The translations under genes and the position numbers were made by a program. Source: an uncultured Muribaculaceae bacterium (GTDB lineage: Bacteria; Bacteroidota; Bacteroidia; Bacteroidales; Muribaculaceae). From it: a stretch of 62,274 nt of DNA. Of this stretch, positions 1 to 62,274 are shown piece by piece. The stretch lies in assembly GCA_947625935.1 (NCBI GenBank), contig CANQQE010000014.1, forward strand, positions 1 through 62,274, in the 5' to 3' direction. Each line of letters begins with the position of its first letter. Within the stretch, counting starts at the first letter, position 1. Below the pieces are notes generated by a model. That model saw only the letters and a list, made by a program, of their open reading frames with translations, ran no database searches and was not told where the DNA came from.

Positions 1-17
1 TTTAGCCTGCTTAAACT

Positions 18-51
18 ATAAAAAGAACCATAAAAAGAACTATAAAAAGAG
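18..51. repeat. Three tandem 12-bp A-rich repeats
   Basis: The motif ATAAAAAGAAC occurs at 18-28 and 30-40, and a variant ATAAAAAGAG at 42-51, giving a 12-bp period. The third copy supplies the A-tract that becomes the T-tract of the adjacent leftward terminator. Function unknown; it may simply be degenerate A-rich intergenic DNA. Confidence 0.55.
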
Positions 52-77
52 ACTGCCCAAACTTGTTAGACAGTCTC
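42..77 (-). terminator. Rho-independent terminator, leftward
   Basis: Arms GAGACTG (49-55) and CAGTCTC (71-77) form a 7-bp stem. Read on the minus strand the stem is followed by TTTTT (44-48), so it would stop leftward transcripts. The nearest leftward gene ends at 702, with a rightward GNAT gene between, so the transcript it serves is uncertain. Confidence 0.6.
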
Positions 78-119
78 ACGAAATTTCCAATAAAACTGGG
101 GTATTTGGCAAATAATATA

Positions 120-127
120 TAAATTTG
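120..127 (+). promoter_or_regulatory. Putative -7 box of GNAT gene
   Basis: TAAATTTG matches the Bacteroidota TAnnTTTG element and lies 41 nt before the ATG at 169. No TTTG sits at the expected 19-nt spacing upstream, so support is partial. Confidence 0.4.
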
Positions 128-168
128 TCCATATATATGGCATCAAATCGCAAAAACCGATATACATC

Positions 169-705
169 ATGCTGACACTTCGGCCCATAAAAACCGCTGA
201 TTACAAATATCCATTTGTCGAAAATCTATTCATTTCATCGTTCCCGATAGATGAACGACGGGACTTGCCCGATCAACGTCGTAACATAGATAGCAATAAC
301 GACTTCACACTCTTGTTAGCGGAAGACAACGGCACTCCAGTGGGATTTTTCGCCATATGGGACTTTGGGAGTTTCAGCTACGGAGAACATTTCGCAACCG
401 ATCCTGATTTCCGCAACAAAGGTTATGGCGGCGAAATACTTCGACTGATATTGGACAGATTGCAGCATCCACTCATACTTGAGGTGGAACTGCCCGACAA
501 TGACCTGTCGCGCCGTCGCATCGACTTCTATCGCCGCAATGGTTTCAAATTGTTAGACGACCATCCCTACATCCAGCCACCATATCGCAATGGCGGAGCG
601 TCACTGCAAATGCACCTCATGGTCTACAATCCACAAAAAACCAACCTCGACCTAAACAAAATAACCGCCACCCTCCACACCAAAGTCTACCATTATCCCA
701 ACTAA
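169..705 (+). CDS. GNAT family N-acetyltransferase
   Basis: A 178-residue cytoplasmic protein with the single GNAT fold: the beta4 acidic region FATDPDFRNKGYGGEIL (about residues 76-92) contains the acetyl-CoA pyrophosphate loop in the form R/N-K-G-Y-G-G, and DFYRRNGFKLL (about 119-129) is the typical C-terminal beta6/beta7 segment. Family knowledge says it transfers an acetyl group from acetyl-CoA to an amine; the substrate cannot be read from the sequence. It converges on the glycan cassette: its TAA at 703-705 overlaps the leftward acyltransferase stop by a few bases. Members of this type often acetylate small molecules or antibiotics, but nothing here identifies one. Confidence 0.85.
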   Translation: MLTLRPIKTADYKYPFVENLFISSFPIDERRDLPDQRRNIDSNNDFTLLLAEDNGTPVGFFAIWDFGSFSYGEHFATDPDFRNKGYGGEILRLILDRLQHPLILEVELPDNDLSRRRIDFYRRNGFKLLDDHPYIQPPYRNGGASLQMHLMVYNPQKTNLDLNKITATLHTKVYHYPN

Positions 706-1742
706 AACGGCCTATGCGGCAATCGACACCACAACATTGACACCCCAAGACTAAGCAAAAAAATCACTATAGGGTACCCTACATGAAGGACATTCAAATC
801 AGACCCGATGTGTGGAGCGATAAAATCTACCGTCCTTTTAACCGCTATATGAAAAATATAGATGTACATTGAATACTTCACGCCAATGACACACAGCGAT
901 GACACATACCTGTTATTCAATTCGCCGATTAACGGATTGACCTTGATTGCAAGAAGCAAGGCTAAAGACGCCAGAACGATTGACAATATATAATAATCAC
1001 GGTTAACGCCAAGATATACCGCCTCTGCAACGGTAATAAGCAAGCCTATTGATAATGTCAGCACAATCGTGCTGACATCCAAGCGCGACAGGAGTGCTTG
1101 GCCGCGTTCCCTGATAAAAATTCCCGCAGCGACAAACGGAATGCCATAGAACAACCAACTGCGTTGTGTCGAGAAATAGCCCGAATATCCGACAATAATT
1201 CCACCCACAAACAAGCATGCGGAAATTAGATATAGGGCCTTAATTTTATCATATCTGTAAAACAGATAACAGAACAACATCGTATAACCTATAGCAAATA
1301 AATACCATAAATGAATATCGACTATCGATTCATTTAAAACAACAAACTTTAATATGTTTGTCACATCGGTCGCCTTCTCTATCGGGATGTAGTAATCATG
1401 CCATACTACTTGGTTGTACAACATATTGAATATGATGTATAGAACCATTGTCCATAATGCCAGTCTGAATATTTTGGCGAGATGCCCTTTAAGCTTGCCT
1501 TTTTGCATTAAAATCGGAAAATAATACCCCGAAATAATGAAAAAGCAGCCTACTCCCAGACGCGCAAATGCAATCATTCCATAAGCCAAACTCGTGTTGA
1601 TTGAATCTAATTGAATCTTGCTGTGAATAACAACAACAAGAAAAGCCGACAACGTCTTGAGTACATCCACGCCTAAATCTCTATCAACACTCAACGAGTG
1701 ATTTGGCTTTTTCATCGTCATAACCGAATTGTTTGCTTGCAT
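702..1742 (-). CDS. Acyltransferase 3 (OafA-like) membrane O-acyltransferase
   Basis: A 346-residue polytopic membrane protein of the acyltransferase 3 family (Pfam PF01757). The first membrane segment contains the family's catalytic-site histidine (VVVIHS, His40) and helix 2 carries FARLGVGCFF with the conserved Arg61. About ten hydrophobic segments follow. Family members move acetyl or other acyl groups across the inner membrane onto periplasmic glycans such as O-antigen or peptidoglycan. It is the last gene of a leftward operon with a GtrB-like transferase and two DUF6056-like proteins, so modification of the same surface glycan is the simplest inference. Start could instead be Met8 or Met10; the 1742 ATG leaves an 11-nt gap from the upstream stop. 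Base composition is AT-rich compared with the core genes. Confidence 0.85.
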   Translation of the reverse strand: MQANNSVMTMKKPNHSLSVDRDLGVDVLKTLSAFLVVVIHSKIQLDSINTSLAYGMIAFARLGVGCFFIISGYYFPILMQKGKLKGHLAKIFRLALWTMVLYIIFNMLYNQVVWHDYYIPIEKATDVTNILKFVVLNESIVDIHLWYLFAIGYTMLFCYLFYRYDKIKALYLISACLFVGGIIVGYSGYFSTQRSWLFYGIPFVAAGIFIRERGQALLSRLDVSTIVLTLSIGLLITVAEAVYLGVNRDYYILSIVLASLALLLAIKVNPLIGELNNRYVSSLCVIGVKYSMYIYIFHIAVKRTVDFIAPHIGSDLNVLHVGYPIVIFLLSLGVSMLWCRLPHRPF

Positions 1743-1753
1743 AACATTTAGAT

Positions 1754-3328
1754 CTATTCATCAATAGCAACCACATTGTCACTCAATCCAAAGATTGTGT
1801 AGTCTGATTCATCGATAAGTTGTGCCCGCCACTTGTCAGTTTCTTTCAACACTTTATCAAATCGCAATTCGATAGGTTCATAGTCACGTTTTACTAAACC
1901 AAACAAATCTATGTTACGGTTCATATAGAAACGTCCCGGAGCCAGTTTGGATTGTACAAGAAGATATATTCCATTGCCATAAGGCACAACCTGATTACCA
2001 ATATCGACCGAATCTTTTCCCTGTAGATAATCAGGCAATACATTTATCAGCGGCTTTTCGGGAGCGTAATGAGAATGTATTGATTTTTTGAACGACTCAA
2101 TTGCCCTATCATTCGAATAGGCATTTATTGGTATCAACATGAACGGATTCACAAAAAAGCCATCTGTCTCTGATAATATAACCGATGTAAAGACATCCCC
2201 GGTCGGTGATGACTCATATTTCTGCAACAAATCAAGAAACTGTTCTTTAACCTTATAGGTTCTGTCAATTTGCACCCCCCATACAATCAATAGAGACAGT
2301 ACCGAAACCACAGTCCAAAACCTATTAAAACTGTGATTATTCAACAATCTTACGGCTATTATTATCGCCATCAATTCAACTCCGAATACAGATCTGCGTC
2401 CGGGGACTCCCAAAGCAAACACAAAAATCATGCTTACGATCATTGCATTCCAAAAAAAACTATTATCCGCATATATTTGACTAAAACTCAATTTGCCATG
2501 AAATTTTTTATATAGCACTAAAATGAACAGCAAATATACAGATCTGAAAGAATATAGCATTACCCTTAATGAATCTAAAATATCAACAGGACCATCATTA
2601 TTAATCCGAACGAAATTGGCAGGAGCTAAACATAATATAAGCAATCCACAGCCAAAACATATAGCCATAATATATTGTGATATTGTACATTTCTTAAAAT
2701 GAGATATCCAATATATTATCAAAGCGGCACCAATTCCCACGTTTATTCCTTCATGTCCATTTCCTGCAATAGCCGAAAATACGGCCAAACCAATCAATGT
2801 GAAAATATTCTTCTCACTTTCATACCGAAAGAACATCCATACGAATGTTAACGTAAATAAAAACATCCATATATAATTAATCTGATACGCGGGACTCATT
2901 CGCGTCATCAGGCTCAAATAAACTAATAATACGATAGTGAGCAACGACGATGCTGATCTAAGCGAACCATGACCCAATTTCAGCACTATGACAACCAACA
3001 ATATTGATGCAATCGCATTGATAATTGCAAACACTCTTTGACTCACAAAACTACAAAAATACTGTACTATACTGTGCGCAACAAACCTCCCATTTACATT
3101 TTGATAATGAACTTTTTGAGAGCTGATTATATCTCCTATAGTCTCTATTTTATCATTATACTCATCATAATCATGATCAAGAGTGTAATGCTGTTCGGTA
3201 AACATATACCCATATCTCACGTCATCACTTCGCCATACGGTATTGTCACAAAAATAAAATATTATCGCACCAAAAACCGCCAGAATAAAAAATGGGAATA
3301 ATCTATGTAATGCTTTCATATGTTTCAA
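1754..3328 (-). CDS. DUF6056-like polytopic membrane protein (copy 2)
   Basis: A 524-residue protein with an N-terminal membrane anchor (about 8-27), about ten hydrophobic helices and a C-terminal soluble tail from about residue 370. Directly after the first helix stands WRSDDVRY, an acidic pair where GT-C glycosyltransferases place their catalytic Asp; NGRFVAHSIVQ, YQINYIWMF and GNGHEGINVG are shared almost word for word with its upstream neighbour, so the two are tandem paralogues. I assign it to DUF6056 from memory of that family. Inference: a polyprenyl-phosphate-sugar-dependent glycosyltransferase decorating a surface polymer with a residue supplied by the GtrB-like protein. Its ATG overlaps the stop of the upstream paralogue by 4 nt, so translation is coupled. 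Confidence 0.7.
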   Translation of the reverse strand: MKHMKALHRLFPFFILAVFGAIIFYFCDNTVWRSDDVRYGYMFTEQHYTLDHDYDEYNDKIETIGDIISSQKVHYQNVNGRFVAHSIVQYFCSFVSQRVFAIINAIASILLVVIVLKLGHGSLRSASSLLTIVLLVYLSLMTRMSPAYQINYIWMFLFTLTFVWMFFRYESEKNIFTLIGLAVFSAIAGNGHEGINVGIGAALIIYWISHFKKCTISQYIMAICFGCGLLILCLAPANFVRINNDGPVDILDSLRVMLYSFRSVYLLFILVLYKKFHGKLSFSQIYADNSFFWNAMIVSMIFVFALGVPGRRSVFGVELMAIIIAVRLLNNHSFNRFWTVVSVLSLLIVWGVQIDRTYKVKEQFLDLLQKYESSPTGDVFTSVILSETDGFFVNPFMLIPINAYSNDRAIESFKKSIHSHYAPEKPLINVLPDYLQGKDSVDIGNQVVPYGNGIYLLVQSKLAPGRFYMNRNIDLFGLVKRDYEPIELRFDKVLKETDKWRAQLIDESDYTIFGLSDNVVAIDE

Positions 3329-4944
3329 TCTTTAGTTGATTTCAGATAGAACCTATTGCTACTAAGATTCATTATTGTATAGTCTTGCTCGGAGATGACT
3401 TTTGCGCTCCATTTATCGGTAGCTACCGACGGCTTGTCAACCACAATTTCCATTGGAGTGTATTTCCGACAGACGATTCCAAATAGATCCACCTCCCTTT
3501 CCACATAAAATTTAGCGGAATCCCCTTCTGACGAGACTAGCAGATATACACCATTCCCACATTTCAACACTTGACTCTCAAGCTCAACATCGTCCTTGTC
3601 TTGCAGATATTTAGGTAAAACTCTTATAAGAGGCTTGTCCTTACCATACAATGATTGCATATATTTTTGAAATGCAATCAAAGTCCAGTCATCCTCATTC
3701 CCAAAAGGGAGTGGAATCACTGAAGAATAGCTAAACTCAAACGGAGAACTGTTATCTTCACACAAATCGGAATAGACATACCCATCTTTTGACAATTCAT
3801 ATTGCGAACATATATCTTCATACTGAACCCTACTCAATTCAATCTTACGGAATTGCACAAACCAAAACGACACCAATATTAAGCCAAACACAGCTAACCA
3901 AAACCAATTAAAGGAGTGTTTTTTTAATATTCTTACCGTTATTATTATAGACATCAGTTCAGCCCCAAACAAAGCTCGCCCTCCACCAGCGCCCAGCGCA
4001 AGGCAAAACATCAGACAGATTATCATGATGTTAAAATAGAATTGATTCTGTTTATAAATATTCCTCCATGTCAATCCCCACTTTCTCCTTGCTGTAAATG
4101 CCACAACAATCAAAAGCAATATCGTCCTTGCCGATATTAAGAAATCAATTATCGACATGATTATATTATTAGAATGTTCCACGCCTGACATCCTAACAAA
4201 ATTACCCGGGGCAAGACAAAGCACGGTACAACCAGCCCCGAAACCTATAGCCATAACATACTCAGCCAATGTGAAACGCCGTATATTCGTAAGCCAATAC
4301 ACAATAATAGCTCCCCCGATCCCGACATTAATCCCTTCATGACCTTCTCCAGCGATAAAACTATATATGGCAAGTCCCAACAAAGACAAAATGTTGTTTG
4401 TGTGTTTACAATTGAAAAACAACCATATAAATCCAAGTGATAATGTAAACATCCAGATATAATTTATCTGAAACGCTGGTGACATACCGGTAATAAAGCT
4501 CAAAAACACCAATACCGCAACAGTCAACAGCGATTTATAATTGCTCCACCTTGCGCCACAAAGTGACATTATGAGCCTGAACATCACAATATAGACCAAC
4601 GAATTGCATAATGCGAACCACTTCTGACCAAGAATGCCGCAGAACAACTGCACGAACGTGTGCGCCACAAACCGACCATTGCACCCTTTATAATGCGCGA
4701 TTTGGGATGCGAGAATATCTCTCAGACCTTCTATGGAAGAGCCAAAATTGGTCGAGCCGTTCCCGATACTGCTCTTTATGCCAATGAATTTAAACTTATA
4801 TAGCAAATCATCCCCAAGCCATACATTATTTATGCATAAAACATATACAACAATACTGACTATTGCCATTATTGTCAGCGATACCAATACCCTCCGATTT
4901 AACCAGGGGAAACTACAATTTTTTTTCATCATTATATGAATCAA
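3325..4944 (-). CDS. DUF6056-like polytopic membrane protein (copy 1)
   Basis: A 539-residue paralogue of the downstream protein: same first-loop acidic pair (WLGDDLLY), the same GRFVAHTFVQLFCG, FQINYIWMF and GEGHEGINVG blocks, about ten membrane helices, and a related soluble C-terminus (PLIRVLPKYLQ matches PLINVLPDYLQ in copy 2). The central and C-terminal helices differ more than the first loop, as expected if the two act on different acceptors or sugars. The gene begins 32 nt inside the end of the GtrB-like gene (4913-4944), which suggests translational coupling. GT-C-like activity is inferred from topology and the acidic motif, not proven. Confidence 0.7.
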   Translation of the reverse strand: MIHIMMKKNCSFPWLNRRVLVSLTIMAIVSIVVYVLCINNVWLGDDLLYKFKFIGIKSSIGNGSTNFGSSIEGLRDILASQIAHYKGCNGRFVAHTFVQLFCGILGQKWFALCNSLVYIVMFRLIMSLCGARWSNYKSLLTVAVLVFLSFITGMSPAFQINYIWMFTLSLGFIWLFFNCKHTNNILSLLGLAIYSFIAGEGHEGINVGIGGAIIVYWLTNIRRFTLAEYVMAIGFGAGCTVLCLAPGNFVRMSGVEHSNNIIMSIIDFLISARTILLLIVVAFTARRKWGLTWRNIYKQNQFYFNIMIICLMFCLALGAGGGRALFGAELMSIIITVRILKKHSFNWFWLAVFGLILVSFWFVQFRKIELSRVQYEDICSQYELSKDGYVYSDLCEDNSSPFEFSYSSVIPLPFGNEDDWTLIAFQKYMQSLYGKDKPLIRVLPKYLQDKDDVELESQVLKCGNGVYLLVSSEGDSAKFYVEREVDLFGIVCRKYTPMEIVVDKPSVATDKWSAKVISEQDYTIMNLSSNRFYLKSTKD

Positions 4945-5869
4945 TTATATAGACCGGTCTATTTTTTGTTTCATTAAAAATCCGCCCAACGTACTCCCCT
5001 ATTATACCTATAGCAATCAACTGACAACCGCCAAGGAATAATATAACACATATTAAAGTCGGATAACCCTGAACCGGCTCCCCATAGAGTATGGTTTTCG
5101 TAAGAGTAATTACTAAATAAACAAAAGCGGCTAAACTGACAATGAAGCCCATTACCGATGAAATTCTCAGAGGAGACGTAGTGAAACCAGTAATCCCATC
5201 AATAGCTAAATTCAACAATCCAATATAATTAAACGAGGATTTTCCCTCTTGACGATCCGCTTGATCATAAAGTAGCTCTTTCTTTTTGTAGCCAATCCAA
5301 CAATATAATCCTTTTGTATACCTTTGCGTTTCTCTTAAAGCCCTTAGGCTCTCAACACAACGTCGATCCAACAGCCGAAAATCGCCAACGTTTTGTAAAA
5401 TTTCAATGCGAGTAGTTTTTTGCAACAGCGAATAAAACGTCAAACACAATTTTTTCCTAAGCCATGTTTCTGTCCCCCTCACACGACGCTTACCATATAC
5501 ATCATCGTACCCATCTTCCCAGAATCCAATCATCTCAGGGATAACTGATACTGGATGTTGCAGATCGGCGTCCATGACTATGACGCAATCGCCTGTGGCG
5601 TAATCGAAGCCTGCGAGCATAGCGTTCTCTTTCCCAAAATTACGGGATAGATTCACGAAACATACATGATCATCAGCATTTCTCAATTCACGCATTTTTT
5701 CAAGTGAATTATCCCGGCTACCATCATTCACAAGTAATAACTCCCAATCATATCTGCTCGCTATCAAATCGCTATTCATCAAGTCTTTGACCTCTTGATA
5801 TAATTTATCAAGAGAGCGTTCTTCATTATAGCATGGAGACATGATTGTTATCTTTTTTCTCGAATCCAT
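4913..5869 (-). CDS. GtrB/DPM1-like polyprenyl-phosphate glycosyltransferase
   Basis: A 318-residue family 2 glycosyltransferase. The N-terminal GT-A domain has SPCYNEE (11-17), LLLVNDGSRDNS (46-55 region), NLSRNFGKENAM (73-84) and the metal-binding DAD in VMDADLQHP (100-102); two membrane helices lie at about 232-255 and 268-290. This architecture is that of GtrB, ArnC and bacterial DPM1-like enzymes, which load a sugar from a nucleotide donor onto undecaprenyl phosphate at the cytoplasmic face. First gene of the leftward cassette; the next gene overlaps it by 32 nt. A GtrA-like small flippase, usual in gtr clusters, is absent from this window. The sugar cannot be predicted. Confidence 0.88.
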   Translation of the reverse strand: MDSRKKITIMSPCYNEERSLDKLYQEVKDLMNSDLIASRYDWELLLVNDGSRDNSLEKMRELRNADDHVCFVNLSRNFGKENAMLAGFDYATGDCVIVMDADLQHPVSVIPEMIGFWEDGYDDVYGKRRVRGTETWLRKKLCLTFYSLLQKTTRIEILQNVGDFRLLDRRCVESLRALRETQRYTKGLYCWIGYKKKELLYDQADRQEGKSSFNYIGLLNLAIDGITGFTTSPLRISSVMGFIVSLAAFVYLVITLTKTILYGEPVQGYPTLICVILFLGGCQLIAIGIIGEYVGRIFNETKNRPVYIIDSYNDEKKL

Positions 5870-5893
5870 CTGATTTATTGGTTTTTATAGCCA

Positions 5894-5901
5894 CAAAGAT
5901 A
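5894..5901 (-). promoter_or_regulatory. -7 box of the glycan cassette
   Basis: On the minus strand TATCTTTG fits TAnnTTTG, 25 nt before the ATG of the GtrB-like gene. No clear -33 TTTG at the standard distance. The divergent interval 5870-6100 otherwise holds only the rplY promoter; no inverted repeat pair that would indicate phase variation was seen. Confidence 0.5.
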
Positions 5902-5988
5902 CGATTTTATAATGGCATTTACATCATGCAACGCTCAAAAACAGTTTGTTATCGCCATAAAAAATATGACTTATACCAGTTCATCCGC

Positions 5989-6017
5989 TTGATTTTAAAT
6001 ATTTTTTTGTAACTTTG
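5989..6017 (+). promoter_or_regulatory. Promoter of rplY
   Basis: TAACTTTG at 6010-6017 is an exact TAnnTTTG -7 box and TTG at 5989-5991 lies 18 nt upstream as a -33 element. The leader of about 75 nt before the rplY ATG at 6101 is long enough for post-transcriptional control but shows no recognisable riboswitch. Confidence 0.65.
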
Positions 6018-6100
6018 CGGTCGCTTTTTAGCATCCCGTGTGATGGGAAATTAAGGAGCAACAAACTTAATTTTGAGTAACACAACTAATTTACAAACTG

Positions 6101-6757
6101 ATGAAACTGTTTAAACTCGCAGCCGAGCCTCGCACCGACCTCGGAAAGAAGGCCGCAAAAGGTCTCCGCAAAGATGAGAAGATCCCCGTTGTCCTCAACG
6201 GTGGTGAAGTGATCACACTCCCTTACACCGGCACTCTTAACCCCGGTGAAAAAATCGTTGAAATCGATAATGGCAAAGGTCTTATCACCACTGACCTCAC
6301 CGTGACTCAGGAAAGCGTTCGCAAGCTCATCTACACACCCGACATCTTTGCCGTAGAGCTCGACTATAACGGCCAAAAGAAGATGGCTATCCTCAAAGAG
6401 GTTCAGTACCATCCCGTAAAAGACACCATCCTCCATATGGACTTCCTCGAAGTCAACGACACCAAACCCGTTGTCATGGAAGTGCCCGTGAAGCTCGAAG
6501 GCCACGCCGAGGGTGTGAAAGCCGGTGGTAAGCTCACGCTCTCTATGAAGAAAATCAAAGTTAAAGCCATTTATTCAGCTATTCCCGAGCGCGTGGTTGT
6601 CAACGTCGACAACCTTGGTCTTGGCAAAACCCTCCAGATTGGCGACCTCCACTTCGACGGTCTTGAGCTTGTCAATGCCAAAAACGCTGTGGTTTGCGCC
6701 GTTCAACTGACCCGTGCCGCCCGCGGTGCCGCAGCAGCCGCAGCAGCAGGCAAATAA
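6101..6757 (+). CDS. rplY: Large ribosomal subunit protein bL25 (Ctc form)
   Basis: A 218-residue long-form bL25, the 5S rRNA-binding ribosomal protein with an extra C-terminal beta domain (TL5/Ctc type). The start MKLFKLAAEPRTDLGKKAAKGLRK is the 5S-binding N-terminus, and VQYHPVKDTILHMDFLEV (about 102-118) is the signature block between the two domains. The tail ends in an alanine-rich stretch, ARGAAAAAAAGK. First gene of a rightward group with pth and an Hsp15-like protein, with 28 nt to pth, an arrangement that keeps translation quality-control genes together. Confidence 0.95.
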   Translation: MKLFKLAAEPRTDLGKKAAKGLRKDEKIPVVLNGGEVITLPYTGTLNPGEKIVEIDNGKGLITTDLTVTQESVRKLIYTPDIFAVELDYNGQKKMAILKEVQYHPVKDTILHMDFLEVNDTKPVVMEVPVKLEGHAEGVKAGGKLTLSMKKIKVKAIYSAIPERVVVNVDNLGLGKTLQIGDLHFDGLELVNAKNAVVCAVQLTRAARGAAAAAAAGK

Positions 6758-6785
6758 AAATGACAATTGACAACACTGTATTTCT

Positions 6786-7349
6786 ATGAAATATCTCATT
6801 GTTGGGTTGGGCAATATCGGCGATGAATATCGCGATACCCGCCACAACATCGGATTTAAAATATTGGATGCCTTTGCCGAGGCATCCAATATTTCTTTTG
6901 GCACGGAACGCTATGGCGATATAGCCCGCATGAGGCTCAAAAACAAACAGCTCGTGCTGTTAAAACCATCGACCTACATGAATCTGAGCGGCAACGCTGT
7001 CCGTTACTGGAAAGAACGGGAAAAAATCGAGATTGACCACATACTAATCGTGGTCGATGATCTCGCCTTGCCATTTGGAGCCATTCGCCTCAAACCGAAA
7101 GGGAGCGATGCCGGCCACAACGGTCTAAAAAACATAGCAGCCATGCTCGGCACCGACGCATATCCCCGTCTGAGGTTCGGAATAGGCAACGATTTTCCCC
7201 GAGGGGCACAAATTGATTTCGTCCTGGGACAGTTCTCACTCGACGACAGGATGAAAATGCCTGCACGCATCGAAATCGCTGTCGACGCCATCAAGACATT
7301 CTGCCTTGCGGGGCTACAGACCGCTATGTGTGATTTCAACAATAAATGA
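6786..7349 (+). CDS. pth: Peptidyl-tRNA hydrolase
   Basis: A 187-residue Pth1 enzyme that cleaves peptidyl-tRNA released from stalled ribosomes. The start [24 protein letters not shown] contains the conserved N-terminal glycines and the catalytic His20 in [17 protein letters not shown] (about 60-69) and [10 protein letters not shown] with catalytic Asp (about 88-97) follow, then the [12 protein letters not shown] lid (about 106-117). Length is normal for the family. It follows rplY closely and probably shares its transcript. Confidence 0.96.
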
Positions 7350-7356
7350 AGACTCT

Positions 7357-7791
7357 ATGGCAAAAACCGAAGAACGAATCGACAAATGGATGTGGGCCAC
7401 GCGCATATTCAAAACGAGGACAATCGCTACCGACGCTTGCAAAAAAGGGCGTGTTACAATCGGCGACGGTGTGCTTGCCAAACCATCGAGGCTCATACAC
7501 ATCGGCGATACAGTCAACGTCAGAAAACCGCCAGTCACCTATTCATTCAGAGTGAAGGCGTTAACCGAAAACAGGTTAGGTGCGAAACTGGTCCCTGATT
7601 ATCTTGAAAACATCACGCCACAATCTCAGCTTGACCTGCTTGAAGTTGTCAAAATAAGCGGATTTGTCAACCGCCGCAAAGGGTTAGGCCGCCCGACTAA
7701 ACGCGAAGGGCGTAAACTATCAAAATTCACAGAGCAAACCTACGATGACGGCTGGGATTTCGAGTTTGATTTTGATGATGATGACGAATAG
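7357..7791 (+). CDS. S4-domain RNA-binding protein, Hsp15-like
   Basis: A 144-residue protein whose first 60 residues form an S4 domain (RIDKWMWATRIFKTRTIATDACKKGRV, then GDGVLAKPSRLIHIGDTV), like E. coli HslR/Hsp15, which recycles 50S subunits carrying stuck peptidyl-tRNA. A basic region (RRKGLGRPTKREGRK) precedes a strongly acidic tail (FEFDFDDDDE). I start at the ATG at 7357, 7 nt after the pth stop; an upstream in-frame ATG at 7306 lies inside pth and adds residues without S4 similarity. Proximity to pth fits a shared role in rescuing blocked large subunits. Confidence 0.88.
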   Translation: MAKTEERIDKWMWATRIFKTRTIATDACKKGRVTIGDGVLAKPSRLIHIGDTVNVRKPPVTYSFRVKALTENRLGAKLVPDYLENITPQSQLDLLEVVKISGFVNRRKGLGRPTKREGRKLSKFTEQTYDDGWDFEFDFDDDDE

Positions 7792-7824
7792 TGTTGATTT
7801 CTTCTTATTTCACACGTTTCACAA

Positions 7825-7854
7825 TTGCTAAACAACGTTTTTGTGCTAAATTTG
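7825..7854 (+). promoter_or_regulatory. Promoter of hemerythrin/LuxR pair
   Basis: TAAATTTG at 7847-7854 is an exact -7 box and TTG at 7825-7827 lies 19 nt upstream, the consensus spacing. The start codon at 7875 follows a leader of roughly 14 nt. Confidence 0.7.
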
Positions 7855-7874
7855 GGAGAAAATAGTATCAACTG

Positions 7875-8567
7875 ATGAAGATAACAAGGAAATTTACTGC
7901 CGACGACAGCATTGTCGATGTAATCGAGTATGATTACACCCTGCTACCGTTTCTAAGCCGTTTCTCGCTCCCGTTAGGATTCGGCAACAAATCCATCGCA
8001 TCGGTCTGCGAAGGAGCCGGAGTGGATGTCAATGTGTTCCTTTTGATTATAAATTTTATTGTTTCAGGCCACCCCGACAACGACTCCTTATCGACTTTGA
8101 ACCCACTCACCATAGTGGATTTCTTAAAGAACTCCCACGATTATTTCCTTAGTTATAAATTTCCTCACATACGCCAAAATCTACTCAATGCGCTGGACTT
8201 GTCACACGAAGACATAAATCCGGCCATCATAGGTTTCTATGATGACTTCGTCGACAAAGCCACCAGACACTTCCGCTATGAGGAGCGCAACCTGTTCCCA
8301 TATGTAAAAGCCCTTATGGAGGGACATCCGAGCAAATACAACATAAAAATTTTCTGTAGGCAACACGACGAAGTAGCCGACAGCCTCTCGGAGCTTAAAA
8401 ACATAATTCTGAATTTTTACACTACATCCGTACCCAACAAGATGTATGATGTCCTTGTCGATATTTACAACTGCGAGGAAGATCTGGACTCACACAGCGA
8501 CATCGAGAACCACATTTTAGTGCCGATGGTGGAGGCAATTGAACTAAACCAATGCGATACCCAATGA
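7875..8567 (+). CDS. Hemerythrin-domain (RIC/YtfE-like) diiron protein
   Basis: A 230-residue cytoplasmic protein. The C-terminal two thirds is a hemerythrin four-helix bundle with a full set of plausible diiron ligands: His in NSHDYF, H-x3-E in RHFRYEE, His in RQHDEV, and H-x3-E in SHSDIE. The N-terminal ~60 residues resemble the ScdA/YtfE N-terminal domain (DUF542) but have GFGNKS where the usual CCGG cysteine pair stands. YtfE/ScdA proteins repair iron-sulfur clusters after nitric oxide or oxidative damage. Its stop overlaps the start of a LuxR-type regulator (ATGA at 8564-8567), so the two are made together. Loss of the cysteines suggests sensing or iron storage rather than classical repair; that part is inference. 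Confidence 0.8.
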   Translation: MKITRKFTADDSIVDVIEYDYTLLPFLSRFSLPLGFGNKSIASVCEGAGVDVNVFLLIINFIVSGHPDNDSLSTLNPLTIVDFLKNSHDYFLSYKFPHIRQNLLNALDLSHEDINPAIIGFYDDFVDKATRHFRYEERNLFPYVKALMEGHPSKYNIKIFCRQHDEVADSLSELKNIILNFYTTSVPNKMYDVLVDIYNCEEDLDSHSDIENHILVPMVEAIELNQCDTQ

Positions 8568-9160
8568 GACAGGTCAATATTGGAATTGCCACACAATCAC
8601 CGCTGATCTATACGGGTCTGTCATCGTTTATCAAAGGCTTGACCAACGGAAATGCCGCCATTGTCGATGTTTCAGACGAGGATTTGCATCAGCTCGCTGT
8701 GCGACGAAAAATCAGCATTCTCATTATAGACCCGCTGTTAGCTTCAGCCTATGAAATAACGGAATTAAAGAAATCGGTGGGCGGAAAGATGAAAATCGCA
8801 GCTATATATCACACTGCGCTTCCTGTTGAGACCGTGAAACTGTTTGACAGCACAATATCAATTTATGATAACGAAGCCTCCCTACGCGATACGCTCAGGA
8901 AACTGATGTCATCAGGCAATCAAGCAAATACCCAACAGGAACTGACATCACGGGAACAAGAGATAGTGAAATGTGTGGTCAGGGGCCTATCCAACAAAGA
9001 AATAGCCGACCACATCAATCTGTCGGTCAATACGGTAATGACGCATCGGCGCAACATTGCCGCAAAATTAAAAATTCACTCACCCGCCGGCCTTACAATC
9101 TACGCATTGGTCAGCAAGCTGGTAAAGCTCGACGAAATAGCGGGAGGAATCAAAATTTGA
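8564..9160 (+). CDS. LuxR/NarL-type regulator with degenerate receiver
   Basis: A 198-residue protein from the ATG at 8564, which overlaps the TGA of the hemerythrin gene; an in-frame ATG at 8552 would add four residues. The C-terminal domain is a clear LuxR helix-turn-helix (LTSREQEIVKCVVRGLSNKE, then IADHINLSVNTVMTHRRNIAAKL). The N-terminal domain folds like a receiver but the beta1 acidic pair is replaced by Ala-Thr (NIGIATQSP), leaving only the beta3 Asp (ILIIDP). Phosphorylation by a normal histidine kinase is therefore doubtful. No kinase gene is adjacent. Coupling to a diiron protein suggests a redox or NO-linked signal; that is inference. Confidence 0.85.
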   Translation: MRQVNIGIATQSPLIYTGLSSFIKGLTNGNAAIVDVSDEDLHQLAVRRKISILIIDPLLASAYEITELKKSVGGKMKIAAIYHTALPVETVKLFDSTISIYDNEASLRDTLRKLMSSGNQANTQQELTSREQEIVKCVVRGLSNKEIADHINLSVNTVMTHRRNIAAKLKIHSPAGLTIYALVSKLVKLDEIAGGIKI

Positions 9161-9745
9161 CTAATCGATGCGGCCGAGCGCATCCATAAACTCACGTCGC
9201 AAATCGACCGACGCTTCAAAGTCGCCGCAGTAATCAATCGTGGTCGTCGATGAATCCTGCTTCTCCACACCCCTCATTTTCATGCACAGATGCTGTGCGT
9301 TGCAGGCCACTATGACACCCTTGGCCGACAGCGTCTCGGCAATCGAATGGCACAGTTGGGAAGTAAGCCTTTCCTGGACTTGCAGACGACGCGCATACAC
9401 ATTCACCACCCGCGCGAGCTTGCTCAGACCTATCATTTTACCATCGGGTATATAACCGATTGACACCCGTCCAAAAAACGGGAGTATGTGATGTTCGCAA
9501 AACGAATAAAACTCTATATCTTTCACGATAATCATCCGTGAACCGGCGTGCTCAAAAATTGCTTGATTCATCACCTCATCCGCATTCTGCCTATAGCCTT
9601 GGGTGGCGTAATAGAGCGCTTTCGCCGCTCTCATAGGGGTTTTCATCAGACCCTCGCGGGTGACATCCTCCCCAAGAAGCGTTATAATCGCCTTATAGTG
9701 CTCTGCTATCTGATTTACCGTTTCGTTAGCGTCTGGTGTATACAT
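9161..9745 (-). CDS. folE: GTP cyclohydrolase 1
   Basis: A 194-residue GTP cyclohydrolase I, first enzyme of tetrahydrofolate synthesis, turning GTP into 7,8-dihydroneopterin triphosphate. Zinc ligands are visible: Cys in SFCEHHILPFFG with the following histidines, and Cys in QHLCMKMRGVEKQ. GLSKLARVVNVYARRLQVQE is the conserved substrate-binding block. The gene ends 1 nt after the LuxR gene stop on the opposite strand, and lies at the end of the leftward group beginning with DUF1599 at 13019. A separate folate gene, folD, is at 45.5 kb. Confidence 0.96.
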   Translation of the reverse strand: MYTPDANETVNQIAEHYKAIITLLGEDVTREGLMKTPMRAAKALYYATQGYRQNADEVMNQAIFEHAGSRMIIVKDIEFYSFCEHHILPFFGRVSIGYIPDGKMIGLSKLARVVNVYARRLQVQERLTSQLCHSIAETLSAKGVIVACNAQHLCMKMRGVEKQDSSTTTIDYCGDFEASVDLRREFMDALGRID

Positions 9746-9785
9746 ATTGTCCTACGTCTGATGTTTGAATATCACATAGTTGCTT

Positions 9786-10274
9786 CTATTTCACAATAGA
9801 CACCCTGTCTCTTACGACCCTAACCTCCCGGCTGTAAGACGGGAATGCGCGCTTAATCTCATCGGCGGCCTGCTGAGCATCTTGCTGATTGCGAAAATCG
9901 CCCACTTTAAGACGCCAGAACGGGGCATTGTACACAACATATGTGCGGTGCTGCGGGAAACGGGCTGATATATTACGCGCCCGCGTTCGTGCCTCGGTTT
10001 TGGCCGACCGCGCATTGTTGTCAGAAAATACCTGAATGCGGTAACCGCCTGACCTCACCGTCGAACCACCCGTTTTACCCTCCTGGGATGATTGCGCATC
10101 TGTAACTTCCGATGGAGACAGACGTTGCTCAAGTCCAACGGGAGCTATAATCTCTATAATGCTGTCAGACTGAATGTGATCAATCAATGACATCGTTTTA
10201 GACGATTCTTCGGCAGATACGGGTTGACAAAATGCTGCGGCGAGCAGTGAAAAGCCGATTGTTTTTAAACGCAT
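9786..10274 (-). CDS. Exported SPOR-domain protein
   Basis: A 162-residue protein with a Sec signal peptide (MRLKTIGFSLLAAAFCQPVSA, cut near residue 21), a Ser-rich spacer and a C-terminal SPOR domain of about 80 residues (GGYRIQVFSDNNARSA to SREVRVV). SPOR domains bind peptidoglycan strands stripped of stem peptides at division septa. It sits between tpiA and folE in a leftward group; a 15-bp inverted repeat separates it from tpiA, so it may be transcribed partly on its own. Confidence 0.85.
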   Translation of the reverse strand: MRLKTIGFSLLAAAFCQPVSAEESSKTMSLIDHIQSDSIIEIIAPVGLEQRLSPSEVTDAQSSQEGKTGGSTVRSGGYRIQVFSDNNARSAKTEARTRARNISARFPQHRTYVVYNAPFWRLKVGDFRNQQDAQQAADEIKRAFPSYSREVRVVRDRVSIVK

Positions 10275-10290
10275 ACGCTATACTAAAAAG

Positions 10291-10332
10291 TTAAGGCTAC
10301 AAAAATAGTAAAAAACCTTTTTGTAGCCTTAA
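10291..10332. terminator. Perfect 15-bp inverted repeat, bidirectional terminator
   Basis: Arms TTAAGGCTACAAAAA (10291-10305) and TTTTTGTAGCCTTAA (10318-10332) match over all 15 bases around a 12-nt loop. It lies just after the tpiA stop codon, so it most likely ends the tpiA transcript or attenuates read-through into the SPOR gene. Confidence 0.75.
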
Positions 10333-10351
10333 TAATTCCGACAAAACTTAA

Positions 10352-11107
10352 TTAGAACGCATTGACGATACCCATAAAGTCGGCTGCTTTGAGCGAAGCA
10401 CCACCGATGAGGCCACCGTCTACGTTAGGTTTGGCAAACAATTGGGGAGCGTTAGAGGGCTTGCAGCTACCCCCATAAAGGATTGATGTGTTTTCAGCCA
10501 CATCTTTGCCATACTTGTTTGCAATTACCTCGCGTATGAAAGCGTGCATCTCCTCCGCCTGGTCGTCGGTTGCGGTTTTGCCTGTGCCGATTGCCCAAAC
10601 CGGTTCGTAAGCGAGTATCAGTTTACTGAAATCATCAGCTGAAAGGTCAAACAGAGCGTCTTCAATCTGCTTCTTGACCACTTCAAGATAGCTACCGTTT
10701 TCACGTTCCTCAAGCACCTCGCCGATGCAGAAAATCGGGGTCAGGTTGTTGGCCAGAGCGAGATTGACTTTCTCTTTGAGAATCTCTGAAGTCTCGCCAT
10801 AGTACTGGCGGCGTTCTGAGTGGCCAAGTATAACATAGGTAGCACCAGTCGAAGCGACCATAGGGGCAGAAACCTCGCCGGTATATGCACCTGATTTATG
10901 ATCGGCGCAGTTCTCAGCTCCGAGACCAAGCTTGTTTTGGTCGATTACAGCGTTGATTGATGCGAGGTGGGTAAAGGGCACCGCAATAATGACATCACAC
11001 TTGGGTGTGGCACCTGCAAGAGCCTCGTTGACTTCTTTGGCCAAAGCCACACCTTCCTGGAGAGTGGTATTCATTTTCCAGTTTCCGGCAACAATTTTCT
11101 TTCTCAT
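10352..11107 (-). CDS. tpiA: Triosephosphate isomerase
   Basis: A 251-residue TIM-barrel enzyme interconverting dihydroxyacetone phosphate and glyceraldehyde 3-phosphate. Active-site residues are in place: Asn and Lys in GNWKMN (about 8-13), the electrophile His in [11 protein letters not shown], the catalytic Glu in [14 protein letters not shown], and the phosphate-binding GGSCKPSNA and [11 protein letters not shown] near the end. Transcribed leftward behind the MauE/DoxX-like gene with an 86-nt gap that carries a weak -7-like TAACTTCG at 11154-11161. Confidence 0.97.
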
Positions 11108-11193
11108 TTTAGTACTAATTATATGATTTGATTTACAAAAGATCTTTCGACCGCGAAGTTACTTAAAAATGCCGATAAATTCAGATCAGAACA

Positions 11194-12480
11194 CTATTCT
11201 TTTTGCTCGACCGACGGTTCATTCTTTCTCATGCGCCACAGTCTCACTCGGTTACGCAAAGCGAGCACCATTGTCTGCAACAATGCGAGCAAGAGCATAG
11301 CCATCAGAAGCAACCCGGTCAGCGTGAGAAGCCGGTGTAGACCGTCAAAATCGAGAAATTGTAGAGGATTTGAGGATGTTGTCAGCACATCAGACGGGAC
11401 CGACCAAAGATTCCGCTTCCAGACAATCACTCCATCCTTCACATACACGAGTCCGACATTCCCGCGAACGAGTTCCTTTATTGAAGTATCGTCGGCTGTG
11501 TAACACGGATACCGGGCCATTGAATAATCAACCCAACCCTCAATACCCCTTCGGTCAGTGGCCAACAAGCCGACAAGCTCCCCGCCGCGGGCCGTCATGT
11601 ATCGGTTAATCTCATTTATAAGGTAGGTGTATGATATATCCGCGCGCCGCAAATCGGGTATCGTCAGAAATAGTTGCTCTCCGTTTCCGTGGAGCACCGC
11701 CTCAGTCACATCCTCATCGCCGTCATATACTGAAAAAACGCCCGAATCGTCAACTGCACCAGAAAGTTGCCGCTCCACGAATGTCCAAGTTGAATCAGGC
11801 AACTCATCAACCGGGAAACCTTTGCGCTCCCCATTCCGTTCATATATGTAAGTCACGTCGACATCATCATCTTCGCTATCCACCACTGAAAAATTGCTCC
11901 CCACCGGATAAGAACGGAAATCAACCAACGGTTGCACATTATATCCCAAGAGTGCGACAATCAGTGCATAAAGCCCGGACATAAACGCCACAAGCCATTG
12001 GCAATATGGCAAGTAGATGCCCCTGACTTTTGAGTTGAATCCTACAAGATAGACTATGGCCACCGACAAAACCACATTTTTGAGGAAAGTCGCATTATTT
12101 GACAGTCTTATAAAATCGCCAAAGCATCCGCAATCGCTCACAGGATCCGCTACCATTATATAAAACGTGAGCGGCAACATGAACGCCATTGTGGCGGCGA
12201 GCAACCATGTGACAACCCGACGGTAGCAACCTGTCAATAACAACAGGCCGAATACAAATTCAGCCCCCGACAATCCGATTGCGCCCGCAAGCACGATGGT
12301 TCGCGGTACCGTCATATCCCATATCGACAGATACTGTTCTATTTTATAGACGAAACCCCACTCATCAATAATCTTTGCCAAGCCGGAAACGACAAACGTC
12401 GCCCCAACAATCAACCTTAGCGCCCAGACTATCCATGCCATATTTTCGCGGTTAAATCGCGAAAGTCGTCCTTCAGCCAT
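11194..12480 (-). CDS. MauE/DoxX-like membrane protein with C-terminal thioredoxin-like region
   Basis: A 428-residue inner-membrane protein. Residues about 15-180 hold four to five helices of the DoxX/MauE type, including GLAKIIDEWGF and the loop DCGCFGDFIRLS, whose Cys-Gly-Cys is the usual redox-type pair of MauE-like proteins. The periplasmic middle (about 190-370) ends in a stretch resembling a thioredoxin fold (SYTYLINEINRYMTARG, then GNVGLVYVKDGVIVWKRNLW) but with no CxxC motif. A last helix lies near 385-410. Family members are linked to disulfide chemistry or quinone reduction; the Bacteroidales version has no established function. It lies between DUF1599 (2-nt gap) and tpiA. Confidence 0.75.
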   Translation of the reverse strand: MAEGRLSRFNRENMAWIVWALRLIVGATFVVSGLAKIIDEWGFVYKIEQYLSIWDMTVPRTIVLAGAIGLSGAEFVFGLLLLTGCYRRVVTWLLAATMAFMLPLTFYIMVADPVSDCGCFGDFIRLSNNATFLKNVVLSVAIVYLVGFNSKVRGIYLPYCQWLVAFMSGLYALIVALLGYNVQPLVDFRSYPVGSNFSVVDSEDDDVDVTYIYERNGERKGFPVDELPDSTWTFVERQLSGAVDDSGVFSVYDGDEDVTEAVLHGNGEQLFLTIPDLRRADISYTYLINEINRYMTARGGELVGLLATDRRGIEGWVDYSMARYPCYTADDTSIKELVRGNVGLVYVKDGVIVWKRNLWSVPSDVLTTSSNPLQFLDFDGLHRLLTLTGLLLMAMLLLALLQTMVLALRNRVRLWRMRKNEPSVEQKE

Positions 12481-12482
12481 GA

Positions 12483-13019
12483 CTACTCGGTGAGCTTTAT
12501 GATTCCGAATATCGAATAATTTATAATATCCATGTAGTTCGCATCAATCCCCTCCGAAACCTGGGTCATTCCCTGATGATCCTCTATTTCCTTAGTGCGC
12601 ATCAGCTTCATCAAAATAAGATCGGTATAGGATGACACCCTCATAGCTCGCCAAACCTCATCATAATCATGATTTTTAGCAATCATCAACTGCCGCGTCT
12701 TGCTCATGAACGAGTCATATAGCTCAAGAGCCTTCTCAGCCGAGATATCCTTCTTATCCGAGAATCCGAGCGACAACTGTATCAGACCGATTATACCATA
12801 ATTTACCATACCGATAAATTCAGGTAGTATTCCCTCATCGACCATGGCATTACCTTTGGTCTCTATAGTCCGTATGCGGTTGGCCTTTATCAATATCTGG
12901 TCAGTGACCGAAGATGGACGCATCATGCGCCACGAGGCTCCGTAATCGCGCAGTTTGAGAATAAACAGGTTTCTGCACGATTCTATTGCCTGGTCAAATT
13001 GGGTGATGGTATCTGGCAT
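12483..13019 (-). CDS. DUF1599 duplicated-domain protein
   Basis: A 178-residue cytoplasmic protein made of two copies of the same unit: LKLRDYGASWRMMRPSSVTD at about residues 21-40 and AKNHDYDEVWRAMRVSSYTD at about 116-135, each followed by an I-L-x-K helix and a short E-rich segment. This matches DUF1599 (PF07659), a family of unknown biochemical role seen singly in phages and doubled in Bacteroidales. It heads the leftward group with the MauE-like gene, tpiA, the SPOR gene and folE. No catalytic claim is made. Confidence 0.8.
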   Translation of the reverse strand: MPDTITQFDQAIESCRNLFILKLRDYGASWRMMRPSSVTDQILIKANRIRTIETKGNAMVDEGILPEFIGMVNYGIIGLIQLSLGFSDKKDISAEKALELYDSFMSKTRQLMIAKNHDYDEVWRAMRVSSYTDLILMKLMRTKEIEDHQGMTQVSEGIDANYMDIINYSIFGIIKLTE

Positions 13020-13082
13020 TTCTTATTGGGTTTATTCTTTAGACTGACAAATTTACACAAATTTCACATAAACACAAAGCGA

Positions 13083-13106
13083 CCGCGTCACTCGCAAATG
13101 ACGCGG
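13083..13106 (-). terminator. GC-rich hairpin after TPR gene
   Basis: Arms CCGCGTCA (13083-13090) and TGACGCGG (13099-13106) form an 8-bp stem 33 nt beyond the stop of the leftward TPR gene. The minus-strand continuation is only moderately T-rich (CGCTTTGTGTTT), so termination is likely but not ideal. Confidence 0.6.
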
Positions 13107-13138
13107 CCGCTGTTTATGGTTATAAGTCGAATGTTTCT

Positions 13139-14353
13139 TTAGAGTGATTCCACACGTTTGAGGTTTTCCTCATCGTGCAAATTGTAGTAGACATTACGCA
13201 AATAACGCAGAGCGTCTGATCCGTTATCAGGGTCAATAGAATATGCTGCCTCAAGATGCTCCGCAGCTTCACGGAACAGGGGGTTAATCTCTGTCTCGAC
13301 AAGCTTGTTGTAATCAGCTTGACTCAGGTTGGAGGCGCCGTCGCTGATAGCGTAAGCCTTTTCGCAGAGCTTACGACCAAGATTGTACTGGCTCTGTGCG
13401 AATTTAGCGTCAAGCTCTGTAGCCTTGCGGTAATTGGCTATTGCATTGTCATTATCCTTCTGGGCCTCATAGAGAATACCCATGATGTTATAGAGCTGTG
13501 CGTTATTGGGATCAGCCGAAATAGCGTTTTCAAGCATCTGCTTTGCTTCGTCATATTTCTCGTTCTCTATACGGCTGTTAATCATCAGTTGAAGGAATTT
13601 AGGATCCTCTTTGCCATAGAGCGGATAAGCCTCCTCGGCCAACTCATATACAAGAGCGTTATTTTTGCTCTGGGCTGCGAGAGAGATAGCGTAATCATAT
13701 AGATTTTTCTTTTTGTAACCCATTGATTTCGCACGTTTCATTTTCTCCAATGCCAAGGGGATACTATCCATCTGCCATGCGGCGAGAGCCATGTTGTAGA
13801 CCATCTCGCTTACTACGCTGTCGGCAGGGGCCGCAGGAGCGTTTTTGCCGAGCGACTTATTGTTTGGCAGATCCACCCATATACCCCAAGCCTTATAGGC
13901 ACCGGGATAATCTTTTGCTTCCCAGCAAAGCACGGCAGCCGTACTGAAATCGTTGTAGTGGCCGGCTATTGTTTTGACTATATCCTTTGAGTATTTGGTC
14001 TTGGTCTTACCTTTAGCGTCAACGATAGTATCGAGGGGCAGTGCGGTCATCATGTACTCATAACCTTTGACAATCGCATCGCCGGCTTGTTTGCCGTCAA
14101 CATTCTGACCGATTGATTTTTTAGCATAGAGATTGTCATATAGCTCAAAACCCGCCTTACCGGCTACAAACCACGTCTGAGCTTCACCTTTGCTCTCGTC
14201 GTTGGTCAGCGCAGGCTGTATGTTCACCAACGCTGCGGCAAGATCGTCGCTTCCGCCTTTGAGGCTGTGTTCCACATCCTTCACAAGGCTCATTTGGGCC
14301 GATGCTGACACACCGGCAATCAGGCACAGACCTAAGATACTTGACTTCTTCAT
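13139..14353 (-). CDS. Exported TPR-repeat protein
   Basis: A 404-residue protein with a signal peptide (MKKSSILGLCLIAGVSASAQ). The middle and C-terminal parts hold several tetratricopeptide units; the clearest pair is YDEAKQMLENAISADPNNAQ and DNAIANYRKATELDAKFAQS near residues 265-325. TPR proteins act as protein-interaction scaffolds; the location is envelope or periplasm. It sits directly downstream of gyrA, a neighbourhood I recall from other Bacteroidales, with only 37 nt between the genes. Confidence 0.85.
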   Translation of the reverse strand: MKKSSILGLCLIAGVSASAQMSLVKDVEHSLKGGSDDLAAALVNIQPALTNDESKGEAQTWFVAGKAGFELYDNLYAKKSIGQNVDGKQAGDAIVKGYEYMMTALPLDTIVDAKGKTKTKYSKDIVKTIAGHYNDFSTAAVLCWEAKDYPGAYKAWGIWVDLPNNKSLGKNAPAAPADSVVSEMVYNMALAAWQMDSIPLALEKMKRAKSMGYKKKNLYDYAISLAAQSKNNALVYELAEEAYPLYGKEDPKFLQLMINSRIENEKYDEAKQMLENAISADPNNAQLYNIMGILYEAQKDNDNAIANYRKATELDAKFAQSQYNLGRKLCEKAYAISDGASNLSQADYNKLVETEINPLFREAAEHLEAAYSIDPDNGSDALRYLRNVYYNLHDEENLKRVESL

Positions 14354-14390
14354 AAACTTTCAGCTTATTTGTTATTATTAATTAGTTGAT

Positions 14391-16946
14391 TCATCCATTT
14401 GCCTCCGAATCGTCGGCCTCTACATCATCGTCGGCTTCAACATCGGTGTCGGGCAACGCTTCGAGCACATCGCCCTCTTCAATGGTTTCGGCTTCCTCCT
14501 CGGGGTCAGTGTCGACGCAGCACACTGAAGCTATAGTGTCATTGCGTTTCTCAAGATTAATCAGACGCACACCCTGGGTAGCGCGGCCCATCACCCTGAT
14601 GTCGGCCACATGAATGCGGAGCGTGATTCCCGACTTATTGATGATGACGAGGTCATTTTCGTCATTGACACTCATTATCGCCACTAAACGGCCGGTCTTG
14701 TCCGTGACATTCATTGTTTTAACACCTTTACCGCCGCGGTTGGTGATGCGGTAATCTTCAAGGAGTGAACGTTTGCCGTAACCGTTCTCCGAGATAACCA
14801 TAACGTTATTGGAGCTTTCCTGGTTCATGCAAATCATCCCGACTATTTCATCGTCGCCGCCGTCAAGTTTCATGCCGCGTACACCTGTCGACATACGTCC
14901 CATCTCTCGCACTTTGCTTTCATGGAACCTGATGGCGCGGCCATTGCGGTTGGCAAGCAAAATCTCCGAATTACCGTCGGTCAGCTCCACCTGCAGCAAC
15001 TGGTCGTCTTCTCTGATTATAATTGCATTGACGCCGTTGGCGCGAGGACGAGAATATGCCTCAAGACGTGTCTTTTTGATTACGCCCTGCTTGGTGCAGA
15101 ATATCAGATTGTGATTTTCAACGAACTCTTTATCATTCAAGCCCTTGATACGGATAAACGCCTTGACTTTGTCATCAGCCTCGATATTGAGCAAATTCTG
15201 AATCGCGCGACCTTTGGTGTTCTTGGCACCTTCGGGGATATCATAGACTTTAAGCCAGTAACACCTTCCCTTCTGGGTGAAGAACAACATATAGTTATGC
15301 ATCGACGCCGGATAGATATGCTCGATGAAATCCTGGTCGCGGGTGTCGCTGCCTTTGGCTCCGACTCCGCCGCGGTTCTGGGCGCGGAACTCCGTGAGCG
15401 GAGTACGCTTGATATACCCGAGATGCGAGATAGTGATAATCATCTCGTCATCGGCATAGAAATCCTCTGCGTTGAAATCACCGGCGGTATAGTCTATGTC
15501 GGTCTTGCGGGCATCGCCATAAGCCTCGCGTATTTCGATGAGCTCGCTCTTAATAAGTTCGCGGCACACATGGTCATTGTTGAGTATTTCCTCAAGATGA
15601 GCGATCTGCTTCATCAGGTCGTCATAATCGTTCTGCAGCTTGGCCTGGTCAAGTTTCTGAAGCTGTTTCAGACGCATTTCGAGGATAGCGCGTGTCTGAG
15701 GCTCCGTGAGGTTGAACCGTTCGGCCAGACGTGCTTTCGATTCGTCGTCATTAGCCGAAGAGCGTATGATGGATATGACCTCATCGATATTTTGCGAAGC
15801 GATGATCAGCCCCTCGAGTATGTGGGCACGCTCGCGTGCCTTGCGCAGCTCAAACTGAGTGCGGCGTATCACCACGTCATGACGGTGAGCAATAAACGCC
15901 TCAAGCAGCTCTTTCAGATTCAGTACCTTGGGCCGGCCATTGACCAAAGCCACGTTATTGACGCTGAACGAAGCCTGCATTTGGGTCATCTTGTAGAGCT
16001 TGTTCAGCACCACGTTGGCGTTTGCGTCGCTTTTGAGCTTGATGATGATGCGCATTCCCTTATAGTCGCTCTCATCGTTGAGGTCGGCGATACCGTCGAT
16101 TTTTTTCTCGTTGACGAGATCGGCGATATACTTAATCAGTTCAGCCTTGTTAACATTGTAGGGTATCTCATGAACGACGATTACATCATGTTCACCCTCG
16201 CGCTCGATGTCGGCCTTTGCCCTTATGACTATGCGGCCGCGGCCGGTTTCAAACGCCTCTTTGACACCGTTGTAGCCATAGATAGTACCGCCTGTCGGAA
16301 AATCGGGGGCTGTTATATAGTGCATCAGCTCGGGAATCGTCAGCTCAGGATTGTCTATAAGAGCTACACAGGCATTGATTGACTCCGTGAGATTATGTGG
16401 GGGCATGTTTGTCGCCATGCCGACTGCTATACCCGAAGCCCCGTTGACGAGAAGCTGGGGAATACGGGTGGGAAGCACCACCGGCTCACGGCGAGAATTA
16501 TCATAGTTTGGCTGGAAATCGACAGTGTCTGAGTCAATATCCCTCAGCATCTCCTCACCCATCTTCGACAAACGCACCTCGGTATAACGCATTGCCGCCG
16601 GAGAGTCTCCATCGACCGAACCGAAGTTTCCGTGGCCATCGACGAGTGTGTAACGCAATGCCCAGTCCTGGGCCATTCTAACCACAGTACCGTAGATTGA
16701 CGAGTCGCCGTGAGGGTGATATTTACCCATAACTTCTCCGACGCAATTGGCTGACTTCTTATGGGGATGATTGGAGGTGTTACCCATCTCGTTCATTCCG
16801 AAAAGCACTCGCCGGTGCACCGGCTTCAAGCCATCTCTGACATCGGGAAGGGCGCGCGACACTATAACCGACATTGAATAGTCGATATAGGCCGTCTTCA
16901 TTTCATTCTCAATATTGATCTTTAGAATGCGATCTTCTTCCAGCAT
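14391..16946 (-). CDS. gyrA: DNA gyrase subunit A
   Basis: An 851-residue type IIA topoisomerase subunit that cuts and rejoins DNA to introduce negative supercoils. The catalytic tyrosine is Tyr121 in AMRYTEVRL. The quinolone-binding helix reads [17 protein letters not shown], so Ser82 matches E. coli Ser83 while Gly86 replaces Asp87. The C-terminal beta-pinwheel contains a GyrA-box-like [11 protein letters not shown] that marks it as gyrase rather than topoisomerase IV, and the protein ends in an acidic tail (about 820-851). Divergent from clpC; leader of about 85 nt with a small hairpin. Confidence 0.96.
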
Positions 16947-16981
16947 GATTTTATAATAATGTGTTAATTAACATTTTAATA

Positions 16982-16998
16982 GACTAAGCGTCTTAGTC
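16982..16998. other. Hairpin in gyrA leader
   Basis: GACTAAG (16982-16988) and CTTAGTC (16992-16998) pair across a 3-nt loop, 36 nt upstream of the gyrA ATG and downstream of its -7 box. It could be an operator dyad or a leader hairpin controlling gyrA expression; no factor is identified. Confidence 0.5.
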
Positions 16999-17036
16999 AT
17001 CAAGACATAACGCATATTCTGTTGTTAAATATCATA

Positions 17037-17044
17037 CAAAGATA
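17037..17044 (-). promoter_or_regulatory. -7 box of gyrA
   Basis: The minus strand reads TATCTTTG, an exact TAnnTTTG match, 90 nt before the gyrA start codon. A matching -33 element is not obvious. Confidence 0.55.
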
Positions 17045-17126
17045 CGACTTTTTTACGGAAAACTCGTAAATTTGGCCGCTACCTTTTATAGTTTTTTAGA
17101 ACTGAAATTCGATTTAAGCGCGTTTT

Positions 17127-17141
17127 TGGCACAATAATTGC
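17127..17141 (+). promoter_or_regulatory. Sigma-54-type -24/-12 promoter of clpC
   Basis: TGGCAC (17127-17132), five bases, then TTGC (17138-17141) reproduce the sigma-54 (RpoN) consensus exactly, with the invariant GG and GC ten bases apart. The predicted start site lies near 17153, about 40 nt before the clpC ATG at 17192. No sigma-54 activator gene is present in the window. Confidence 0.6.
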
Positions 17142-17191
17142 TTTTATAGTGTCATTGACAATAAAAATAAGTGATAATATCGTTATAACTG

Positions 17192-19744
17192 ATGGATACT
17201 AATTTTTCTAACCAGCTCAGAGCCGTGCTCGACCTAAGCAGACGGGAGGCAGTGAGGCACAACAACAACGCTATCACTCCGGCCCACTTGCTGCTCGCTT
17301 TAATCAGCGATTTCGGAAGCCGCGCCTTCCAGTTAGTCGAGGAGGCAAGCAACGGAGTATCGGCCTATGAGCTGCAACAGCAACTTGACAATCATCTTTT
17401 TGATTCGTCGGCGGCATCCCCGTCTGAGGTTGTCGTGACCGATCTCGCCAACCGCATCATAAAACTGAGCGTACTTGAATCAAGGATGATGCGAAGCGAC
17501 ACTGTAGACATTGAGCACCTGCTTCTTGCGATTTTTCATAATTCTGAGACACAATCCCAGCCGTTCATGCAACCGTTTAAAAACGCCGGGGTGACCTACG
17601 AGTCACTTTACGGACTACTGACAAATGTTTCTGATGCCCCAAGGGCCGGAGGCAATTTCGCCGATGACGACGACGATGATGACACCCTCCCGGGTGGCGA
17701 TTCCGAATCGTCATCATCATCCTCCGCATCCCATCAATCAAAGGGAGCGCAGAAACGCACATGCCAAGACACTCCTGTCCTTGACAAGTTTGGCAACGAC
17801 ATGACCCGCGCCGCTCAGGAAAACAGGCTTGACCCTATGGTTGGCCGCGAGGTAGAGATAGAGCGTCTTGCGCAGATTCTCAGCCGGCGCAAAAAGAACA
17901 ACCCCGTGCTGATAGGCGAACCTGGAGTGGGTAAGTCAGCCATTGTCGAAGGTCTCGCCTTGCGCATCGTCCAGCGGAAAGTGTCGAGAGTGCTTTTCGG
18001 AAAACGCGTGATTTCTCTTGACATGGCCGCCATTGTAGCCGGCACAAAATACCGCGGTCAATTTGAGGAACGAATCAAGGCTATTCTCAATGAATTGGCA
18101 AAGAACGATGACATAATTCTATTTATCGACGAGCTCCACACCATAGTCGGCGCGGGAAACGCCACAGGCACTATGGATGCGGCCAACCTGCTCAAACCGG
18201 CTCTTGCCCGCGGCGAAATTCAATGTATCGGCGCGACAACCCTCGATGAATATCGTAAAAACATCGAAAAAGACGGCGCCCTCGAACGCCGATTCCAAAA
18301 AGTAATGGTTGAGCCGACATCCCCCGAGGAAACGCTGACCATCCTCAACAACATCAAGGATAAATACGAACAGCACCACAACGTTACTTATACCCCCGAA
18401 GCCCTCGACGCCTGTGTGAAACTGACCGAACGCTACATAAGCGACCGCAATTTCCCCGACAAGGCAATCGACGCTATGGACGAAGCCGGATCACGCGTCC
18501 ATATCACCAACATCCACGTCCCTGAGGAAATGGAAAAACTTGAAAATGAGATTGCCGAGGTCGACGCCGCAAAGATGGAGGCCGTGAAAGCGCAAAACTT
18601 CGCCGAAGCCGCCAATCTGCGCGACCGGGGGCAATCACTCCGCGATTCTCTCGAATCCGTTAAAGAACGGTGGGAACGCCAGCTCGACGAGCAGCGCGAG
18701 ACGGTCGATGAGGAAAAAGTGGCTGAGGTTGTTGCTATGATGACCGGCGTGCCGGTGCAGCGCATAGCTCAGGACGAAGGGAACCGATTGCGCGAAATGG
18801 GACCTAAGCTCAAAAGCGAGATAATCGGGCAAAACCAGGCGATAGAAAAGATTGTCAAAGCCATACAACGTAATCGCGTAGGGCTGAAGGATCCAAACAA
18901 GCCGATTGGCACGTTTATGTTCCTTGGGCCGACAGGCGTGGGCAAAACACACCTCGCCAAGAAACTGGCGGAATATCTATTCGACTCAGCCGACACGCTG
19001 ATAAGGGTCGATATGAGCGAATATATGGAGAAATTCACCGTTTCACGTCTTGTTGGCGCCCCTCCGGGATATGTCGGTTATGAGGAAGGCGGACAGCTAA
19101 CCGAAAAAGTGCGTCGTCGCCCCTACTCTGTCGTTCTTCTTGATGAAATAGAAAAAGCCCACCCCGATGTGTTCAACCTGCTCCTGCAGGTAATGGATGA
19201 AGGACGGCTCACAGACAGCCTCGGACGTAAAGTCGATTTCAAGAACACTATTATTATAATGACATCCAATATCGGCACCCGTCAATTAAAAGATTTCGGA
19301 GCCGGTGTCGGATTCGCCACCAAGACTGTCGACAAGGAATATAGCCACGGGGTGCTTCAGAAAGCCCTCAACAAGGCTTTTGCCCCTGAGTTTCTCAACC
19401 GAATCGACGACATCGTTATGTTCGATACCCTCGACAAGGAAGCCATATTCAAAATTATCGACATCGAATTGGCGGGATTTTACAAGCGCATAGCATCATT
19501 GGGATACTCGCTCGTGATTGACGAGTCTGCTAAGAATTTCATAGCCGGGAAGGGCTACGATGCCCAATATGGGGCCCGACCGCTCAAACGCGCCATACAG
19601 AAGTATCTTGAAGATGAGCTTGCTGAACTAATCATCAACGCATCGATTAATCCGGGTGATACCATCAACGTCTCATTCGACACCGAAGCCGACAAGATCA
19701 AGATGGAGATAGACCGAAGTGGCGAGAAAAAACTTCAAAGCTGA
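17192..19744 (+). CDS. clpC: ClpC-type AAA+ unfoldase of the Clp protease
   Basis: An 850-residue Hsp100 unfoldase. Order of parts: Clp-N repeats (about 1-150); an acidic and Ser-rich linker (about 157-182); first AAA+ domain with Walker A GEPGVGKS (242-249) and Walker [10 protein letters not shown]; a short middle region with a UVR-type motif ([19 protein letters not shown], about 457-475) as in ClpC rather than the long ClpB coiled coil; second AAA+ domain with Walker [10 protein letters not shown] (about 577-585); and a VGF loop (GAGVGFAT, about 704) that docks on ClpP. It feeds substrates to ClpP for degradation. Divergent from gyrA behind a sigma-54-type promoter, followed by two hairpins and htpG. 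Confidence 0.93.
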
Positions 19745-19764
19745 CCGATGTTTTTACATCGGTC
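19743..19764 (+). terminator. Hairpin at clpC stop
   Basis: GACCGATGT (19743-19751) and ACATCGGTC (19756-19764) form a perfect 9-bp stem beginning at the clpC stop codon. It has no T-tract, so it probably protects the 3' end or works with the stronger terminator 40 nt further on. Confidence 0.55.
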
Positions 19765-19800
19765 AAATTGGCAGATATTTTTAACATGATTTCAGAATAA

Positions 19801-19830
19801 ATGTCACTCCACAAGAGTGGCATTTATTTT
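19801..19830 (+). terminator. Rho-independent terminator after clpC
   Basis: ATGTCACTC (19801-19809) and GAGTGGCAT (19815-19823) pair with one wobble, followed by TTATTTT. It separates clpC from htpG 42 nt downstream. Confidence 0.75.
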
Positions 19831-19871
19831 GCTGTTTGTTCTAATAGAATAACATTAAAACTCCAAATATC

Positions 19872-21914
19872 ATGCAAAAAGGAACAATCGGGGTAACCAC
19901 TGAAAACATATTCCCCGTTATAAAAAAATTTTTGTACAGTGACCACGAGATTTTCCTCCGCGAGCTTGTCTCTAACGCCATCGACGCGACACAGAAACTC
20001 AAGACACTGTCATCGTTCGGAGAGTTCAAGGGTGAACTCGGGGAAATGAATGTCACAGTCACCGTGGACAAAGAAGCCGGCACTCTGACCGTCAGCGACC
20101 ATGGAATAGGCATGACAGCCGACGACATCGACAAATACATCAACCAGATCGCATTCTCCGGCGCCGAAGAATTTCTCGCCAAATACAAAGATAACGCCAA
20201 TGCAATCATAGGTCATTTTGGGCTGGGGTTCTACTCGGCGTTCATGGTAGCCAAGAAAGTCGAAATACGCTCACTGTCATATAAAGAAGGGGCTGAAGCC
20301 GTCAAATGGGAATGCGACGGTTCGCCTGAATATTCGATGGAGCCGATAACCAAGGAGTCACGCGGCACCGACATAATCCTCTACATCGACGATGACGACA
20401 AAGAATTCCTTGAACAGGACAAAATCGACTCTTTGCTCAAAAAATATTGCCGATTCCTCCCGGTTCCGGTTATTTCAGGCAAAGTCAAAGAATGGAAAGA
20501 CGGAAAATACGTTGACACTGACCGCGACAACGTCATAAACATAACCGAGCCGGCTTGGATGAAGAAACCCGCCGAACTCACCGACGAGGATTACCTGAAA
20601 TTCTATCATGACCTATACCCGGGTCAGGACGACCCTCTGTTTTGGATACATCTCAACGTCGACTATCCATTCACGCTTACGGGGATATTGTTCTTCCCTA
20701 AAATCAAGAATAACTTCGACATAACCAAAAACCGCATACAGCTCTACTGCAACCAAGTCTATGTCACAGATTCGGTCGAAGGTGTAGTTCCTGAGTTTCT
20801 AATGCTGCTCCAAGGCGTGATTGATTCACCTGACATCCCGCTTAACGTGTCGCGCTCATATCTGCAAAGCGACAGTGCGGTAAAGAAGATATCATCCTAC
20901 ATTACTAAGAAAGTCGCTTCACGACTTGAAGATATTTTCAAAAACGACAGAGCCGAATACGAAAAGAAATGGGACGACATCAAAATATTCATCGAATACG
21001 GTATGCTGACCGACGATAAATTCCGCGAGGCCGCGTTGAAGTTCGTGCTGCTCAAGGACACCGAAGGTAAGTACTATACCCTTGAAGAATACAAGGCATT
21101 GATTGAGGCCGCCCAGACCAACAAAGAAGGCAACATCGTCTATCTCTACGCCACTGATCCCGTAGCGCAGTACAACTACATCAAAGCCGCCACCGACAAG
21201 GGCTATGACGTTCTGTTGATGGATGGACAGCTCGACAGCCATTTCATCGGACTGCTCGAGCAGAAATTGGAAAAATCTCAGTTCGTACGCGTCGACAGCG
21301 ACATAATCGACAACCTCATAACAAAGGACAACAAGAAGGAAGTGCTGCTTACTCCCGTACAGCGCAACATCATGACCACCTTGTTCAAGTCCCAGACCCC
21401 CGAGGTCGACAAAGCTCAGTTCCTCGTAGCATTTGAGGCATTAACACCCGAGGACGCACCAATCGTGATTACTCAAAACGAGTATATGCGACGCATGAAA
21501 GATATGGCGGCCATGCAGCCAGGCATGAGCTTCTACGGAGAGCTTCCCGACAGCTACAACCTTATTGTCAATACCGAGCACCCGTTAATCGTCAGATTGC
21601 GCGACGAAGCCACCGATGCGCTCGAATCAACCGTCGCACCGATTGAGGAGCAGATTGAGGCTAAGAACACCGAGATTACTTCTATACGCGACAATGCCAA
21701 AGACGGCAAGCTCAGTGATGAAGACTCAAAGAAATCCTCTCAACTCGAAGGGGAGGTAAACGAACTCCGCAGCCGACAGACAACAGCCGTAAGCGATTAT
21801 GCGAAAGGCCAACCCCTCGTCAAGCAGCTCATCGACCTCGCATTGCTCGGCAACGGGTTGTTGAAAGGCTCGGACCTCAGCGAATTCATCCGCCGTTCCG
21901 TTTCTCTGCTATAA
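19872..21914 (+). CDS. htpG: Chaperone HtpG (bacterial Hsp90)
   Basis: A 680-residue ATP-dependent chaperone. The N-terminal GHKL ATPase shows LRELVSNAIDATQKLKTL (catalytic Glu and Asn), VSDHGIGMTADDI and GHFGLGFYSAFMVA, all in the first ~120 residues. The middle domain has the NVSRSYLQSD motif with the catalytic-loop Arg (about 325-334). The C-terminal dimerisation part contains a charged coiled segment (about 575-640) rich in Glu and Lys. Length is close to other Bacteroidales HtpG proteins. Its position right after clpC puts two protein quality-control genes side by side, though separate terminators suggest independent control. Confidence 0.97.
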   Translation: MQKGTIGVTTENIFPVIKKFLYSDHEIFLRELVSNAIDATQKLKTLSSFGEFKGELGEMNVTVTVDKEAGTLTVSDHGIGMTADDIDKYINQIAFSGAEEFLAKYKDNANAIIGHFGLGFYSAFMVAKKVEIRSLSYKEGAEAVKWECDGSPEYSMEPITKESRGTDIILYIDDDDKEFLEQDKIDSLLKKYCRFLPVPVISGKVKEWKDGKYVDTDRDNVINITEPAWMKKPAELTDEDYLKFYHDLYPGQDDPLFWIHLNVDYPFTLTGILFFPKIKNNFDITKNRIQLYCNQVYVTDSVEGVVPEFLMLLQGVIDSPDIPLNVSRSYLQSDSAVKKISSYITKKVASRLEDIFKNDRAEYEKKWDDIKIFIEYGMLTDDKFREAALKFVLLKDTEGKYYTLEEYKALIEAAQTNKEGNIVYLYATDPVAQYNYIKAATDKGYDVLLMDGQLDSHFIGLLEQKLEKSQFVRVDSDIIDNLITKDNKKEVLLTPVQRNIMTTLFKSQTPEVDKAQFLVAFEALTPEDAPIVITQNEYMRRMKDMAAMQPGMSFYGELPDSYNLIVNTEHPLIVRLRDEATDALESTVAPIEEQIEAKNTEITSIRDNAKDGKLSDEDSKKSSQLEGEVNELRSRQTTAVSDYAKGQPLVKQLIDLALLGNGLLKGSDLSEFIRRSVSLL

Positions 21915-21946
21915 CGCCACGACACTAATATCCCTATAAAACGTCA

Positions 21947-21980
21947 CCGCCCCGCTGCCTTTAGCCAGACAGCGGGGCGG
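21947..21980. terminator. GC-rich terminator between htpG and small leftward gene
   Basis: CCGCCCCGCTG (21947-21957) and CAGCGGGGCGG (21970-21980) form a perfect 11-bp stem with a 12-nt loop between two converging genes. The downstream bases (TATCCTT) are only weakly T-rich, but position and strength support a bidirectional terminator. Confidence 0.75.
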
Positions 21981-22011
21981 TATCCTTACATCCCTGACAC
22001 ACTCTAAGTAT

Positions 22012-22230
22012 TTAGTCATAACATCTTCCATCGTTATACTTCATTGTGTCGCGCTCCACATAGAAACGTATTATCGAATACAACATACGCTGGTAGGGCG
22101 ATAATGGAGAGGGACAACCGCCGAGAATCATCTCCTCGGCCAAAGCCGTAGTTATAGCCGAGCGTTCCTGCTCCGGCAACGACTTCAGTGTGTTGATCAC
22201 ATGGGGCGTGATGATTATAGCCTGATTCAT
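22012..22230 (-). CDS. Small uncharacterised cytoplasmic protein (72 aa)
   Basis: A 72-residue protein without signal peptide or membrane helix. It is mostly helical by composition: ITPHVINTLKSLPEQERSAI, then TALAEEMILGG, then YQRMLYSIIRFYVERDTMKY. I do not recognise a named family. It is bounded by terminator-like hairpins on both sides (21947-21980 and 22266-22300), indicating a single-gene transcript, and its codon use matches the surrounding core genes, which supports it being real. Confidence 0.7.
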   Translation of the reverse strand: MNQAIIITPHVINTLKSLPEQERSAITTALAEEMILGGCPSPLSPYQRMLYSIIRFYVERDTMKYNDGRCYD

Positions 22231-22265
22231 GACATTGAGATTTATTTATCTTACGTCACAAAATT

Positions 22266-22300
22266 AGACTGGCCTATGGGCAACACTCATGGGCCAGTCT
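22266..22300 (-). terminator. Terminator of DUF4136 lipoprotein gene
   Basis: AGACTGGCC (22266-22274) and GGCCAGTCT (22292-22300) form a perfect 9-bp stem; on the minus strand it is followed by AATTTTG. It lies 28 nt beyond the leftward lipoprotein stop. Confidence 0.7.
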
Positions 22301-22327
22301 TGTTAATATATGCTAATAACATCAATT

Positions 22328-22924
22328 CTATTTTCTATACTGAGGCAACAGCGGTACCGGGAATTTAGAGAACAGCACTTGAACAGCCTGAGCAATTCCC
22401 TCAAGATTTCTGTATTGCCCTTGCCCGTTATTTATAATTGTGGCGACCGACGACGAGTACAGCGGCAGCTTCTCGTTGATATTGACCATATCCATTGTCA
22501 GGACTCCCTCTTTATATATTCCGGTTATGACCTGCGCGTTTGAATAATAGTTACTCCAATAATAGCTGCGCGGATACATCCAGTATGGGTAATAAGGCCC
22601 GCTGTATGGAAAATATCCCGGCGGGATGGCAGGTTCGGTCTGAATTTCACGCTGAGTAGTGACTGCAATGTTGATAAGCAGCGGCGAGTCGGGGTTCTCC
22701 GTAAAACCGCGTTCAACCATCTGCTCCCTTATGGCAGCGGCTATGTTATAGTATGTGACCATCTCCATTCCGGGCGGCAGCTTACCCATGTCGGGAGTTA
22801 CAATACGGAAAGTGTGATAACTCCGCAAATCGGCATTGTTGTAAACCTCACTGTTTACAAGCGTATAGGGGCTACAGGCCGTCAATAAAGCGGCTATTGC
22901 CAAAAAAGCGAATAACTTTTTCAT
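22328..22924 (-). CDS. DUF4136-type lipoprotein
   Basis: A 198-residue lipoprotein: signal peptide MKKLFAFLAIAALLTAC with the lipobox LTAC, cysteine at residue 17. The mature domain has the features of DUF4136: DLRSYHTFRIV near the start, an AAAIREQMVERGFTEN helix-strand unit, VTTQREIQTEP, a Tyr/Pro/Trp-rich loop, and a C-terminal ATIINNGQ...IAQAVQVLFSKFP helix. Family function is unknown; it is anchored to a membrane. I prefer the second Met (22924), which starts a standard MKK signal, over the Met two codons upstream. Confidence 0.85.
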   Translation of the reverse strand: MKKLFAFLAIAALLTACSPYTLVNSEVYNNADLRSYHTFRIVTPDMGKLPPGMEMVTYYNIAAAIREQMVERGFTENPDSPLLINIAVTTQREIQTEPAIPPGYFPYSGPYYPYWMYPRSYYWSNYYSNAQVITGIYKEGVLTMDMVNINEKLPLYSSSVATIINNGQGQYRNLEGIAQAVQVLFSKFPVPLLPQYRK

Positions 22925-23069
22925 AAGCATGGATTTATCTTAATTAACTTATGAATTATAAACAACATAACCCATGGTCAGTTCAACTGCTACGCAACGT
23001 TTAGCCACCGTATAAAATATTTTTTGAGTTATTTTTTGTTAATTGTGCAATATATCAAACAAATATCCC

Positions 23070-23077
23070 TACATTTG
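23070..23077 (+). promoter_or_regulatory. -7 box of the 23157 gene
   Basis: TACATTTG is an exact TAnnTTTG, giving a leader of about 75 nt. A -33 TTTG at 23035-23038 is too far away, so only the -7 element is supported. Confidence 0.5.
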
Positions 23078-23156
23078 CAAACATAAAAATTTGACCTAAA
23101 AATTCGTAGAGAATATCATTAAACACTTATATTGTTAATCTTTAAATCATCTTTTA

Positions 23157-23993
23157 ATGAAAAAATTTTACCTCCTTTTGACAGCTCTTTTTGTAGCTGT
23201 AGCCGCTAACGCCGCTGATTGGTATCTGATTGGCGCATTCAATGGTTGGGCTCTCGCAGATCCCGCTGCTAAATTCACCGAAAAATCTGCCGGTGTTTAC
23301 GAGCTCGAAATGGCTGAGTTGTCAACCAACTTCAAAATCAACAGCGGTACTTGGGCCGATGAATTTGGCGCAGCTTCAGGCAAAGTTGAATTAGGTGTTC
23401 CTTTCGCTCTCGCAGGCTCAGGCTCCGGCAACATCAACTTCCTTGACATGGATGCCATCACCAATGCCAAATTGGTTCTCAACACCAACGACAAAACCCT
23501 CCTTGTCACTGGCCAGAAGAAAGTGGTTGAAAAAGTTTGGTACATCTGCGGTATTGGCGGAAACTACGAGGTCTGGGGTGACAAAACCTACGAATTCTCT
23601 AAAACCGAAACCGAAGGAATCTACAAAATTATCGCCCTTGACATCACCACAGGAACCACCGGTTTCAAAATCTCAACCGCAAACTGGGCCGAGCAATATG
23701 GCGCTGCTGACCCCTCAGCATCTATCCAATACGGTCAATTCTCTGCCGTACTCGGTGAAGTTAGCTTCGGTGGCGATGTGCCCATCGGCTTGACCGGCAA
23801 ATGGGATGTTACCTGGGATTACAACAACCTAACCGTATCGTTCAAACAGAACACAGGTGTTGAGGAAATCGAGTTCGACGCCAACGAGGCTATCGAATAC
23901 TTCAACCTTCAGGGTGTCCGCGTTGAAAACCCCGCTAACGGTCTTTACATCGCTAAACAAGGCGACAAAATCGCTAAAGTGCTTGTAAAATAA
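23157..23993 (+). CDS. Exported two-module beta protein with sorting-type C-terminus
   Basis: A 278-residue secreted protein: signal peptide MKKFYLLLTALFVAVAANA, then two related modules beginning ADWYLIGAFNGWALADPAAK (about residue 20) and KVWYICGIGGNYEVWGD (about 127), each with a KI-type strand motif (NFKINSGTWADEFGAA; GFKISTANWAEQYGAA). The WYLIGxFNGW opening resembles carbohydrate- or glycogen-binding beta sandwiches. The last ~45 residues (AIEYFNLQGVRVENPANGLY, then IAKQGDKIAKVLVK) are the common Bacteroidales C-terminal domain similar to type 9 secretion sorting tails. Inference: surface-exposed glycan-binding protein. A 12-bp terminator follows. Confidence 0.75.
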   Translation: MKKFYLLLTALFVAVAANAADWYLIGAFNGWALADPAAKFTEKSAGVYELEMAELSTNFKINSGTWADEFGAASGKVELGVPFALAGSGSGNINFLDMDAITNAKLVLNTNDKTLLVTGQKKVVEKVWYICGIGGNYEVWGDKTYEFSKTETEGIYKIIALDITTGTTGFKISTANWAEQYGAADPSASIQYGQFSAVLGEVSFGGDVPIGLTGKWDVTWDYNNLTVSFKQNTGVEEIEFDANEAIEYFNLQGVRVENPANGLYIAKQGDKIAKVLVK

Positions 23994-24020
23994 GCCCTTA
24001 AATAGATTTTAACTTATTAT

Positions 24021-24053
24021 AACCCGCTCACTTGAAAAAGTGGCGGGTTTTTT
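24021..24053 (+). terminator. Strong terminator after the two-module gene
   Basis: AACCCGCTCACTT (24021-24033) pairs with AAGTGGCGGGTT (24038-24049) with one bulged T, followed by a run of six T (24048-24053). Confidence 0.85.
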
Positions 24054-24128
24054 ATTATTTTTGAACCCGCATAACGACACTTTTTTAGCGATTTTGCTTA
24101 CCTACACTTACCTCAACAACCTGATATT

Positions 24129-24362
24129 ATGACCGATATTACAGAATTGTTTGAATCCCTGCTTGCCGAACACGACAGCATCGACATTGCCGAGGCCGAG
24201 TTCAAAAGGCTGATTGCCGAAGACTCCGGGCTTAAAGAGATGTATAGCGACTGGTGTGAGGCGGTTGGCAGCACTGAAAAACACGGCTTTTTTGATTTCG
24301 CCGAAGAATACAAGGATTCCCGTGATTCAGTGTGGGACTCATTGACCGACTATGACGAATAA
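24129..24362 (+). CDS. Small acidic protein upstream of aguA (77 aa)
   Basis: A 77-residue acidic protein without signal peptide, dominated by Asp, Glu and aromatic residues (LFESLLAEHDSIDIAEAEFK, then GLKEMYSDWCEAVG). No family recognised. Its last codons overlap the aguA start by 11 nt (24352-24362), a coupling that argues for a real gene and for co-expression with putrescine synthesis. It could act as a small regulatory or adaptor protein; that is speculation. Confidence 0.7.
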   Translation: MTDITELFESLLAEHDSIDIAEAEFKRLIAEDSGLKEMYSDWCEAVGSTEKHGFFDFAEEYKDSRDSVWDSLTDYDE

Positions 24363-25413
24363 AAATCATAACACCCCGGCGCACAGGATGCCCGCCGAAT
24401 GGGAGATGAATCAATCGGTAATGATCACTCTCCCCCATCCGCTTACCGACTGGGCATATATGCTCGACGAAGTGAGGGAATGCTACTTTGAGATAATAAA
24501 AGCGATTGCCGACGATTGCCGGCTGCTTATCGTCACCTCCGACCTGATAGCCGACTCACTTCTAATCGCAGGAATCCCCGGAGTAAACCGCGGCAACATC
24601 TCATATGCGGCGATACCGACCAACGACACATGGATTCGCGACTACGGGTTTATCACAACCGTGACACCCGACGGCCTATGCGAGCTCAACGATTTCAAGT
24701 TCAACGGCTGGGGGTTGAAATTCGCCGCCGACAAAGATAATCTGGTCACAAGTGTGCTTTGCGCTCAATCGGGTGCCGTCTGTGGCAACTACATCAACCG
24801 GCTCAGTTTTGTGCTTGAAGGCGGATCCATCGAAAGCGACGGATGCGGAACGCTTCTAACAACGACTCGCTGCCTCATGTCGCCAAACCGCAATGGAGGC
24901 ATGACGAGGCAGCAAATCGAAGACTACATTTCCGACAGTCTCGGTGCCAGAAAAATGCTGTGGCTCGACCATGGTGCGTTGATAGGTGACGACACCGACA
25001 GCCACATCGACACTTTAGCCCGGCTCGCTCCGGCCAACACCATCCTTTATGTGGCCTGCGATGACGCCGCCGATCCACATTTCGAGGAACTGGAGCTGAT
25101 GAAGCGGCAATTGGAAGGGTTCACAAACGCCGATGGAGAAAGTTTCAGACTATTGCCGTTGCCACTCCCGACACCTATATATGACGAAGACGGATTGCGT
25201 CTTCCCGCGACATATGCCAACTACCTCATCACCCCGCATTCAGTGATAATGCCGGTCTACGGACAACCCGACAACGACCGCCGGGCTATGGAGCAGATAG
25301 CACGGGCATTCCCGGAACATGACATCAAGACCGTTGATTGCCGCGCGCTCATCAAACAGCACGGCTCTCTACATTGCGCCACGATGCAGACATCTAACTC
25401 AGTCATAAAATGA
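24352..25413 (+). CDS. aguA: Agmatine deiminase
   Basis: A 353-residue agmatine deiminase family enzyme (guanidino-modifying superfamily), converting agmatine to N-carbamoylputrescine and ammonia. The entry MPAEWEMNQSVMITLPHP, TNDTWIRDYGFI with the substrate Asp, EGGSIESDG, WLDHGALIGDDTDSHIDTLA with catalytic His and Asp, and the nucleophile Cys342 in GSLHCATMQ are all present. Its stop overlaps the aguB start (ATGA at 25410-25413), so the two enzymes of the pathway are translated together. The same superfamily includes Porphyromonas peptidylarginine deiminase, but the pairing with aguB decides for the agmatine route. Confidence 0.93.
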   Translation: MTNKNHNTPAHRMPAEWEMNQSVMITLPHPLTDWAYMLDEVRECYFEIIKAIADDCRLLIVTSDLIADSLLIAGIPGVNRGNISYAAIPTNDTWIRDYGFITTVTPDGLCELNDFKFNGWGLKFAADKDNLVTSVLCAQSGAVCGNYINRLSFVLEGGSIESDGCGTLLTTTRCLMSPNRNGGMTRQQIEDYISDSLGARKMLWLDHGALIGDDTDSHIDTLARLAPANTILYVACDDAADPHFEELELMKRQLEGFTNADGESFRLLPLPLPTPIYDEDGLRLPATYANYLITPHSVIMPVYGQPDNDRRAMEQIARAFPEHDIKTVDCRALIKQHGSLHCATMQTSNSVIK

Positions 25414-26285
25414 AAGTAGGATTAATACAGCAGCACAACACCGCCGCCATCGACGGTAACCGGGCGAGACTTGCCGACAAGATAAGAAAACTCGCCGCTG
25501 ATGGAGCCGAGCTGATAGTGAATCAGGAGCTTCACGATTCTCTCTATTTTTGCCAGGAGGAATCGGTCGATTCATGCGACCTCGCAATCGGGTTACACTC
25601 CCCCGTCATCGACTTCTACGGGGCACTCGCCCGCGAGACGTCTACCGTGATCGTCACCTCAATTTTTGAGCGTCGCGCCCCCGGTCTATACCATAACACG
25701 GCAGTGGTATTTGAAAAAGACGGCTCAATAGCCGGCAAATACCGAAAGATGCACATTCCCGATGACCCCGCATACTATGAGAAATTCTACTTCACCCCCG
25801 GCGACATCGGATTTGAACCTATCGACACATCAGTTGGTAGTCTTGGTGTGATGGTCTGCTGGGATCAATGGTATCCGGAGGGAGCCAGACTGATGGCGCT
25901 TAAAGGCGCACAATTGCTAATCTACCCTACCGCTATAGGCACAGAAAGCACCGACACGCTCGACGAGCAAGCCCGGCAACTTGAAGCATGGGTCACCGTT
26001 CAACGCGGCCACGCCGTTGCCAACGGGTTGCCGGTGATAGCTGTCAACCGTGTTGGACATGAGTCAGACCCGTCACAGCGCACCGCCGGCATAACCTTCT
26101 GGGGCAATAGCTTCGTGGCCGGGCCACAAGGAGAGTTCTTGTTCCGGGCTCCTGCCGATTGTGAGACTGAGGCTATCGTAGACATCGACATGAACCGTTC
26201 CGAGCAGGTGCGACGATGGTGGCCGTTCCTCCGCGACCGACGCATAGACGCATATTCCGGCCTGACCGCCCGCTACCTTGACTGA
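25410..26285 (+). CDS. aguB: N-carbamoylputrescine amidase
   Basis: A 291-residue nitrilase-family amidohydrolase that cleaves N-carbamoylputrescine to putrescine, CO2 and ammonia. The catalytic triad is visible: Glu40 (IVNQELHDS), Lys113 (GKYRKMHIPDDP) and Cys150 (GVMVCWDQWYPEGAR). The block YYEKFYFTPGD is characteristic of the plant and bacterial carbamoylputrescine amidases. It completes the agmatine branch of polyamine synthesis with aguA; an arginine decarboxylase is not in this window. Followed by a hairpin at 26316-26349. Confidence 0.95.
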   Translation: MKVGLIQQHNTAAIDGNRARLADKIRKLAADGAELIVNQELHDSLYFCQEESVDSCDLAIGLHSPVIDFYGALARETSTVIVTSIFERRAPGLYHNTAVVFEKDGSIAGKYRKMHIPDDPAYYEKFYFTPGDIGFEPIDTSVGSLGVMVCWDQWYPEGARLMALKGAQLLIYPTAIGTESTDTLDEQARQLEAWVTVQRGHAVANGLPVIAVNRVGHESDPSQRTAGITFWGNSFVAGPQGEFLFRAPADCETEAIVDIDMNRSEQVRRWWPFLRDRRIDAYSGLTARYLD

Positions 26286-26315
26286 CGGGACAACCAAACA
26301 TCCGATACGAAACGA

Positions 26316-26349
26316 AGCGACCCTCCGGCACTATCGCCTGAGGGCCGCT
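26316..26349. terminator. Hairpin between aguB and OmpP1-like gene
   Basis: AGCGACCCTC (26316-26325) and GAGGGCCGCT (26340-26349) pair with one mismatch around a 14-nt loop, then TTATTAC. It lies between two convergent stop codons and could serve both. Confidence 0.65.
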
Positions 26350-26369
26350 TTATTACATCAACGGTTGAA

Positions 26370-27971
26370 TTAGAATTTGTAGCCGACTGACAGCACTATG
26401 TGGCTATCATTCTCAGTCAGGCTCGCCTGAGGGGTATCGGTGAAACCATCATACGGGGTGAAACCATGCCATGTGCTTTCACGATGGCGGTAGACGTAGG
26501 CAGCATCAGCATAGAAACCTTTATAGCGGTAGCCTAAGCCACAAGTCACATAGTAAGTGTCTTTTTTCAACGTATACGATGGATTAGTACCCGAAGTATA
26601 GATTTGTGTCTGATTGTCGGCGGCTTCATCCTTCACATCCGATGTCGTGTAGTTGAATCCCGCGCGCACACTGAACGAAGGGGTCACCCTGTACTCCGCT
26701 CCGAGGCGTATCGTGTTTGAAGCCTGGAAATAGTTCTTGATGTCGTCGGTAACATACTCATAGGTATTGCCGTCATCATCCTGGACCTTCATGTCGCTGT
26801 AGGCGGTGCGCTCATAATCGACGCTTATTATGCCGCGGCCACCAATCACGCCTGCGGCTCCTATCATGAGCCGCCATGGCGACTTCATCTGCCAGTTATA
26901 ATCGGCAACCTCGGTCTGCGAGGGTCGATTGGGCTGCTGGTCAGAATAAATGCCTGAGCTGTAGCCGTAATCTACGCGAGCGTCATAAACAGTGGTCATA
27001 TCGTAATAGGTCGGTGTATGCACAGCGATACCGAGACGGAACTCGTTAATAGGCTTGAAAATCAATCCGGCCTTGAAGTTGAAGCCGGTACCTGTGGTAT
27101 GTTGCCAGTTTTCGATTGAGAAGGCTGCGTCACCTGTCACGGTCCCGGTCGCCGAAGCGTTGGATATGAGCGCATCGTTGAGCTGCTCGTCATAATATGT
27201 GTCTGACCTGAAATCAAGATCGGTCACGCCGAAACCTATGCCCCAGTAGACAGTGTTCATTATGTTTCCGCCGAAGTTTATGGCATATTCGTCAACATAG
27301 CCTTTTTGACGAGTTCTGAACACAGCGTCGCCGCTTGTTCCGTTCTGCCACAGACCGTTATATTCATTGGAGCCGCGATGGGTGGGATTGATCATATAGC
27401 CGTTGTAGGCAAGTATACTTAGCCAATCCGCATCCGGGTTTCTATATGGGTTATAGTTTGAGGAATAATCGTCAAGCAAATCCTCGGGATAAGCCCAACT
27501 CTGTCCGCTCGTATAGTTCGCTATGTAGTTTGACATCGATGTCGATAACTGCGGCACGCCGCCGTTAAACACGCGGTCAAACGATGCCGAACGCTGGTAG
27601 GCTGCACCCCATGTGAAATAGGGCATAACGTCATTTCCGAGAGCAACCGCCCCGACATAACCAAAATTGTTGCAGGCGACCTTTGTTTGGTCAGAGCTTC
27701 GTTTATACCCCTGCGAACTGGTTTCGGCCGACTGGATGTCAATATCGAGCGTGACCCCGATTTCGCTGCTTCGGTACACTCCTATACCGGCCGGGTTCTG
27801 AGTCAGTGTCGACAAGTCACCGCCAAGAGCCGTGAACGCGCCGCCCATCGACATGAACCTGGCGGTACCGCGCAGTTCTGTGGGCGACAGATTGTAAGCG
27901 TCAATCGCGCTCTGCGCCACCATGGCTACAGGCACAAGACCCATAAGCCCAACGAGTAGATGCTTTTTCAT
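26370..27971 (-). CDS. OmpP1/FadL-type outer-membrane protein
   Basis: A 533-residue predicted beta-barrel: signal peptide MKKHLLVGLMGLVPVAMVAQ, then ELRGTARFMSMGGAFTALGG and LSTLTQNPAGIGVY, the N-terminal hallmark of the OmpP1/FadL/TodX transport proteins in which the NPAG stretch folds near the barrel entrance. The rest alternates beta strands and turns (for example RMLGAAGVIGGRG-like and SFSVRAGFNYTTSDV), ending in HIVLSVGYKF with a terminal Phe typical of outer-membrane barrels. The family takes up hydrophobic compounds; ligand unknown here. Single-gene unit between two hairpins. Confidence 0.85.
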   Translation of the reverse strand: MKKHLLVGLMGLVPVAMVAQSAIDAYNLSPTELRGTARFMSMGGAFTALGGDLSTLTQNPAGIGVYRSSEIGVTLDIDIQSAETSSQGYKRSSDQTKVACNNFGYVGAVALGNDVMPYFTWGAAYQRSASFDRVFNGGVPQLSTSMSNYIANYTSGQSWAYPEDLLDDYSSNYNPYRNPDADWLSILAYNGYMINPTHRGSNEYNGLWQNGTSGDAVFRTRQKGYVDEYAINFGGNIMNTVYWGIGFGVTDLDFRSDTYYDEQLNDALISNASATGTVTGDAAFSIENWQHTTGTGFNFKAGLIFKPINEFRLGIAVHTPTYYDMTTVYDARVDYGYSSGIYSDQQPNRPSQTEVADYNWQMKSPWRLMIGAAGVIGGRGIISVDYERTAYSDMKVQDDDGNTYEYVTDDIKNYFQASNTIRLGAEYRVTPSFSVRAGFNYTTSDVKDEAADNQTQIYTSGTNPSYTLKKDTYYVTCGLGYRYKGFYADAAYVYRHRESTWHGFTPYDGFTDTPQASLTENDSHIVLSVGYKF

Positions 27972-28019
27972 ATTCTAAATTTTGCTTATTTATTTTTATC
28001 ATTTAATCGGTTAGCGGCA

Positions 28020-28044
28020 AAGGCCGGTCGGAAACGACCGCCTT
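28020..28044. terminator. Hairpin with GAAA tetraloop
   Basis: CGGTCG (28025-28030), GAAA loop, CGACCG (28035-28040), extended by AAGG/CCTT across a single bulge. It lies 28 nt past the stop of the leftward low-complexity gene. Confidence 0.65.
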
Positions 28045-28072
28045 CCACCGCTAAACCGGATTACATCATTTT

Positions 28073-29425
28073 TCAGTGTCGGCCGCGGCTTCCACCGCCA
28101 CCTCTCGAACCGCCCCCTGAGCGTCCTCCTCCGAAACCGCCGGGACGACTACCCGACGACGGGCGGGAATAAGACGGAGTTGACGGACGGCTTTGCGACG
28201 GGCGAGAATAAGAGTTCTGGTTGCGGTTAGTGCTGCCGGCATTATTGATAGTCGTCGATGGACGCCTAACGTCGCTCACCTTGTTGTTTTTATTAATATT
28301 TGTCGACGGAACAACACTTGAACCAGGGCGTTGACCCCCGCCGCCGTTGTTAATCGTAGTGGCAGGTCGAGAAACGTTACCCGCCGCCGGACGGTAAATC
28401 GAGCCCTTATTCAAGTTACTGCTTCCGGGTCTGACAGTCGGTGTTGTAGAGCCTGGACGTTGTGTCCCCGTAGCACCGGGCCTCAGACCTGCGCCCGGAC
28501 GTTGACCCGAAGCAGGACGGTTTCCTACGCCGCTTGCACCCGGACGATAATTGCCGCCGGGTCGGTAATTTCCGTTCGGACGGTTACCCGGACGTAAACC
28601 GCTGGGACGGCCACCGGGACGATAGGCCGGGCGATTGTAGCCGTAATGTGGTCTGTGGGAGCCGGCCGGAGAGGGACGCCAGTAATAAGGACGGCTATAT
28701 CCGTAATAATAGTAGGGATAAGGTCGCCATGCAGGATACCACGCCGGGCCCCAGCCCCAATTCCAACCTACATTCCACCCCCAGTTTGAACTCCAGGATA
28801 GCGACCACGAAGGCCCGTACCATGAATCCCAGTACCACGGCGAACGCCATGTAGAGTAACCCCACCACGGATTCCAATAGTCATTGTTGTTGACATATAT
28901 GTTCACCGTAGCCGGCTGCGACGAAGATGAGTTATAGTAATAATCCACCAAATCATCGTCGCCTGAATCAGTCACGATATTCGGGTTGTGAAATTTCTCA
29001 ATTCTGCGAGTATAAGTGAAATCTTCAGTTTCATCGGGTGTGGCCGGAGCTGCGTTGTCGGTTGTATAACGCCGGTTATACTCATCGACATCACGCGTGT
29101 TGCCGCTATTGACTGTATAGGTATCAGACCCGGCCAAGTCAGCGACCTCATAATGATATGGTTGTGTCGTTGAATTGCCGAAAGTCCATTTTTCCGATGT
29201 CACCGGTGCCGTCGTTGTCGTGGTACGGGTAGTGGTTGTTGTCGTTGTGGTCCGTGTCGTTTTACTTTTTGACGCGGATTTTTTCGACTCCTTGGCTTTG
29301 CGCTCTTTCTGCTCCTGCTTGGAATCATAATAAATATCGTCGTCATAATAGCTCTGCGCGGCAACGATGCCTACCGACCCCGCGCACAGACCCAACGTCA
29401 ACAATGCGTGTTTAAAGTTCATCAT
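28073..29425 (-). CDS. Exported low-complexity Thr/Tyr/Trp/Arg-Pro-Gly-rich protein
   Basis: A 450-residue secreted protein: signal peptide ending VGIVAAQ, a charged Lys/Glu segment (about 36-52), a poly-Thr block with TTRTTT units (about 56-75), a middle dominated by Trp, Tyr and Ser-Trp repeats (about 190-255), and a long C-terminal half built on Arg-Pro-Gly and Arg-Pro-Ser units (about 255-440), ending in a Gly/Arg/Ser tail. No enzyme motif is seen. Such proteins are probably disordered surface or matrix components. A promoter -7 box TATATTTG lies 99 nt upstream on the minus strand. Confidence 0.7.
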   Translation of the reverse strand: MMNFKHALLTLGLCAGSVGIVAAQSYYDDDIYYDSKQEQKERKAKESKKSASKSKTTRTTTTTTTTRTTTTTAPVTSEKWTFGNSTTQPYHYEVADLAGSDTYTVNSGNTRDVDEYNRRYTTDNAAPATPDETEDFTYTRRIEKFHNPNIVTDSGDDDLVDYYYNSSSSQPATVNIYVNNNDYWNPWWGYSTWRSPWYWDSWYGPSWSLSWSSNWGWNVGWNWGWGPAWYPAWRPYPYYYYGYSRPYYWRPSPAGSHRPHYGYNRPAYRPGGRPSGLRPGNRPNGNYRPGGNYRPGASGVGNRPASGQRPGAGLRPGATGTQRPGSTTPTVRPGSSNLNKGSIYRPAAGNVSRPATTINNGGGGQRPGSSVVPSTNINKNNKVSDVRRPSTTINNAGSTNRNQNSYSRPSQSRPSTPSYSRPSSGSRPGGFGGGRSGGGSRGGGGSRGRH

Positions 29426-29523
29426 CAGAGCAATCCTTTCTTCTTTTTATTCGTTTTGGTTAGTTTTATAGATTAGACATCCGCAGCTCCATAAAGTTTA
29501 AGCCGTCAGGGTCTACTCAGTCA

Positions 29524-29531
29524 CAAATATA
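29524..29531 (-). promoter_or_regulatory. -7 box of the low-complexity gene
   Basis: Minus strand TATATTTG matches TAnnTTTG, about 99 nt before the ATG at 29425. No -33 element at consensus distance. The rest of the 29426-29730 interval holds two hairpins and no gene. Confidence 0.5.
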
Positions 29532-29623
29532 ACAAATTTCTGAATTATAGCCTAATTATCGCGCCACGAGGGAGAAATTTCGCTCCATTTTCACGATTGG
29601 TGCACCACTGGGCATCACAACAG

Positions 29624-29667
29624 GCGGGGAACTCCATCGTATTGCTGTTCTTGATGGAATCCCCCGC
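29624..29667. other. Imperfect long hairpin
   Basis: GCGGGG with CTCCATC (29624-29638) pairs with GATGGA and CCCCGC (29653-29667) across a 14-nt loop with two internal mismatches. It could be a terminator or part of a leader; followed on the plus strand by TTTATTCTTT. Confidence 0.45.
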
Positions 29668-29699
29668 TGATTTATTCTTTAATACTCCTATTTTTACCT

Positions 29700-29725
29700 G
29701 ATTTCGGCGGCAAACCGCCGAAATC
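29700..29725 (-). terminator. Perfect 11-bp hairpin after HdeD-like gene
   Basis: GATTTCGGCGG (29700-29710) and CCGCCGAAATC (29715-29725) enclose a 4-nt loop directly after the HdeD-like stop. There is no T-tract, so 3'-end protection is also possible. Confidence 0.6.
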
Positions 29726-29730
29726 TCAGA

Positions 29731-30294
29731 TTAACCTTGACGGCCTCCCTCGATGGGGCGCATATCATACGATGCCATGGCGATAGAGAAGCCCCAGTAG
29801 ATGAATGCGAGAGCAGTCAGGAAGCTGACCATATACATATCCTGAATCCAGCCGGCCTCAAAGAAGAAGAAACCGATGAGCACCAACAGGATACCATTCA
29901 CGAGATACAGCCACCAGTAGCGGCGCGCGCGCTGGCTCACGGCACCCACCATAGCTTCAAAGCCCCAGAACAGGAAGATAAATGCTAAGAAATAGGGGAA
30001 CACAACCTCCGAGAGGATGATTGATCTCACAAGCATGAAGCCGATGAACATATCAATCACACCGCCGGCAAGCCACCAGCCCCATCCGCGCGGATGATTC
30101 GGACCGGCCGACACACAGAGCTGAACAATACCGCCGAGAATCAGCAACCAACCGAAGATTTGTGATGCGATGGCGTAACCTGCTTGCGGCCAAAACCAAT
30201 AAGCAAACCCTCCGACGACCATCAAAAGACCAACGATGAGGACCATCCACCAATATTTGGTCTGTCCCCAATAATTAACTTGTAAGGCTTTCAT
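29731..30294 (-). CDS. HdeD/DUF308-type membrane protein
   Basis: A 187-residue inner-membrane protein with six hydrophobic helices, arranged as the HdeD/DUF308 repeat: WWMVLIVGLLMVVGGFAYWF, then IFGWLLILGGIVQLC, WWLAGGVIDMFIGFMLV, FPYFLAFIFLFWGFEAM, YLVNGILLVLIGFFFF and TALAFIYWGFSIAMA. HdeD was first linked to acid resistance in enteric bacteria, but the mechanism is unclear and its role here is unknown. Stands alone between two hairpins and the promoter region of the 30.5-kb operon. Confidence 0.85.
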   Translation of the reverse strand: MKALQVNYWGQTKYWWMVLIVGLLMVVGGFAYWFWPQAGYAIASQIFGWLLILGGIVQLCVSAGPNHPRGWGWWLAGGVIDMFIGFMLVRSIILSEVVFPYFLAFIFLFWGFEAMVGAVSQRARRYWWLYLVNGILLVLIGFFFFEAGWIQDMYMVSFLTALAFIYWGFSIAMASYDMRPIEGGRQG

Positions 30295-30439
30295 AATAAT
30301 AGTAATTAAATGAGTTAAACTATTTTTGTTTTCTCTTATAACAACCGCTTAACAAATTTTGTTGAAAAAATTATTCTATTTTTTCGCCCCACCAACACAT
30401 ATATCTCCCCAAAATATGCTGTAAAACATCTTCCGAGAT

Positions 30440-30470
30440 TTTGTCCCTGTAACTCCGTGCGTTATCTTTG
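30440..30470 (+). promoter_or_regulatory. Consensus promoter of the DTVSY/Rhs operon
   Basis: TTTG at 30440-30443, 19 nt, then TATCTTTG at 30463-30470: an exact match to the Bacteroidota vegetative promoter. The start site would fall near 30477, so translation must begin at the ATG at 30517 and not at the earlier in-frame ATG at 30457, which lies inside the promoter. Confidence 0.8.
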
Positions 30471-30516
30471 CGGAAAGTGCCACAGTCATCCCCAAATACC
30501 CCAGCCCATAAACCCC

Positions 30517-31761
30517 ATGCACAAACTCATTTACATAACGTTATTCCTAATAGGATGCACTTGTTCACTACAGGTATTTCCTACCCACAGAACAGGAACT
30601 ATCGAATGCTGTGACAAACTCACTAATCACGCATTGACCATACCGGATAACAACACGGTCAAATCCCCCACCAATCAAAAATATGATTATGTCTTCGATT
30701 CCCTTTACCACAACATCTATAATCAAAACACCACAAAAACTAACTACAACCGACCATCAAGACCTGATTACAGATACGAAAGATTCAAACAGTTATGGCA
30801 AGCGTTGAACATATCTGACGATGACACCGTCTACATATCTCGGATGTGGTTTAACGACAACGGACATAATTCTCGATTTGTGATTATGCGTTCCAAAAGC
30901 CATTCATTCATGAGTAACGGCATTGTCAAGCATGTCGAGCTGTCTCCACTGGCGACATCACTGCTGATGGAGGCCTGGAATCCCGACTCGTTGAGAGAAT
31001 CCGGCAAGCGATTCGAGCAAAAAGCAGCAGGCTTCGTAGGCGGTGCTCGGTCATACACCCATGCCACACGGATTATAATTAGCAATGGGACAATCGACAT
31101 CGATACCGTCAGCTACGGCAGCGGGAAATTAGACAGGCCGTACGTCAAGCTCTACAAAAAATATCTCGCAGAAAAAACCTACGACCCGTATCTCAGAATA
31201 TACCACGAACTATTTAACATATATTGGGAAGCCGACACATCGTCCCATATACCTGCGAAGCGTATGGCAGCGATTGACCGAACTGATTTCAAGCAAGTAT
31301 GGCAACAGCTTGATATACAGCCAACCGACACTGTCTATGCGTCAATATTCAACGGCACCGACGCAGATAATCGAAATTTCAGGATAGCCTTGTTCCAAAG
31401 CCGCAAAATGACATTCTGGGCCTATAACCCGGTCCCCGACAGCTATGCTAACGCCGACCGAGACGACAATCTTTTAGTTTTGGAAGCCCCCACACGGATG
31501 CCGGGCGGCATGGATGGCCCGCAGCCATATAAACGCTACGGAGAGGCATGGGAAAAAGGATACTACGACCGCTACACAGCGACTCCACCATCCGAACGGC
31601 AACGGCTCGGAATGGAGTGGCCTCAGTTCGGAAAAGGCGACAACCGCTGCCGGGTAACAAACGCAAGGGTGATAATAAACGGCGACAAGCACCGGATCGA
31701 CACGATGAGCTACGCCGCCGATCTGAGCGTCAGCCCGGAGATGTTCAAATATGCCCGATAG
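30517..31761 (+). CDS. Exported protein with two DTVSY modules (novel family)
   Basis: A 414-residue protein from the ATG at 30517, chosen because the promoter covers the upstream in-frame ATG. The N-terminus MHKLIYITLFLIGCTCS is a signal peptide with a possible lipobox (LIGC). Two copies of one module follow: copy A spans FKQLWQALNISDDDTVYIS to IIISNGTIDIDTVSYG (motif at about 31099-31119) and includes AWNPDSLRESG; copy B spans FKQVWQQLDIQPTDTVYAS to RVIINGDKHRIDTMSYA (about 31696-31716). The same module is found once each in the next two genes. I do not recognise the family. It heads an operon that ends in an Rhs remnant, so a link to polymorphic surface proteins is inferred. Confidence 0.75.
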   Translation: MHKLIYITLFLIGCTCSLQVFPTHRTGTIECCDKLTNHALTIPDNNTVKSPTNQKYDYVFDSLYHNIYNQNTTKTNYNRPSRPDYRYERFKQLWQALNISDDDTVYISRMWFNDNGHNSRFVIMRSKSHSFMSNGIVKHVELSPLATSLLMEAWNPDSLRESGKRFEQKAAGFVGGARSYTHATRIIISNGTIDIDTVSYGSGKLDRPYVKLYKKYLAEKTYDPYLRIYHELFNIYWEADTSSHIPAKRMAAIDRTDFKQVWQQLDIQPTDTVYASIFNGTDADNRNFRIALFQSRKMTFWAYNPVPDSYANADRDDNLLVLEAPTRMPGGMDGPQPYKRYGEAWEKGYYDRYTATPPSERQRLGMEWPQFGKGDNRCRVTNARVIINGDKHRIDTMSYAADLSVSPEMFKYAR

Positions 31762-31905
31762 TCTCCGAAAATTAAATTGGGGAACGATACAGCATAACAA
31801 ATTCTACGTTTATAAATTAAATCATTATTTTCCTTTATTTTCGCTATTTCAAGTCTTATTTTAGCCGGGTCTTTCACAACCGCCAATGAGATATCAGACA
31901 GATAT

Positions 31906-32523
31906 ATGTCTGAATCGAAAAAAGACTGCGATAAAAAAGTATTGAACAAAGATGCTCAGGGCAATGAAACGAAACAAAGGCAGAAAATTAATCAATTATA
32001 TGACCGATTATATTGTGAATACTGGAGCGTTAAAATTCCAAAGAATAAATTCGATAACACCCAAAATGGAATTAAGCCCAACCGAGATTGGAAGCACTAC
32101 TACCCCGCATGGAACGAACTTAATCCCAAACTCGGAGACACCATCTATATTTATTCTTATCACACTGCAGCCGGTGAGGATTTTGATTCATTTGCCATTT
32201 TTAAAAATAAAAACAAGGTCATGATTGCATACGCTCCACAAGCATATGATGAAAACCATGTTAATCAGAATACCTCCACGACATTGATAAACCTCTCTAT
32301 GCCCCAGCAAGACCAACTTGTCGAAAAATGGGACTTAGACCATTTTAAAAAAATCGGAGAAAAATACAAAGCCGACGCACCGCGTATACTTGGTGGATAT
32401 AAAATCACTATAAGGGCCGCTAGGATAATTATTGACGGCTCTAAATCAACCATCGACACCGTAAGCTACGGATATTTACACAAATCGCCTTGGCCATATC
32501 TTCAGATTATATACCTGAATTGA
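31906..32523 (+). CDS. DTVSY-module protein with probable lost or ATT start
   Basis: The ATG at 31906 gives 205 residues without a signal peptide, containing one module: HYYPAWNELNPKLGDTIYIY to RIIIDGSKSTIDTVSYG (motif 32452-32472), with KWDLDHFKKIG in the place of WNPDSLR. In frame upstream, from an ATT at 31816 that directly follows a stop, the sequence encodes IKSLFSFIFAISSLILAGS, a textbook signal peptide, running into the annotated start. No ATG, GTG or TTG exists in that stretch. Either translation begins at the rare ATT codon or the original ATG was mutated and export was lost. AT-rich compared with core genes. Confidence 0.65.
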   Translation: MSESKKDCDKKVLNKDAQGNETKQRQKINQLYDRLYCEYWSVKIPKNKFDNTQNGIKPNRDWKHYYPAWNELNPKLGDTIYIYSYHTAAGEDFDSFAIFKNKNKVMIAYAPQAYDENHVNQNTSTTLINLSMPQQDQLVEKWDLDHFKKIGEKYKADAPRILGGYKITIRAARIIIDGSKSTIDTVSYGYLHKSPWPYLQIIYLN

Positions 32524-32581
32524 TGCCCATGTTCATAAAACATCTGCATCAAAAAGCGGTTGAATCAGTTTTTAAAATCAA

Positions 32582-33385
32582 ATGAACAGATTTATTAAAA
32601 TATTAGCAGCATTATTTTTATGCCCAGTTTTTGCAGATTCCCAATTGACAACAGAGAATTTAGCCTCTGGATATGATATTAAAAATAATCTGTATGACTC
32701 GATATTTCTTAAATATTGGGTTATTGAGCAATGCGATGACGGCACCACACAAAAGGAATTTATTTATCAAAAGTGGCAATGTTTCCGCTCGCTATGGGAA
32801 TCTTTGCCAATCTCAGTCAATGATACTACATTATTGTCAACATATTCATTCTATTCGGATGGTGATGTTTACGAGTGTGCGACTTTAAAAAATTCCAAAG
32901 TAGCTCTACTAGCCGGATTATTATATGAACCATCCTCTAACGGATGTCTAAAACCGAAAGCTGAGATTATCAAAATCACGAGCGAATCCACTCATAATCT
33001 TATTGACAAATGGAATCCTGATTCTCTACGCTCCATAGCTCGATGGTTCAGTGACTACAGGCCAGCCCCTGAAGCCATAAAATGCAGGATAAAGAGCGCG
33101 CATATAATTTTTGATGGTCTGAACCCTCCAACTGTCGACACCGTGAGCTACAAAACGTGGAAATTAGTCTCACTGTATCTAACACCGAGTATAGTCAAAC
33201 AAGATAAAGATATGCGTGATGGGTATCTTAAACTCATCAATGGAAAAACGTCAACAAACGAGCGCAATAATCTAAATTACAACAATGACTCAACTTGGGT
33301 CAAATCTAAAGAGATGTCTAAATTCCGAAAACAGTTAAGAAAACAAATCAAGAAATCCATAATCAATGCGAAACAAAAGAATTAA
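32582..33385 (+). CDS. Exported single DTVSY-module protein
   Basis: A 267-residue secreted protein: signal peptide MNRFIKILAALFLCPVFADS, then YDSIFLKYWVIEQ, a motif shared in looser form with its two upstream paralogues, and one module from FRSLWESLPISVNDTTLLST to HIIFDGLNPPTVDTVSYK (motif 33134-33151) including KWNPDSLRSIARWF. The tail after residue 210 is basic (KFRKQLRKQIKKSIINAKQK). It overlaps the Rhs stub by 20 nt (33366-33385), so it was made together with that protein. Function unrecognised. AT-rich, unlike the flanking rpoD gene, which suggests acquisition. Confidence 0.75.
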   Translation: MNRFIKILAALFLCPVFADSQLTTENLASGYDIKNNLYDSIFLKYWVIEQCDDGTTQKEFIYQKWQCFRSLWESLPISVNDTTLLSTYSFYSDGDVYECATLKNSKVALLAGLLYEPSSNGCLKPKAEIIKITSESTHNLIDKWNPDSLRSIARWFSDYRPAPEAIKCRIKSAHIIFDGLNPPTVDTVSYKTWKLVSLYLTPSIVKQDKDMRDGYLKLINGKTSTNERNNLNYNNDSTWVKSKEMSKFRKQLRKQIKKSIINAKQKN

Positions 33386-33749
33386 ACATTTACTAATACC
33401 CAAATTCATATTAGAAACAGTTTTTGTATTCTTGGCTGCTCTATCTGTCGTTGCCAATGACAACATAAGCAGTTATGCTCCTAGAGATTATTCTATCATT
33501 CCTCCGTCTCCCGAAGTTTCATCGCTGATTAACTTCTACGACATACCAGTGGACTATTTCCACGGCCTACCCGACATAACGCTACCCATTTACGAGCTGA
33601 CTCAAGGCTCACTGAAAGTCCCGGTGTCGATACGCTACCACGGTGCCCAGAAGCTTCCTTATCCCAATCTCGGCCCCGGAACTGCGGCGACCGTTCAAGA
33701 TTGTAGAACCGTGACTTTGCAGCTCGACAATGATTTTGACGCCGCATAG
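33366..33749 (+). pseudogene. N-terminal stub of an Rhs/YD-repeat surface protein
   Basis: A 127-residue open frame. After a signal peptide (about residues 12-30) comes PPSPEVSSLINFYDIPVDYF, then HGLPDITLPIYELTQGSLKV and PVSIRYHGAQ, which is the conserved opening of the very long Bacteroidota Rhs/YD-repeat proteins, where it normally continues into a VGLGWSLNAGG-like segment and hundreds of YD repeats. Here the similarity stops at about residue 93, and an unrelated 34-residue tail leads to a stop in an 11-bp tandem repeat. Full-length relatives exceed 1000 residues, so this is read as a deletion remnant, possibly fused to the former C-terminal end. Confidence 0.7.
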
Positions 33750-33770
33750 ACGCCGCATAGACGTCGCATA
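33738..33770. repeat. Three tandem 11-bp repeats
   Basis: GACGCCGCATA at 33738-33748 and 33749-33759, then GACGTCGCATA at 33760-33770. The unit length is not a multiple of three, so loss or gain of a copy changes the frame. The stop codon of the Rhs stub lies within it. Confidence 0.85.
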
Positions 33771-33826
33771 GTTTTAAAAATCATAAATTGTCGGTGCACA
33801 AGGCAACAGATTCCAAAATAAATCGT

Positions 33827-33834
33827 TAACTTTG
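33827..33834 (+). promoter_or_regulatory. -7 box of rpoD
   Basis: TAACTTTG matches TAnnTTTG 41 nt before the rpoD start at 33875. No good -33 element is visible at the standard distance. Confidence 0.55.
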
Positions 33835-33874
33835 CACGTTGCTATTACAATAGCCCAAAACTTCAATTCAGAAG

Positions 33875-34735
33875 ATGAGACAATTAAAAATAACAAAATC
33901 AATTACCAACCGCGAAAGCGCGTCTCTCGACAAATATCTTCAGGAAATAGGCCGCGAAGACCTCATAACTGTTGAGGAAGAGGTAGAACTCGCCCAGCGA
34001 ATAAAGCAAGGAGACCAGGCCGCCCTCGAAAAGCTCACCCGCGCCAACCTGCGTTTTGTCGTGTCGGTCGCCAAGCAATATCAGAATCAGGGTCTTTCGC
34101 TCCCTGACCTGATTAACGAAGGCAACCTCGGACTGATCAAAGCCGCCCAAAAGTTTGACGAAACCCGCGGTTTCAAATTCATTTCCTACGCCGTGTGGTG
34201 GATTCGCCAGTCAATCCTTCAGGCATTGGCCGAGCAGTCGCGAATAGTGCGCCTTCCGCTCAACCAGGTGGGTTCTCTCAACAAAATCAGCAAAGCGCTT
34301 TCCAAGTTCGAGCAGGAAAACGAACGTCGCCCCTCGGCCGAGGAGCTTGCCGACGCCCTTGACGTGCCCGTCGAGAAAATCGCTGACACAATGAAGGTTT
34401 CTGGCCGGCACATATCGGTCGACGCTCCGTTTGTCGAAGGCGAGGACAACAGTCTTCTCGACGTTTTGACCAACGACGATTCTCCGATGGCCGACGCCAC
34501 GCTCACACAAGAATCGCTTTCTAAAGAAGTGGACCGAGCCCTCCGCCAACTGCATGAACGCGAACGCGAGATTCTGAAAATGTTCTTCGGCATTGGATGT
34601 CAGGAGATGACTTTGGAAGAAATCGGTGCGAAATTTGACCTCACACGCGAACGCGTGCGCCAAATCAAAGAAAAAGCTATACGCCGACTCAAAGGCCAAA
34701 AGAGCCGCCTGCTCAAAACATACCTCGGCCAATAA
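33875..34735 (+). CDS. rpoD: Primary sigma factor, Bacteroidota RpoD
   Basis: A 286-residue sigma-70, short because it lacks the long region 1.1 and non-conserved region of enteric RpoD, as in the Bacteroides primary sigma factor. Region 1.2 is [20 protein letters not shown]; region 2 includes [20 protein letters not shown] and [20 protein letters not shown] with the aromatic residues that melt the -7 box; region 3 follows ([10 protein letters not shown]); region 4 ends with [20 protein letters not shown], the -33 recognition helix. It directs the TTTG/TAnnTTTG promoters seen throughout this window. Own promoter upstream, strong terminator downstream. Confidence 0.96.
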
Positions 34736-34773
34736 TGCGACACCCCGCTAAGATATTAGCGCAAGTCATACAT

Positions 34774-34822
34774 AAAAGAGCGGTCGGACGATTCTCATTT
34801 TGAATCGCCCGACCGCTCTTTT
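34774..34822 (+). terminator. Strong terminator after rpoD
   Basis: AAAAGAGCGGTCGG, a mismatch and CGATTC (34774-34794) pair with GAATCG, a mismatch and CCGACCGCTCTTTT (34802-34822). Stem of about 20 bp with a 7-nt loop, A-run and T-run on the outside, so it can act in both directions. Confidence 0.85.
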
Positions 34823-34836
34823 GTTCGCATAATAAA

Positions 34837-34983
34837 TCAATTCGGCAGCGGCACCATAGCGGCGACATCAGTGTCACCCCAAAGATCGGCCACCGTAAGC
34901 CATACTATCAGCAACACGATAAGCACTATCGCGCCAATCGATATCCACAAGTTCGTTTTGTTGTTTCCTCCACGTTTATCCAT
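34837..34983 (-). CDS. 48-residue single-pass membrane protein
   Basis: A short reading frame with ATG at 34981-34983 and TGA at 34837-34839, encoding 48 residues: a basic N-terminus (MDKRGGNNKTN), one strongly hydrophobic helix (LWISIGAIVLIVLLIVWLTV, residues 12-31) and an acidic end (ADLWGDTDVAAMVPLPN). The positive-inside charge pattern and intact helix support a real small membrane protein. It is transcribed away from pta and ends 15 nt from the rpoD terminator, which can serve it too. No family recognised. Confidence 0.65.
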   Translation of the reverse strand: MDKRGGNNKTNLWISIGAIVLIVLLIVWLTVADLWGDTDVAAMVPLPN

Positions 34984-35138
34984 GACAGTCCTGTTAATTA
35001 GATTAGATATTTATTAAACAACGTTCACTAAAAATGGTTTATATTGAATGCCATCTTAACCCTATCTTACAAAAAAAATGCCTAATTTCGCGTTATTAAA
35101 ATCAATATTTACCCGTTAACCAATAATCTCGATTCTCT

Positions 35139-36155
35139 ATGGAACTTTTTGAGAAGCTAACCCGGCACGCCAAGAACTATAAGCAGCGCATAGTCCTTCC
35201 CGAGGGCACAGAACCACGCACATTGACCGCTGCCGACAGAATTATCGCTGATGGGATAGCCGACATAATACTGATTGGCGACCCGACCGACATCAATCAC
35301 ATGGCCAAAGAGTTGAATCTCGAGAACATCGGAAAAGCCACGATAGTCAACCCTGCCGACGAAGCCGTCATAGACCGCTACGCACCACTTTTCTTTGAAC
35401 TGCGCAAAAGCAAAGGCATTTCCATGGAGGAGGCCCGCCTGACCACAGCCAACCACCTCTACCTCGGATGCCTCATGGTCAAAGCCGGCGATGCCGACGG
35501 ACAGGTAGCCGGTGCCATGAACACAACAGGCAACGTGCTTCGCGCGGCGTTCCAAGTGATAAAGACACAGCCCGGCATAGACGTCGTGTCGGGAGCGTTC
35601 ATCATGCTCCTGCCCCAAGGGTCACCTTTCGGCACCGACGGCCTGCTTGTCTTCGCCGATTGCGCTGTGGTTCCTGACCCAACAGCAAAAGAGCTCGCAC
35701 AGATTGCGGTGTCGTCAGCACTCACCGCCCACGACATAGCCGGTGTCGAACCGCGCGTGGCGCTCTTGTCGTTCTCTACCAAGGGAAGCGCGCGTCACGA
35801 ACGCGTCGACAAGGTAATCGAAGCCACTGAAATCGCGCGCGAAATGGCTCCGGGGCTTATTATAGACGGCGAGCTTCAGGCCGATGCCGCCATCGTTCCC
35901 GGAGTAGCCCAGACTAAAGCTCCCAACGGCCCGTTGAGCGGACGCGCCAACGTCCTCGTGTTCCCCTCGCTTGAGGTCGGCAACATCGCCTATAAACTTG
36001 TGCAACGTCTCGGCGGAGTCGAAGCTGTGGGCCCAGTTCTGCAAGGCTTGGCAGCCCCTGTCAACGACCTCTCGCGCGGCTGTTTCCCCGAAGACATCTA
36101 CAAAACAATCATCATCACCTGCAACCAGGCAATAAGCCTCAAGGGCATAGCATAA
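35139..36155 (+). CDS. pta: Phosphate acetyltransferase
   Basis: A 338-residue catalytic-domain-only Pta that exchanges acetyl-CoA and acetyl phosphate. Conserved blocks: [20 protein letters not shown] near the N-terminus, [20 protein letters not shown] (about 126-145), [54 protein letters not shown] and [20 protein letters not shown]. It pairs with ackA 43 nt downstream to make acetate with ATP formation. A weak -7-like element TAATTTCG stands at 35084-35091. Confidence 0.96.
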
Positions 36156-36198
36156 GAATCTCTCCGATTAATAACTGATAATAAAATTCGATTCAACT

Positions 36199-37407
36199 AT
36201 GAAAATATTAGTGTTGAACTGCGGTAGCAGCTCAGTGAAATACAAGCTCATAGACACAACCGCCAACAAGACTCTCGCCGAGGGCGGCGTGGAACGCATA
36301 GGTCTCAACGACGGATTCCTCAAATACCGCACCCCCGACGGCTCAAAAGCCGTCACCCAACTTGGGCAGGTCGACCATCGCGGAGCAGTCGAAGCCATCC
36401 TCAAAAATATCACCGACCCTCAGATAGGCTGCATAAAAGACTACAAAGAAATTGACGCCGTAGGCCACCGCGTGGTTCACGGAGGCGAGAAATTCAACAA
36501 ATCGGTGCTCATCAACGACGCCGTCAAAGAACAAGTCAAAGAGTGCTATGGTCTCGCACCCCTCCACAATCCCGCCAATATGACCGGCATAGAAGCCGTC
36601 GAGGCGATTTTACCCGACGTTCCTCAGGTAGGGGTATTCGACACAGCCTTCCACCAGACAATGCCCGCAAAATCGTTCATGTATGCCCTGCCCTACAAAT
36701 ACTACACTGAGGACGGCATTCGCCGCTACGGCTTCCACGGAACAAGCCACCGCTACGTTTCGCAGCGCGTCTGCGAGTTCCTGGGTGTCGACATCAACCA
36801 ACAACGCATCATCACCTGCCACATCGGTAACGGCGGTTCAATCACTGCCGTCTACCATGGCAAGAGCATAGACACTTCGATGGGTCTCACCCCAACCGAA
36901 GGTCTGATGATGGGCACGCGCGTAGGCGACATCGACCCGGGCGCGTTGACCTATCTGATGAAACGCCACGGATTGAACGCCGATCAGCTTCAGACCATCA
37001 TCAATAAAGAGAGCGGTGTGCTCGGCGTATCGGAAATATCGTCGGATATGCGGGAAATCGAAGCCGCAGTAAAAGCAGGCGACCCGCGCGCAACGCTCGC
37101 CCTCGATATGTACGAGCAACGAATCCTAAAATACGTCGGAGCCTACGCTGCCGAGATGGGCGGTGTCGACATCATCGTATTCACCGGCGGTGTCGGCGAG
37201 AACCAGACCGGCGTGCGCGCTAATGTGTGCCGTCCCCTTGCCTTTATGGGCGTTGAAATCGACGGGGAGCTAAACGAACGCACCCGCGGGACAGAAACAG
37301 TCATATCCCTCCCCTCATCAAAGGTAACCGTCGCCGTTATCCCCACAGACGAGGAACTGATGATCGCCCGAGACACCGAGGAGATTGTCAACAGCTTGAA
37401 AAAATAA
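36199..37407 (+). CDS. ackA: Acetate kinase
   Basis: A 402-residue acetate kinase, ATP from acetyl phosphate and ADP. MKILVLNCGSSSVKYKLID binds phosphate; HRVVHGGEKF, LAPLHNPANMTGI, FDTAFHQTMP, RYGFHGTSHRYVS with the conserved His, CHIGNGGSITAV, TPTEGLMMGTRVGDIDPG and FTGGVGENQ are all in the expected order. Normal length. Second gene of the pta-ackA fermentation pair and probably cotranscribed with ddh 32 nt further on. Confidence 0.97.
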   Translation: MKILVLNCGSSSVKYKLIDTTANKTLAEGGVERIGLNDGFLKYRTPDGSKAVTQLGQVDHRGAVEAILKNITDPQIGCIKDYKEIDAVGHRVVHGGEKFNKSVLINDAVKEQVKECYGLAPLHNPANMTGIEAVEAILPDVPQVGVFDTAFHQTMPAKSFMYALPYKYYTEDGIRRYGFHGTSHRYVSQRVCEFLGVDINQQRIITCHIGNGGSITAVYHGKSIDTSMGLTPTEGLMMGTRVGDIDPGALTYLMKRHGLNADQLQTIINKESGVLGVSEISSDMREIEAAVKAGDPRATLALDMYEQRILKYVGAYAAEMGGVDIIVFTGGVGENQTGVRANVCRPLAFMGVEIDGELNERTRGTETVISLPSSKVTVAVIPTDEELMIARDTEEIVNSLKK

Positions 37408-37439
37408 AACTAAACTCATAACCAAAACTGATTTATAAA

Positions 37440-38336
37440 ATGAATAAAATCAAAGCAGCCATCGTAGGCTATGGAAACATCGGACACTTCGTGCTCGATG
37501 CCCTTCAGGAAGCTCCCGATTTTGAAATCGCAGGAGTTGTGCGCCGCAATGCCGACAACCGTCCGGCCGAACTCGCAGACTACCCTGTCGTAACCGACAT
37601 CAAGCAGCTCGGCAAAGTAGATGTAGCTATCCTTTGCACCCCTACCCGCGAGGTAGAGAAACACGCATCGGTGATGCTTGCCGACGGCATAAACACCGTC
37701 GACAGCTTCGACATACACACCGACATATGCGCCCTGCGCAACAGGCTCGATTCAATAGCCAAAGCCCATGGCACAGTGGCTGTCATAGCCGCCGGATGGG
37801 ATCCCGGAAGCGACTCTGTTGTCAGAACGCTGATGCAGGCAGCCGCACCCAGAGGCGTGACCTACACCAACTTCGGCCCCGGCATGAGCATGGGACACAC
37901 CGTCTGCGTGAAATCGAAACCCGGCGTCAAAAACGCCCTTTCGATGACCATACCCCTTGGCACAGGCATACACCGCCGCATGGTCTATGTCGAACTTGAA
38001 GACGGATACACCCTCGAATCTGTCGCCAAGGCAGTAAAGGAAGACCCATACTTCGCAAGCGATGAAACCCACGTCATCGAAGTCCCGTCGGTTGATGAAG
38101 TCAAGGATATGGGCCACGGAGTGCATATGACCCGCAAGGGTGTCTCAGGCAAAACGCAGAACCAACGTTTTGATTTCAACATGAGCATCAACAACCCCGC
38201 ACTCACCGCCCAGATTCTGGTCGGCGTGGCGCGCGCATCGATGAAACAACAACCCGGCGCCTACACCATGATTGAGATTCCTGTAATCGACTTCCTCCCC
38301 GGCGACCGCGACACCCTGATCCGACACCTTGTTTGA
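37440..38336 (+). CDS. ddh: meso-diaminopimelate dehydrogenase
   Basis: A 298-residue NADPH-dependent enzyme that makes meso-diaminopimelate in one step from tetrahydrodipicolinate, for peptidoglycan and lysine. The Rossmann start is IKAAIVGYGNIGHFVLDALQ; AILCTPTREVEKHA, TVDSFDIHTDI, AAGWDPGSDSVVRTLMQA and NFGPGMSMGHTVCVK are the Ddh signature blocks with substrate-binding Trp, Asp and His. It differs from the LL-DAP aminotransferase route. Lies between ackA and lgt in a rightward cluster. Confidence 0.94.
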   Translation: MNKIKAAIVGYGNIGHFVLDALQEAPDFEIAGVVRRNADNRPAELADYPVVTDIKQLGKVDVAILCTPTREVEKHASVMLADGINTVDSFDIHTDICALRNRLDSIAKAHGTVAVIAAGWDPGSDSVVRTLMQAAAPRGVTYTNFGPGMSMGHTVCVKSKPGVKNALSMTIPLGTGIHRRMVYVELEDGYTLESVAKAVKEDPYFASDETHVIEVPSVDEVKDMGHGVHMTRKGVSGKTQNQRFDFNMSINNPALTAQILVGVARASMKQQPGAYTMIEIPVIDFLPGDRDTLIRHLV

Positions 38337-38389
38337 CCCCGGGGATACCCCACCGAAAACATCAACAAACTGATTAACCCGTTACGCTC

Positions 38390-39250
38390 ATGCTTGACTA
38401 TATCGTATGGAACTGGAACCCCACGATAATTGATTGGCCGCTCACCGTGCGCTGGTACGGCCTGATGTTCGCCATCGGATTCACAATCGGCTATTGGATT
38501 GTGGCCAAAATGTTCAAGCATGAGGGGGCTCCCGAAAGCTGGCTTGGTACCCTGCTGCTCTGGGTAGCGGCAGGTACCATAATCGGCGCCCGGCTCGGTC
38601 ATGTGTTTTTCTATGCCTGGGACCATTACTCTCAGCATCCCGCCGAGATTCTCTACATCTGGGAAGGCGGACTCGCCAGTCATGGCGGAACGATAGGCAT
38701 TATCATAGCCGTCTTCCTTTTCTCAATCATAACCACCAAACGAAGCCCGCTATGGACTTTTGACCGATTGGTGATACCGATTGCCCTTGTCGGAGCCTTA
38801 ATCCGACTCGGCAACCTGTTCAATTCTGAAATCTTCGGCCATGCCACAACCCTGCCGTGGGGATTCATGTTCGTGCGTTCAACCGAGTGGCAGGCACTCT
38901 ATCCCGGTCAAGCGTGCCACCCCACTCAAATCTACGAGGCTCTTTGCTATCTTGCCCTTTTCGGACTGCTTATGTGGATGTACTGGGTCAAAAACGCCGA
39001 ACGTCGTCCCGGCTTGATTTTCGGTGTGTTCTTCATCATCCTGTTCACCTCGCGCTTCCTCATCGAGTTCATCAAAAACGACCAAGAGGCGTTCGAGGCC
39101 GACATGACACTCAACATGGGCCAATGGCTAAGCCTGCCATTCATAGTCACGGGCATATTGCTCGTCTTGCACGCTTTGCGTCGCCCGCCTGTAAAGCTCT
39201 ACTTCCCTGACCATTTTGCCCCTGAACCCGACAAAAAGTCCAAACGATAA
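38390..39250 (+). CDS. lgt: Prolipoprotein diacylglyceryl transferase
   Basis: A 286-residue inner-membrane enzyme with seven helices, transferring diacylglycerol from phosphatidylglycerol to the lipobox cysteine of prolipoproteins. Conserved signatures: VRWYGLMFAIGFTIGYW near the start, ARLGHVFFYAW, GGLASHGGTIGIIIA (about 96-110) with the essential His and Arg neighbourhood, and RLGNLFNSEIFGHATTLPWG (about 144-163). It acts on several lipoproteins predicted in this window. Follows ddh by 53 nt. Confidence 0.95.
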   Translation: MLDYIVWNWNPTIIDWPLTVRWYGLMFAIGFTIGYWIVAKMFKHEGAPESWLGTLLLWVAAGTIIGARLGHVFFYAWDHYSQHPAEILYIWEGGLASHGGTIGIIIAVFLFSIITTKRSPLWTFDRLVIPIALVGALIRLGNLFNSEIFGHATTLPWGFMFVRSTEWQALYPGQACHPTQIYEALCYLALFGLLMWMYWVKNAERRPGLIFGVFFIILFTSRFLIEFIKNDQEAFEADMTLNMGQWLSLPFIVTGILLVLHALRRPPVKLYFPDHFAPEPDKKSKR

Positions 39251-39268
39251 CAACCACAAACGCGAGTA

Positions 39269-39823
39269 ATGCTTAAATTCCTGAAATATCTGCTGCAACT
39301 GCTCATTTCCCCCGCCAATGGTTGGGACGACATTTCTCATGCCGGAACCGAACCCTCACGCCTTACGGCCGAAGGTTTTTATCCGCTGTTGGGCGCATCT
39401 GCAATCACGGCATTCATTCCGATGATTTATGACCATGAAATCAGTCTTGCCGCCGCTTTGCAGAACGCCATCATCATATTCGTGCAGTACTTTATTTCTT
39501 TATTCCTCGCCAACTACATTTTCGCCACCATTCTGCCCCGATACATAGACGGTGAACCGAACGAAAAACGCACATCTACGTTTATAATCTACAACCTCTC
39601 GCTCCTTGCGCTGATAACGATTATAGAGAACATTCTGCCGTTTGACCTCGCGATTGTGCAATTCCTCCCAATCGTTGTAGCTGTTGTGATGTGGAGAGGA
39701 TGCCGATACATGGCGGTGTTGTCCGACCGCACCGGACGCTTCATGATAGCGGCCATTGTCACAATCATAGCAATGCCGCTGCTGCTCGGATACCTGTTAC
39801 ACCTGCTCGCTCCGGCTGCTTAA
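39269..39823 (+). CDS. YIP1-like membrane protein
   Basis: A 184-residue protein with five hydrophobic helices (for example GASAITAFIPMIY, IIIFVQYFISLFLANYIFAT, IYNLSLLALITIIENIL, VQFLPIVVAVVMW and FMIAAIVTIIAMPLLLGYLL), similar to the YIP1/DUF1282 type of small bacterial membrane proteins. Function unknown. It lies between lgt (18-nt gap) and smpB (21-nt gap), so it is in their transcript. Confidence 0.7.
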   Translation: MLKFLKYLLQLLISPANGWDDISHAGTEPSRLTAEGFYPLLGASAITAFIPMIYDHEISLAAALQNAIIIFVQYFISLFLANYIFATILPRYIDGEPNEKRTSTFIIYNLSLLALITIIENILPFDLAIVQFLPIVVAVVMWRGCRYMAVLSDRTGRFMIAAIVTIIAMPLLLGYLLHLLAPAA

Positions 39824-39844
39824 AACGCAAAGTGACATATTATC

Positions 39845-40300
39845 ATGCAATTCAAAGAAATCAACATAAAGAACAAACGCGCCACCTACGACTACGCCAT
39901 CAGCGAGACATTCACCGCCGGCATAGTCCTCACCGGTACTGAGATAAAATCGATCAGAATGGGCAAGGCAAGCCTTGTCGACACGTTCTGCTATGTTGCC
40001 AACGGTGAGGTGTGGATCAAGAATATGTATATCGCCGAGTACTTCTATGGCACATACAACAACCATGCCGCACGGCGCGACCGCAAACTGTTGCTTAACC
40101 GCAAGGAAATACGCCGTCTTGAAAAAACTGGTAAAGAAGCCGGATTCACCATTGTCCCGATGAGACTGTTCATCAATGACCGCGGACTGGCCAAAATGGT
40201 CATCGGCATAGGCCGCGGCAAAAAGGAATACGACAAACGTCAGTCCATCAAAGAGCGTGAGGACCGCCGCTCGATGGCCAGAATGTTTGAGAAAAAATAA
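39845..40300 (+). CDS. smpB: SsrA-binding protein SmpB
   Basis: A 151-residue RNA-binding protein that brings tmRNA to stalled ribosomes for trans-translation. [20 protein letters not shown] opens the OB-fold; [19 protein letters not shown], the [20 protein letters not shown] block and [20 protein letters not shown] near the C-terminus are the family signatures. The tmRNA gene itself was not found here. Last gene of the pta-to-smpB rightward cluster. Confidence 0.97.
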
Positions 40301-40319
40301 GCCCGTCGGTTTCCTCCGA

Positions 40320-41519
40320 TTACTCGATGACGAGCAGACGGCGCGTTCCGTCGGCGAGCGTCACCCCCATCACGCGTTTATCCCCGCCATCCTTTACTTT
40401 AAGTCTGCTACGCAAAGCGTCGGCTGTCATGCCGAAATTGCGGGTAGCGACATTGATACGCGGATAGTGCGAAGCAAATCTTTTTATGACATTAGACGCA
40501 TATGGAAGTGTCTCGATTACCGTGAACGTCTCCCCCGGGAAGCCATCACGTCTGCTGTCCGAAGTGTAAAGATGGGTGTTGCCGCTAAGTTTGCAAGTAT
40601 CGAAACGTTCCGACAACAATTTGAACGGAGCCGCTTTGACGGTCGCCGGATAAGGGATAAACAGTAAATCTCCCGTTTTCGGATTACCATACCACGCTGT
40701 CGCCTCCGACTCCTCTCGGCGCGTAAACGAGAAATGACAGTCTGATCCGTCGGCAAGCAATGTCACAGCCTCGATTATTGATTCATCTGACGGTGCGACG
40801 CTCTTGAAATCAACCACAGCAATCAATTCCTTACACTCGGCACGCGTACCCAAAGTAATCAATTCAACCACCTGAGGCAACTCACGCATCGTGGCCGAGA
40901 TGTCAATCATCGGTGAAGCCTTGACGATCAACCTCTTGAAGTGAGATTTAATTTTTGGCAAAAGTGTCACGACATCAGGGCTGCAGTCTGTCAGCGCGAA
41001 AAGCCGTTCTCCGTTTTCCCCGCGCCGAGCCGGATCTATGAAAGCCACGTCAGCCTCACCCGACATTCCCGAAAGAAACTGTGCGCAGTCCTCATTCCTG
41101 ACATCAATATTCTCATGACCCGTGGCCTTAGCATTATGGACGAGTGCGGCGGCAACTGTCGGATTTATGTCTATAGCCGTGACATGAGAGGCCACCCCCG
41201 CTATTGTCATAGCGTCGATGCCGAGGCCTGCCGTCAGATCCACCACACTTTCCCCATTTCCGACAAGACCGGCGTGAAACCGGGCTAACCGCTCGCTCGT
41301 CGACTGCTCCGCCGACAATGCCGTCGGGAACAGGAACCTCGGATTAGCCACAGCATTTGGCAATTTTCTTTCCGACTTGCGGCGGCACTCTATCTGCAAT
41401 ATTGCGTCAGCAATCCATGGCTCTCTCCATTTTGAAGCCGACAACCTCAACTTTGAGGTGTCATCGCCGGCATGGGCTTCAATCCACCTCCAAAATTCCT
41501 CGGGATATTCCATAATCAT
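40320..41519 (-). CDS. SAM-dependent methyltransferase with THUMP-like C-terminus
   Basis: A 399-residue protein. The methyltransferase core lies at about residues 85-210: VVDLTAGLGIDAMTIAGVAS (motif I), TAIDINPTVAAALVHN, and DVAFIDPARRGENGERL, where DPAR replaces the DPPY-type motif. The N-terminal part is helical; the C-terminal ~90 residues form a ferredoxin-like THUMP-type domain seen in the Porphyromonas PG_1098 family. Substrate unknown, RNA likely. Last gene of the leftward recR-GNAT-methyltransferase operon, 4 nt from the GNAT gene. Confidence 0.8.
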   Translation of the reverse strand: MIMEYPEEFWRWIEAHAGDDTSKLRLSASKWREPWIADAILQIECRRKSERKLPNAVANPRFLFPTALSAEQSTSERLARFHAGLVGNGESVVDLTAGLGIDAMTIAGVASHVTAIDINPTVAAALVHNAKATGHENIDVRNEDCAQFLSGMSGEADVAFIDPARRGENGERLFALTDCSPDVVTLLPKIKSHFKRLIVKASPMIDISATMRELPQVVELITLGTRAECKELIAVVDFKSVAPSDESIIEAVTLLADGSDCHFSFTRREESEATAWYGNPKTGDLLFIPYPATVKAAPFKLLSERFDTCKLSGNTHLYTSDSRRDGFPGETFTVIETLPYASNVIKRFASHYPRINVATRNFGMTADALRSRLKVKDGGDKRVMGVTLADGTRRLLVIE

Positions 41520-41523
41520 CTAT

Positions 41524-42042
41524 TTAAATAAAATGCTGATAGACATAAGCGTCACAGTATGACGTCCGCGTTTTGAGCCACGACTGGAGCCGCCCCGATA
41601 TTTTATATCCCGACGAGGTAAAAAGCGAACGGCTTGGCGTGTTGTCGCCGGGGACTATGGCCCAGAGCTGGTGCATGCCCAACCGCTCTGCGCAATACCC
41701 CTCGACAAGCCTGATAGCTGCCGATGCAAAGCCCTTGCGCTGATAACTCCTGTCTACTAAAATCCCGATAGCGGCGCGTTGGTTCACCGGGTCATAGTCG
41801 GTTATGTCGATTGCGCCGACAACATCTCCCGAAGCATTATCGACAATCATTAGCCTCAACTGTCGCGCCGAATATATATCAGCGTCATAACCCGCTATGT
41901 ACTCCCAAATCTGTTTGCGTGAGAACGGGGCGACCGTCGACCCGTAACGCCACAGTTCCGCATCATTTTCCCAACGGTACATCACATCGATGTCGGTCGG
42001 TTCCAACGCTCGAAGCGTGATTTTGTCATCAGTCAATTTCAT
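41524..42042 (-). CDS. GNAT acetyltransferase, SpeG/RimJ-like
   Basis: A 172-residue GNAT protein: LRALEPTDIDVMYRWENDAE at the start is the RimJ/SpeG-type entry, GAIDITDYDPVNQRAAIGIL and DRSYQRKGFASAAIRLVEGY hold the acetyl-CoA-binding loop (Q/R-x-x-G-x-A), and NTPSRSLFTSSGYKISGR the C-terminal unit. It could acetylate a polyamine or a protein N-terminus. In an operon between recR (18-nt gap) and the methyltransferase. Confidence 0.85.
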   Translation of the reverse strand: MKLTDDKITLRALEPTDIDVMYRWENDAELWRYGSTVAPFSRKQIWEYIAGYDADIYSARQLRLMIVDNASGDVVGAIDITDYDPVNQRAAIGILVDRSYQRKGFASAAIRLVEGYCAERLGMHQLWAIVPGDNTPSRSLFTSSGYKISGRLQSWLKTRTSYCDAYVYQHFI

Positions 42043-42060
42043 CTTTGCAAATTTTCAAGT

Positions 42061-42687
42061 TCAGCCGTTGCCGAACGAATCGGCAAACAGCGTGCGGTTT
42101 ATCAGTGAGCGGCCAAGGGTAATTTCATCAGTGTATTCAATTTCATTGCCCACCGACACGCCGCGGGCCAACTGACTGACTATCACACCGGTGTCGCCGA
42201 GGCGGCGATAAATGTAGAAACTCGTTGTCTCGCCGTCCATCGTGGCTCCAAGCGCAAGTATCACCTCTCGGATACCGCCCCCCTTCACTCTATCAACAAG
42301 CGAATCGATTTCAAGTTTATCGGGACCCACGCCATCCATCGGCGAAATGACACCGCCAAGCACATGATACAGACCCGTGTATTGCCTCGTTTTCTCAAAA
42401 CTGATGACATCCTTGACAGTCTCCACGACACACACCACCGACGGGTCCCGACGCGGATCCGAACATATCGGACACACATCGGTCTCCGATATGTTGTGAC
42501 ACACAGTGCAATATTTTATACCGCGTCGCATGGCTATCAACGCCTCTCCGAGCGACACCGCCTGTTCCTCATCCTGTCTGAGCAGATGTAATGCGAGCCT
42601 TAACGCAGTCTTGCGCCCGAGACCCGGAAGGCGCGACAACTCTGTCACCGCACCTTCGAGCAACGAAGATTCAAATTCCTGTTCCAT
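42061..42687 (-). CDS. recR: Recombination mediator RecR
   Basis: A 208-residue RecR, which with RecO and RecF loads RecA on gapped DNA. The N-terminal helix-hairpin-helix is [20 protein letters not shown]; the zinc finger is [16 protein letters not shown]; the Toprim domain includes [32 protein letters not shown] and [19 protein letters not shown]. The end with [20 protein letters not shown] is typical. First gene of the leftward operon; its own promoter stands at 42703-42733. Confidence 0.96.
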
Positions 42688-42702
42688 AGTCTATCTTTAG
42701 CG

Positions 42703-42733
42703 CAAATTTACCCATTCCACACTACCTGTGCAA
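42703..42733 (-). promoter_or_regulatory. Promoter of recR operon
   Basis: Minus strand TAAATTTG (42710-42703) is an exact -7 box; TTG (42733-42731) lies 20 nt upstream of it. The leader before the recR ATG is only about 10 nt. Confidence 0.65.
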
Positions 42734-42783
42734 TAGTTCCCAAACCGCATCGTTCCACTTCCGCGCTCTATTGACCCGGTGTA

Positions 42784-42814
42784 TTGGTTATGTTGACTAT
42801 TTTTAGTAATTTTG
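42784..42814 (+). promoter_or_regulatory. Promoter of panC
   Basis: TTG at 42784-42786, 20 nt, then TAATTTTG at 42807-42814 (exact TAnnTTTG). The start site would lie near 42820, which selects the panC ATG at 42838 over an in-frame ATG at 42790 region that falls inside the promoter. Confidence 0.65.
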
Positions 42815-42837
42815 TCGCGCAAAATTTTTTCTTTCCA

Positions 42838-43686
42838 ATGGAAGTAATCAGAACTGTCAAAGAGCTTAAAACTCGCGTAGCCGAGCTGAAAGCCCAAGGA
42901 CAACAGGTGGGGTTGGTCCCCACAATGGGTGCGCTTCATTCAGGCCACAGATCGTTGATTGAGCGGTCATGCCGCGAAAACGGTGCGACAGTGGTCAGCG
43001 TGTTTGTCAACCCGACACAGTTTAACAACGCCAACGACCTCGCAACATATCCGCGAACCGAGGAGGCCGATTGCGCCCTTCTTGAGGACGCTGGGGTAAC
43101 GATAGCGTTCATCCCCTCGGTCGAGGAGATATACCCCGAGCCTGACACTCGGCAGTTTGACCTCGGGCCTGTAGCCGAAGTGATGGAGGGACCCATGCGT
43201 CCGGGCCATTTCAACGGCGTGGCTCAGATTGTCAGCAAACTGTTCTATATCGTCGAGCCCAACAAGGCTTACTTCGGCGAGAAAGATTTCCAGCAGATAG
43301 CCGTTATCCGACGCATGGTTGATATTCTCGGCCTCGACGTGGAAATCGTCGATTGTCCCATTGTCCGCGAAGCCGACGGCCTCGCATTGAGCAGCCGAAA
43401 CGTAAGGTTGACCCCTGAAGGCAGAGCCATAGCCCCTGCCATACACCGTGTGCTGGACGAAAGCCGCGGATGGAAACCGGGAATGTCACCGGCAGAAGTG
43501 ACCGACAAGGTTATCGCACTGATTAATTCCACCCCCGGATTGGAAGTGGAGTATTACCAGATTGTCGACTCACTTACCATGCAGCCGGTAGACCGCTGGC
43601 CGGCCGACGGAGAACCGTTTGCCGTGGGGTGCGTGACTGTATATTGCGGTGACGTGCGTCTGATTGATAACATCAAATATTGTTGA
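42838..43686 (+). CDS. panC: Pantothenate synthetase
   Basis: A 282-residue ligase joining pantoate and beta-alanine with ATP, the last step of pantothenate synthesis. The start is taken at 42838 ([16 protein letters not shown]) because an earlier in-frame ATG lies within the promoter. [17 protein letters not shown] holds the HIGH-type nucleotide motif; [53 protein letters not shown] and [16 protein letters not shown] complete the active site. Five bases separate it from panD. Confidence 0.96.
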
Positions 43687-43691
43687 CGGCC

Positions 43692-44048
43692 ATGCTGATT
43701 GAAGTGCTTAAATCCAAGATCCACCGCGTGACTGTCACGGAGGCTTGCCTGAACTATATTGGAAGCATCACCATCGACGAAGACCTTATGGATGCCGCCG
43801 GAATAATTCGCGGAGAGCGCGTGTTTATCGTCAACAACAACAACGGCGAACGGCTCGACACTTATGTCATCCCCGGGCCAAGAAGCTCAGGTGTGATATG
43901 CCTCAACGGTGCGGCAGCCCGGAAAGTGCAACCCGGCGACATAGTCATCATCATGAGCTATGCCACGATGACACCCGATGAGGCGCGGCAATTCAAGCCC
44001 TCGGTGATTTTCCCCGACACCGCGACCAACAGATTAAACAACCCTTAA
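43692..44048 (+). CDS. panD: Aspartate 1-decarboxylase
   Basis: A 118-residue pyruvoyl enzyme producing beta-alanine from aspartate for the PanC reaction. The ATG at 43692 is preferred to a TTG at 43680. The self-cleavage site is Gly-Ser in [12 protein letters not shown] (Ser25 becomes the pyruvoyl group); [19 protein letters not shown] contains the conserved Tyr and the substrate-binding Asn. Directly downstream of panC, so both pantothenate enzymes are made together. Confidence 0.96.
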
Positions 44049-44090
44049 AAAACCACCCTCAATAATAACGCCTGACAGCGACTCAACACC

Positions 44091-45419
44091 ATGTTTGAAA
44101 ATCTTAGCGAAAGACTTGAACGAAGCCTGAAACTCCTCAAAGGACAAGGCAAAATCACCGAGATAAACGTAGCTGAAACCCTTAAAGATGTGCGTCGCGC
44201 TCTGCTTGATGCCGACGTCAACTACAAGGTGGCCAAACAGTTCACCGACACCGTTAAAGCCAAAGCACTCGGTCAGAACGTGATTAACGCCATCAAGCCG
44301 AGCGAGCTGATGGTCAAGATAGTACACGATGAGCTTACCACCCTCATGGGAGGCGAGGCCGTGCCTTTGAACCTGTCGGGTAACCCAACCGTCATCCTCA
44401 TGTCCGGCTTGCAAGGTTCGGGTAAAACCACCTTCTCCGGCAAAATAGCGCGAAAACTTAAAAGCGAAAAAGGACGCCGACCTCTCCTTGTGGCCTGCGA
44501 CGTCTACCGTCCCGCAGCCATCGAGCAACTGAAAGTCCTCGGTTCACAGATTGAAGTCCCCGTCTACACCGAGGAGGGCAACAAAAATCCTGTAGCGATT
44601 GCCCAAAACGCCATACAATACGCCAAAACCAATCATCTCGACCTCGTCATCGTCGATACCGCAGGACGTTTGGCGGTCGATGAGCAGATGATGGACGAAA
44701 TCGAGGCAATCAAGAAAGCCATAAAGCCTCAGGAAACCCTGTTTGTGGTCGATTCGATGACTGGACAGGATGCTGTCAACACGGCCAAGGAATTTAACGA
44801 AAGGCTTGATTTTGATGGCGTTGTGCTGACCAAACTCGATGGTGATACCCGCGGCGGTGCGGCTCTTTCAATCCGCACAGTCGTCACCAAACCGATTAAA
44901 TTTGTCGGTACAGGCGAAAAACTTGACGCCATAGACCTGTTCCACCCATCGCGAATGGCTGACCGAATCCTGGGCATGGGCGACATCGTTTCTCTCGTCG
45001 AGAAAGCACAGCAGCAGTATGACGAGAAAGCCGCGCGAGAACTGCAACGCAAAATTGAGAAAAACCAGTTTAACTTCAACGACTTCCTCAAGCAGATTGA
45101 ACAAATCAAGAAGATGGGAAACATCAAGGAACTTGCTTCGATGATTCCAGGCGTGGGGAAAGCCATAAAAGATATTGACATCGACGACAACGCCTTCAAG
45201 GGTATTGAAGCGATTATCCACTCGATGACCGAAAAAGAGCGCGTCAATCCATCAATCATCAACGGCAGCCGCCGCCAGCGTATAGCTAAAGGCTCTGGTA
45301 CAACACTTCAGGAAGTGAACAGACTGCTTAAACAATTTGAGGAAACCCGCAAGATGATGAAAGCGGCGACCTCTATTAAGAACCCGATGAAAATGATGCG
45401 CAATATGCGCCGCCGATAA
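44091..45419 (+). CDS. ffh: Signal recognition particle GTPase Ffh
   Basis: A 442-residue SRP54 homologue guiding nascent membrane proteins to the translocon. N domain helices (1-85), G domain with [16 protein letters not shown] (106-121), [25 protein letters not shown] and [14 protein letters not shown], then a Met-rich M domain (from about 325) with the RNA-binding block [20 protein letters not shown]. The tail ends in basic Met-rich residues. Between panD and folD. Confidence 0.97.
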
Positions 45420-45457
45420 ATAAAATTAAAATAACAACTCATTTAGATTCCAGACCT

Positions 45458-46339
45458 ATGCAACTGATTGACGGTAAAAAGACCGCTGACGATATAAAGA
45501 GAGAAATAGCCATGGAAGTCGAAGCGATGGTGGCCGATGGCCTTCGCCGTCCACATCTCGCCGCTATCCTCGTTGGGCATGACGGCGGGTCCGAGACTTA
45601 TGTGGCCAACAAAGTAAAGGCTTGTGAAGTGTGCGGGTTCACCTCAACCCTCATCCGAAAGGAAGACGACATCACTGAAGATGAGCTGCTCGCGGAGATT
45701 GACCGGCTCAACAAAAATCCCGAAATAGACGGCTTTATTGTGCAACTCCCGCTACCCAAACACATCTCGGAGCAACGTGTCATTGAAGCGATTGATCCGC
45801 GCAAGGATGTCGATGGGTTTCATCCCGTCAATGTAGGCAGGATGTCAATCGGACTCCCCTGCTTTCTCCCCGCCACACCGTCGGGAATAATGGAACTGCT
45901 GAAACGGTACGATGTGCCCACCCGCGGTATGCGATGTGTGGTGCTTGGCCGCAGTAACATCGTCGGCAAACCGATGGCCACTCTAATGATGCAAAAGGGC
46001 TATCCCGGCGACGCAACTGTCACCGTGTGCCACAGTGCGACCAAAAATCTTGAAGCTATATGCGCTGAAGCCGACATAGTGATAGCCGCTCTCGGCGTTC
46101 CGGGTTTCGTGAAAGCGTCAATGGTGAAAGAGGGAGCTACCGTGATAGACGTCGGCACCACCCGTGTGCCCGACAGCTCGCGCAAAAGCGGTTTCCGCCT
46201 GAGTGGCGATGTAGATTTCGAGAACGTAGCGCCCAAATGTGCGTTCATTTCGCCCGTACCCGGCGGAGTTGGGCCAATGACCATCGTATCCCTTATGCGC
46301 AACACCCTACTTGCTGCCAAGGGAGAAATTTATAAGTAA
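45458..46339 (+). CDS. folD: Bifunctional methylenetetrahydrofolate dehydrogenase/cyclohydrolase
   Basis: A 293-residue enzyme that interconverts methylene-, methenyl- and formyl-tetrahydrofolate. Signatures: [20 protein letters not shown] with Tyr and the catalytic Lys region, [33 protein letters not shown] and [20 protein letters not shown] for NADP binding, then [20 protein letters not shown] near the end. Normal length. Followed 13 nt later by a CapA-like gene. Confidence 0.96.
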
Positions 46340-46352
46340 CAACGGGATTCTC

Positions 46353-47447
46353 ATGCTCTCCCTCCTTATATCCATAGGCTTGTCGCTGGCCGCCATGCTG
46401 TGTGGCGACGACGAGGCCACTCTTTTGTTCGCCGGTGACGCTATGATGCACCAGGGACAGATTGACGCCGCGCGACAACCCGACGGGACATATAGCTTCT
46501 CTGAATGCTTCACCGAGGTAGCCCCAATTGTGCAGAAAGCCGATTACGCCATAGTCAACCTTGAGACACCCCTCGGGGGAGCGCCTTACTCAGGTTATCC
46601 ATGCTTTTGCGCTCCCGACAGTTACGCCGACGCTTTGGTAGCCGCAGGGTTTGACCTCATGCTGAATGCAAATAACCACACCCTTGACCGACGCGACAAA
46701 GGGCTGAAGCGCACTATCTCACAACTCGATGCCCGCGGGATTCCACATATCGGCACATATAACAATGCTGCCGCCCGCGACTCACTGTCGCCTTTAGTGG
46801 TCGACGTGAAAGGGTTCAAAATCGCTATGCTTAATTACACCTACGGCACCAATGGTATTGAAGTAAGGGGTGATGCCGTGGTTGATTACATCGACCGCGC
46901 TAAAATGCAACGTGACATAGTCAAGTCGAGGAAAAAAGGAGCCGAGATTGTGATGGTTGCGGTGCACTGGGGCAACGAGTACCAGCTTCTCCCCCACTCC
47001 TCTCAAAAATCTCTTGCCGACTTCCTATATCGGCAGGGAGTCGATTTGATAATAGGTGGCCACCCCCACGTCATACAGCCCATGGAAATGAGACGCGACT
47101 CCGTATCGGGTCGCTCGGCTTTGGTGGTCTACTCACTCGGAAACTTCATATCCAATATGAAAACCCGCGACACCCGTGGCGGAGCATTGGTTCAGACCAC
47201 GCTCCGGCGCGATTCCACCGGCCGGGCTTACGTTGCCGACGCTTCCTACAGATTAGTGTTCACCCTACCCGGCCAGCCCCTCAAACGCAACTTCACCCTC
47301 CATCCCGCCGAACAGGTTGACGACCCGCAATGGAAATCACATTGCCGGGCATTCGTGCAGTCGGCCGAAACCATATTCAAGCGTCATAACATCGACGTGC
47401 CGCGAGATACGACTCATATTATCAACAAAATTGAGGTCATCCGATAA
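46353..47447 (+). CDS. CapA-family (PGA_cap) exported metallophosphatase-like protein
   Basis: A 364-residue protein starting at the ATG at 46353, after the folD stop; an earlier in-frame ATG at 46311 lies inside folD. The N-terminus is a short signal sequence (MLSLLISIGLSLAAMLC), possibly a lipobox. The rest follows the PGA_cap pattern: LLFAGDAMMH, VNLETPLGG, NANNHTLDRRDKGLKRTISQ, VAVHWGNEYQ and IIGGHPHVIQPME, with the His and Asp ligands of a calcineurin-like fold. CapA relatives take part in poly-gamma-glutamate or capsule handling; the role here is unknown. Confidence 0.88.
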   Translation: MLSLLISIGLSLAAMLCGDDEATLLFAGDAMMHQGQIDAARQPDGTYSFSECFTEVAPIVQKADYAIVNLETPLGGAPYSGYPCFCAPDSYADALVAAGFDLMLNANNHTLDRRDKGLKRTISQLDARGIPHIGTYNNAAARDSLSPLVVDVKGFKIAMLNYTYGTNGIEVRGDAVVDYIDRAKMQRDIVKSRKKGAEIVMVAVHWGNEYQLLPHSSQKSLADFLYRQGVDLIIGGHPHVIQPMEMRRDSVSGRSALVVYSLGNFISNMKTRDTRGGALVQTTLRRDSTGRAYVADASYRLVFTLPGQPLKRNFTLHPAEQVDDPQWKSHCRAFVQSAETIFKRHNIDVPRDTTHIINKIEVIR

Positions 47448-47464
47448 AAAAGTCGCCAAAGGTA

Positions 47465-47495
47465 TTGCGCAGATAAAAAAAAGTGCCTACCTTTG
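47465..47495 (+). promoter_or_regulatory. Promoter of tRNA-His
   Basis: TTG at 47465-47467, 20 nt, then TACCTTTG at 47488-47495 (exact TAnnTTTG), with the tRNA beginning 19 nt after. Confidence 0.7.
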
Positions 47496-47513
47496 CATCG
47501 TTCAAAACAGATG

Positions 47514-47587
<74 letters not shown>

Positions 47588-47593
47588 CTCCCA

Positions 47594-47625
47594 AAAGCCC
47601 CTCCATGCAAGAGGGGCTTTACTTT
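47594..47625 (+). terminator. Terminator after tRNA-His
   Basis: AAAGCCCCTC (47594-47603) and GAGGGGCTTT (47611-47620) form a 10-bp stem with a 7-nt loop, followed by ACTTTTT. Confidence 0.85.
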
Positions 47626-47661
47626 TTATCGTCACTAATTTCCCAATTAAACAACACTCCC

Positions 47662-48435
47662 ATGATAACACTGATTGCCGAGTCCAAATCCATGACTGAC
47701 GCCCAACATCCTGTCTCGCCCGACGAACTCACCCGGCATTTGCCCCAGTTTGCCGATAGAGCCGATGAAATCATGAAATCGCTCTCAGGCCGAAGCATCC
47801 CGCAACTTTCGTCTGACCTTAATCTGGGACCAAAGGTGGCCGAAAATCTTTATCATCGCATTTATGAATTTCCAAACAAATCGACAGGGACACCCGCAAT
47901 CGAGGCTTTCAACGGAGTCGTTTTTAGAAGTCTGGGATACGATACCCTGTCGACCCAAGCCAAGGAAATGACGCAAAGCAAGGTGATGATAGCGTCATCT
48001 CTATACGGATTGCTCAGGCCAACCGACATCATCAAATCCTACAGGCTCGATTTCGATATGAAAATCGCCCCCGGCGATACGGCATTGTCGACCTACTGGA
48101 AACGCTACAACACTATCTCCCTTATAAACCGGATGAAAGAAAGCGGCGACACAGAACTGCTGAACCTTCTCCCTATGGACGCATCAAAATGTTTTGACTG
48201 GAAACTGATTAAAAATTTCTCAAAAGTCTTTGTGGCTAATTTCAAACGTCAAGACGGTCTGGAACTTAAAACGCCAAACTCCACCCGGCTCAAAGAGCTA
48301 CGCGGACAATTATTAAGGCAGATACTGGTAAGCGGCATCAACTCAGCGGCGCAATTACGAGCAATAGAGTCTGACGACTTCGTCTACGACAGCGATACCC
48401 CCTACCCCGGCCACCTCTTGTTTCTCACTGATTAA
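47662..48435 (+). CDS. yaaA: YaaA-family peroxide stress protein
   Basis: A 257-residue DUF328/YaaA protein, which in E. coli limits free iron and DNA damage under peroxide. The start at 47662 (MITLIAESKSM) is used; earlier in-frame ATGs lie within the tRNA. PAIEAFNGVVFRSLGYDTLS and ASSLYGLLRPTDIIKSYRLD with FDMKI are the conserved blocks, followed by FVANFKRQDG. Family members share a DNA-binding HhH-like fold. Confidence 0.93.
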   Translation: MITLIAESKSMTDAQHPVSPDELTRHLPQFADRADEIMKSLSGRSIPQLSSDLNLGPKVAENLYHRIYEFPNKSTGTPAIEAFNGVVFRSLGYDTLSTQAKEMTQSKVMIASSLYGLLRPTDIIKSYRLDFDMKIAPGDTALSTYWKRYNTISLINRMKESGDTELLNLLPMDASKCFDWKLIKNFSKVFVANFKRQDGLELKTPNSTRLKELRGQLLRQILVSGINSAAQLRAIESDDFVYDSDTPYPGHLLFLTD

Positions 48436-48484
48436 GTCACCCCGTAGTCTCAGTGGCAATTGCCGAATGTATGGTTTATTAAAC

Positions 48485-49321
48485 TCATTCAAGGCTATCA
48501 TATTCTATAAATATCGGTGCGCCGAAAGGCAACGTTTCCCAATCTGATTGGCTTGCATAACGATAACGTGTGCGACCGGTCAAAGGCTTTGTTTTCATTA
48601 CGAAAATTTCGTTGCTAAAATTTTCCAGGAACTCAAGTTCGACATAATACTCACCCCTATCCAACATAAGTTCATAAGGGAAATCAAAACAGAATTTACC
48701 ATCCACAAGATCGGCCTTATTGTAATTAAAATAAACCGGCATTATGGATTCAGGCACAAAAACATCACCATCTTTGCGATACACATTAACCCTGAATTTC
48801 ATACGGGAAAGCGTGTGTTTGTCAACTACAACCGTGAATCCCATTTTTTTAATCCAGACTCTTTTCTTAACGTTCAAAGGGATAGCCAATCCTTGTCCGG
48901 CAGCCTTATAGCCCTCAACTTCGATATAGATAAATCCACCCGCCGTTTTACGACCGGCGACCTTGTGCTTTATCGTCTGAGGCTTGACCACTACTTCAGA
49001 TAATTCTACAATCTTGTCACAAAGTTCTATGGTATCGGGAATGGAGTTGATATCTTTGACCGCAAACGACTTAGACTCATATCCGATTGAAGATATGCGC
49101 AATGTATCATTAATGTAGCTCAGAGGTACGCTTAGAGCGAAGTTGCCTAACGAATCTGTTACCGTGCCGAGATTTCGATTGACAACGCCTACACTCGCAT
49201 ATGAGATTGGCTCATGTGTCGATTTAGATATAACAGTTCTGGAATATAGATTTATACTAATCGGAATCAAGTGTAAGAACACCATGAACCTGATTAATTT
49301 AGCTACTCTTGTCGTTTTCAC
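48485..49321 (-). CDS. Exported carboxypeptidase-regulatory-like domain protein
   Basis: A 278-residue protein with a hydrophobic N-terminus (LIRFMVFLHLIPISINLYS) acting as signal or anchor. Residues about 28-105 are a CarboxypepD_reg-like beta sandwich (RTVISKSTHEPISYASVGVV, NLGTVTDSLGNFAL, ISSIGYESKSFAV), as at the N-terminus of TonB-dependent receptors; the remaining ~170 residues have no recognisable domain and hold several aromatic beta segments (VWIKKMGFTVVVDKHT; YYVELEFLENFSNEIF). Last gene of a leftward operon behind a TPR protein and an FKBP. Role unknown. Confidence 0.75.
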   Translation of the reverse strand: MKTTRVAKLIRFMVFLHLIPISINLYSRTVISKSTHEPISYASVGVVNRNLGTVTDSLGNFALSVPLSYINDTLRISSIGYESKSFAVKDINSIPDTIELCDKIVELSEVVVKPQTIKHKVAGRKTAGGFIYIEVEGYKAAGQGLAIPLNVKKRVWIKKMGFTVVVDKHTLSRMKFRVNVYRKDGDVFVPESIMPVYFNYNKADLVDGKFCFDFPYELMLDRGEYYVELEFLENFSNEIFVMKTKPLTGRTRYRYASQSDWETLPFGAPIFIEYDSLE

Positions 49322-49325
49322 GTCA

Positions 49326-49724
49326 TTAGGCGATTGAAATCAGTTCTATATCAAAAATGAGAGTTGAGCCTCCGGGGATTCCTGGTTGCGAAAGGCGTCC
49401 ATAGCCCATCTCCGCCGGAAGATATATTTCCCATCTGTCACCCGTACGCATCTGTTGCAGGGCTATAATCCAGCCTTGTATCAGCTCGCGCAGGCGAAAT
49501 GCCTGTGCCACACCGCCGCGGCTTGAATCGAAACTTTTGCCGTTGATGGTTTTACCTGTGTAGTGTACCGTGACAACGCTGTTGCGATTGGGCGACATAC
49601 CGCCTCGATTACCCGATTTTATAACTTTGTAAAAAATGCCTTTGTCAAGAGGTTTCACTCCCGCCTCGGTCGCTTTGGCTTTCAGCCACTCACGGTTTTT
49701 ATCGATATATTCCTGTTTTGCCAT
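49326..49724 (-). CDS. FKBP-type peptidyl-prolyl isomerase
   Basis: A 132-residue FKBP without signal peptide. The FKBP core covers about 40-130: VVTVHYTGKTINGKSFDSSR with the active-site Tyr, Phe and Asp, FRLRELIQGWIIALQQMRTG, RWEIYLPAEMGYGRLSQPGI, and the last strand STLIFDIELISI. Such enzymes speed proline cis-trans isomerisation in folding clients. Located between two exported proteins in one transcript: 3 nt from the TPR gene and 4 nt from the carboxypeptidase-like gene. Confidence 0.88.
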   Translation of the reverse strand: MAKQEYIDKNREWLKAKATEAGVKPLDKGIFYKVIKSGNRGGMSPNRNSVVTVHYTGKTINGKSFDSSRGGVAQAFRLRELIQGWIIALQQMRTGDRWEIYLPAEMGYGRLSQPGIPGGSTLIFDIELISIA

Positions 49725-49727
49725 ATT

Positions 49728-51770
49728 TTATTCACGCATACGTTTAAGCAGATTATATGAGGGCATTACTCCGAGTTCACCGGCTTTTGAAAGGTCGCGA
49801 GTGCCCGCTTCCTTATTGCCGAGTTTCAGATAGACATACCCGCGGTTGTAATAAGCCTCACCGAAATCAGGCTTAGCCTCAATGGCCTGTGTATATGCAG
49901 CGAGAGCTGACGTATAATCCTGCATTTCAACGAGTAGATTACCCTTGTCGTAATATGGGAACGGCATCGACGGCGACAGTTCGATAGTCCTGTCAAAATC
50001 AGATATGGCTTCCGATAGTTCATGTTTCACCATCTGGGAGGCTACATCAGCAGGGATATTGCCATCGACGCGGCTTGACTCTGTACGTTGGTTGCGATAA
50101 CGCGCCACCCCGCGCTGGAACCATGCCAAAGCGAAATCAGGAGTAAGCTGCAACGCCTTGTCAAAATCGGCTATCGCACCCTGATAGTTTCTAACCGTCA
50201 TCTGAGCCATTCCGCGGCCGAAATAGTCAACAGCTCGGGGAGCATGGGTCGCTATATAAGAGTTATAGTACTCGATATCCGAAAAATGGCGGTTAATCTC
50301 GGCCTGGTCGTTCAACGACACGTCGGAATTGGTGATCAACAGCAGTTTTCGCAGTATACGGGTGGCGTTCAGGTCATCTACCTCCTTTATGTAGTATGTT
50401 GACGGACGCAACTCCGACGGAGAATAGTAATAGGACAAAGCGAATATCGGCTCCACCTCCACATTGATGTTGCGGTCTTGAACCTTTCCCCTTATCCCGG
50501 GATTATTATATTGCTGTTCAAGCGCATCCGACGAGTTGTCTACCGTCAGTAGAGCCGAGAACCGGGCGGCCACAACCTCCTGAGGTTCAGAGGCCGATTC
50601 TTGACGGGATCCGTTACCGCCCCCGCCTGCATCGGCGACATCGGACTGTCCCGATTCACTCAGGTTCACCGGGTGTTTGGCGAGAGCCATCGATTTGTTA
50701 TAATCTTTCTCAGATTGGCGCATATTGCCGAGCGCACGGTTTATGTCGAATCGCAGATAGTACGCACCGGCCAAATCGGGGTATGATTCAATAACTTTGT
50801 CGATGTCTGCCATGGCCTTCTTATACTGATGCGTGTCACGGTAGAGCATAGCGCGATTATAAAGCGCGCGCGCATCTCCGGGTTTCAGGCTCAACACCCG
50901 CGTGAAATCCTGTATCGCTCGGTCATTATCCTTCAGCTCGGCCCGCATGAGACCCCTGTTGAACAATGCCACAGCATTCAACGGATCCAACTGTATGGCA
51001 TAATCATAGTCGGCCATAGCCCCGAAATAATCATCAAGCCTGTAGCGTAGGAAAGCGCGGTTTATGAACAAACCTGCATGGCGGGGTTGTAACTTTATGG
51101 CACGGTCCATATCGTCCAATGCAGATTTGAAATCACCTTCACCCGAATTGATTGCAATGTCGGCACGCATCACATAGGCGTTGGTGGCGTTGGGATTGAT
51201 AGAAATAGCCTTGTCAAGATCAGCCAACGCACCCACGGTATCGCCTTCAATCATCAACAGACGCGCGCGGCCGAGGTAACCGTTATCATACGACGGATGC
51301 GCCTTGACGAGCGTGGCATAGCTTTCACGCGCCGCCGCGGTGTCGCCAAGTTCCACCTGTGCCATGGCCTTGTTGAAAAGAATGTTACGGTTTTCAGGCA
51401 ACAACGTCAGCGCATGAGTATAGTCTTCGACTGCCTCACGGAGTTTACCCTGATTCTGACGCGCCACACCCCTCACCTCATATGCGTCTACGATGAACGG
51501 GTTATGCTCGATTGCCATATCGGCATCTGACTCCGCACCCTGATAGTCATCAAGGTTGAGCTTGGCTATGGCTCTGAAGAAATATGGCTGTGCGAGATAG
51601 GGCTTGGCGGCGATTACCTGATTGAAATATTGTATCGAGACCATATAGTCCTCGAAATATAACGCATTCTGGCCTATTCGCATCACCTGATCGGTATTGA
51701 CCTGAGCGACGACAGGGAGTAGCGACAGCAGTAGCCAGAAAGATGTGATGATTCTTCTTGCTTGGTTCAT
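49728..51770 (-). CDS. Large exported TPR protein
   Basis: A 680-residue protein with an N-terminal signal (MNQARRIITSFWLLLSLLPV, cleaved near VVAQ) and at least twelve TPR units through most of the length, for example NLDDYQGAESDADMAIEHNP, REAVEDYTHALTLLPENRNI, GAMADYDYAIQLDPLNAVAL, DRAIQDFTRVLSLKPGDARA, GAIADFDKALQLTPDFALAW and SALAAYTQAIEAKPDFGEAY, with a non-TPR insert about residues 370-500. Typical for scaffolds of the outer envelope. First gene of the operon with the FKBP and the carboxypeptidase-like gene. Confidence 0.88.
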   Translation of the reverse strand: MNQARRIITSFWLLLSLLPVVAQVNTDQVMRIGQNALYFEDYMVSIQYFNQVIAAKPYLAQPYFFRAIAKLNLDDYQGAESDADMAIEHNPFIVDAYEVRGVARQNQGKLREAVEDYTHALTLLPENRNILFNKAMAQVELGDTAAARESYATLVKAHPSYDNGYLGRARLLMIEGDTVGALADLDKAISINPNATNAYVMRADIAINSGEGDFKSALDDMDRAIKLQPRHAGLFINRAFLRYRLDDYFGAMADYDYAIQLDPLNAVALFNRGLMRAELKDNDRAIQDFTRVLSLKPGDARALYNRAMLYRDTHQYKKAMADIDKVIESYPDLAGAYYLRFDINRALGNMRQSEKDYNKSMALAKHPVNLSESGQSDVADAGGGGNGSRQESASEPQEVVAARFSALLTVDNSSDALEQQYNNPGIRGKVQDRNINVEVEPIFALSYYYSPSELRPSTYYIKEVDDLNATRILRKLLLITNSDVSLNDQAEINRHFSDIEYYNSYIATHAPRAVDYFGRGMAQMTVRNYQGAIADFDKALQLTPDFALAWFQRGVARYRNQRTESSRVDGNIPADVASQMVKHELSEAISDFDRTIELSPSMPFPYYDKGNLLVEMQDYTSALAAYTQAIEAKPDFGEAYYNRGYVYLKLGNKEAGTRDLSKAGELGVMPSYNLLKRMRE

Positions 51771-51846
51771 ATGCGCGAATTTAGCAAGAGTCCGGCTAAA
51801 ATGCGCATTAAGGGCTACTTAGATATCGACTTTTAATTATTTTTGA

Positions 51847-51887
51847 TATAAAAAGAGCGGCCGCTCTCTACTCTGGGCGGCCGCTCT
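51847..51887 (-). terminator. Terminator of the 947-residue protein gene
   Basis: AGAGCGGCCGC (51854-51864) and GCGGCCGCTCT (51877-51887) form an 11-bp stem with a 12-nt loop; on the minus strand it continues TTTTTATATC. Confidence 0.85.
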
Positions 51888-51909
51888 CGAATGATGTGTG
51901 TAATCGGTT

Positions 51910-54753
51910 TTATCTAATTGCGATTTTGATTGATTTTCCATTGGTGACAACGACGTAGATGCCGGGCGACAGAACGGATTTTTCATTTGCGCCATGAGAT
52001 GCCACAAGCATACCTGTAGTGGTATAGACATCAAACGGCTCACAGGCTGTCAACTCGTTGCCGCTGACGACAACAGATGCGTTGCCCGATACCACCACTT
52101 CTGAAACGCCCGAACCGGTCGAGCTGAACATCAGCCTTACGTCGGGACGCATACTCGACGAGCTATAACCAAACGTCGTTTCGGGGTCGAACGCGGGATC
52201 ATCCTCATATGAATTTGATGCAAATCGCGAGCAATCGTCGTGTGAACCGTCATAGCCATAGCTTCCGCGGAACTTGACCCCACTGTTGTTGGTCTGCGAT
52301 TTGAGTTTATGAACCATCAAAACGAGATTACGCCCGCTATAAATGCATGGATTCTCAAAAGAGAAGTCAAGAGACTTGCCGCCGGAAACTATATCTGTGC
52401 TACCATTGAACACCTCGGTAAGCTGGGAAGCAGGCACGGAGTTATCCTTGAGATTGACAAGATCGGTTTCACCCGCCCATACACGGAACGGGACATTCAG
52501 GTAGCTTGTAGTGCAGTCATTAATTGGGAACGATATGGCCGACAACTTCATATCCTTAACCGATGAAAGCTCATCAGAGGTTATCACAAACTGCGAAATA
52601 GACTCATATCCGAAGAACGACACAGGCATGACATAGAGATCGGAAGCAGAGCCTTCATTCACAAACATGTCAACGATTGCCGAACCTTCGGGAAGCACTT
52701 TCTGAGCCACCGCAGCCGAGACGTTGTTGGCCTGGTCTTCGTCAGCGACATAAACCACCTTTGCCACCAACGACATATCTCCGTCAGATGTCGGAGTGAA
52801 GCTGATTTTGACATCAGCCGATGAAGCGGGAGCGAGTTCAGTGCCATTAACGGTGGCAATCGTACTGCCGCCATCGGAAAGTGTGACGGTATAATCTTTA
52901 GCGACGTTGATACCCTTGTTCTTTATAGACACAACGTATTCACAGGCTGTACCGGCCACAGCAATTGTCGGGACCTGGAAAGCGGTAAGCTCAAGGTCAT
53001 TGGACAGACGTTTAACTGCTGTCACATCAGCTTCCCAACCTTGAGCCGACTCCATTATATCGGAGTAGAACAAGAATGTAAGACATCCGTCAGCCGCCGA
53101 TGATTCAAGATTGGCAAGCTCGGCCGGAAGCGAAGTCGCAGCAAACTTACCAATCAATCGGCCATCGGTACCGCGGCCATCATAGACGCTGAGATAATCG
53201 CCGTATGTCTCTACATCAAATTTGGTAAACTTGACCTTGACATATGAGTTTTCATTGGCCGGAGCAATTACAAACGTGTTTTTACGCGAGTTATAGTAAT
53301 TAGCATCGGGGCCTCCCTCATCATAGAACTTATACTCTTTTCCGAGTTCAACCTGCGCCTCACCGTCACCCATGACAATCCATGACGACGGTTTGACAAG
53401 CAGATTCTCTACCGTCGTCGGAATGCCGGAGCCATATGAAGATATGGCCGTCACGGTATAGGAGTATTTTCCAAACGGCACCTCATCCTCATAGGCTAAT
53501 TGCGTGGCTGGTAATGTGGCTATCAAATTGCCGCTGCGCTTGATTTCATAACCGCTGACAGTGGCCGAATCAAATATACCGCCTGTGGCGCCTGATACCG
53601 GGGCAGACCAGCTTAACAGAGCTTTCCCGTCTCCTGAAACAGCTTTCAGGTCAACAACAGCTCCCGGCAGATCATTTCCGACACGCACTTTGAGCGGTTT
53701 GGAATCACAGCCACCCAGTCCGGCTTCATTGTAGGGAATAATCTCATAACTGTATTCCTTTTCCGACGCAAGATTCTCATCGGTATAATTACCGGGCTGG
53801 CCAATTTGATCGGGGGTAACCTTGACATCAGCAATCTGAACACCGTCACGCTTGATAATCACGCCGTCAAGATATAGCAATGAGACACCCTGAGCGGTGA
53901 TAGACGGATAAGTCCATGACAACGACACCGAGGTGAGCGATGCCTCACCCTTTATATCAGTCACACGGTCAGGCGCGCCGACAGCAACATTGATGTAAGG
54001 GACAAACAATGAGCCCATGCTTGACACACCTTGCTCTCCTATGGGCGCGATTGGGGTAGCCGCTCCTGTGGCGGTGTCAATCGTGTACAGAGTGTAATCG
54101 CCGTTGTTGGCCCAATAAAGTGTTCCGGTGTGGTAGTCGAAAGCCATGGTCTGGTCAAACGCAGCATCAACACCGAGAGAGCCTACAAGAGTCAAAGCAC
54201 CGTCGGACGAATTGATTTTAAATAAATTATCGTTGGATGACACACCGTAAAGTGTGCCGTCGAGAGCCGCTGCTATGGCAAGCATATAAATATCCTCGCC
54301 ACCGTAGCTGAAACGGCCCTTCAATGTACTCTCTCCTGTTTCTGGATTAAACTCGGCGAGCAATGAGTTACCTGAGCGTATACCAAAAACTTTATCGGTC
54401 GAATAATCGTAAGTCATGTCAATTAACTTTGACCCCCCTTTGGCGATGAGTGTACGCTCACCGGTTGCCATGTCAATTTCATAAAGGCCGTCGACACTTG
54501 ATTGAGTGCCTTTGACAATGGCTTGGCCATACCAATGGTAATTGTGATAATAGCCGCCATAAACAACGCCCATATCCGAGCAATCGGCTATTTTTACGAC
54601 ACTGCCGGGGGTAGCGGAATCAAAATGTATGGGTCCCCGGAATGGCACATCAGTCATAGGCTCCCACGTCTGATAGCCATAAATCTCAACTGCCTGGGCT
54701 TCATATGACACAAGAACGGTCATAAGCCCGAAAGCAAGTAAAACTTTTTTCAT
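51910..54753 (-). CDS. Large exported FnIII/CUB-type surface protein with sorting tail
   Basis: A 947-residue secreted protein. Signal peptide MKKVLLAFGLMTVLVSYEAQA; a propeller-like region (about 25-260) with repeats such as GTLYGVSSNDNLFKINSSDG and GTLYWANNGDYTLYTIDTAT; two FnIII domains (about 265-370, 373-455) with VSLSWTYP and ALLSWSAP; a CUB-like part (about 470-590) with YLSVYDGRGTDGRLIGKFAA; a CARDB-like domain (about 600-690) on transport of fixed strand pairs; and a C-terminal ~60-residue beta domain (CEPFDVYTTTGMLVASHG, then SPGIYVVVTNGKSIKIAIR) of the type 9 secretion type. Probably a surface-attached adhesin or binding protein. Promoter with exact consensus upstream. Confidence 0.8.
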   Translation of the reverse strand: MKKVLLAFGLMTVLVSYEAQAVEIYGYQTWEPMTDVPFRGPIHFDSATPGSVVKIADCSDMGVVYGGYYHNYHWYGQAIVKGTQSSVDGLYEIDMATGERTLIAKGGSKLIDMTYDYSTDKVFGIRSGNSLLAEFNPETGESTLKGRFSYGGEDIYMLAIAAALDGTLYGVSSNDNLFKINSSDGALTLVGSLGVDAAFDQTMAFDYHTGTLYWANNGDYTLYTIDTATGAATPIAPIGEQGVSSMGSLFVPYINVAVGAPDRVTDIKGEASLTSVSLSWTYPSITAQGVSLLYLDGVIIKRDGVQIADVKVTPDQIGQPGNYTDENLASEKEYSYEIIPYNEAGLGGCDSKPLKVRVGNDLPGAVVDLKAVSGDGKALLSWSAPVSGATGGIFDSATVSGYEIKRSGNLIATLPATQLAYEDEVPFGKYSYTVTAISSYGSGIPTTVENLLVKPSSWIVMGDGEAQVELGKEYKFYDEGGPDANYYNSRKNTFVIAPANENSYVKVKFTKFDVETYGDYLSVYDGRGTDGRLIGKFAATSLPAELANLESSAADGCLTFLFYSDIMESAQGWEADVTAVKRLSNDLELTAFQVPTIAVAGTACEYVVSIKNKGINVAKDYTVTLSDGGSTIATVNGTELAPASSADVKISFTPTSDGDMSLVAKVVYVADEDQANNVSAAVAQKVLPEGSAIVDMFVNEGSASDLYVMPVSFFGYESISQFVITSDELSSVKDMKLSAISFPINDCTTSYLNVPFRVWAGETDLVNLKDNSVPASQLTEVFNGSTDIVSGGKSLDFSFENPCIYSGRNLVLMVHKLKSQTNNSGVKFRGSYGYDGSHDDCSRFASNSYEDDPAFDPETTFGYSSSSMRPDVRLMFSSTGSGVSEVVVSGNASVVVSGNELTACEPFDVYTTTGMLVASHGANEKSVLSPGIYVVVTNGKSIKIAIR

Positions 54754-54815
54754 AAAACAGTAGAATTGATAATGATAAATAATATTTGCTATTAGTATTC
54801 TTAGATAATTGCATA

Positions 54816-54846
54816 CAAACTTACGACAAAATTATCGTTTGACAAA
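54816..54846 (-). promoter_or_regulatory. Consensus promoter of the 947-residue protein gene
   Basis: Minus strand: TTTG (54846-54843), 19 nt, TAAGTTTG (54823-54816). Both elements and the spacing are exact. Leader of about 55 nt before the ATG at 54753. Confidence 0.8.
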
Positions 54847-54847
54847 A

Positions 54848-54898
54848 TAAAAAGGATGCCCGGGACTCTTCGCGAGCGGGGGCATCCTATATTTGATA
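54848..54898 (-). terminator. Terminator downstream of the His-rich gene
   Basis: AGGATGCCC (54853-54861) and GGGCATCCT (54890-54898) form a 9-bp stem; on the minus strand TTTTTATTTT follows. It would end transcripts from the leftward His-rich gene, although its stop is 118 nt away. The interval up to 55015 shows no gene. Confidence 0.75.
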
Positions 54899-55015
54899 AA
54901 AGCTAGTCTATTGAAAAAGTTGTTTTGCTATCAGCGTTTGTTTATTTGACAAATGAGACTATTATTGGTTTAATCCCATTCCGTCAGTTTAACATTGATT
55001 AACCTATCTGAGGCA

Positions 55016-55465
55016 TTAAATGTCAAATGTCAGTATAGATGACGGCCAAGTACTTTCATAGACACCAAGGCGCCCCCAATAATAATCATCGTCATCGTCG
55101 TAGTCATCGTCGTAATCCCTGTCTATAATCACGGTGCGGGTATGTGCCACCGGAACAGGCATATTGACAGTTGCGTTAATCACCGGCCCGAGTGAAAAGC
55201 CGACGAGAGGTATCAGCCCGGTCTCGACATGACTCACTCTCACCACCCGCGCAGGCTCGTAATAGTACACCTTCGGCGCATGATGATGGTGGTGATGATG
55301 GTGTTTGTGATGACCATGATGCTTTTTGTGGTGGTGATGATGTTTGTAAAACTTTTCCACACGATCTTCATGCTTTGATTTATGCTTATGCTTAGCCTCA
55401 ATCGTAGGCACGAGAAGCGAAAAACACACCGCTAAAGCTGTCAAAAAAGAAATAAAACGTTTCAT
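55016..55465 (-). CDS. Exported histidine-rich protein
   Basis: A 149-residue protein with signal peptide MKRFISFLTALAVCFSLLVPTIEA. Residues about 25-63 are an extreme His/Lys segment (KHKHKSKHEDRVEK, then blocks of up to eight His in a row), followed by a hydrophobic beta-like part (VVRVSHVETGLIPLVGFSLG) and an acidic Asp/Tyr block (DRDYDDDYDDDDDYYW). The His cluster can bind zinc, nickel, copper or haem in the envelope; the Asp cluster could bind calcium. No family recognised; no metal transport gene is adjacent. Confidence 0.75.
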   Translation of the reverse strand: MKRFISFLTALAVCFSLLVPTIEAKHKHKSKHEDRVEKFYKHHHHHKKHHGHHKHHHHHHHHAPKVYYYEPARVVRVSHVETGLIPLVGFSLGPVINATVNMPVPVAHTRTVIIDRDYDDDYDDDDDYYWGRLGVYESTWPSSILTFDI

Positions 55466-55548
55466 AATGGCAGACTGTTATATGGTTAAATCTATATAAC
55501 TTAGACAATCGAAACGCTATAATTGTTTATAAACCCAAAAGAATAAAG

Positions 55549-56871
55549 TCAATCATCGCAGCGCGTAATCCGCGCTCCAAGCCGGTTTAGACGATGTTCG
55601 ATATCCTCATATCCGCGGTCAATCTGGTTGATGTTGCCTATTTCACTGGTTCCGTTGGCCGACATTGCCGCGAGCAACATAGCTATGCCGGCTCGGATGT
55701 CGGGCGAAAGCATCTTGCCGGGTCGCAGCGGCTGGCGATGGTCAAGCCCGATAACAACGGCCCTGTGGGGGTCGCACAACATTATCTGCGCGCCCATATC
55801 TATGAGCCTGTCAACAAAGAATAAGCGGCTCTCAAACATTTTCTGGTGAATCAGCACACTGCCGCGGCATTGCGTGGCGACGACGAGCATCACACTCAGC
55901 AGGTCGGGAGTCAGTCCCGGCCAGGGGGCGTCGGCGATGGTAGGAATCGATCCGTCGAGCGGTGATTGGATTTCATAAGTATCTTTGGCGGGGATGAATA
56001 TGTCGTCGCCGTGACGCTCCACCGTTATGCCGAGCCGACGGAAAGCATCGGGGATTATGCCGAGGTCATCGTAGGATACATCGCTGATTGTCAGCGAACT
56101 CTGTGTCAAGGCCGCCATGCCGATGAAGCTGCCGACTTCAATCATGTCGGGCAGAACTGTGTGGCTTGCGCCGTGCAGTGACTCGCGTCCATGGATGTGT
56201 AGCAGGTTGGAACCGACGCCGTCAATCGACGCTCCCATCGAGATGAGCAGACGGCAAAGTTGCTGTATATATGGCTCACAGGCAGCATTGTAGATGGTAG
56301 TGTCGCCTTGTGAGAGCGATGCGGCCATGATGAGGTTGGCTGTGCCCGTGATTGAAGCCTCGTCGAGGAGCATATACACGCCTTTGAGGCGGGAATCGGG
56401 TGAGGCTGTTTCGAGCAGATAGGCTCCTTTGGATTCATCGAGAGTCATCTCAGCCCCTAATTTACAGAGATTTATGATGTGGGTGTCGACTTTGCGGCGA
56501 CCGATTTTGTCGCCTCCGGGCATTGCGAAATAAGCGCGTCCGAAGCGTGCGAGCAGGGGCCCGACGACGAGCACGGAGCCGCGCAGAGCGGCGCAACGTT
56601 TCACAAAATCGTCGCTCGCAAGATAGTCGAGATTGACATTTTCAGCGCGGAAAGTGTATTCGCCCTTGGAGTGCCGGGTCACCGTAACTCCCACGCTCTC
56701 AATGAGTTTGATAAGATTCAGGACATCGAGGATTTCGGGTATATTGTTGATAGTGACAGGCTCGGAGGTGAGCAATGCGGCACTGATAACCTGAAGTGCC
56801 TCATTTTTAGCCCCTTGCGGCCGTATTGAACCGCTGAGGCGGTGTCCTCCTTCAATAACAAACGTGCTCAT
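55549..56871 (-). CDS. murA: UDP-N-acetylglucosamine 1-carboxyvinyltransferase with Asp at the Cys115 site
   Basis: A 440-residue MurA, catalysing the first committed step of peptidoglycan synthesis. The start at 56871 (MSTFVIEGGHRLSGSIRPQG) is used; an earlier ATG at 56937 overlaps murB. GAKNEALQVISAALL holds the catalytic Lys22 and Asn23; RFGRAYFAMPGGDKIGRRKVDTH aligns with the fosfomycin-site segment of E. coli MurA, but Asp121 stands where the Cys115 nucleophile is. Asp at this position keeps activity and gives natural fosfomycin resistance in other bacteria. Further blocks DEASITGTANLIMAA and RAGIAMLLAAM are normal. Downstream of murB by 28 nt. Confidence 0.95.
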   Translation of the reverse strand: MSTFVIEGGHRLSGSIRPQGAKNEALQVISAALLTSEPVTINNIPEILDVLNLIKLIESVGVTVTRHSKGEYTFRAENVNLDYLASDDFVKRCAALRGSVLVVGPLLARFGRAYFAMPGGDKIGRRKVDTHIINLCKLGAEMTLDESKGAYLLETASPDSRLKGVYMLLDEASITGTANLIMAASLSQGDTTIYNAACEPYIQQLCRLLISMGASIDGVGSNLLHIHGRESLHGASHTVLPDMIEVGSFIGMAALTQSSLTISDVSYDDLGIIPDAFRRLGITVERHGDDIFIPAKDTYEIQSPLDGSIPTIADAPWPGLTPDLLSVMLVVATQCRGSVLIHQKMFESRLFFVDRLIDMGAQIMLCDPHRAVVIGLDHRQPLRPGKMLSPDIRAGIAMLLAAMSANGTSEIGNINQIDRGYEDIEHRLNRLGARITRCDD

Positions 56872-56899
56872 AGATGGCTTAATAAAGTGATAAAATATG

Positions 56900-57889
56900 T
56901 TAAATATGCTCGACTTCGGGGGAAAGTTCGATTCCAAAACGTGACAAAACAGCGTCGATTATTTCGTTTTCGAGGGAAATGATATCGGCCGGTGAGGCGT
57001 TTCCGCTGAGATTTACGATGACCAGCGGCTGCCGTTGCCACACCGCCGCCCCACCCTCGGCACGGCCTCTCATGCCGGATCGTTCGATAAGCCATGCGGC
57101 GGGAATCTTCCAGCCGCCATCGGCCTGGTAATGAGGCATATCGGGATAAGATGCGAGCAAAGATACCCCCCTGTCGACCGGGATGACCGGATTCTTGAAA
57201 AAGCTGCCCGCACTACCCGTGACGAGGGGGTCGGGAAGTTTTGAAGCTCTGACTGCGATCACCCCCCCTCTGACGGCTTCGGGGGTGAGTTTTTCGACGG
57301 CGGCAAATTGAGATAAACCACTGTGGGTCAACACAGGAGACGGTGTATCAGACAATTTGATCCGCAGTGAAACGATGATAAAACGGCTCTTGTTGACGGG
57401 TTCCTTGAACATCGAGTGGCGATAGCCGTAGGCAACCTCTGCCGCAGGTATCACCCTAAATTTACGCGTGAGGGTATCGAATACTCTTACATCGACAATC
57501 AAATCGCTGATTTCCACGCCGTAAGCTCCGACATTCTGGACTGCGGCGGCCCCTGCCTCGCCGGGGATGGCCGAAAGGTTTTCCAACCCCCATAATCCCT
57601 GCGAACAGGCCCATGAAATGACATCGTCGAGTTTTTCGCCGGCACCCACGGTCACAACCGTTCCGTCGGCGTGCACACCTCGGATGGATGAGTGAAGAAT
57701 GGTCCCGTGAAAGTCACCGGTGAAAAGCAGGTTGCTACCGCCGCCTATGTGCATCCATTTCCCGGAAAGTTCGCGGAATATGGCCGGGAGGTCATCGGGG
57801 GAATCATAGTCAATCCAACTGTCGCATCTCACCTTCATTCGGAATGTGTTGCGGCGTGTCAAGTCGTAGTCACAGTATCGGGTAATCAT
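56900..57889 (-). CDS. murB: UDP-N-acetylenolpyruvoylglucosamine reductase
   Basis: A 329-residue FAD enzyme that reduces the MurA product to UDP-N-acetylmuramate. The start at 57889 (MITRYCDYDLTRRNTF) is used rather than one 54 nt upstream. MHIGGGSNLLFTGDF binds FAD; GAGEKLDDVISWACSQGLWG and LSAIPGEAGAAAVQNVGAYG follow; AYGYRHSMFK has the substrate Tyr; TGSAGSFFKNPV has the proton-donor Ser; the C-terminus ends in the Glu-containing FGIELSPEVEHI. Directly upstream of murA, so the two successive steps share a transcript. Confidence 0.95.
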   Translation of the reverse strand: MITRYCDYDLTRRNTFRMKVRCDSWIDYDSPDDLPAIFRELSGKWMHIGGGSNLLFTGDFHGTILHSSIRGVHADGTVVTVGAGEKLDDVISWACSQGLWGLENLSAIPGEAGAAAVQNVGAYGVEISDLIVDVRVFDTLTRKFRVIPAAEVAYGYRHSMFKEPVNKSRFIIVSLRIKLSDTPSPVLTHSGLSQFAAVEKLTPEAVRGGVIAVRASKLPDPLVTGSAGSFFKNPVIPVDRGVSLLASYPDMPHYQADGGWKIPAAWLIERSGMRGRAEGGAAVWQRQPLVIVNLSGNASPADIISLENEIIDAVLSRFGIELSPEVEHI

Positions 57890-57993
57890 GATACGCGAAA
57901 TTAACTGATATTTATCATCCGCACAAATAAAGAGCAATGGCAATCGCTGAAACAGACAGTCAAGAACAGTTTCAGAATAAGATTATGATTAAT

Positions 57994-58030
57994 AAATCGC
58001 CCGATACTAACTCCGAGTATCGGGCGATTT
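57994..58030. terminator. Perfect 15-bp terminator hairpin
   Basis: AAATCGCCCGATACT (57994-58008) and AGTATCGGGCGATTT (58016-58030) match at all 15 positions, then TTCTG. It lies between the leftward stop at 58082 and the murB promoter region and most likely ends the 58-60 kb operon. Confidence 0.85.
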
Positions 58031-58081
58031 TTCTGTATTAGATGCCTATAATAATTCAATCGGCATCATTGTTGATCCCAC

Positions 58082-58738
58082 TTAATTCTGGGTGAATGTC
58101 ATGTCTTCAACGACCAGTGTTTGCTTACCGAATGTATAGAATCCGATTCCAGAGAAATCAAGAGGCATATACTTTACTTTCAGAATTTCCATGCCATCCA
58201 CATAGAATGAAAGCACATCCCCGTCACAAACGAGCTTCCATTCCTGGTCAAGTTTCTTTTTGTTGGGCCATTTAATACCCTGCATAATGTTACCTACTAC
58301 ACGATTGTCGACGTAACGTGTGAAGTTCACCATTTCATCGTTGAAATTGAAACAGTAGAAATTACCACCATCTTTATAGTTGAATACAAAACCACAGACG
58401 CGGTCGTTAGCGAGTTTGTCAATATTGACATTCGCTATTACCTCGAAAGGCTTTTTAACATCAAGAGGTGCGTAACAGTGCGTCTCAAAGAAGGTATTCT
58501 CGCCAACCTTTGTTGCCACGCCGCTCATAGCTGTGAGGAACGCCCCGGCAGCCTTATTCTCTCCCTTGGACTTGATTGTCATCACGCCCTTGTCGATTAC
58601 AGCTGAACCTTTGTTGCTTTCAAAAGCACATTCAGTCCAGCCCAGAGAGTTTGCGTCGAATGTATCGACGAAACTTTGTGCGAATGATGCCACTGACACA
58701 GCGACAATCATACACAATGAAAGAAATGTTCTTTTCAT
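58082..58738 (-). CDS. Exported concanavalin-like (DUF1080-type) protein
   Basis: A 218-residue secreted protein: signal peptide MKRTFLSLCMIVAVSVASFAQ, then a single jelly-roll-like domain opening FVDTFDANSLGWTECAF and with strands such as PFEVIANVNIDKLANDRVCG, GGNFYCFNFNDEMVNFTRYV, WKLVCDGDVLSFYVDGMEIL and FSGIGFYTFGKQTLVVEDMT. This order is typical of concanavalin A-like/DUF1080 domains that bind carbohydrates. Third gene of a leftward operon with two PEGA-like proteins, 22 nt behind the second. Ligand unknown. Confidence 0.7.
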   Translation of the reverse strand: MKRTFLSLCMIVAVSVASFAQSFVDTFDANSLGWTECAFESNKGSAVIDKGVMTIKSKGENKAAGAFLTAMSGVATKVGENTFFETHCYAPLDVKKPFEVIANVNIDKLANDRVCGFVFNYKDGGNFYCFNFNDEMVNFTRYVDNRVVGNIMQGIKWPNKKKLDQEWKLVCDGDVLSFYVDGMEILKVKYMPLDFSGIGFYTFGKQTLVVEDMTFTQN

Positions 58739-58760
58739 GATTTGGTTTTTTATTAAATAG

Positions 58761-59468
58761 TTAAATGCTACTTGCTTTTCCTATACGAGTCTGGAGTTCT
58801 TCTACCATCGGTTCTAATTCTTTTGGCAGTCGGTCCACTTCATCAAATTCTCCGTGACGAGCCTGCATTGCCCCGGCAACTTCTGAAGATATTTTTATTT
58901 GAAAAGCAACTCTTTCTGGAGTTGTTACATCCCTTACAGTCACACGATTGCGGAGTTGCTTTTCCGACATGTTAAATGTCTTGTATTTCCATGGGGTTTG
59001 TAGGTACCCGCCATGAAAATCAGTAGTTTCAATCTCGGGGAAGTAGTTAAGCAGAATCTGATGAAGAAGTTTCCATGCAGCCTCACTATTCACCTTACCT
59101 TCACCATCAATTGTATAATATTGGGGGTCAAGTGTTATTGTTATGTACTTGTTTACAAGACCGGAGGAGGCAGAACCGCGATAAAATCCATCCTGCATAA
59201 GATTGAAGGAAAGAGAATTTCGTTCATCTCCACCGTAAAACTTTGAGTTCGCAGTCGTGTACTCATTGCATTCTACACGAATTATTGCAACTTGGTTCTT
59301 CTTGGGGGGACGAGTGAATTCTCCATAGCCGTAGCCAATAAGATTATTGTCTACATAAATAGCTGCTTCCTGCGGTTGAACCGAGATTTTAATGACCTTG
59401 GCCTTTTTCTCTGCATGCAGTGAGAATCCGACCATTAAGGCCACAAAAAGAAATAGATACTTTTTCAT
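58761..59468 (-). CDS. Exported PEGA-like protein
   Basis: A 235-residue secreted protein: signal peptide MKKYLFLFVALMVGFSLHA, then VIKISVQPQEAAIYVDNNLI with GYGYGEFTRPPKK, which is the PEGA motif pattern (short beta strand, x-I/V-Y-V-D-x-x, G) used in surface layer and envelope proteins. The later part (about 110-235) is helical and charged (ELEPMVEELQTRIG) with no recognised domain. Cotranscribed with the lipoprotein upstream (3-nt gap) and the concanavalin-like gene downstream. Confidence 0.65.
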   Translation of the reverse strand: MKKYLFLFVALMVGFSLHAEKKAKVIKISVQPQEAAIYVDNNLIGYGYGEFTRPPKKNQVAIIRVECNEYTTANSKFYGGDERNSLSFNLMQDGFYRGSASSGLVNKYITITLDPQYYTIDGEGKVNSEAAWKLLHQILLNYFPEIETTDFHGGYLQTPWKYKTFNMSEKQLRNRVTVRDVTTPERVAFQIKISSEVAGAMQARHGEFDEVDRLPKELEPMVEELQTRIGKASSI

Positions 59469-59471
59469 TGG

Positions 59472-59819
59472 CTAAAATGGTTTGTTTGAATATTTATAGT
59501 TTTTAGGAATTTGTAATTCAATCAGCGTTCCTTTTCTGTCCTTTACATTAATTCGACGGTGATACACTTCCATGCCATTTTCACGGCATGACACCTCGAT
59601 ATATTCACAGCTTTTAGGGACAGTATAATAAACCAAATCTCTGCCGAGATATTCGTCATCTACATATATTTCAATCTGACGCTCTTGACAGGTCAATCCT
59701 ATTGTTTTAGTTGAAGAACATGAAGAAATGGAGACTGCTGCAACGCACACTACTACAATCGCCAAGATTGCATAGCAAAACTCCAATGCTCTTTTAAAAT
59801 GATAATGTAATTGATTCAC
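59472..59819 (-). CDS. Small PEGA-like lipoprotein
   Basis: A 115-residue protein with an unusual basic start (MNQLHYHFKRALEF) before the hydrophobic region and lipobox SISSC (Cys34). The mature part QERQIEIYVDDEYLGRDLVY with YTVPKSCEYIEVSCRENGME again matches a PEGA strand pair. Two further Cys in the mature domain (LTCQERQ, SCEYIEVSC) could form a disulfide. First gene of the three-gene operon; the neighbour at 59468 has a similar YVDxxxxG motif, suggesting duplicated PEGA units in different contexts. Confidence 0.65.
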   Translation of the reverse strand: MNQLHYHFKRALEFCYAILAIVVVCVAAVSISSCSSTKTIGLTCQERQIEIYVDDEYLGRDLVYYTVPKSCEYIEVSCRENGMEVYHRRINVKDRKGTLIELQIPKNYKYSNKPF

Positions 59820-59860
59820 AAAATTTGTTGATGTGTCAGTGGCTCACAATTCTGACTGTA

Positions 59861-60188
59861 CAACAAAAAAGCGTGAGAGCCGTACTTGTTGCTCGTTCCA
59901 CAAACGGAGGCTCTGGTATTGCCCATCTTCGTTGAACGAGCAAACTTGCAGAAGCCTCACGCAGAATATGTGTAAACACCATTGGCTCACGCTCTCGCGT
60001 CAGCCGCCAATGGAATATACATATCCACAAGGCATCTACTGTTTGCTGCATCCCTGACGAAGATTGAAAATTTACCAGATTTCCGTTTGTCAAGAAAGAG
60101 CGTCGAGTAAACGCTTTTCATTATGTCTGCATCCCGCCACTCGAACCCCGACCGGGCTTCTGCGTTGCGGTCTGCAACTGCAAAGTTA
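59861..60188 (-). ncRNA. Candidate structured RNA with integrase-like leader peptide
   Basis: Minus-strand unit. A -7 box TAACTTTG at 60188-60181 starts it; a hairpin GTTGC/GCAAC (60178-60164) follows; then a hairpin CCATTGGC/GCCAATGG (60013-59979) containing ACGC-GAGA-GCGT with a GNRA loop; then stem GCGTGAG/CTCACGC (59962-59871) around a 10-bp stem TTGCTCGTTC/GAACGAGCAA (59943-59889); then TTTTTTGTTG (59870-59861). A 44-codon frame (60121-59987) begins MKSVYSTLFLDKRKSGKFSI, similar to the arm-binding start of Bacteroidales tyrosine integrases. RNase P, tmRNA, SRP and 6S motifs were not found. Could be a regulatory RNA or an integrase remnant. Confidence 0.45.
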
Positions 60189-60326
60189 ACGATTTTTTCT
60201 CATTGCCTTGCTATTCAGGGCCTCAAATCATTAGAAACTCGCCGAAAAAGAATCGCATTAAATATAACTAACGCCCTTTAATAATCCTAAAATCGAGCCT
60301 ATCATTTTCGATTTACCCAACTAATT

Positions 60327-60348
60327 AGTACACCATCAGTACACCACC
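60327..60348. repeat. Tandem 11-bp repeat
   Basis: AGTACACCATC (60327-60337) followed by AGTACACCACC (60338-60348). Lies between the structured region and gdhA in AT-rich DNA with no gene; possibly a binding site or attachment-site remnant. Nothing else was recognised in 60190-60460. Confidence 0.6.
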
Positions 60349-60461
60349 AAATTTATAACTGTCTGGTATTATGTATGGTTATCTCTCATAACGAAAGATA
60401 AGGTATGTTTTGATTTGCTGAACTCACAACAGAACTATATGATTAGCTGTTTCCGCTCTAA

Positions 60462-60507
60462 AAAGCAAAAAGCGGCCGGGACGAGTTCTCGCGAGCTCGT
60501 CCCGGTC
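60462..60507 (-). terminator. Terminator of gdhA
   Basis: CCGGGACGAG (60476-60485) and CTCGTCCCGG (60496-60505) form a 10-bp stem; on the minus strand CCGCTTTTTGCTTTTT follows. About 75 nt past the gdhA stop. Confidence 0.85.
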
Positions 60508-60580
60508 ATGAGTAGGCAAATTTTTAATAATTTATAAAGTGCACTCTGGCATACATATATATGTCGGTTAACTTCGATTG

Positions 60581-61918
60581 TTACAGGACGCCCTGTGCCA
60601 TCATGGCGCGGGCGACTTTCATGAAGCCTGCGACATTCGCTCCCTTGACGTAGTTGACATAGCCGTCGGCTTCTTTGCCAAAGAGGGTGCATTGGTGGTG
60701 AATCTCGGCCATGATGTCTTTGAGCTTTGCGTCGACCTCGGCGGCACTCCATGAGAGTTTCTGTGAGTTCTGTGCCATCTCAAGACCTGATACCGAAACG
60801 CCGCCGGCGTTGGCTGCCTTGCCGGGGGCATAGAGGATGCGGGCGTTGAGGAATTCTTTGATGGCATCGGGGGTCGAGGGCATATTGGCGCCTTCGGAAA
60901 CGGCGATGCAGCCTTGGGCGAGAAGCGCGCGGGCGTCGTCGCCGTCAAGTTCGTTCTGTGTTGCCGATGGCATGGCGATGTCGCACTTGGCAATCTGCCA
61001 GGGACGTTGTCCCTCGAAGTATTGGCAACCGTATTCCTCGGCGAATTCGCGGATACGGCCGCGATATTCGTTTTTCAGCTTGAAGATGTAGTCGAGCTGT
61101 TCCTGTGTGATTCCATCGGGGACGTAGATGGTGCCGTCGCTGTCGCTCATTGATACGACTTTCGCTCCGAGTTGCAGTAGTTTCTCGGCGGTGTAGGTGG
61201 CAACGTTGCCTGAGCCTGAGATGGCGACTTTCTTATCTTTGATGTCGATGCCTTTGGTCGCGAGCATATTGAGGAGGAAGTAGACGTTGCCGTAGCCGGT
61301 GGCCTCGGGACGGATGAGCGAGCCGCCGAATTCGCGGCCTTTTCCGGTGAATGTCCCGGTGAATTCGCGTGCCATCTTTTTGTACATTCCGTACATATAT
61401 CCGACTTCGCGTCCACCTACGCCTATGTCGCCGGCGGGGACGTCGGTGTCGGCTCCGATGTGACGCCACAGCTCGGTCATGAACGCCTGACAGAATCGCA
61501 TAACTTCCATGTCGCTCTTGCCGCGGGGGGAGAAGTCGCTACCGCCTTTCGCGCCGCCCATGGCGAGAGTGGTCAATGAGTTTTTAAATGTCTGCTCGAA
61601 AGCGAGGAATTTGAGAATAGACTGGTTAACCGATGAGTGGAAGCGGATGCCGCCTTTGTATGGGCCTATGGCGTTGTTGTGCTGGATGCGGTAGCCCATG
61701 TTGTTCTGGACTTTGCCTTTGTCGTCAACCCAAGACACGCGGAAAGAGAATATGCGGTCGGGAATGCAAAGACGTTCGATGAGGTTATATCGCTCGAACT
61801 CGGGGTGCTGGTTGTAGGTATCTTCGATAGTCGACAACACTTCTTCTACGGCCTGGAGATACTCGGGTTCATTTGGGAAACGACGTTTCAAGTCGTCCAT
61901 CACTTCGGTTGCTTTCAT
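60581..61918 (-). CDS. gdhA: NADP-type glutamate dehydrogenase
   Basis: A 445-residue hexameric-type glutamate dehydrogenase converting 2-oxoglutarate and ammonia to glutamate. Signatures: GYRIQHNNAIGPYKGGIRFH (about 72-91) with the substrate Lys, LAMGGAKGGSDFSPRGKSD (catalytic Lys), PAGDIGVGGREVGYMYG, and the Rossmann part KKVAISGSGNVATYTAEKLL followed by SMSDSDGTIYVPDG. Ser-Asp-Ser at the cofactor pocket fits NADP preference. Isolated transcription unit with its own terminator and a -7 box at 61976-61983. Confidence 0.95.
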   Translation of the reverse strand: MKATEVMDDLKRRFPNEPEYLQAVEEVLSTIEDTYNQHPEFERYNLIERLCIPDRIFSFRVSWVDDKGKVQNNMGYRIQHNNAIGPYKGGIRFHSSVNQSILKFLAFEQTFKNSLTTLAMGGAKGGSDFSPRGKSDMEVMRFCQAFMTELWRHIGADTDVPAGDIGVGGREVGYMYGMYKKMAREFTGTFTGKGREFGGSLIRPEATGYGNVYFLLNMLATKGIDIKDKKVAISGSGNVATYTAEKLLQLGAKVVSMSDSDGTIYVPDGITQEQLDYIFKLKNEYRGRIREFAEEYGCQYFEGQRPWQIAKCDIAMPSATQNELDGDDARALLAQGCIAVSEGANMPSTPDAIKEFLNARILYAPGKAANAGGVSVSGLEMAQNSQKLSWSAAEVDAKLKDIMAEIHHQCTLFGKEADGYVNYVKGANVAGFMKVARAMMAQGVL

Positions 61919-61975
61919 TATCTTTAATTAATTAGAATTTGTACCAATATGATAAATAAGTGACTTAACTGGGCG

Positions 61976-61983
61976 CAAAGGTA
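61976..61983 (-). promoter_or_regulatory. -7 box of gdhA
   Basis: The minus strand reads TACCTTTG, an exact TAnnTTTG, 57 nt before the gdhA ATG. No clear -33 TTTG at standard spacing. Confidence 0.55.
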
Positions 61984-62098
61984 TAGCTAAAATTTGGATT
62001 TACCTAACATTCGTCAATAATTTTGGCGATTTTAATAGATTATTTCTATTTTATTGGGTGGTTTTGTGAAATATTGGGATTGGAGGTGGAGTCTGTGG

Positions 62099-62261
62099 CC
62101 CCATGTAGTCGCGCCACGCGCTCCAACATGGGGTTATCCAACGATGGCATTCCGCGGACGGCGGGGAGGGCGGCAAGGCCGTGGGCTAGCCCTACCCGAT
62201 GCGGCGGCAACGGAGCAAGTGGGGCGGCTTGCCCGTGGGCAAGCCCTACCCGATGCGGCGG
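62099..62261. repeat. GC-rich REP-like palindromes and direct repeats
   Basis: CCCCATGT (62099-62106) pairs with ACATGGGG (62126-62133) around a GCGC-rich loop. A 27-bp unit beginning GTGGGCTAGCCCTACCCGAT (62181-62207) recurs at 62235-62261 with one change; the second copy overlaps a perfect hairpin GGCTTGCCC/GGGCAAGCC (62226-62245). No coding capacity was recognised from 61919 to 62274. Confidence 0.7.
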
Positions 62262-62274
62262 GGAGCGGCATGAG

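Follow-up and report, generated by a model that had tools for sequence, protein, structure and literature searches.

What are three paralogous proteins, built from one and the same module, doing just upstream of a broken Rhs/YD gene? The question is raised by a stretch of 62,274 nucleotides (hereafter the window) from the genome of an uncultured Muribaculaceae bacterium (contig CANQQE010000014.1, assembly GCA_947625935.1). The answer that we favour, with a probability of about three in four, is that the operon would be an orphan polyimmunity array, protecting its host against Peptidase_M91 toxins of other strains.

One module, four copies

The four copies of the module, distributed over three genes between 30517 and 33385, have diverged (21-38% identity over local BLAST pieces). 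BLAST links m1a to m2, m1a to m3 and m2 to m3 with E values of 6e-13 to 2e-7, and m1a to m1b with 1e-5. Module m1b is the outlier: it matches m2 at 1e-6 or 0.008 according to the direction of the search, and m3 at 0.006-0.05. Ten columns are invariant across the four modules, among them W-x2-L, D-T, one W and D-T-x-S-Y. The GC content of gene 2 (37.1%) and gene 3 (36.4%) compares with 48.0% for the window.

Table 1. Features of the module operon and of the adjoining gene remnant
Feature	Position	Strand	Description
Promoter-like motif	30440..30470	+	TTTG-19-TATCTTTG, Bacteroides type
Gene 1	30517..31761	+	414 aa from ATG; exported protein with two immunity-like modules, m1a and m1b
Module m1a (by profile)	30676-31164		in gene 1
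Module m1b (by profile)	31180-31737		in gene 1
Gene 2	31816..32523	+	one module, m2; 205 aa from first ATG (31906-32523)
Module m2 (by profile)	31981-32511		in gene 2
Gene 3	32582..33385	+	267 aa; signal-peptide protein with one module, m3, and a basic C-terminal tail
Module m3 (by profile)	32672-33199		in gene 3
YD/Rhs stub	33366-33749	+	127 aa

The initial annotation, made from the letters of the DNA, had already read four copies in three genes, two of them in the first gene; BLAST and profile both agree. It had also given three copies the motif WNPDSLR or a near form. The exact form is present in m1a and m3, while m2 reads WDLDHFK and m1b WEKGYYD. Its description of all three proteins as exported holds for two of them: gene 1 reads as coding for a lipoprotein by its LIGC lipobox, recognized by eye, and a signal peptide is read in gene 3. 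In gene 2, by contrast, the frame continues 5' of the first ATG (31906) through a stretch that resembles a signal peptide, and ATT 31816 is the sole candidate after the stop, so that the start of this gene is non-canonical or damaged. For gene 1 the likely start is the ATG, since the GTG at 30457 falls inside the promoter-like motif and was ruled out on this ground. The motif conforms to TTTG-19-TATCTTTG, which we take to be the Bacteroides promoter consensus. The exact promoter announced earlier is present, but as evidence it is weak: the window holds five motifs of this type where chance alone would give 1.07. Together with the layout of the genes, this one motif suggests a single transcript for the three of them.

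A cut-down YD operon

The YD/Rhs stub does overlap gene 3 by 20 nt, as had been noted and as the open reading frames confirm. Its positions 33474-33645 match the 5' part of a YD gene on contig 10 of the same genome (87%), and 33646-33715 match the end of the gene that lies behind that YD gene (81%, in another frame). On these matches the stub is what an internal deletion has left of a YD operon, a relative of which survives on contig 10. The profile found no module at the contig-10 Rhs/YD locus. A similar DSVYVS stretch occurs in the exported partner proteins encoded by the contig-10 cassettes; they were nevertheless rejected as module homologues, with hhalign values of 6.5% and 1.6%. A comparison with an empty site was also sought in three other genomes of the genus, where the sigma factor gene is preceded by a DnaG-like gene (two genomes) or an FtsH-like gene (one), as named by eye, and it gave no clean comparison.

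This remnant invites the thought that the window genes themselves are functionless, the decaying leftovers of a lost Rhs island where toxin, YD and immunity genes are all eroding. The reduction of the YD gene to a deletion stub and the want of a canonical start before the signal peptide of gene 2 agree with it, as does the profile's failure to match the module in the same three genomes of the genus, one of them 68% complete. Yet the three long reading frames are still open, two of them with export signals and plausible starts, and the ten columns are kept in all four modules, and we consider general decay unlikely.

Relatives behind M91 toxin tips

Searches of Pfam, NCBIfam and PDB with the module returned no family over threshold, and no family drew a match from two or more members (best E 0.0044); module profiles had no match among solved structures, nor module proteins among the Pfam Imm families. 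That no named family was recognized for the module in the initial annotation agrees with these searches. Our best reading is that it represents a new, so far unnamed family of a known kind, that of immunity proteins. Over the phylum, profile A6 matched 2 of 395 genomes, the bacterium's own and one with an orphan-like lipoprotein. Two candidate loci (L016 and L020, E 5.4e-4), by eye coding for a sugar-active enzyme and not recovered with a better profile, were left out of the 20 module loci considered below; L066-L068, which by eye are parts of large unrelated proteins, were kept.

A recognizable Rhs tip lies within 5 kb in 8 of these 20 loci and in none of 20 control stretches (stretches at the start of contigs in 15 of the genomes, six of the stretches shorter than 18 kb). 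Among the 12 loci without such a tip, three resemble chance matches, two show what by eye are remnants of Rhs genes (L055, L060) and the others look orphan-like. The association with Rhs/YD genes proposed at the outset is real but partial. The tip itself is more telling: an M91 domain (PF14891, presumably one family with Tox-HopH1) is found in seven of the eight loci, and in all four toxin-module pairs of locus L018. Across 398 genomes the module occurs in 13, M91 in 28 and both in 6 (Fisher p 8.6e-5); M91 was matched in 0 of 14 control genomes, and PF14891 had no match in the genome of the window.

The same conclusion can be approached from the toxin side. We assembled 690 non-toxin open reading frames from 76 M91 loci, 12 of which have no 3' frame by the rule used. 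A profile made from the four window modules alone ranked the 64 genes adjacent to a toxin on its 3' side above the 626 others (AUC 0.75, p 1e-11). The frames that scored at least 9 bits were seven genes 3' of a toxin and two that follow sibling M91 cassettes within the same locus. Reversed sequences reached at most 7.2 bits, and 50 of the 64 adjacent genes stayed below 5 bits. With profile A4, the construction of which took in L018 and L019, 20 of the 64 passed E <= 0.001, a count that includes one training sequence. Six further frames passed as well, and each of them follows an M91 tip in L099 or L120. Conversely, when a profile was built from 18 M91-adjacent proteins, the window genes came first to third among the 228 window frames, at E 9.9e-10 for gene 2, 8.7e-8 for gene 1 and 0.21, not significant alone, for gene 3. 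The module aligns by hhalign at 96.8% with the L018/L019 relatives and at 95.9% with the 18 proteins.

Toxins and neighbours have also diverged together: over 21 selected pairs, all from loci other than the window, their distances correlate with a Mantel r of 0.74 (0 of 5000 permutations), and in 17 of these pairs the distance between the end of the toxin and the start of its neighbour is -3 to +14 nt. The pairs, like the 18 proteins, were selected with a profile containing window modules. A crude signal-peptide rule is passed by 45 of the 64 adjacent genes against 161 of the 626 others, and by 14 of the 18 relatives. The 23 loci lying outside Bacteroidota provide 15 adjacent genes, none of which reached E 0.001 with A4 or more than 6.0 bits with the window profile. 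For this reason we would limit the pairing of toxin and module to Bacteroidota, and our confidence in the main reading is slightly reduced.

Because seven of eight tips are M91, because the relatives follow the end of the toxin and because the contig-10 Rhs locus is free of modules, the specific link of the module is with the M91 tip and not with the Rhs/YD body; it does not accompany Rhs proteins in general. One may still ask whether the window modules are immunity proteins against a toxin class other than M91, the family having switched partners. At L058 a relative stands two genes behind a tip whose HExxH-like domain is of another kind (HEVTH) and escapes the M91 profile. The window copies have diverged, too: the gene 3 module shares 10-18% identity with those members of A6 that come from outside the window. 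We doubt this explanation, in view of the predominance of M91 where a tip can be recognized. Finally, the initial annotation had offered an accessory, chaperone or protective role, and only the last is supported: that the modules serve as chaperones, secretion or folding partners of the Rhs/YD body, as their place ahead of the YD stub within an operon-like series and the Rhs tips near 8 of the 20 loci might suggest, is most improbable, when relatives come after the toxin tip, one per cassette in L018, and diverge with the toxin, when the contig-10 YD operon has no module and when several relatives have no recognizable Rhs tip within 5 kb.

A proposed immunity to M91 toxins and its known counterparts

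The orphan polyimmunity array would then work as follows. In an intact Bacteroidota cassette, a Peptidase_M91 tip (Tox-HopH1/NleD-like, with HExxH) of an Rhs/YD protein has one module gene just 3' of it, only a few bases away; the product of that gene, sent to the periplasm or to a membrane and facing the periplasm, would bind the incoming protease domain and block it. In the window the toxins would have been lost, the YD gene has been cut down, and three putative immunity genes, the first coding for two of the four domains, would remain as a shield against the M91 toxins of neighbours. The place directly 3' of a toxin tip is filled by the Bacteroidota relatives; the window genes have neither a neighbouring toxin nor one elsewhere in the genome. 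As no toxin adjoins the window modules and PF14891 finds no match in the genome, it is homology alone that would tie them to M91, the toxin class whose 3' neighbours are their relatives.

The closest known systems share some features with this scheme and differ in others. Three genes and four modules on one strand make tandem paralogues of one type, as in the homogeneous polyimmunity loci and polyimmunity proteins of Zhang et al. (2012), where two immunity domains may share a chain; that survey (PMC3482391) has four or more genes in extended loci, against three in the window, and the window proteins, unlike those, are exported. It also describes Imm65, an immunity family of Bacteroidetes whose members have a signal peptide and a lipobox; the partner of Imm65 is Tox-JAB-1, and the module proteins match no Pfam Imm entry. 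The Tpe-Tpi pairs (VgrG2bC-ter/PA0261) come close in principle: in PMC6899460, the toxin is a metallopeptidase with HExxH that acts in the periplasm, and its toxin-binding immunity protein, exported by signal peptide, lipobox or membrane helix, requires a signal peptide in the case of VgrG2bC-ter. The VgrG2b domain is termed M91 in PMC8867033. The carrier there is a T6SS VgrG, as against Rhs/YD here, and PA0261 is set beside the module by description. The AID and rAID clusters of gut Bacteroidales also hold orphan immunity genes without toxins; these are directed against T6SS toxins, and rAID clusters come with a tyrosine recombinase (PMC12247911). The window array is flanked on both sides by housekeeping-like genes, and no recombinase was recognized among the window frames, both by eye from N-termini.

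What this may mean goes beyond the window. The 2012 survey names HopH1 and NleD as Tox-HopH1 members and, as read from the flattened text of its table, has a dash in the immunity column for Tox-HopH1; domains of this kind are best known from effectors that are injected into the cells of animals and plants (PMC3482391). A 2026 paper treats Salmonella Tox-HopH1 as anti-eukaryotic (PMC12994826), which counts against an antibacterial reading. We would give an even chance to the broader proposal that the family supplies the exported immunity so far missing for the HopH1/M91-tipped Rhs proteins of Bacteroidota, which implies that these NleD-like proteases are antibacterial and act in the periplasm, and that orphan arrays, with even a two-domain exported polyimmunity lipoprotein among their products, form a standing shield against several M91 variants. 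The family is a candidate for the blank Tox-HopH1 entry of the 2012 catalogue. It gives proteins at present unmatched in Pfam and NCBIfam a family of their own, and orphan immunity arrays a marker. That an exported partner, diverging along with the toxin, lies immediately 3' of it in Bacteroidota suggests that Rhs-borne M91 domains are interbacterial weapons acting in the cell envelope.

Module copies and the broken Rhs/YD gene

The initial annotation had proposed one module in several copies, and BLAST bears this out: m1a (gene 1), m2 (gene 2) and m3 (gene 3) match one another at E 6e-13 to 2e-7, and m1a matches m1b, the second copy of gene 1, at 1e-5. Copy m1b is weaker against the others (m2: 1e-6 or 0.008 depending on direction; m3: 0.006 to 0.05). 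Alignment of the four copies (A1) displays ten invariant columns, including D-T, one Trp and a terminal D-T-x-S-Y. By eye, a lipobox is recognisable in gene 1 and a signal peptide in gene 3; gene 2 is preceded, at 31816-31905, by a signal-peptide-like stretch, in frame past the upstream stop, with ATT instead of a start codon. The GC content of genes 2 and 3 is low (37.1% and 36.4%), against 47.9% for gene 1 and 48.0% for the window. At E 0.001 the A1 profile finds no match beyond the four copies in the genome of origin (3.69 Mb, 150 contigs, completeness 99.99) and none in three other genomes of the genus. Pfam, NCBIfam and PDB give no match, in keeping with the earlier remark that no named family was recognised for the module, and a description was not found among the matches listed for titles and abstract openings of open-licence papers.

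Coordinates of the array genes and of the YD/Rhs remnant in the window
Feature	Positions	Type
gene 1	30517-31761	ORF
gene 2	31906-32523	ORF
gene 3	32582-33385	ORF
stub, 127 aa	33366-33749	

That the operon ends in a broken Rhs/YD protein was confirmed by comparison with contig 10 of the same genome: the stub joins a 5' portion of a YD gene to the end of the gene following it. Positions 33474-33645 share 87% identity with the contig-10 YD gene in its 5' part. Directly joined to them, with no gap, positions 33646-33715 correspond at 81% identity to sequence lying 4.36 kb further along that operon, where the following gene ends; read in a frame other than that of the stub, they still encode this gene end. 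The stub is thus what an internal deletion left of an operon related to that on contig 10.

The contig-10 Rhs locus (L009; G000:C10:24000-40000, 10-11481) holds three Rhs tips and HExxH (VHETMHH) tips, and the single HExxH tip scanned matches nothing in Pfam. It also encodes exported partners from a family that does not resemble the module; the YD gene follows, itself read as two ORFs, and behind it a gene with a T9SS-like tail at its end (by eye). What lies upstream of the sigma factor gene varies within the genus (window 33875-34735; L179, L180, L181): two genomes have a DnaG-like gene there, one has an FtsH-like gene, and the window has the stub (names by eye).

Relatives of the module beside M91 toxins

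Within the family, A1 matches 4 of 398 genomes, the genome of origin counted. With A4, to which six relatives were added, 13 of the 398 match and, in the order, 7 of 393, again counting the genome of origin. At L018, a source of these relatives, four exported proteins (166-171 aa) each lie behind an ORF with a GHExxH domain and an Rhs tip (or what remains of one). Peptidase_M91 (PF14891) is matched by all four of these toxin ORFs in the genome search, and by the three that were scanned as proteins at E 1.4e-15, 2.8e-16 and 7.5e-12; hhalign relates the window modules to the L018 and L019 relatives with 96.8% probability.

The suggested association with Rhs proteins held in part: a tip lies within 5 kb in 8/20 module loci, against 0/20 control stretches, and an M91 domain in 7/20 against 0/20. 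Among the 398 genomes, the module occurs in 13, M91 in 28 and the two together in six (Fisher p 8.6e-5).

An independent test starts from the toxin. With an M91 toxin alignment, 76 loci (763 ORFs) were collected, of which 12 lack an ORF directly 3' of the toxin. The 64 such genes score above the 626 other non-toxin ORFs with a window-only profile (AUC 0.75, p 1e-11; 6 vs 2 at 12 bits, 7 vs 2 at 9, 14 vs 6 at 5; maximum for reversed sequences, 7.2 bits). The two other ORFs above 9 bits adjoin sibling M91 cassettes of L099, on their 3' side. Fifty of the 64 stay below 5 bits: either the family varies widely in sequence, or different partners serve some of the M91 toxins. At E 0.001, A4 matches 20 of the 64, one of them (L099) a training sequence, all within Bacteroidota, where 49 loci have a 3' gene, whereas the 15 adjacent genes outside this phylum give no match; six non-adjacent ORFs also matched are relatives inside the L099 and L120 cassettes.

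A reverse profile of 18 M91-adjacent proteins from named genomes puts genes 2, 1 and 3 first to third among the 228 ORFs of the window (E 9.9e-10, 8.7e-8 and 0.21, respectively), a test not fully independent since the 18 were selected by A4, which contains the window modules. Toxin and neighbour distances correlate (r 0.74, 0/5000 permutations) over 21 pairs selected in the same manner. In 17 of these the distance from the toxin end to the start of the neighbour is -3 to +14 nt. Overlaps are longer in the remaining four, where an upstream codon was probably assigned as the neighbour's start.

Orphan and tandem arrays

PF14891 has no match in a search of the genome of origin, the window matches neither the M91 nor the Rhs-tip profile, and L009 has Rhs tips with no M91 found. 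The L019 and L053 relatives are also orphan-like, in small arrays that include a DKNYY protein. These DKNYY-family genes (L053 6373-6885, L019 6758-7279) give the arrays of both genomes a heterogeneous, immunity-like composition. No Rhs tip lies less than 5 kb from the L059 relative, and by eye none was found in the 3.5 kb covered at L202. At L061 (7639-11055, which coincides with L120), a single M91 cassette is followed by four relatives in tandem; in three of them a membrane segment is recognisable by eye at the C-terminus. An array of the window type can arise in this way.

At L058 (1-2829) a relative lies two genes behind an Rhs tip with another HExxH-like domain (HEVTH), without M91 profile match, possibly a partner switch or an orphan. 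Relatives at L056 8545-9234, L019 7347-8099 and 8896-9621, L053 4119-4853 and L059 8693-9406 have in common a Trp-rich tail at the C-terminus (like IWQRIADWFRSVWEWLFG), which may serve as an amphipathic anchor in the membrane.

Predicted action of the module

Judged from sequence, the module is probably a new immunity family in a system of known kind, with neutralisation predicted. In the table of Zhang et al. (2012; PMC3482391) the immunity entry for Tox-HopH1 is a dash; in Salmonella, a 110-aa membrane protein was suggested as immunity for one PAAR-RHS-M91 protein (PMC8867033), and a 2026 paper treats Salmonella Tox-HopH1 as anti-eukaryotic (PMC12994826), an argument against a general rule.

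Wood et al. (2019; PMC6899460) describe an HExxH toxin, VgrG2bC-ter, that does no harm in the E. coli cytoplasm but is toxic in the periplasm. The immunity protein PA0261 binds this toxin and requires its own signal peptide; homologues of PA0261 are either lipoproteins or anchored in the membrane. Like the PA0261 family, the Bacteroidota module family has signal peptides, lipoboxes (6/18 relatives, by a simple pattern) and membrane tails. By analogy, the Rhs-M91 toxins would act in the periplasm, where the exported module would bind them. On this reading the array in the window would form a homogeneous polyimmunity locus that includes one polyimmunity protein, as Zhang et al. (2012) use these terms, in an exported form.
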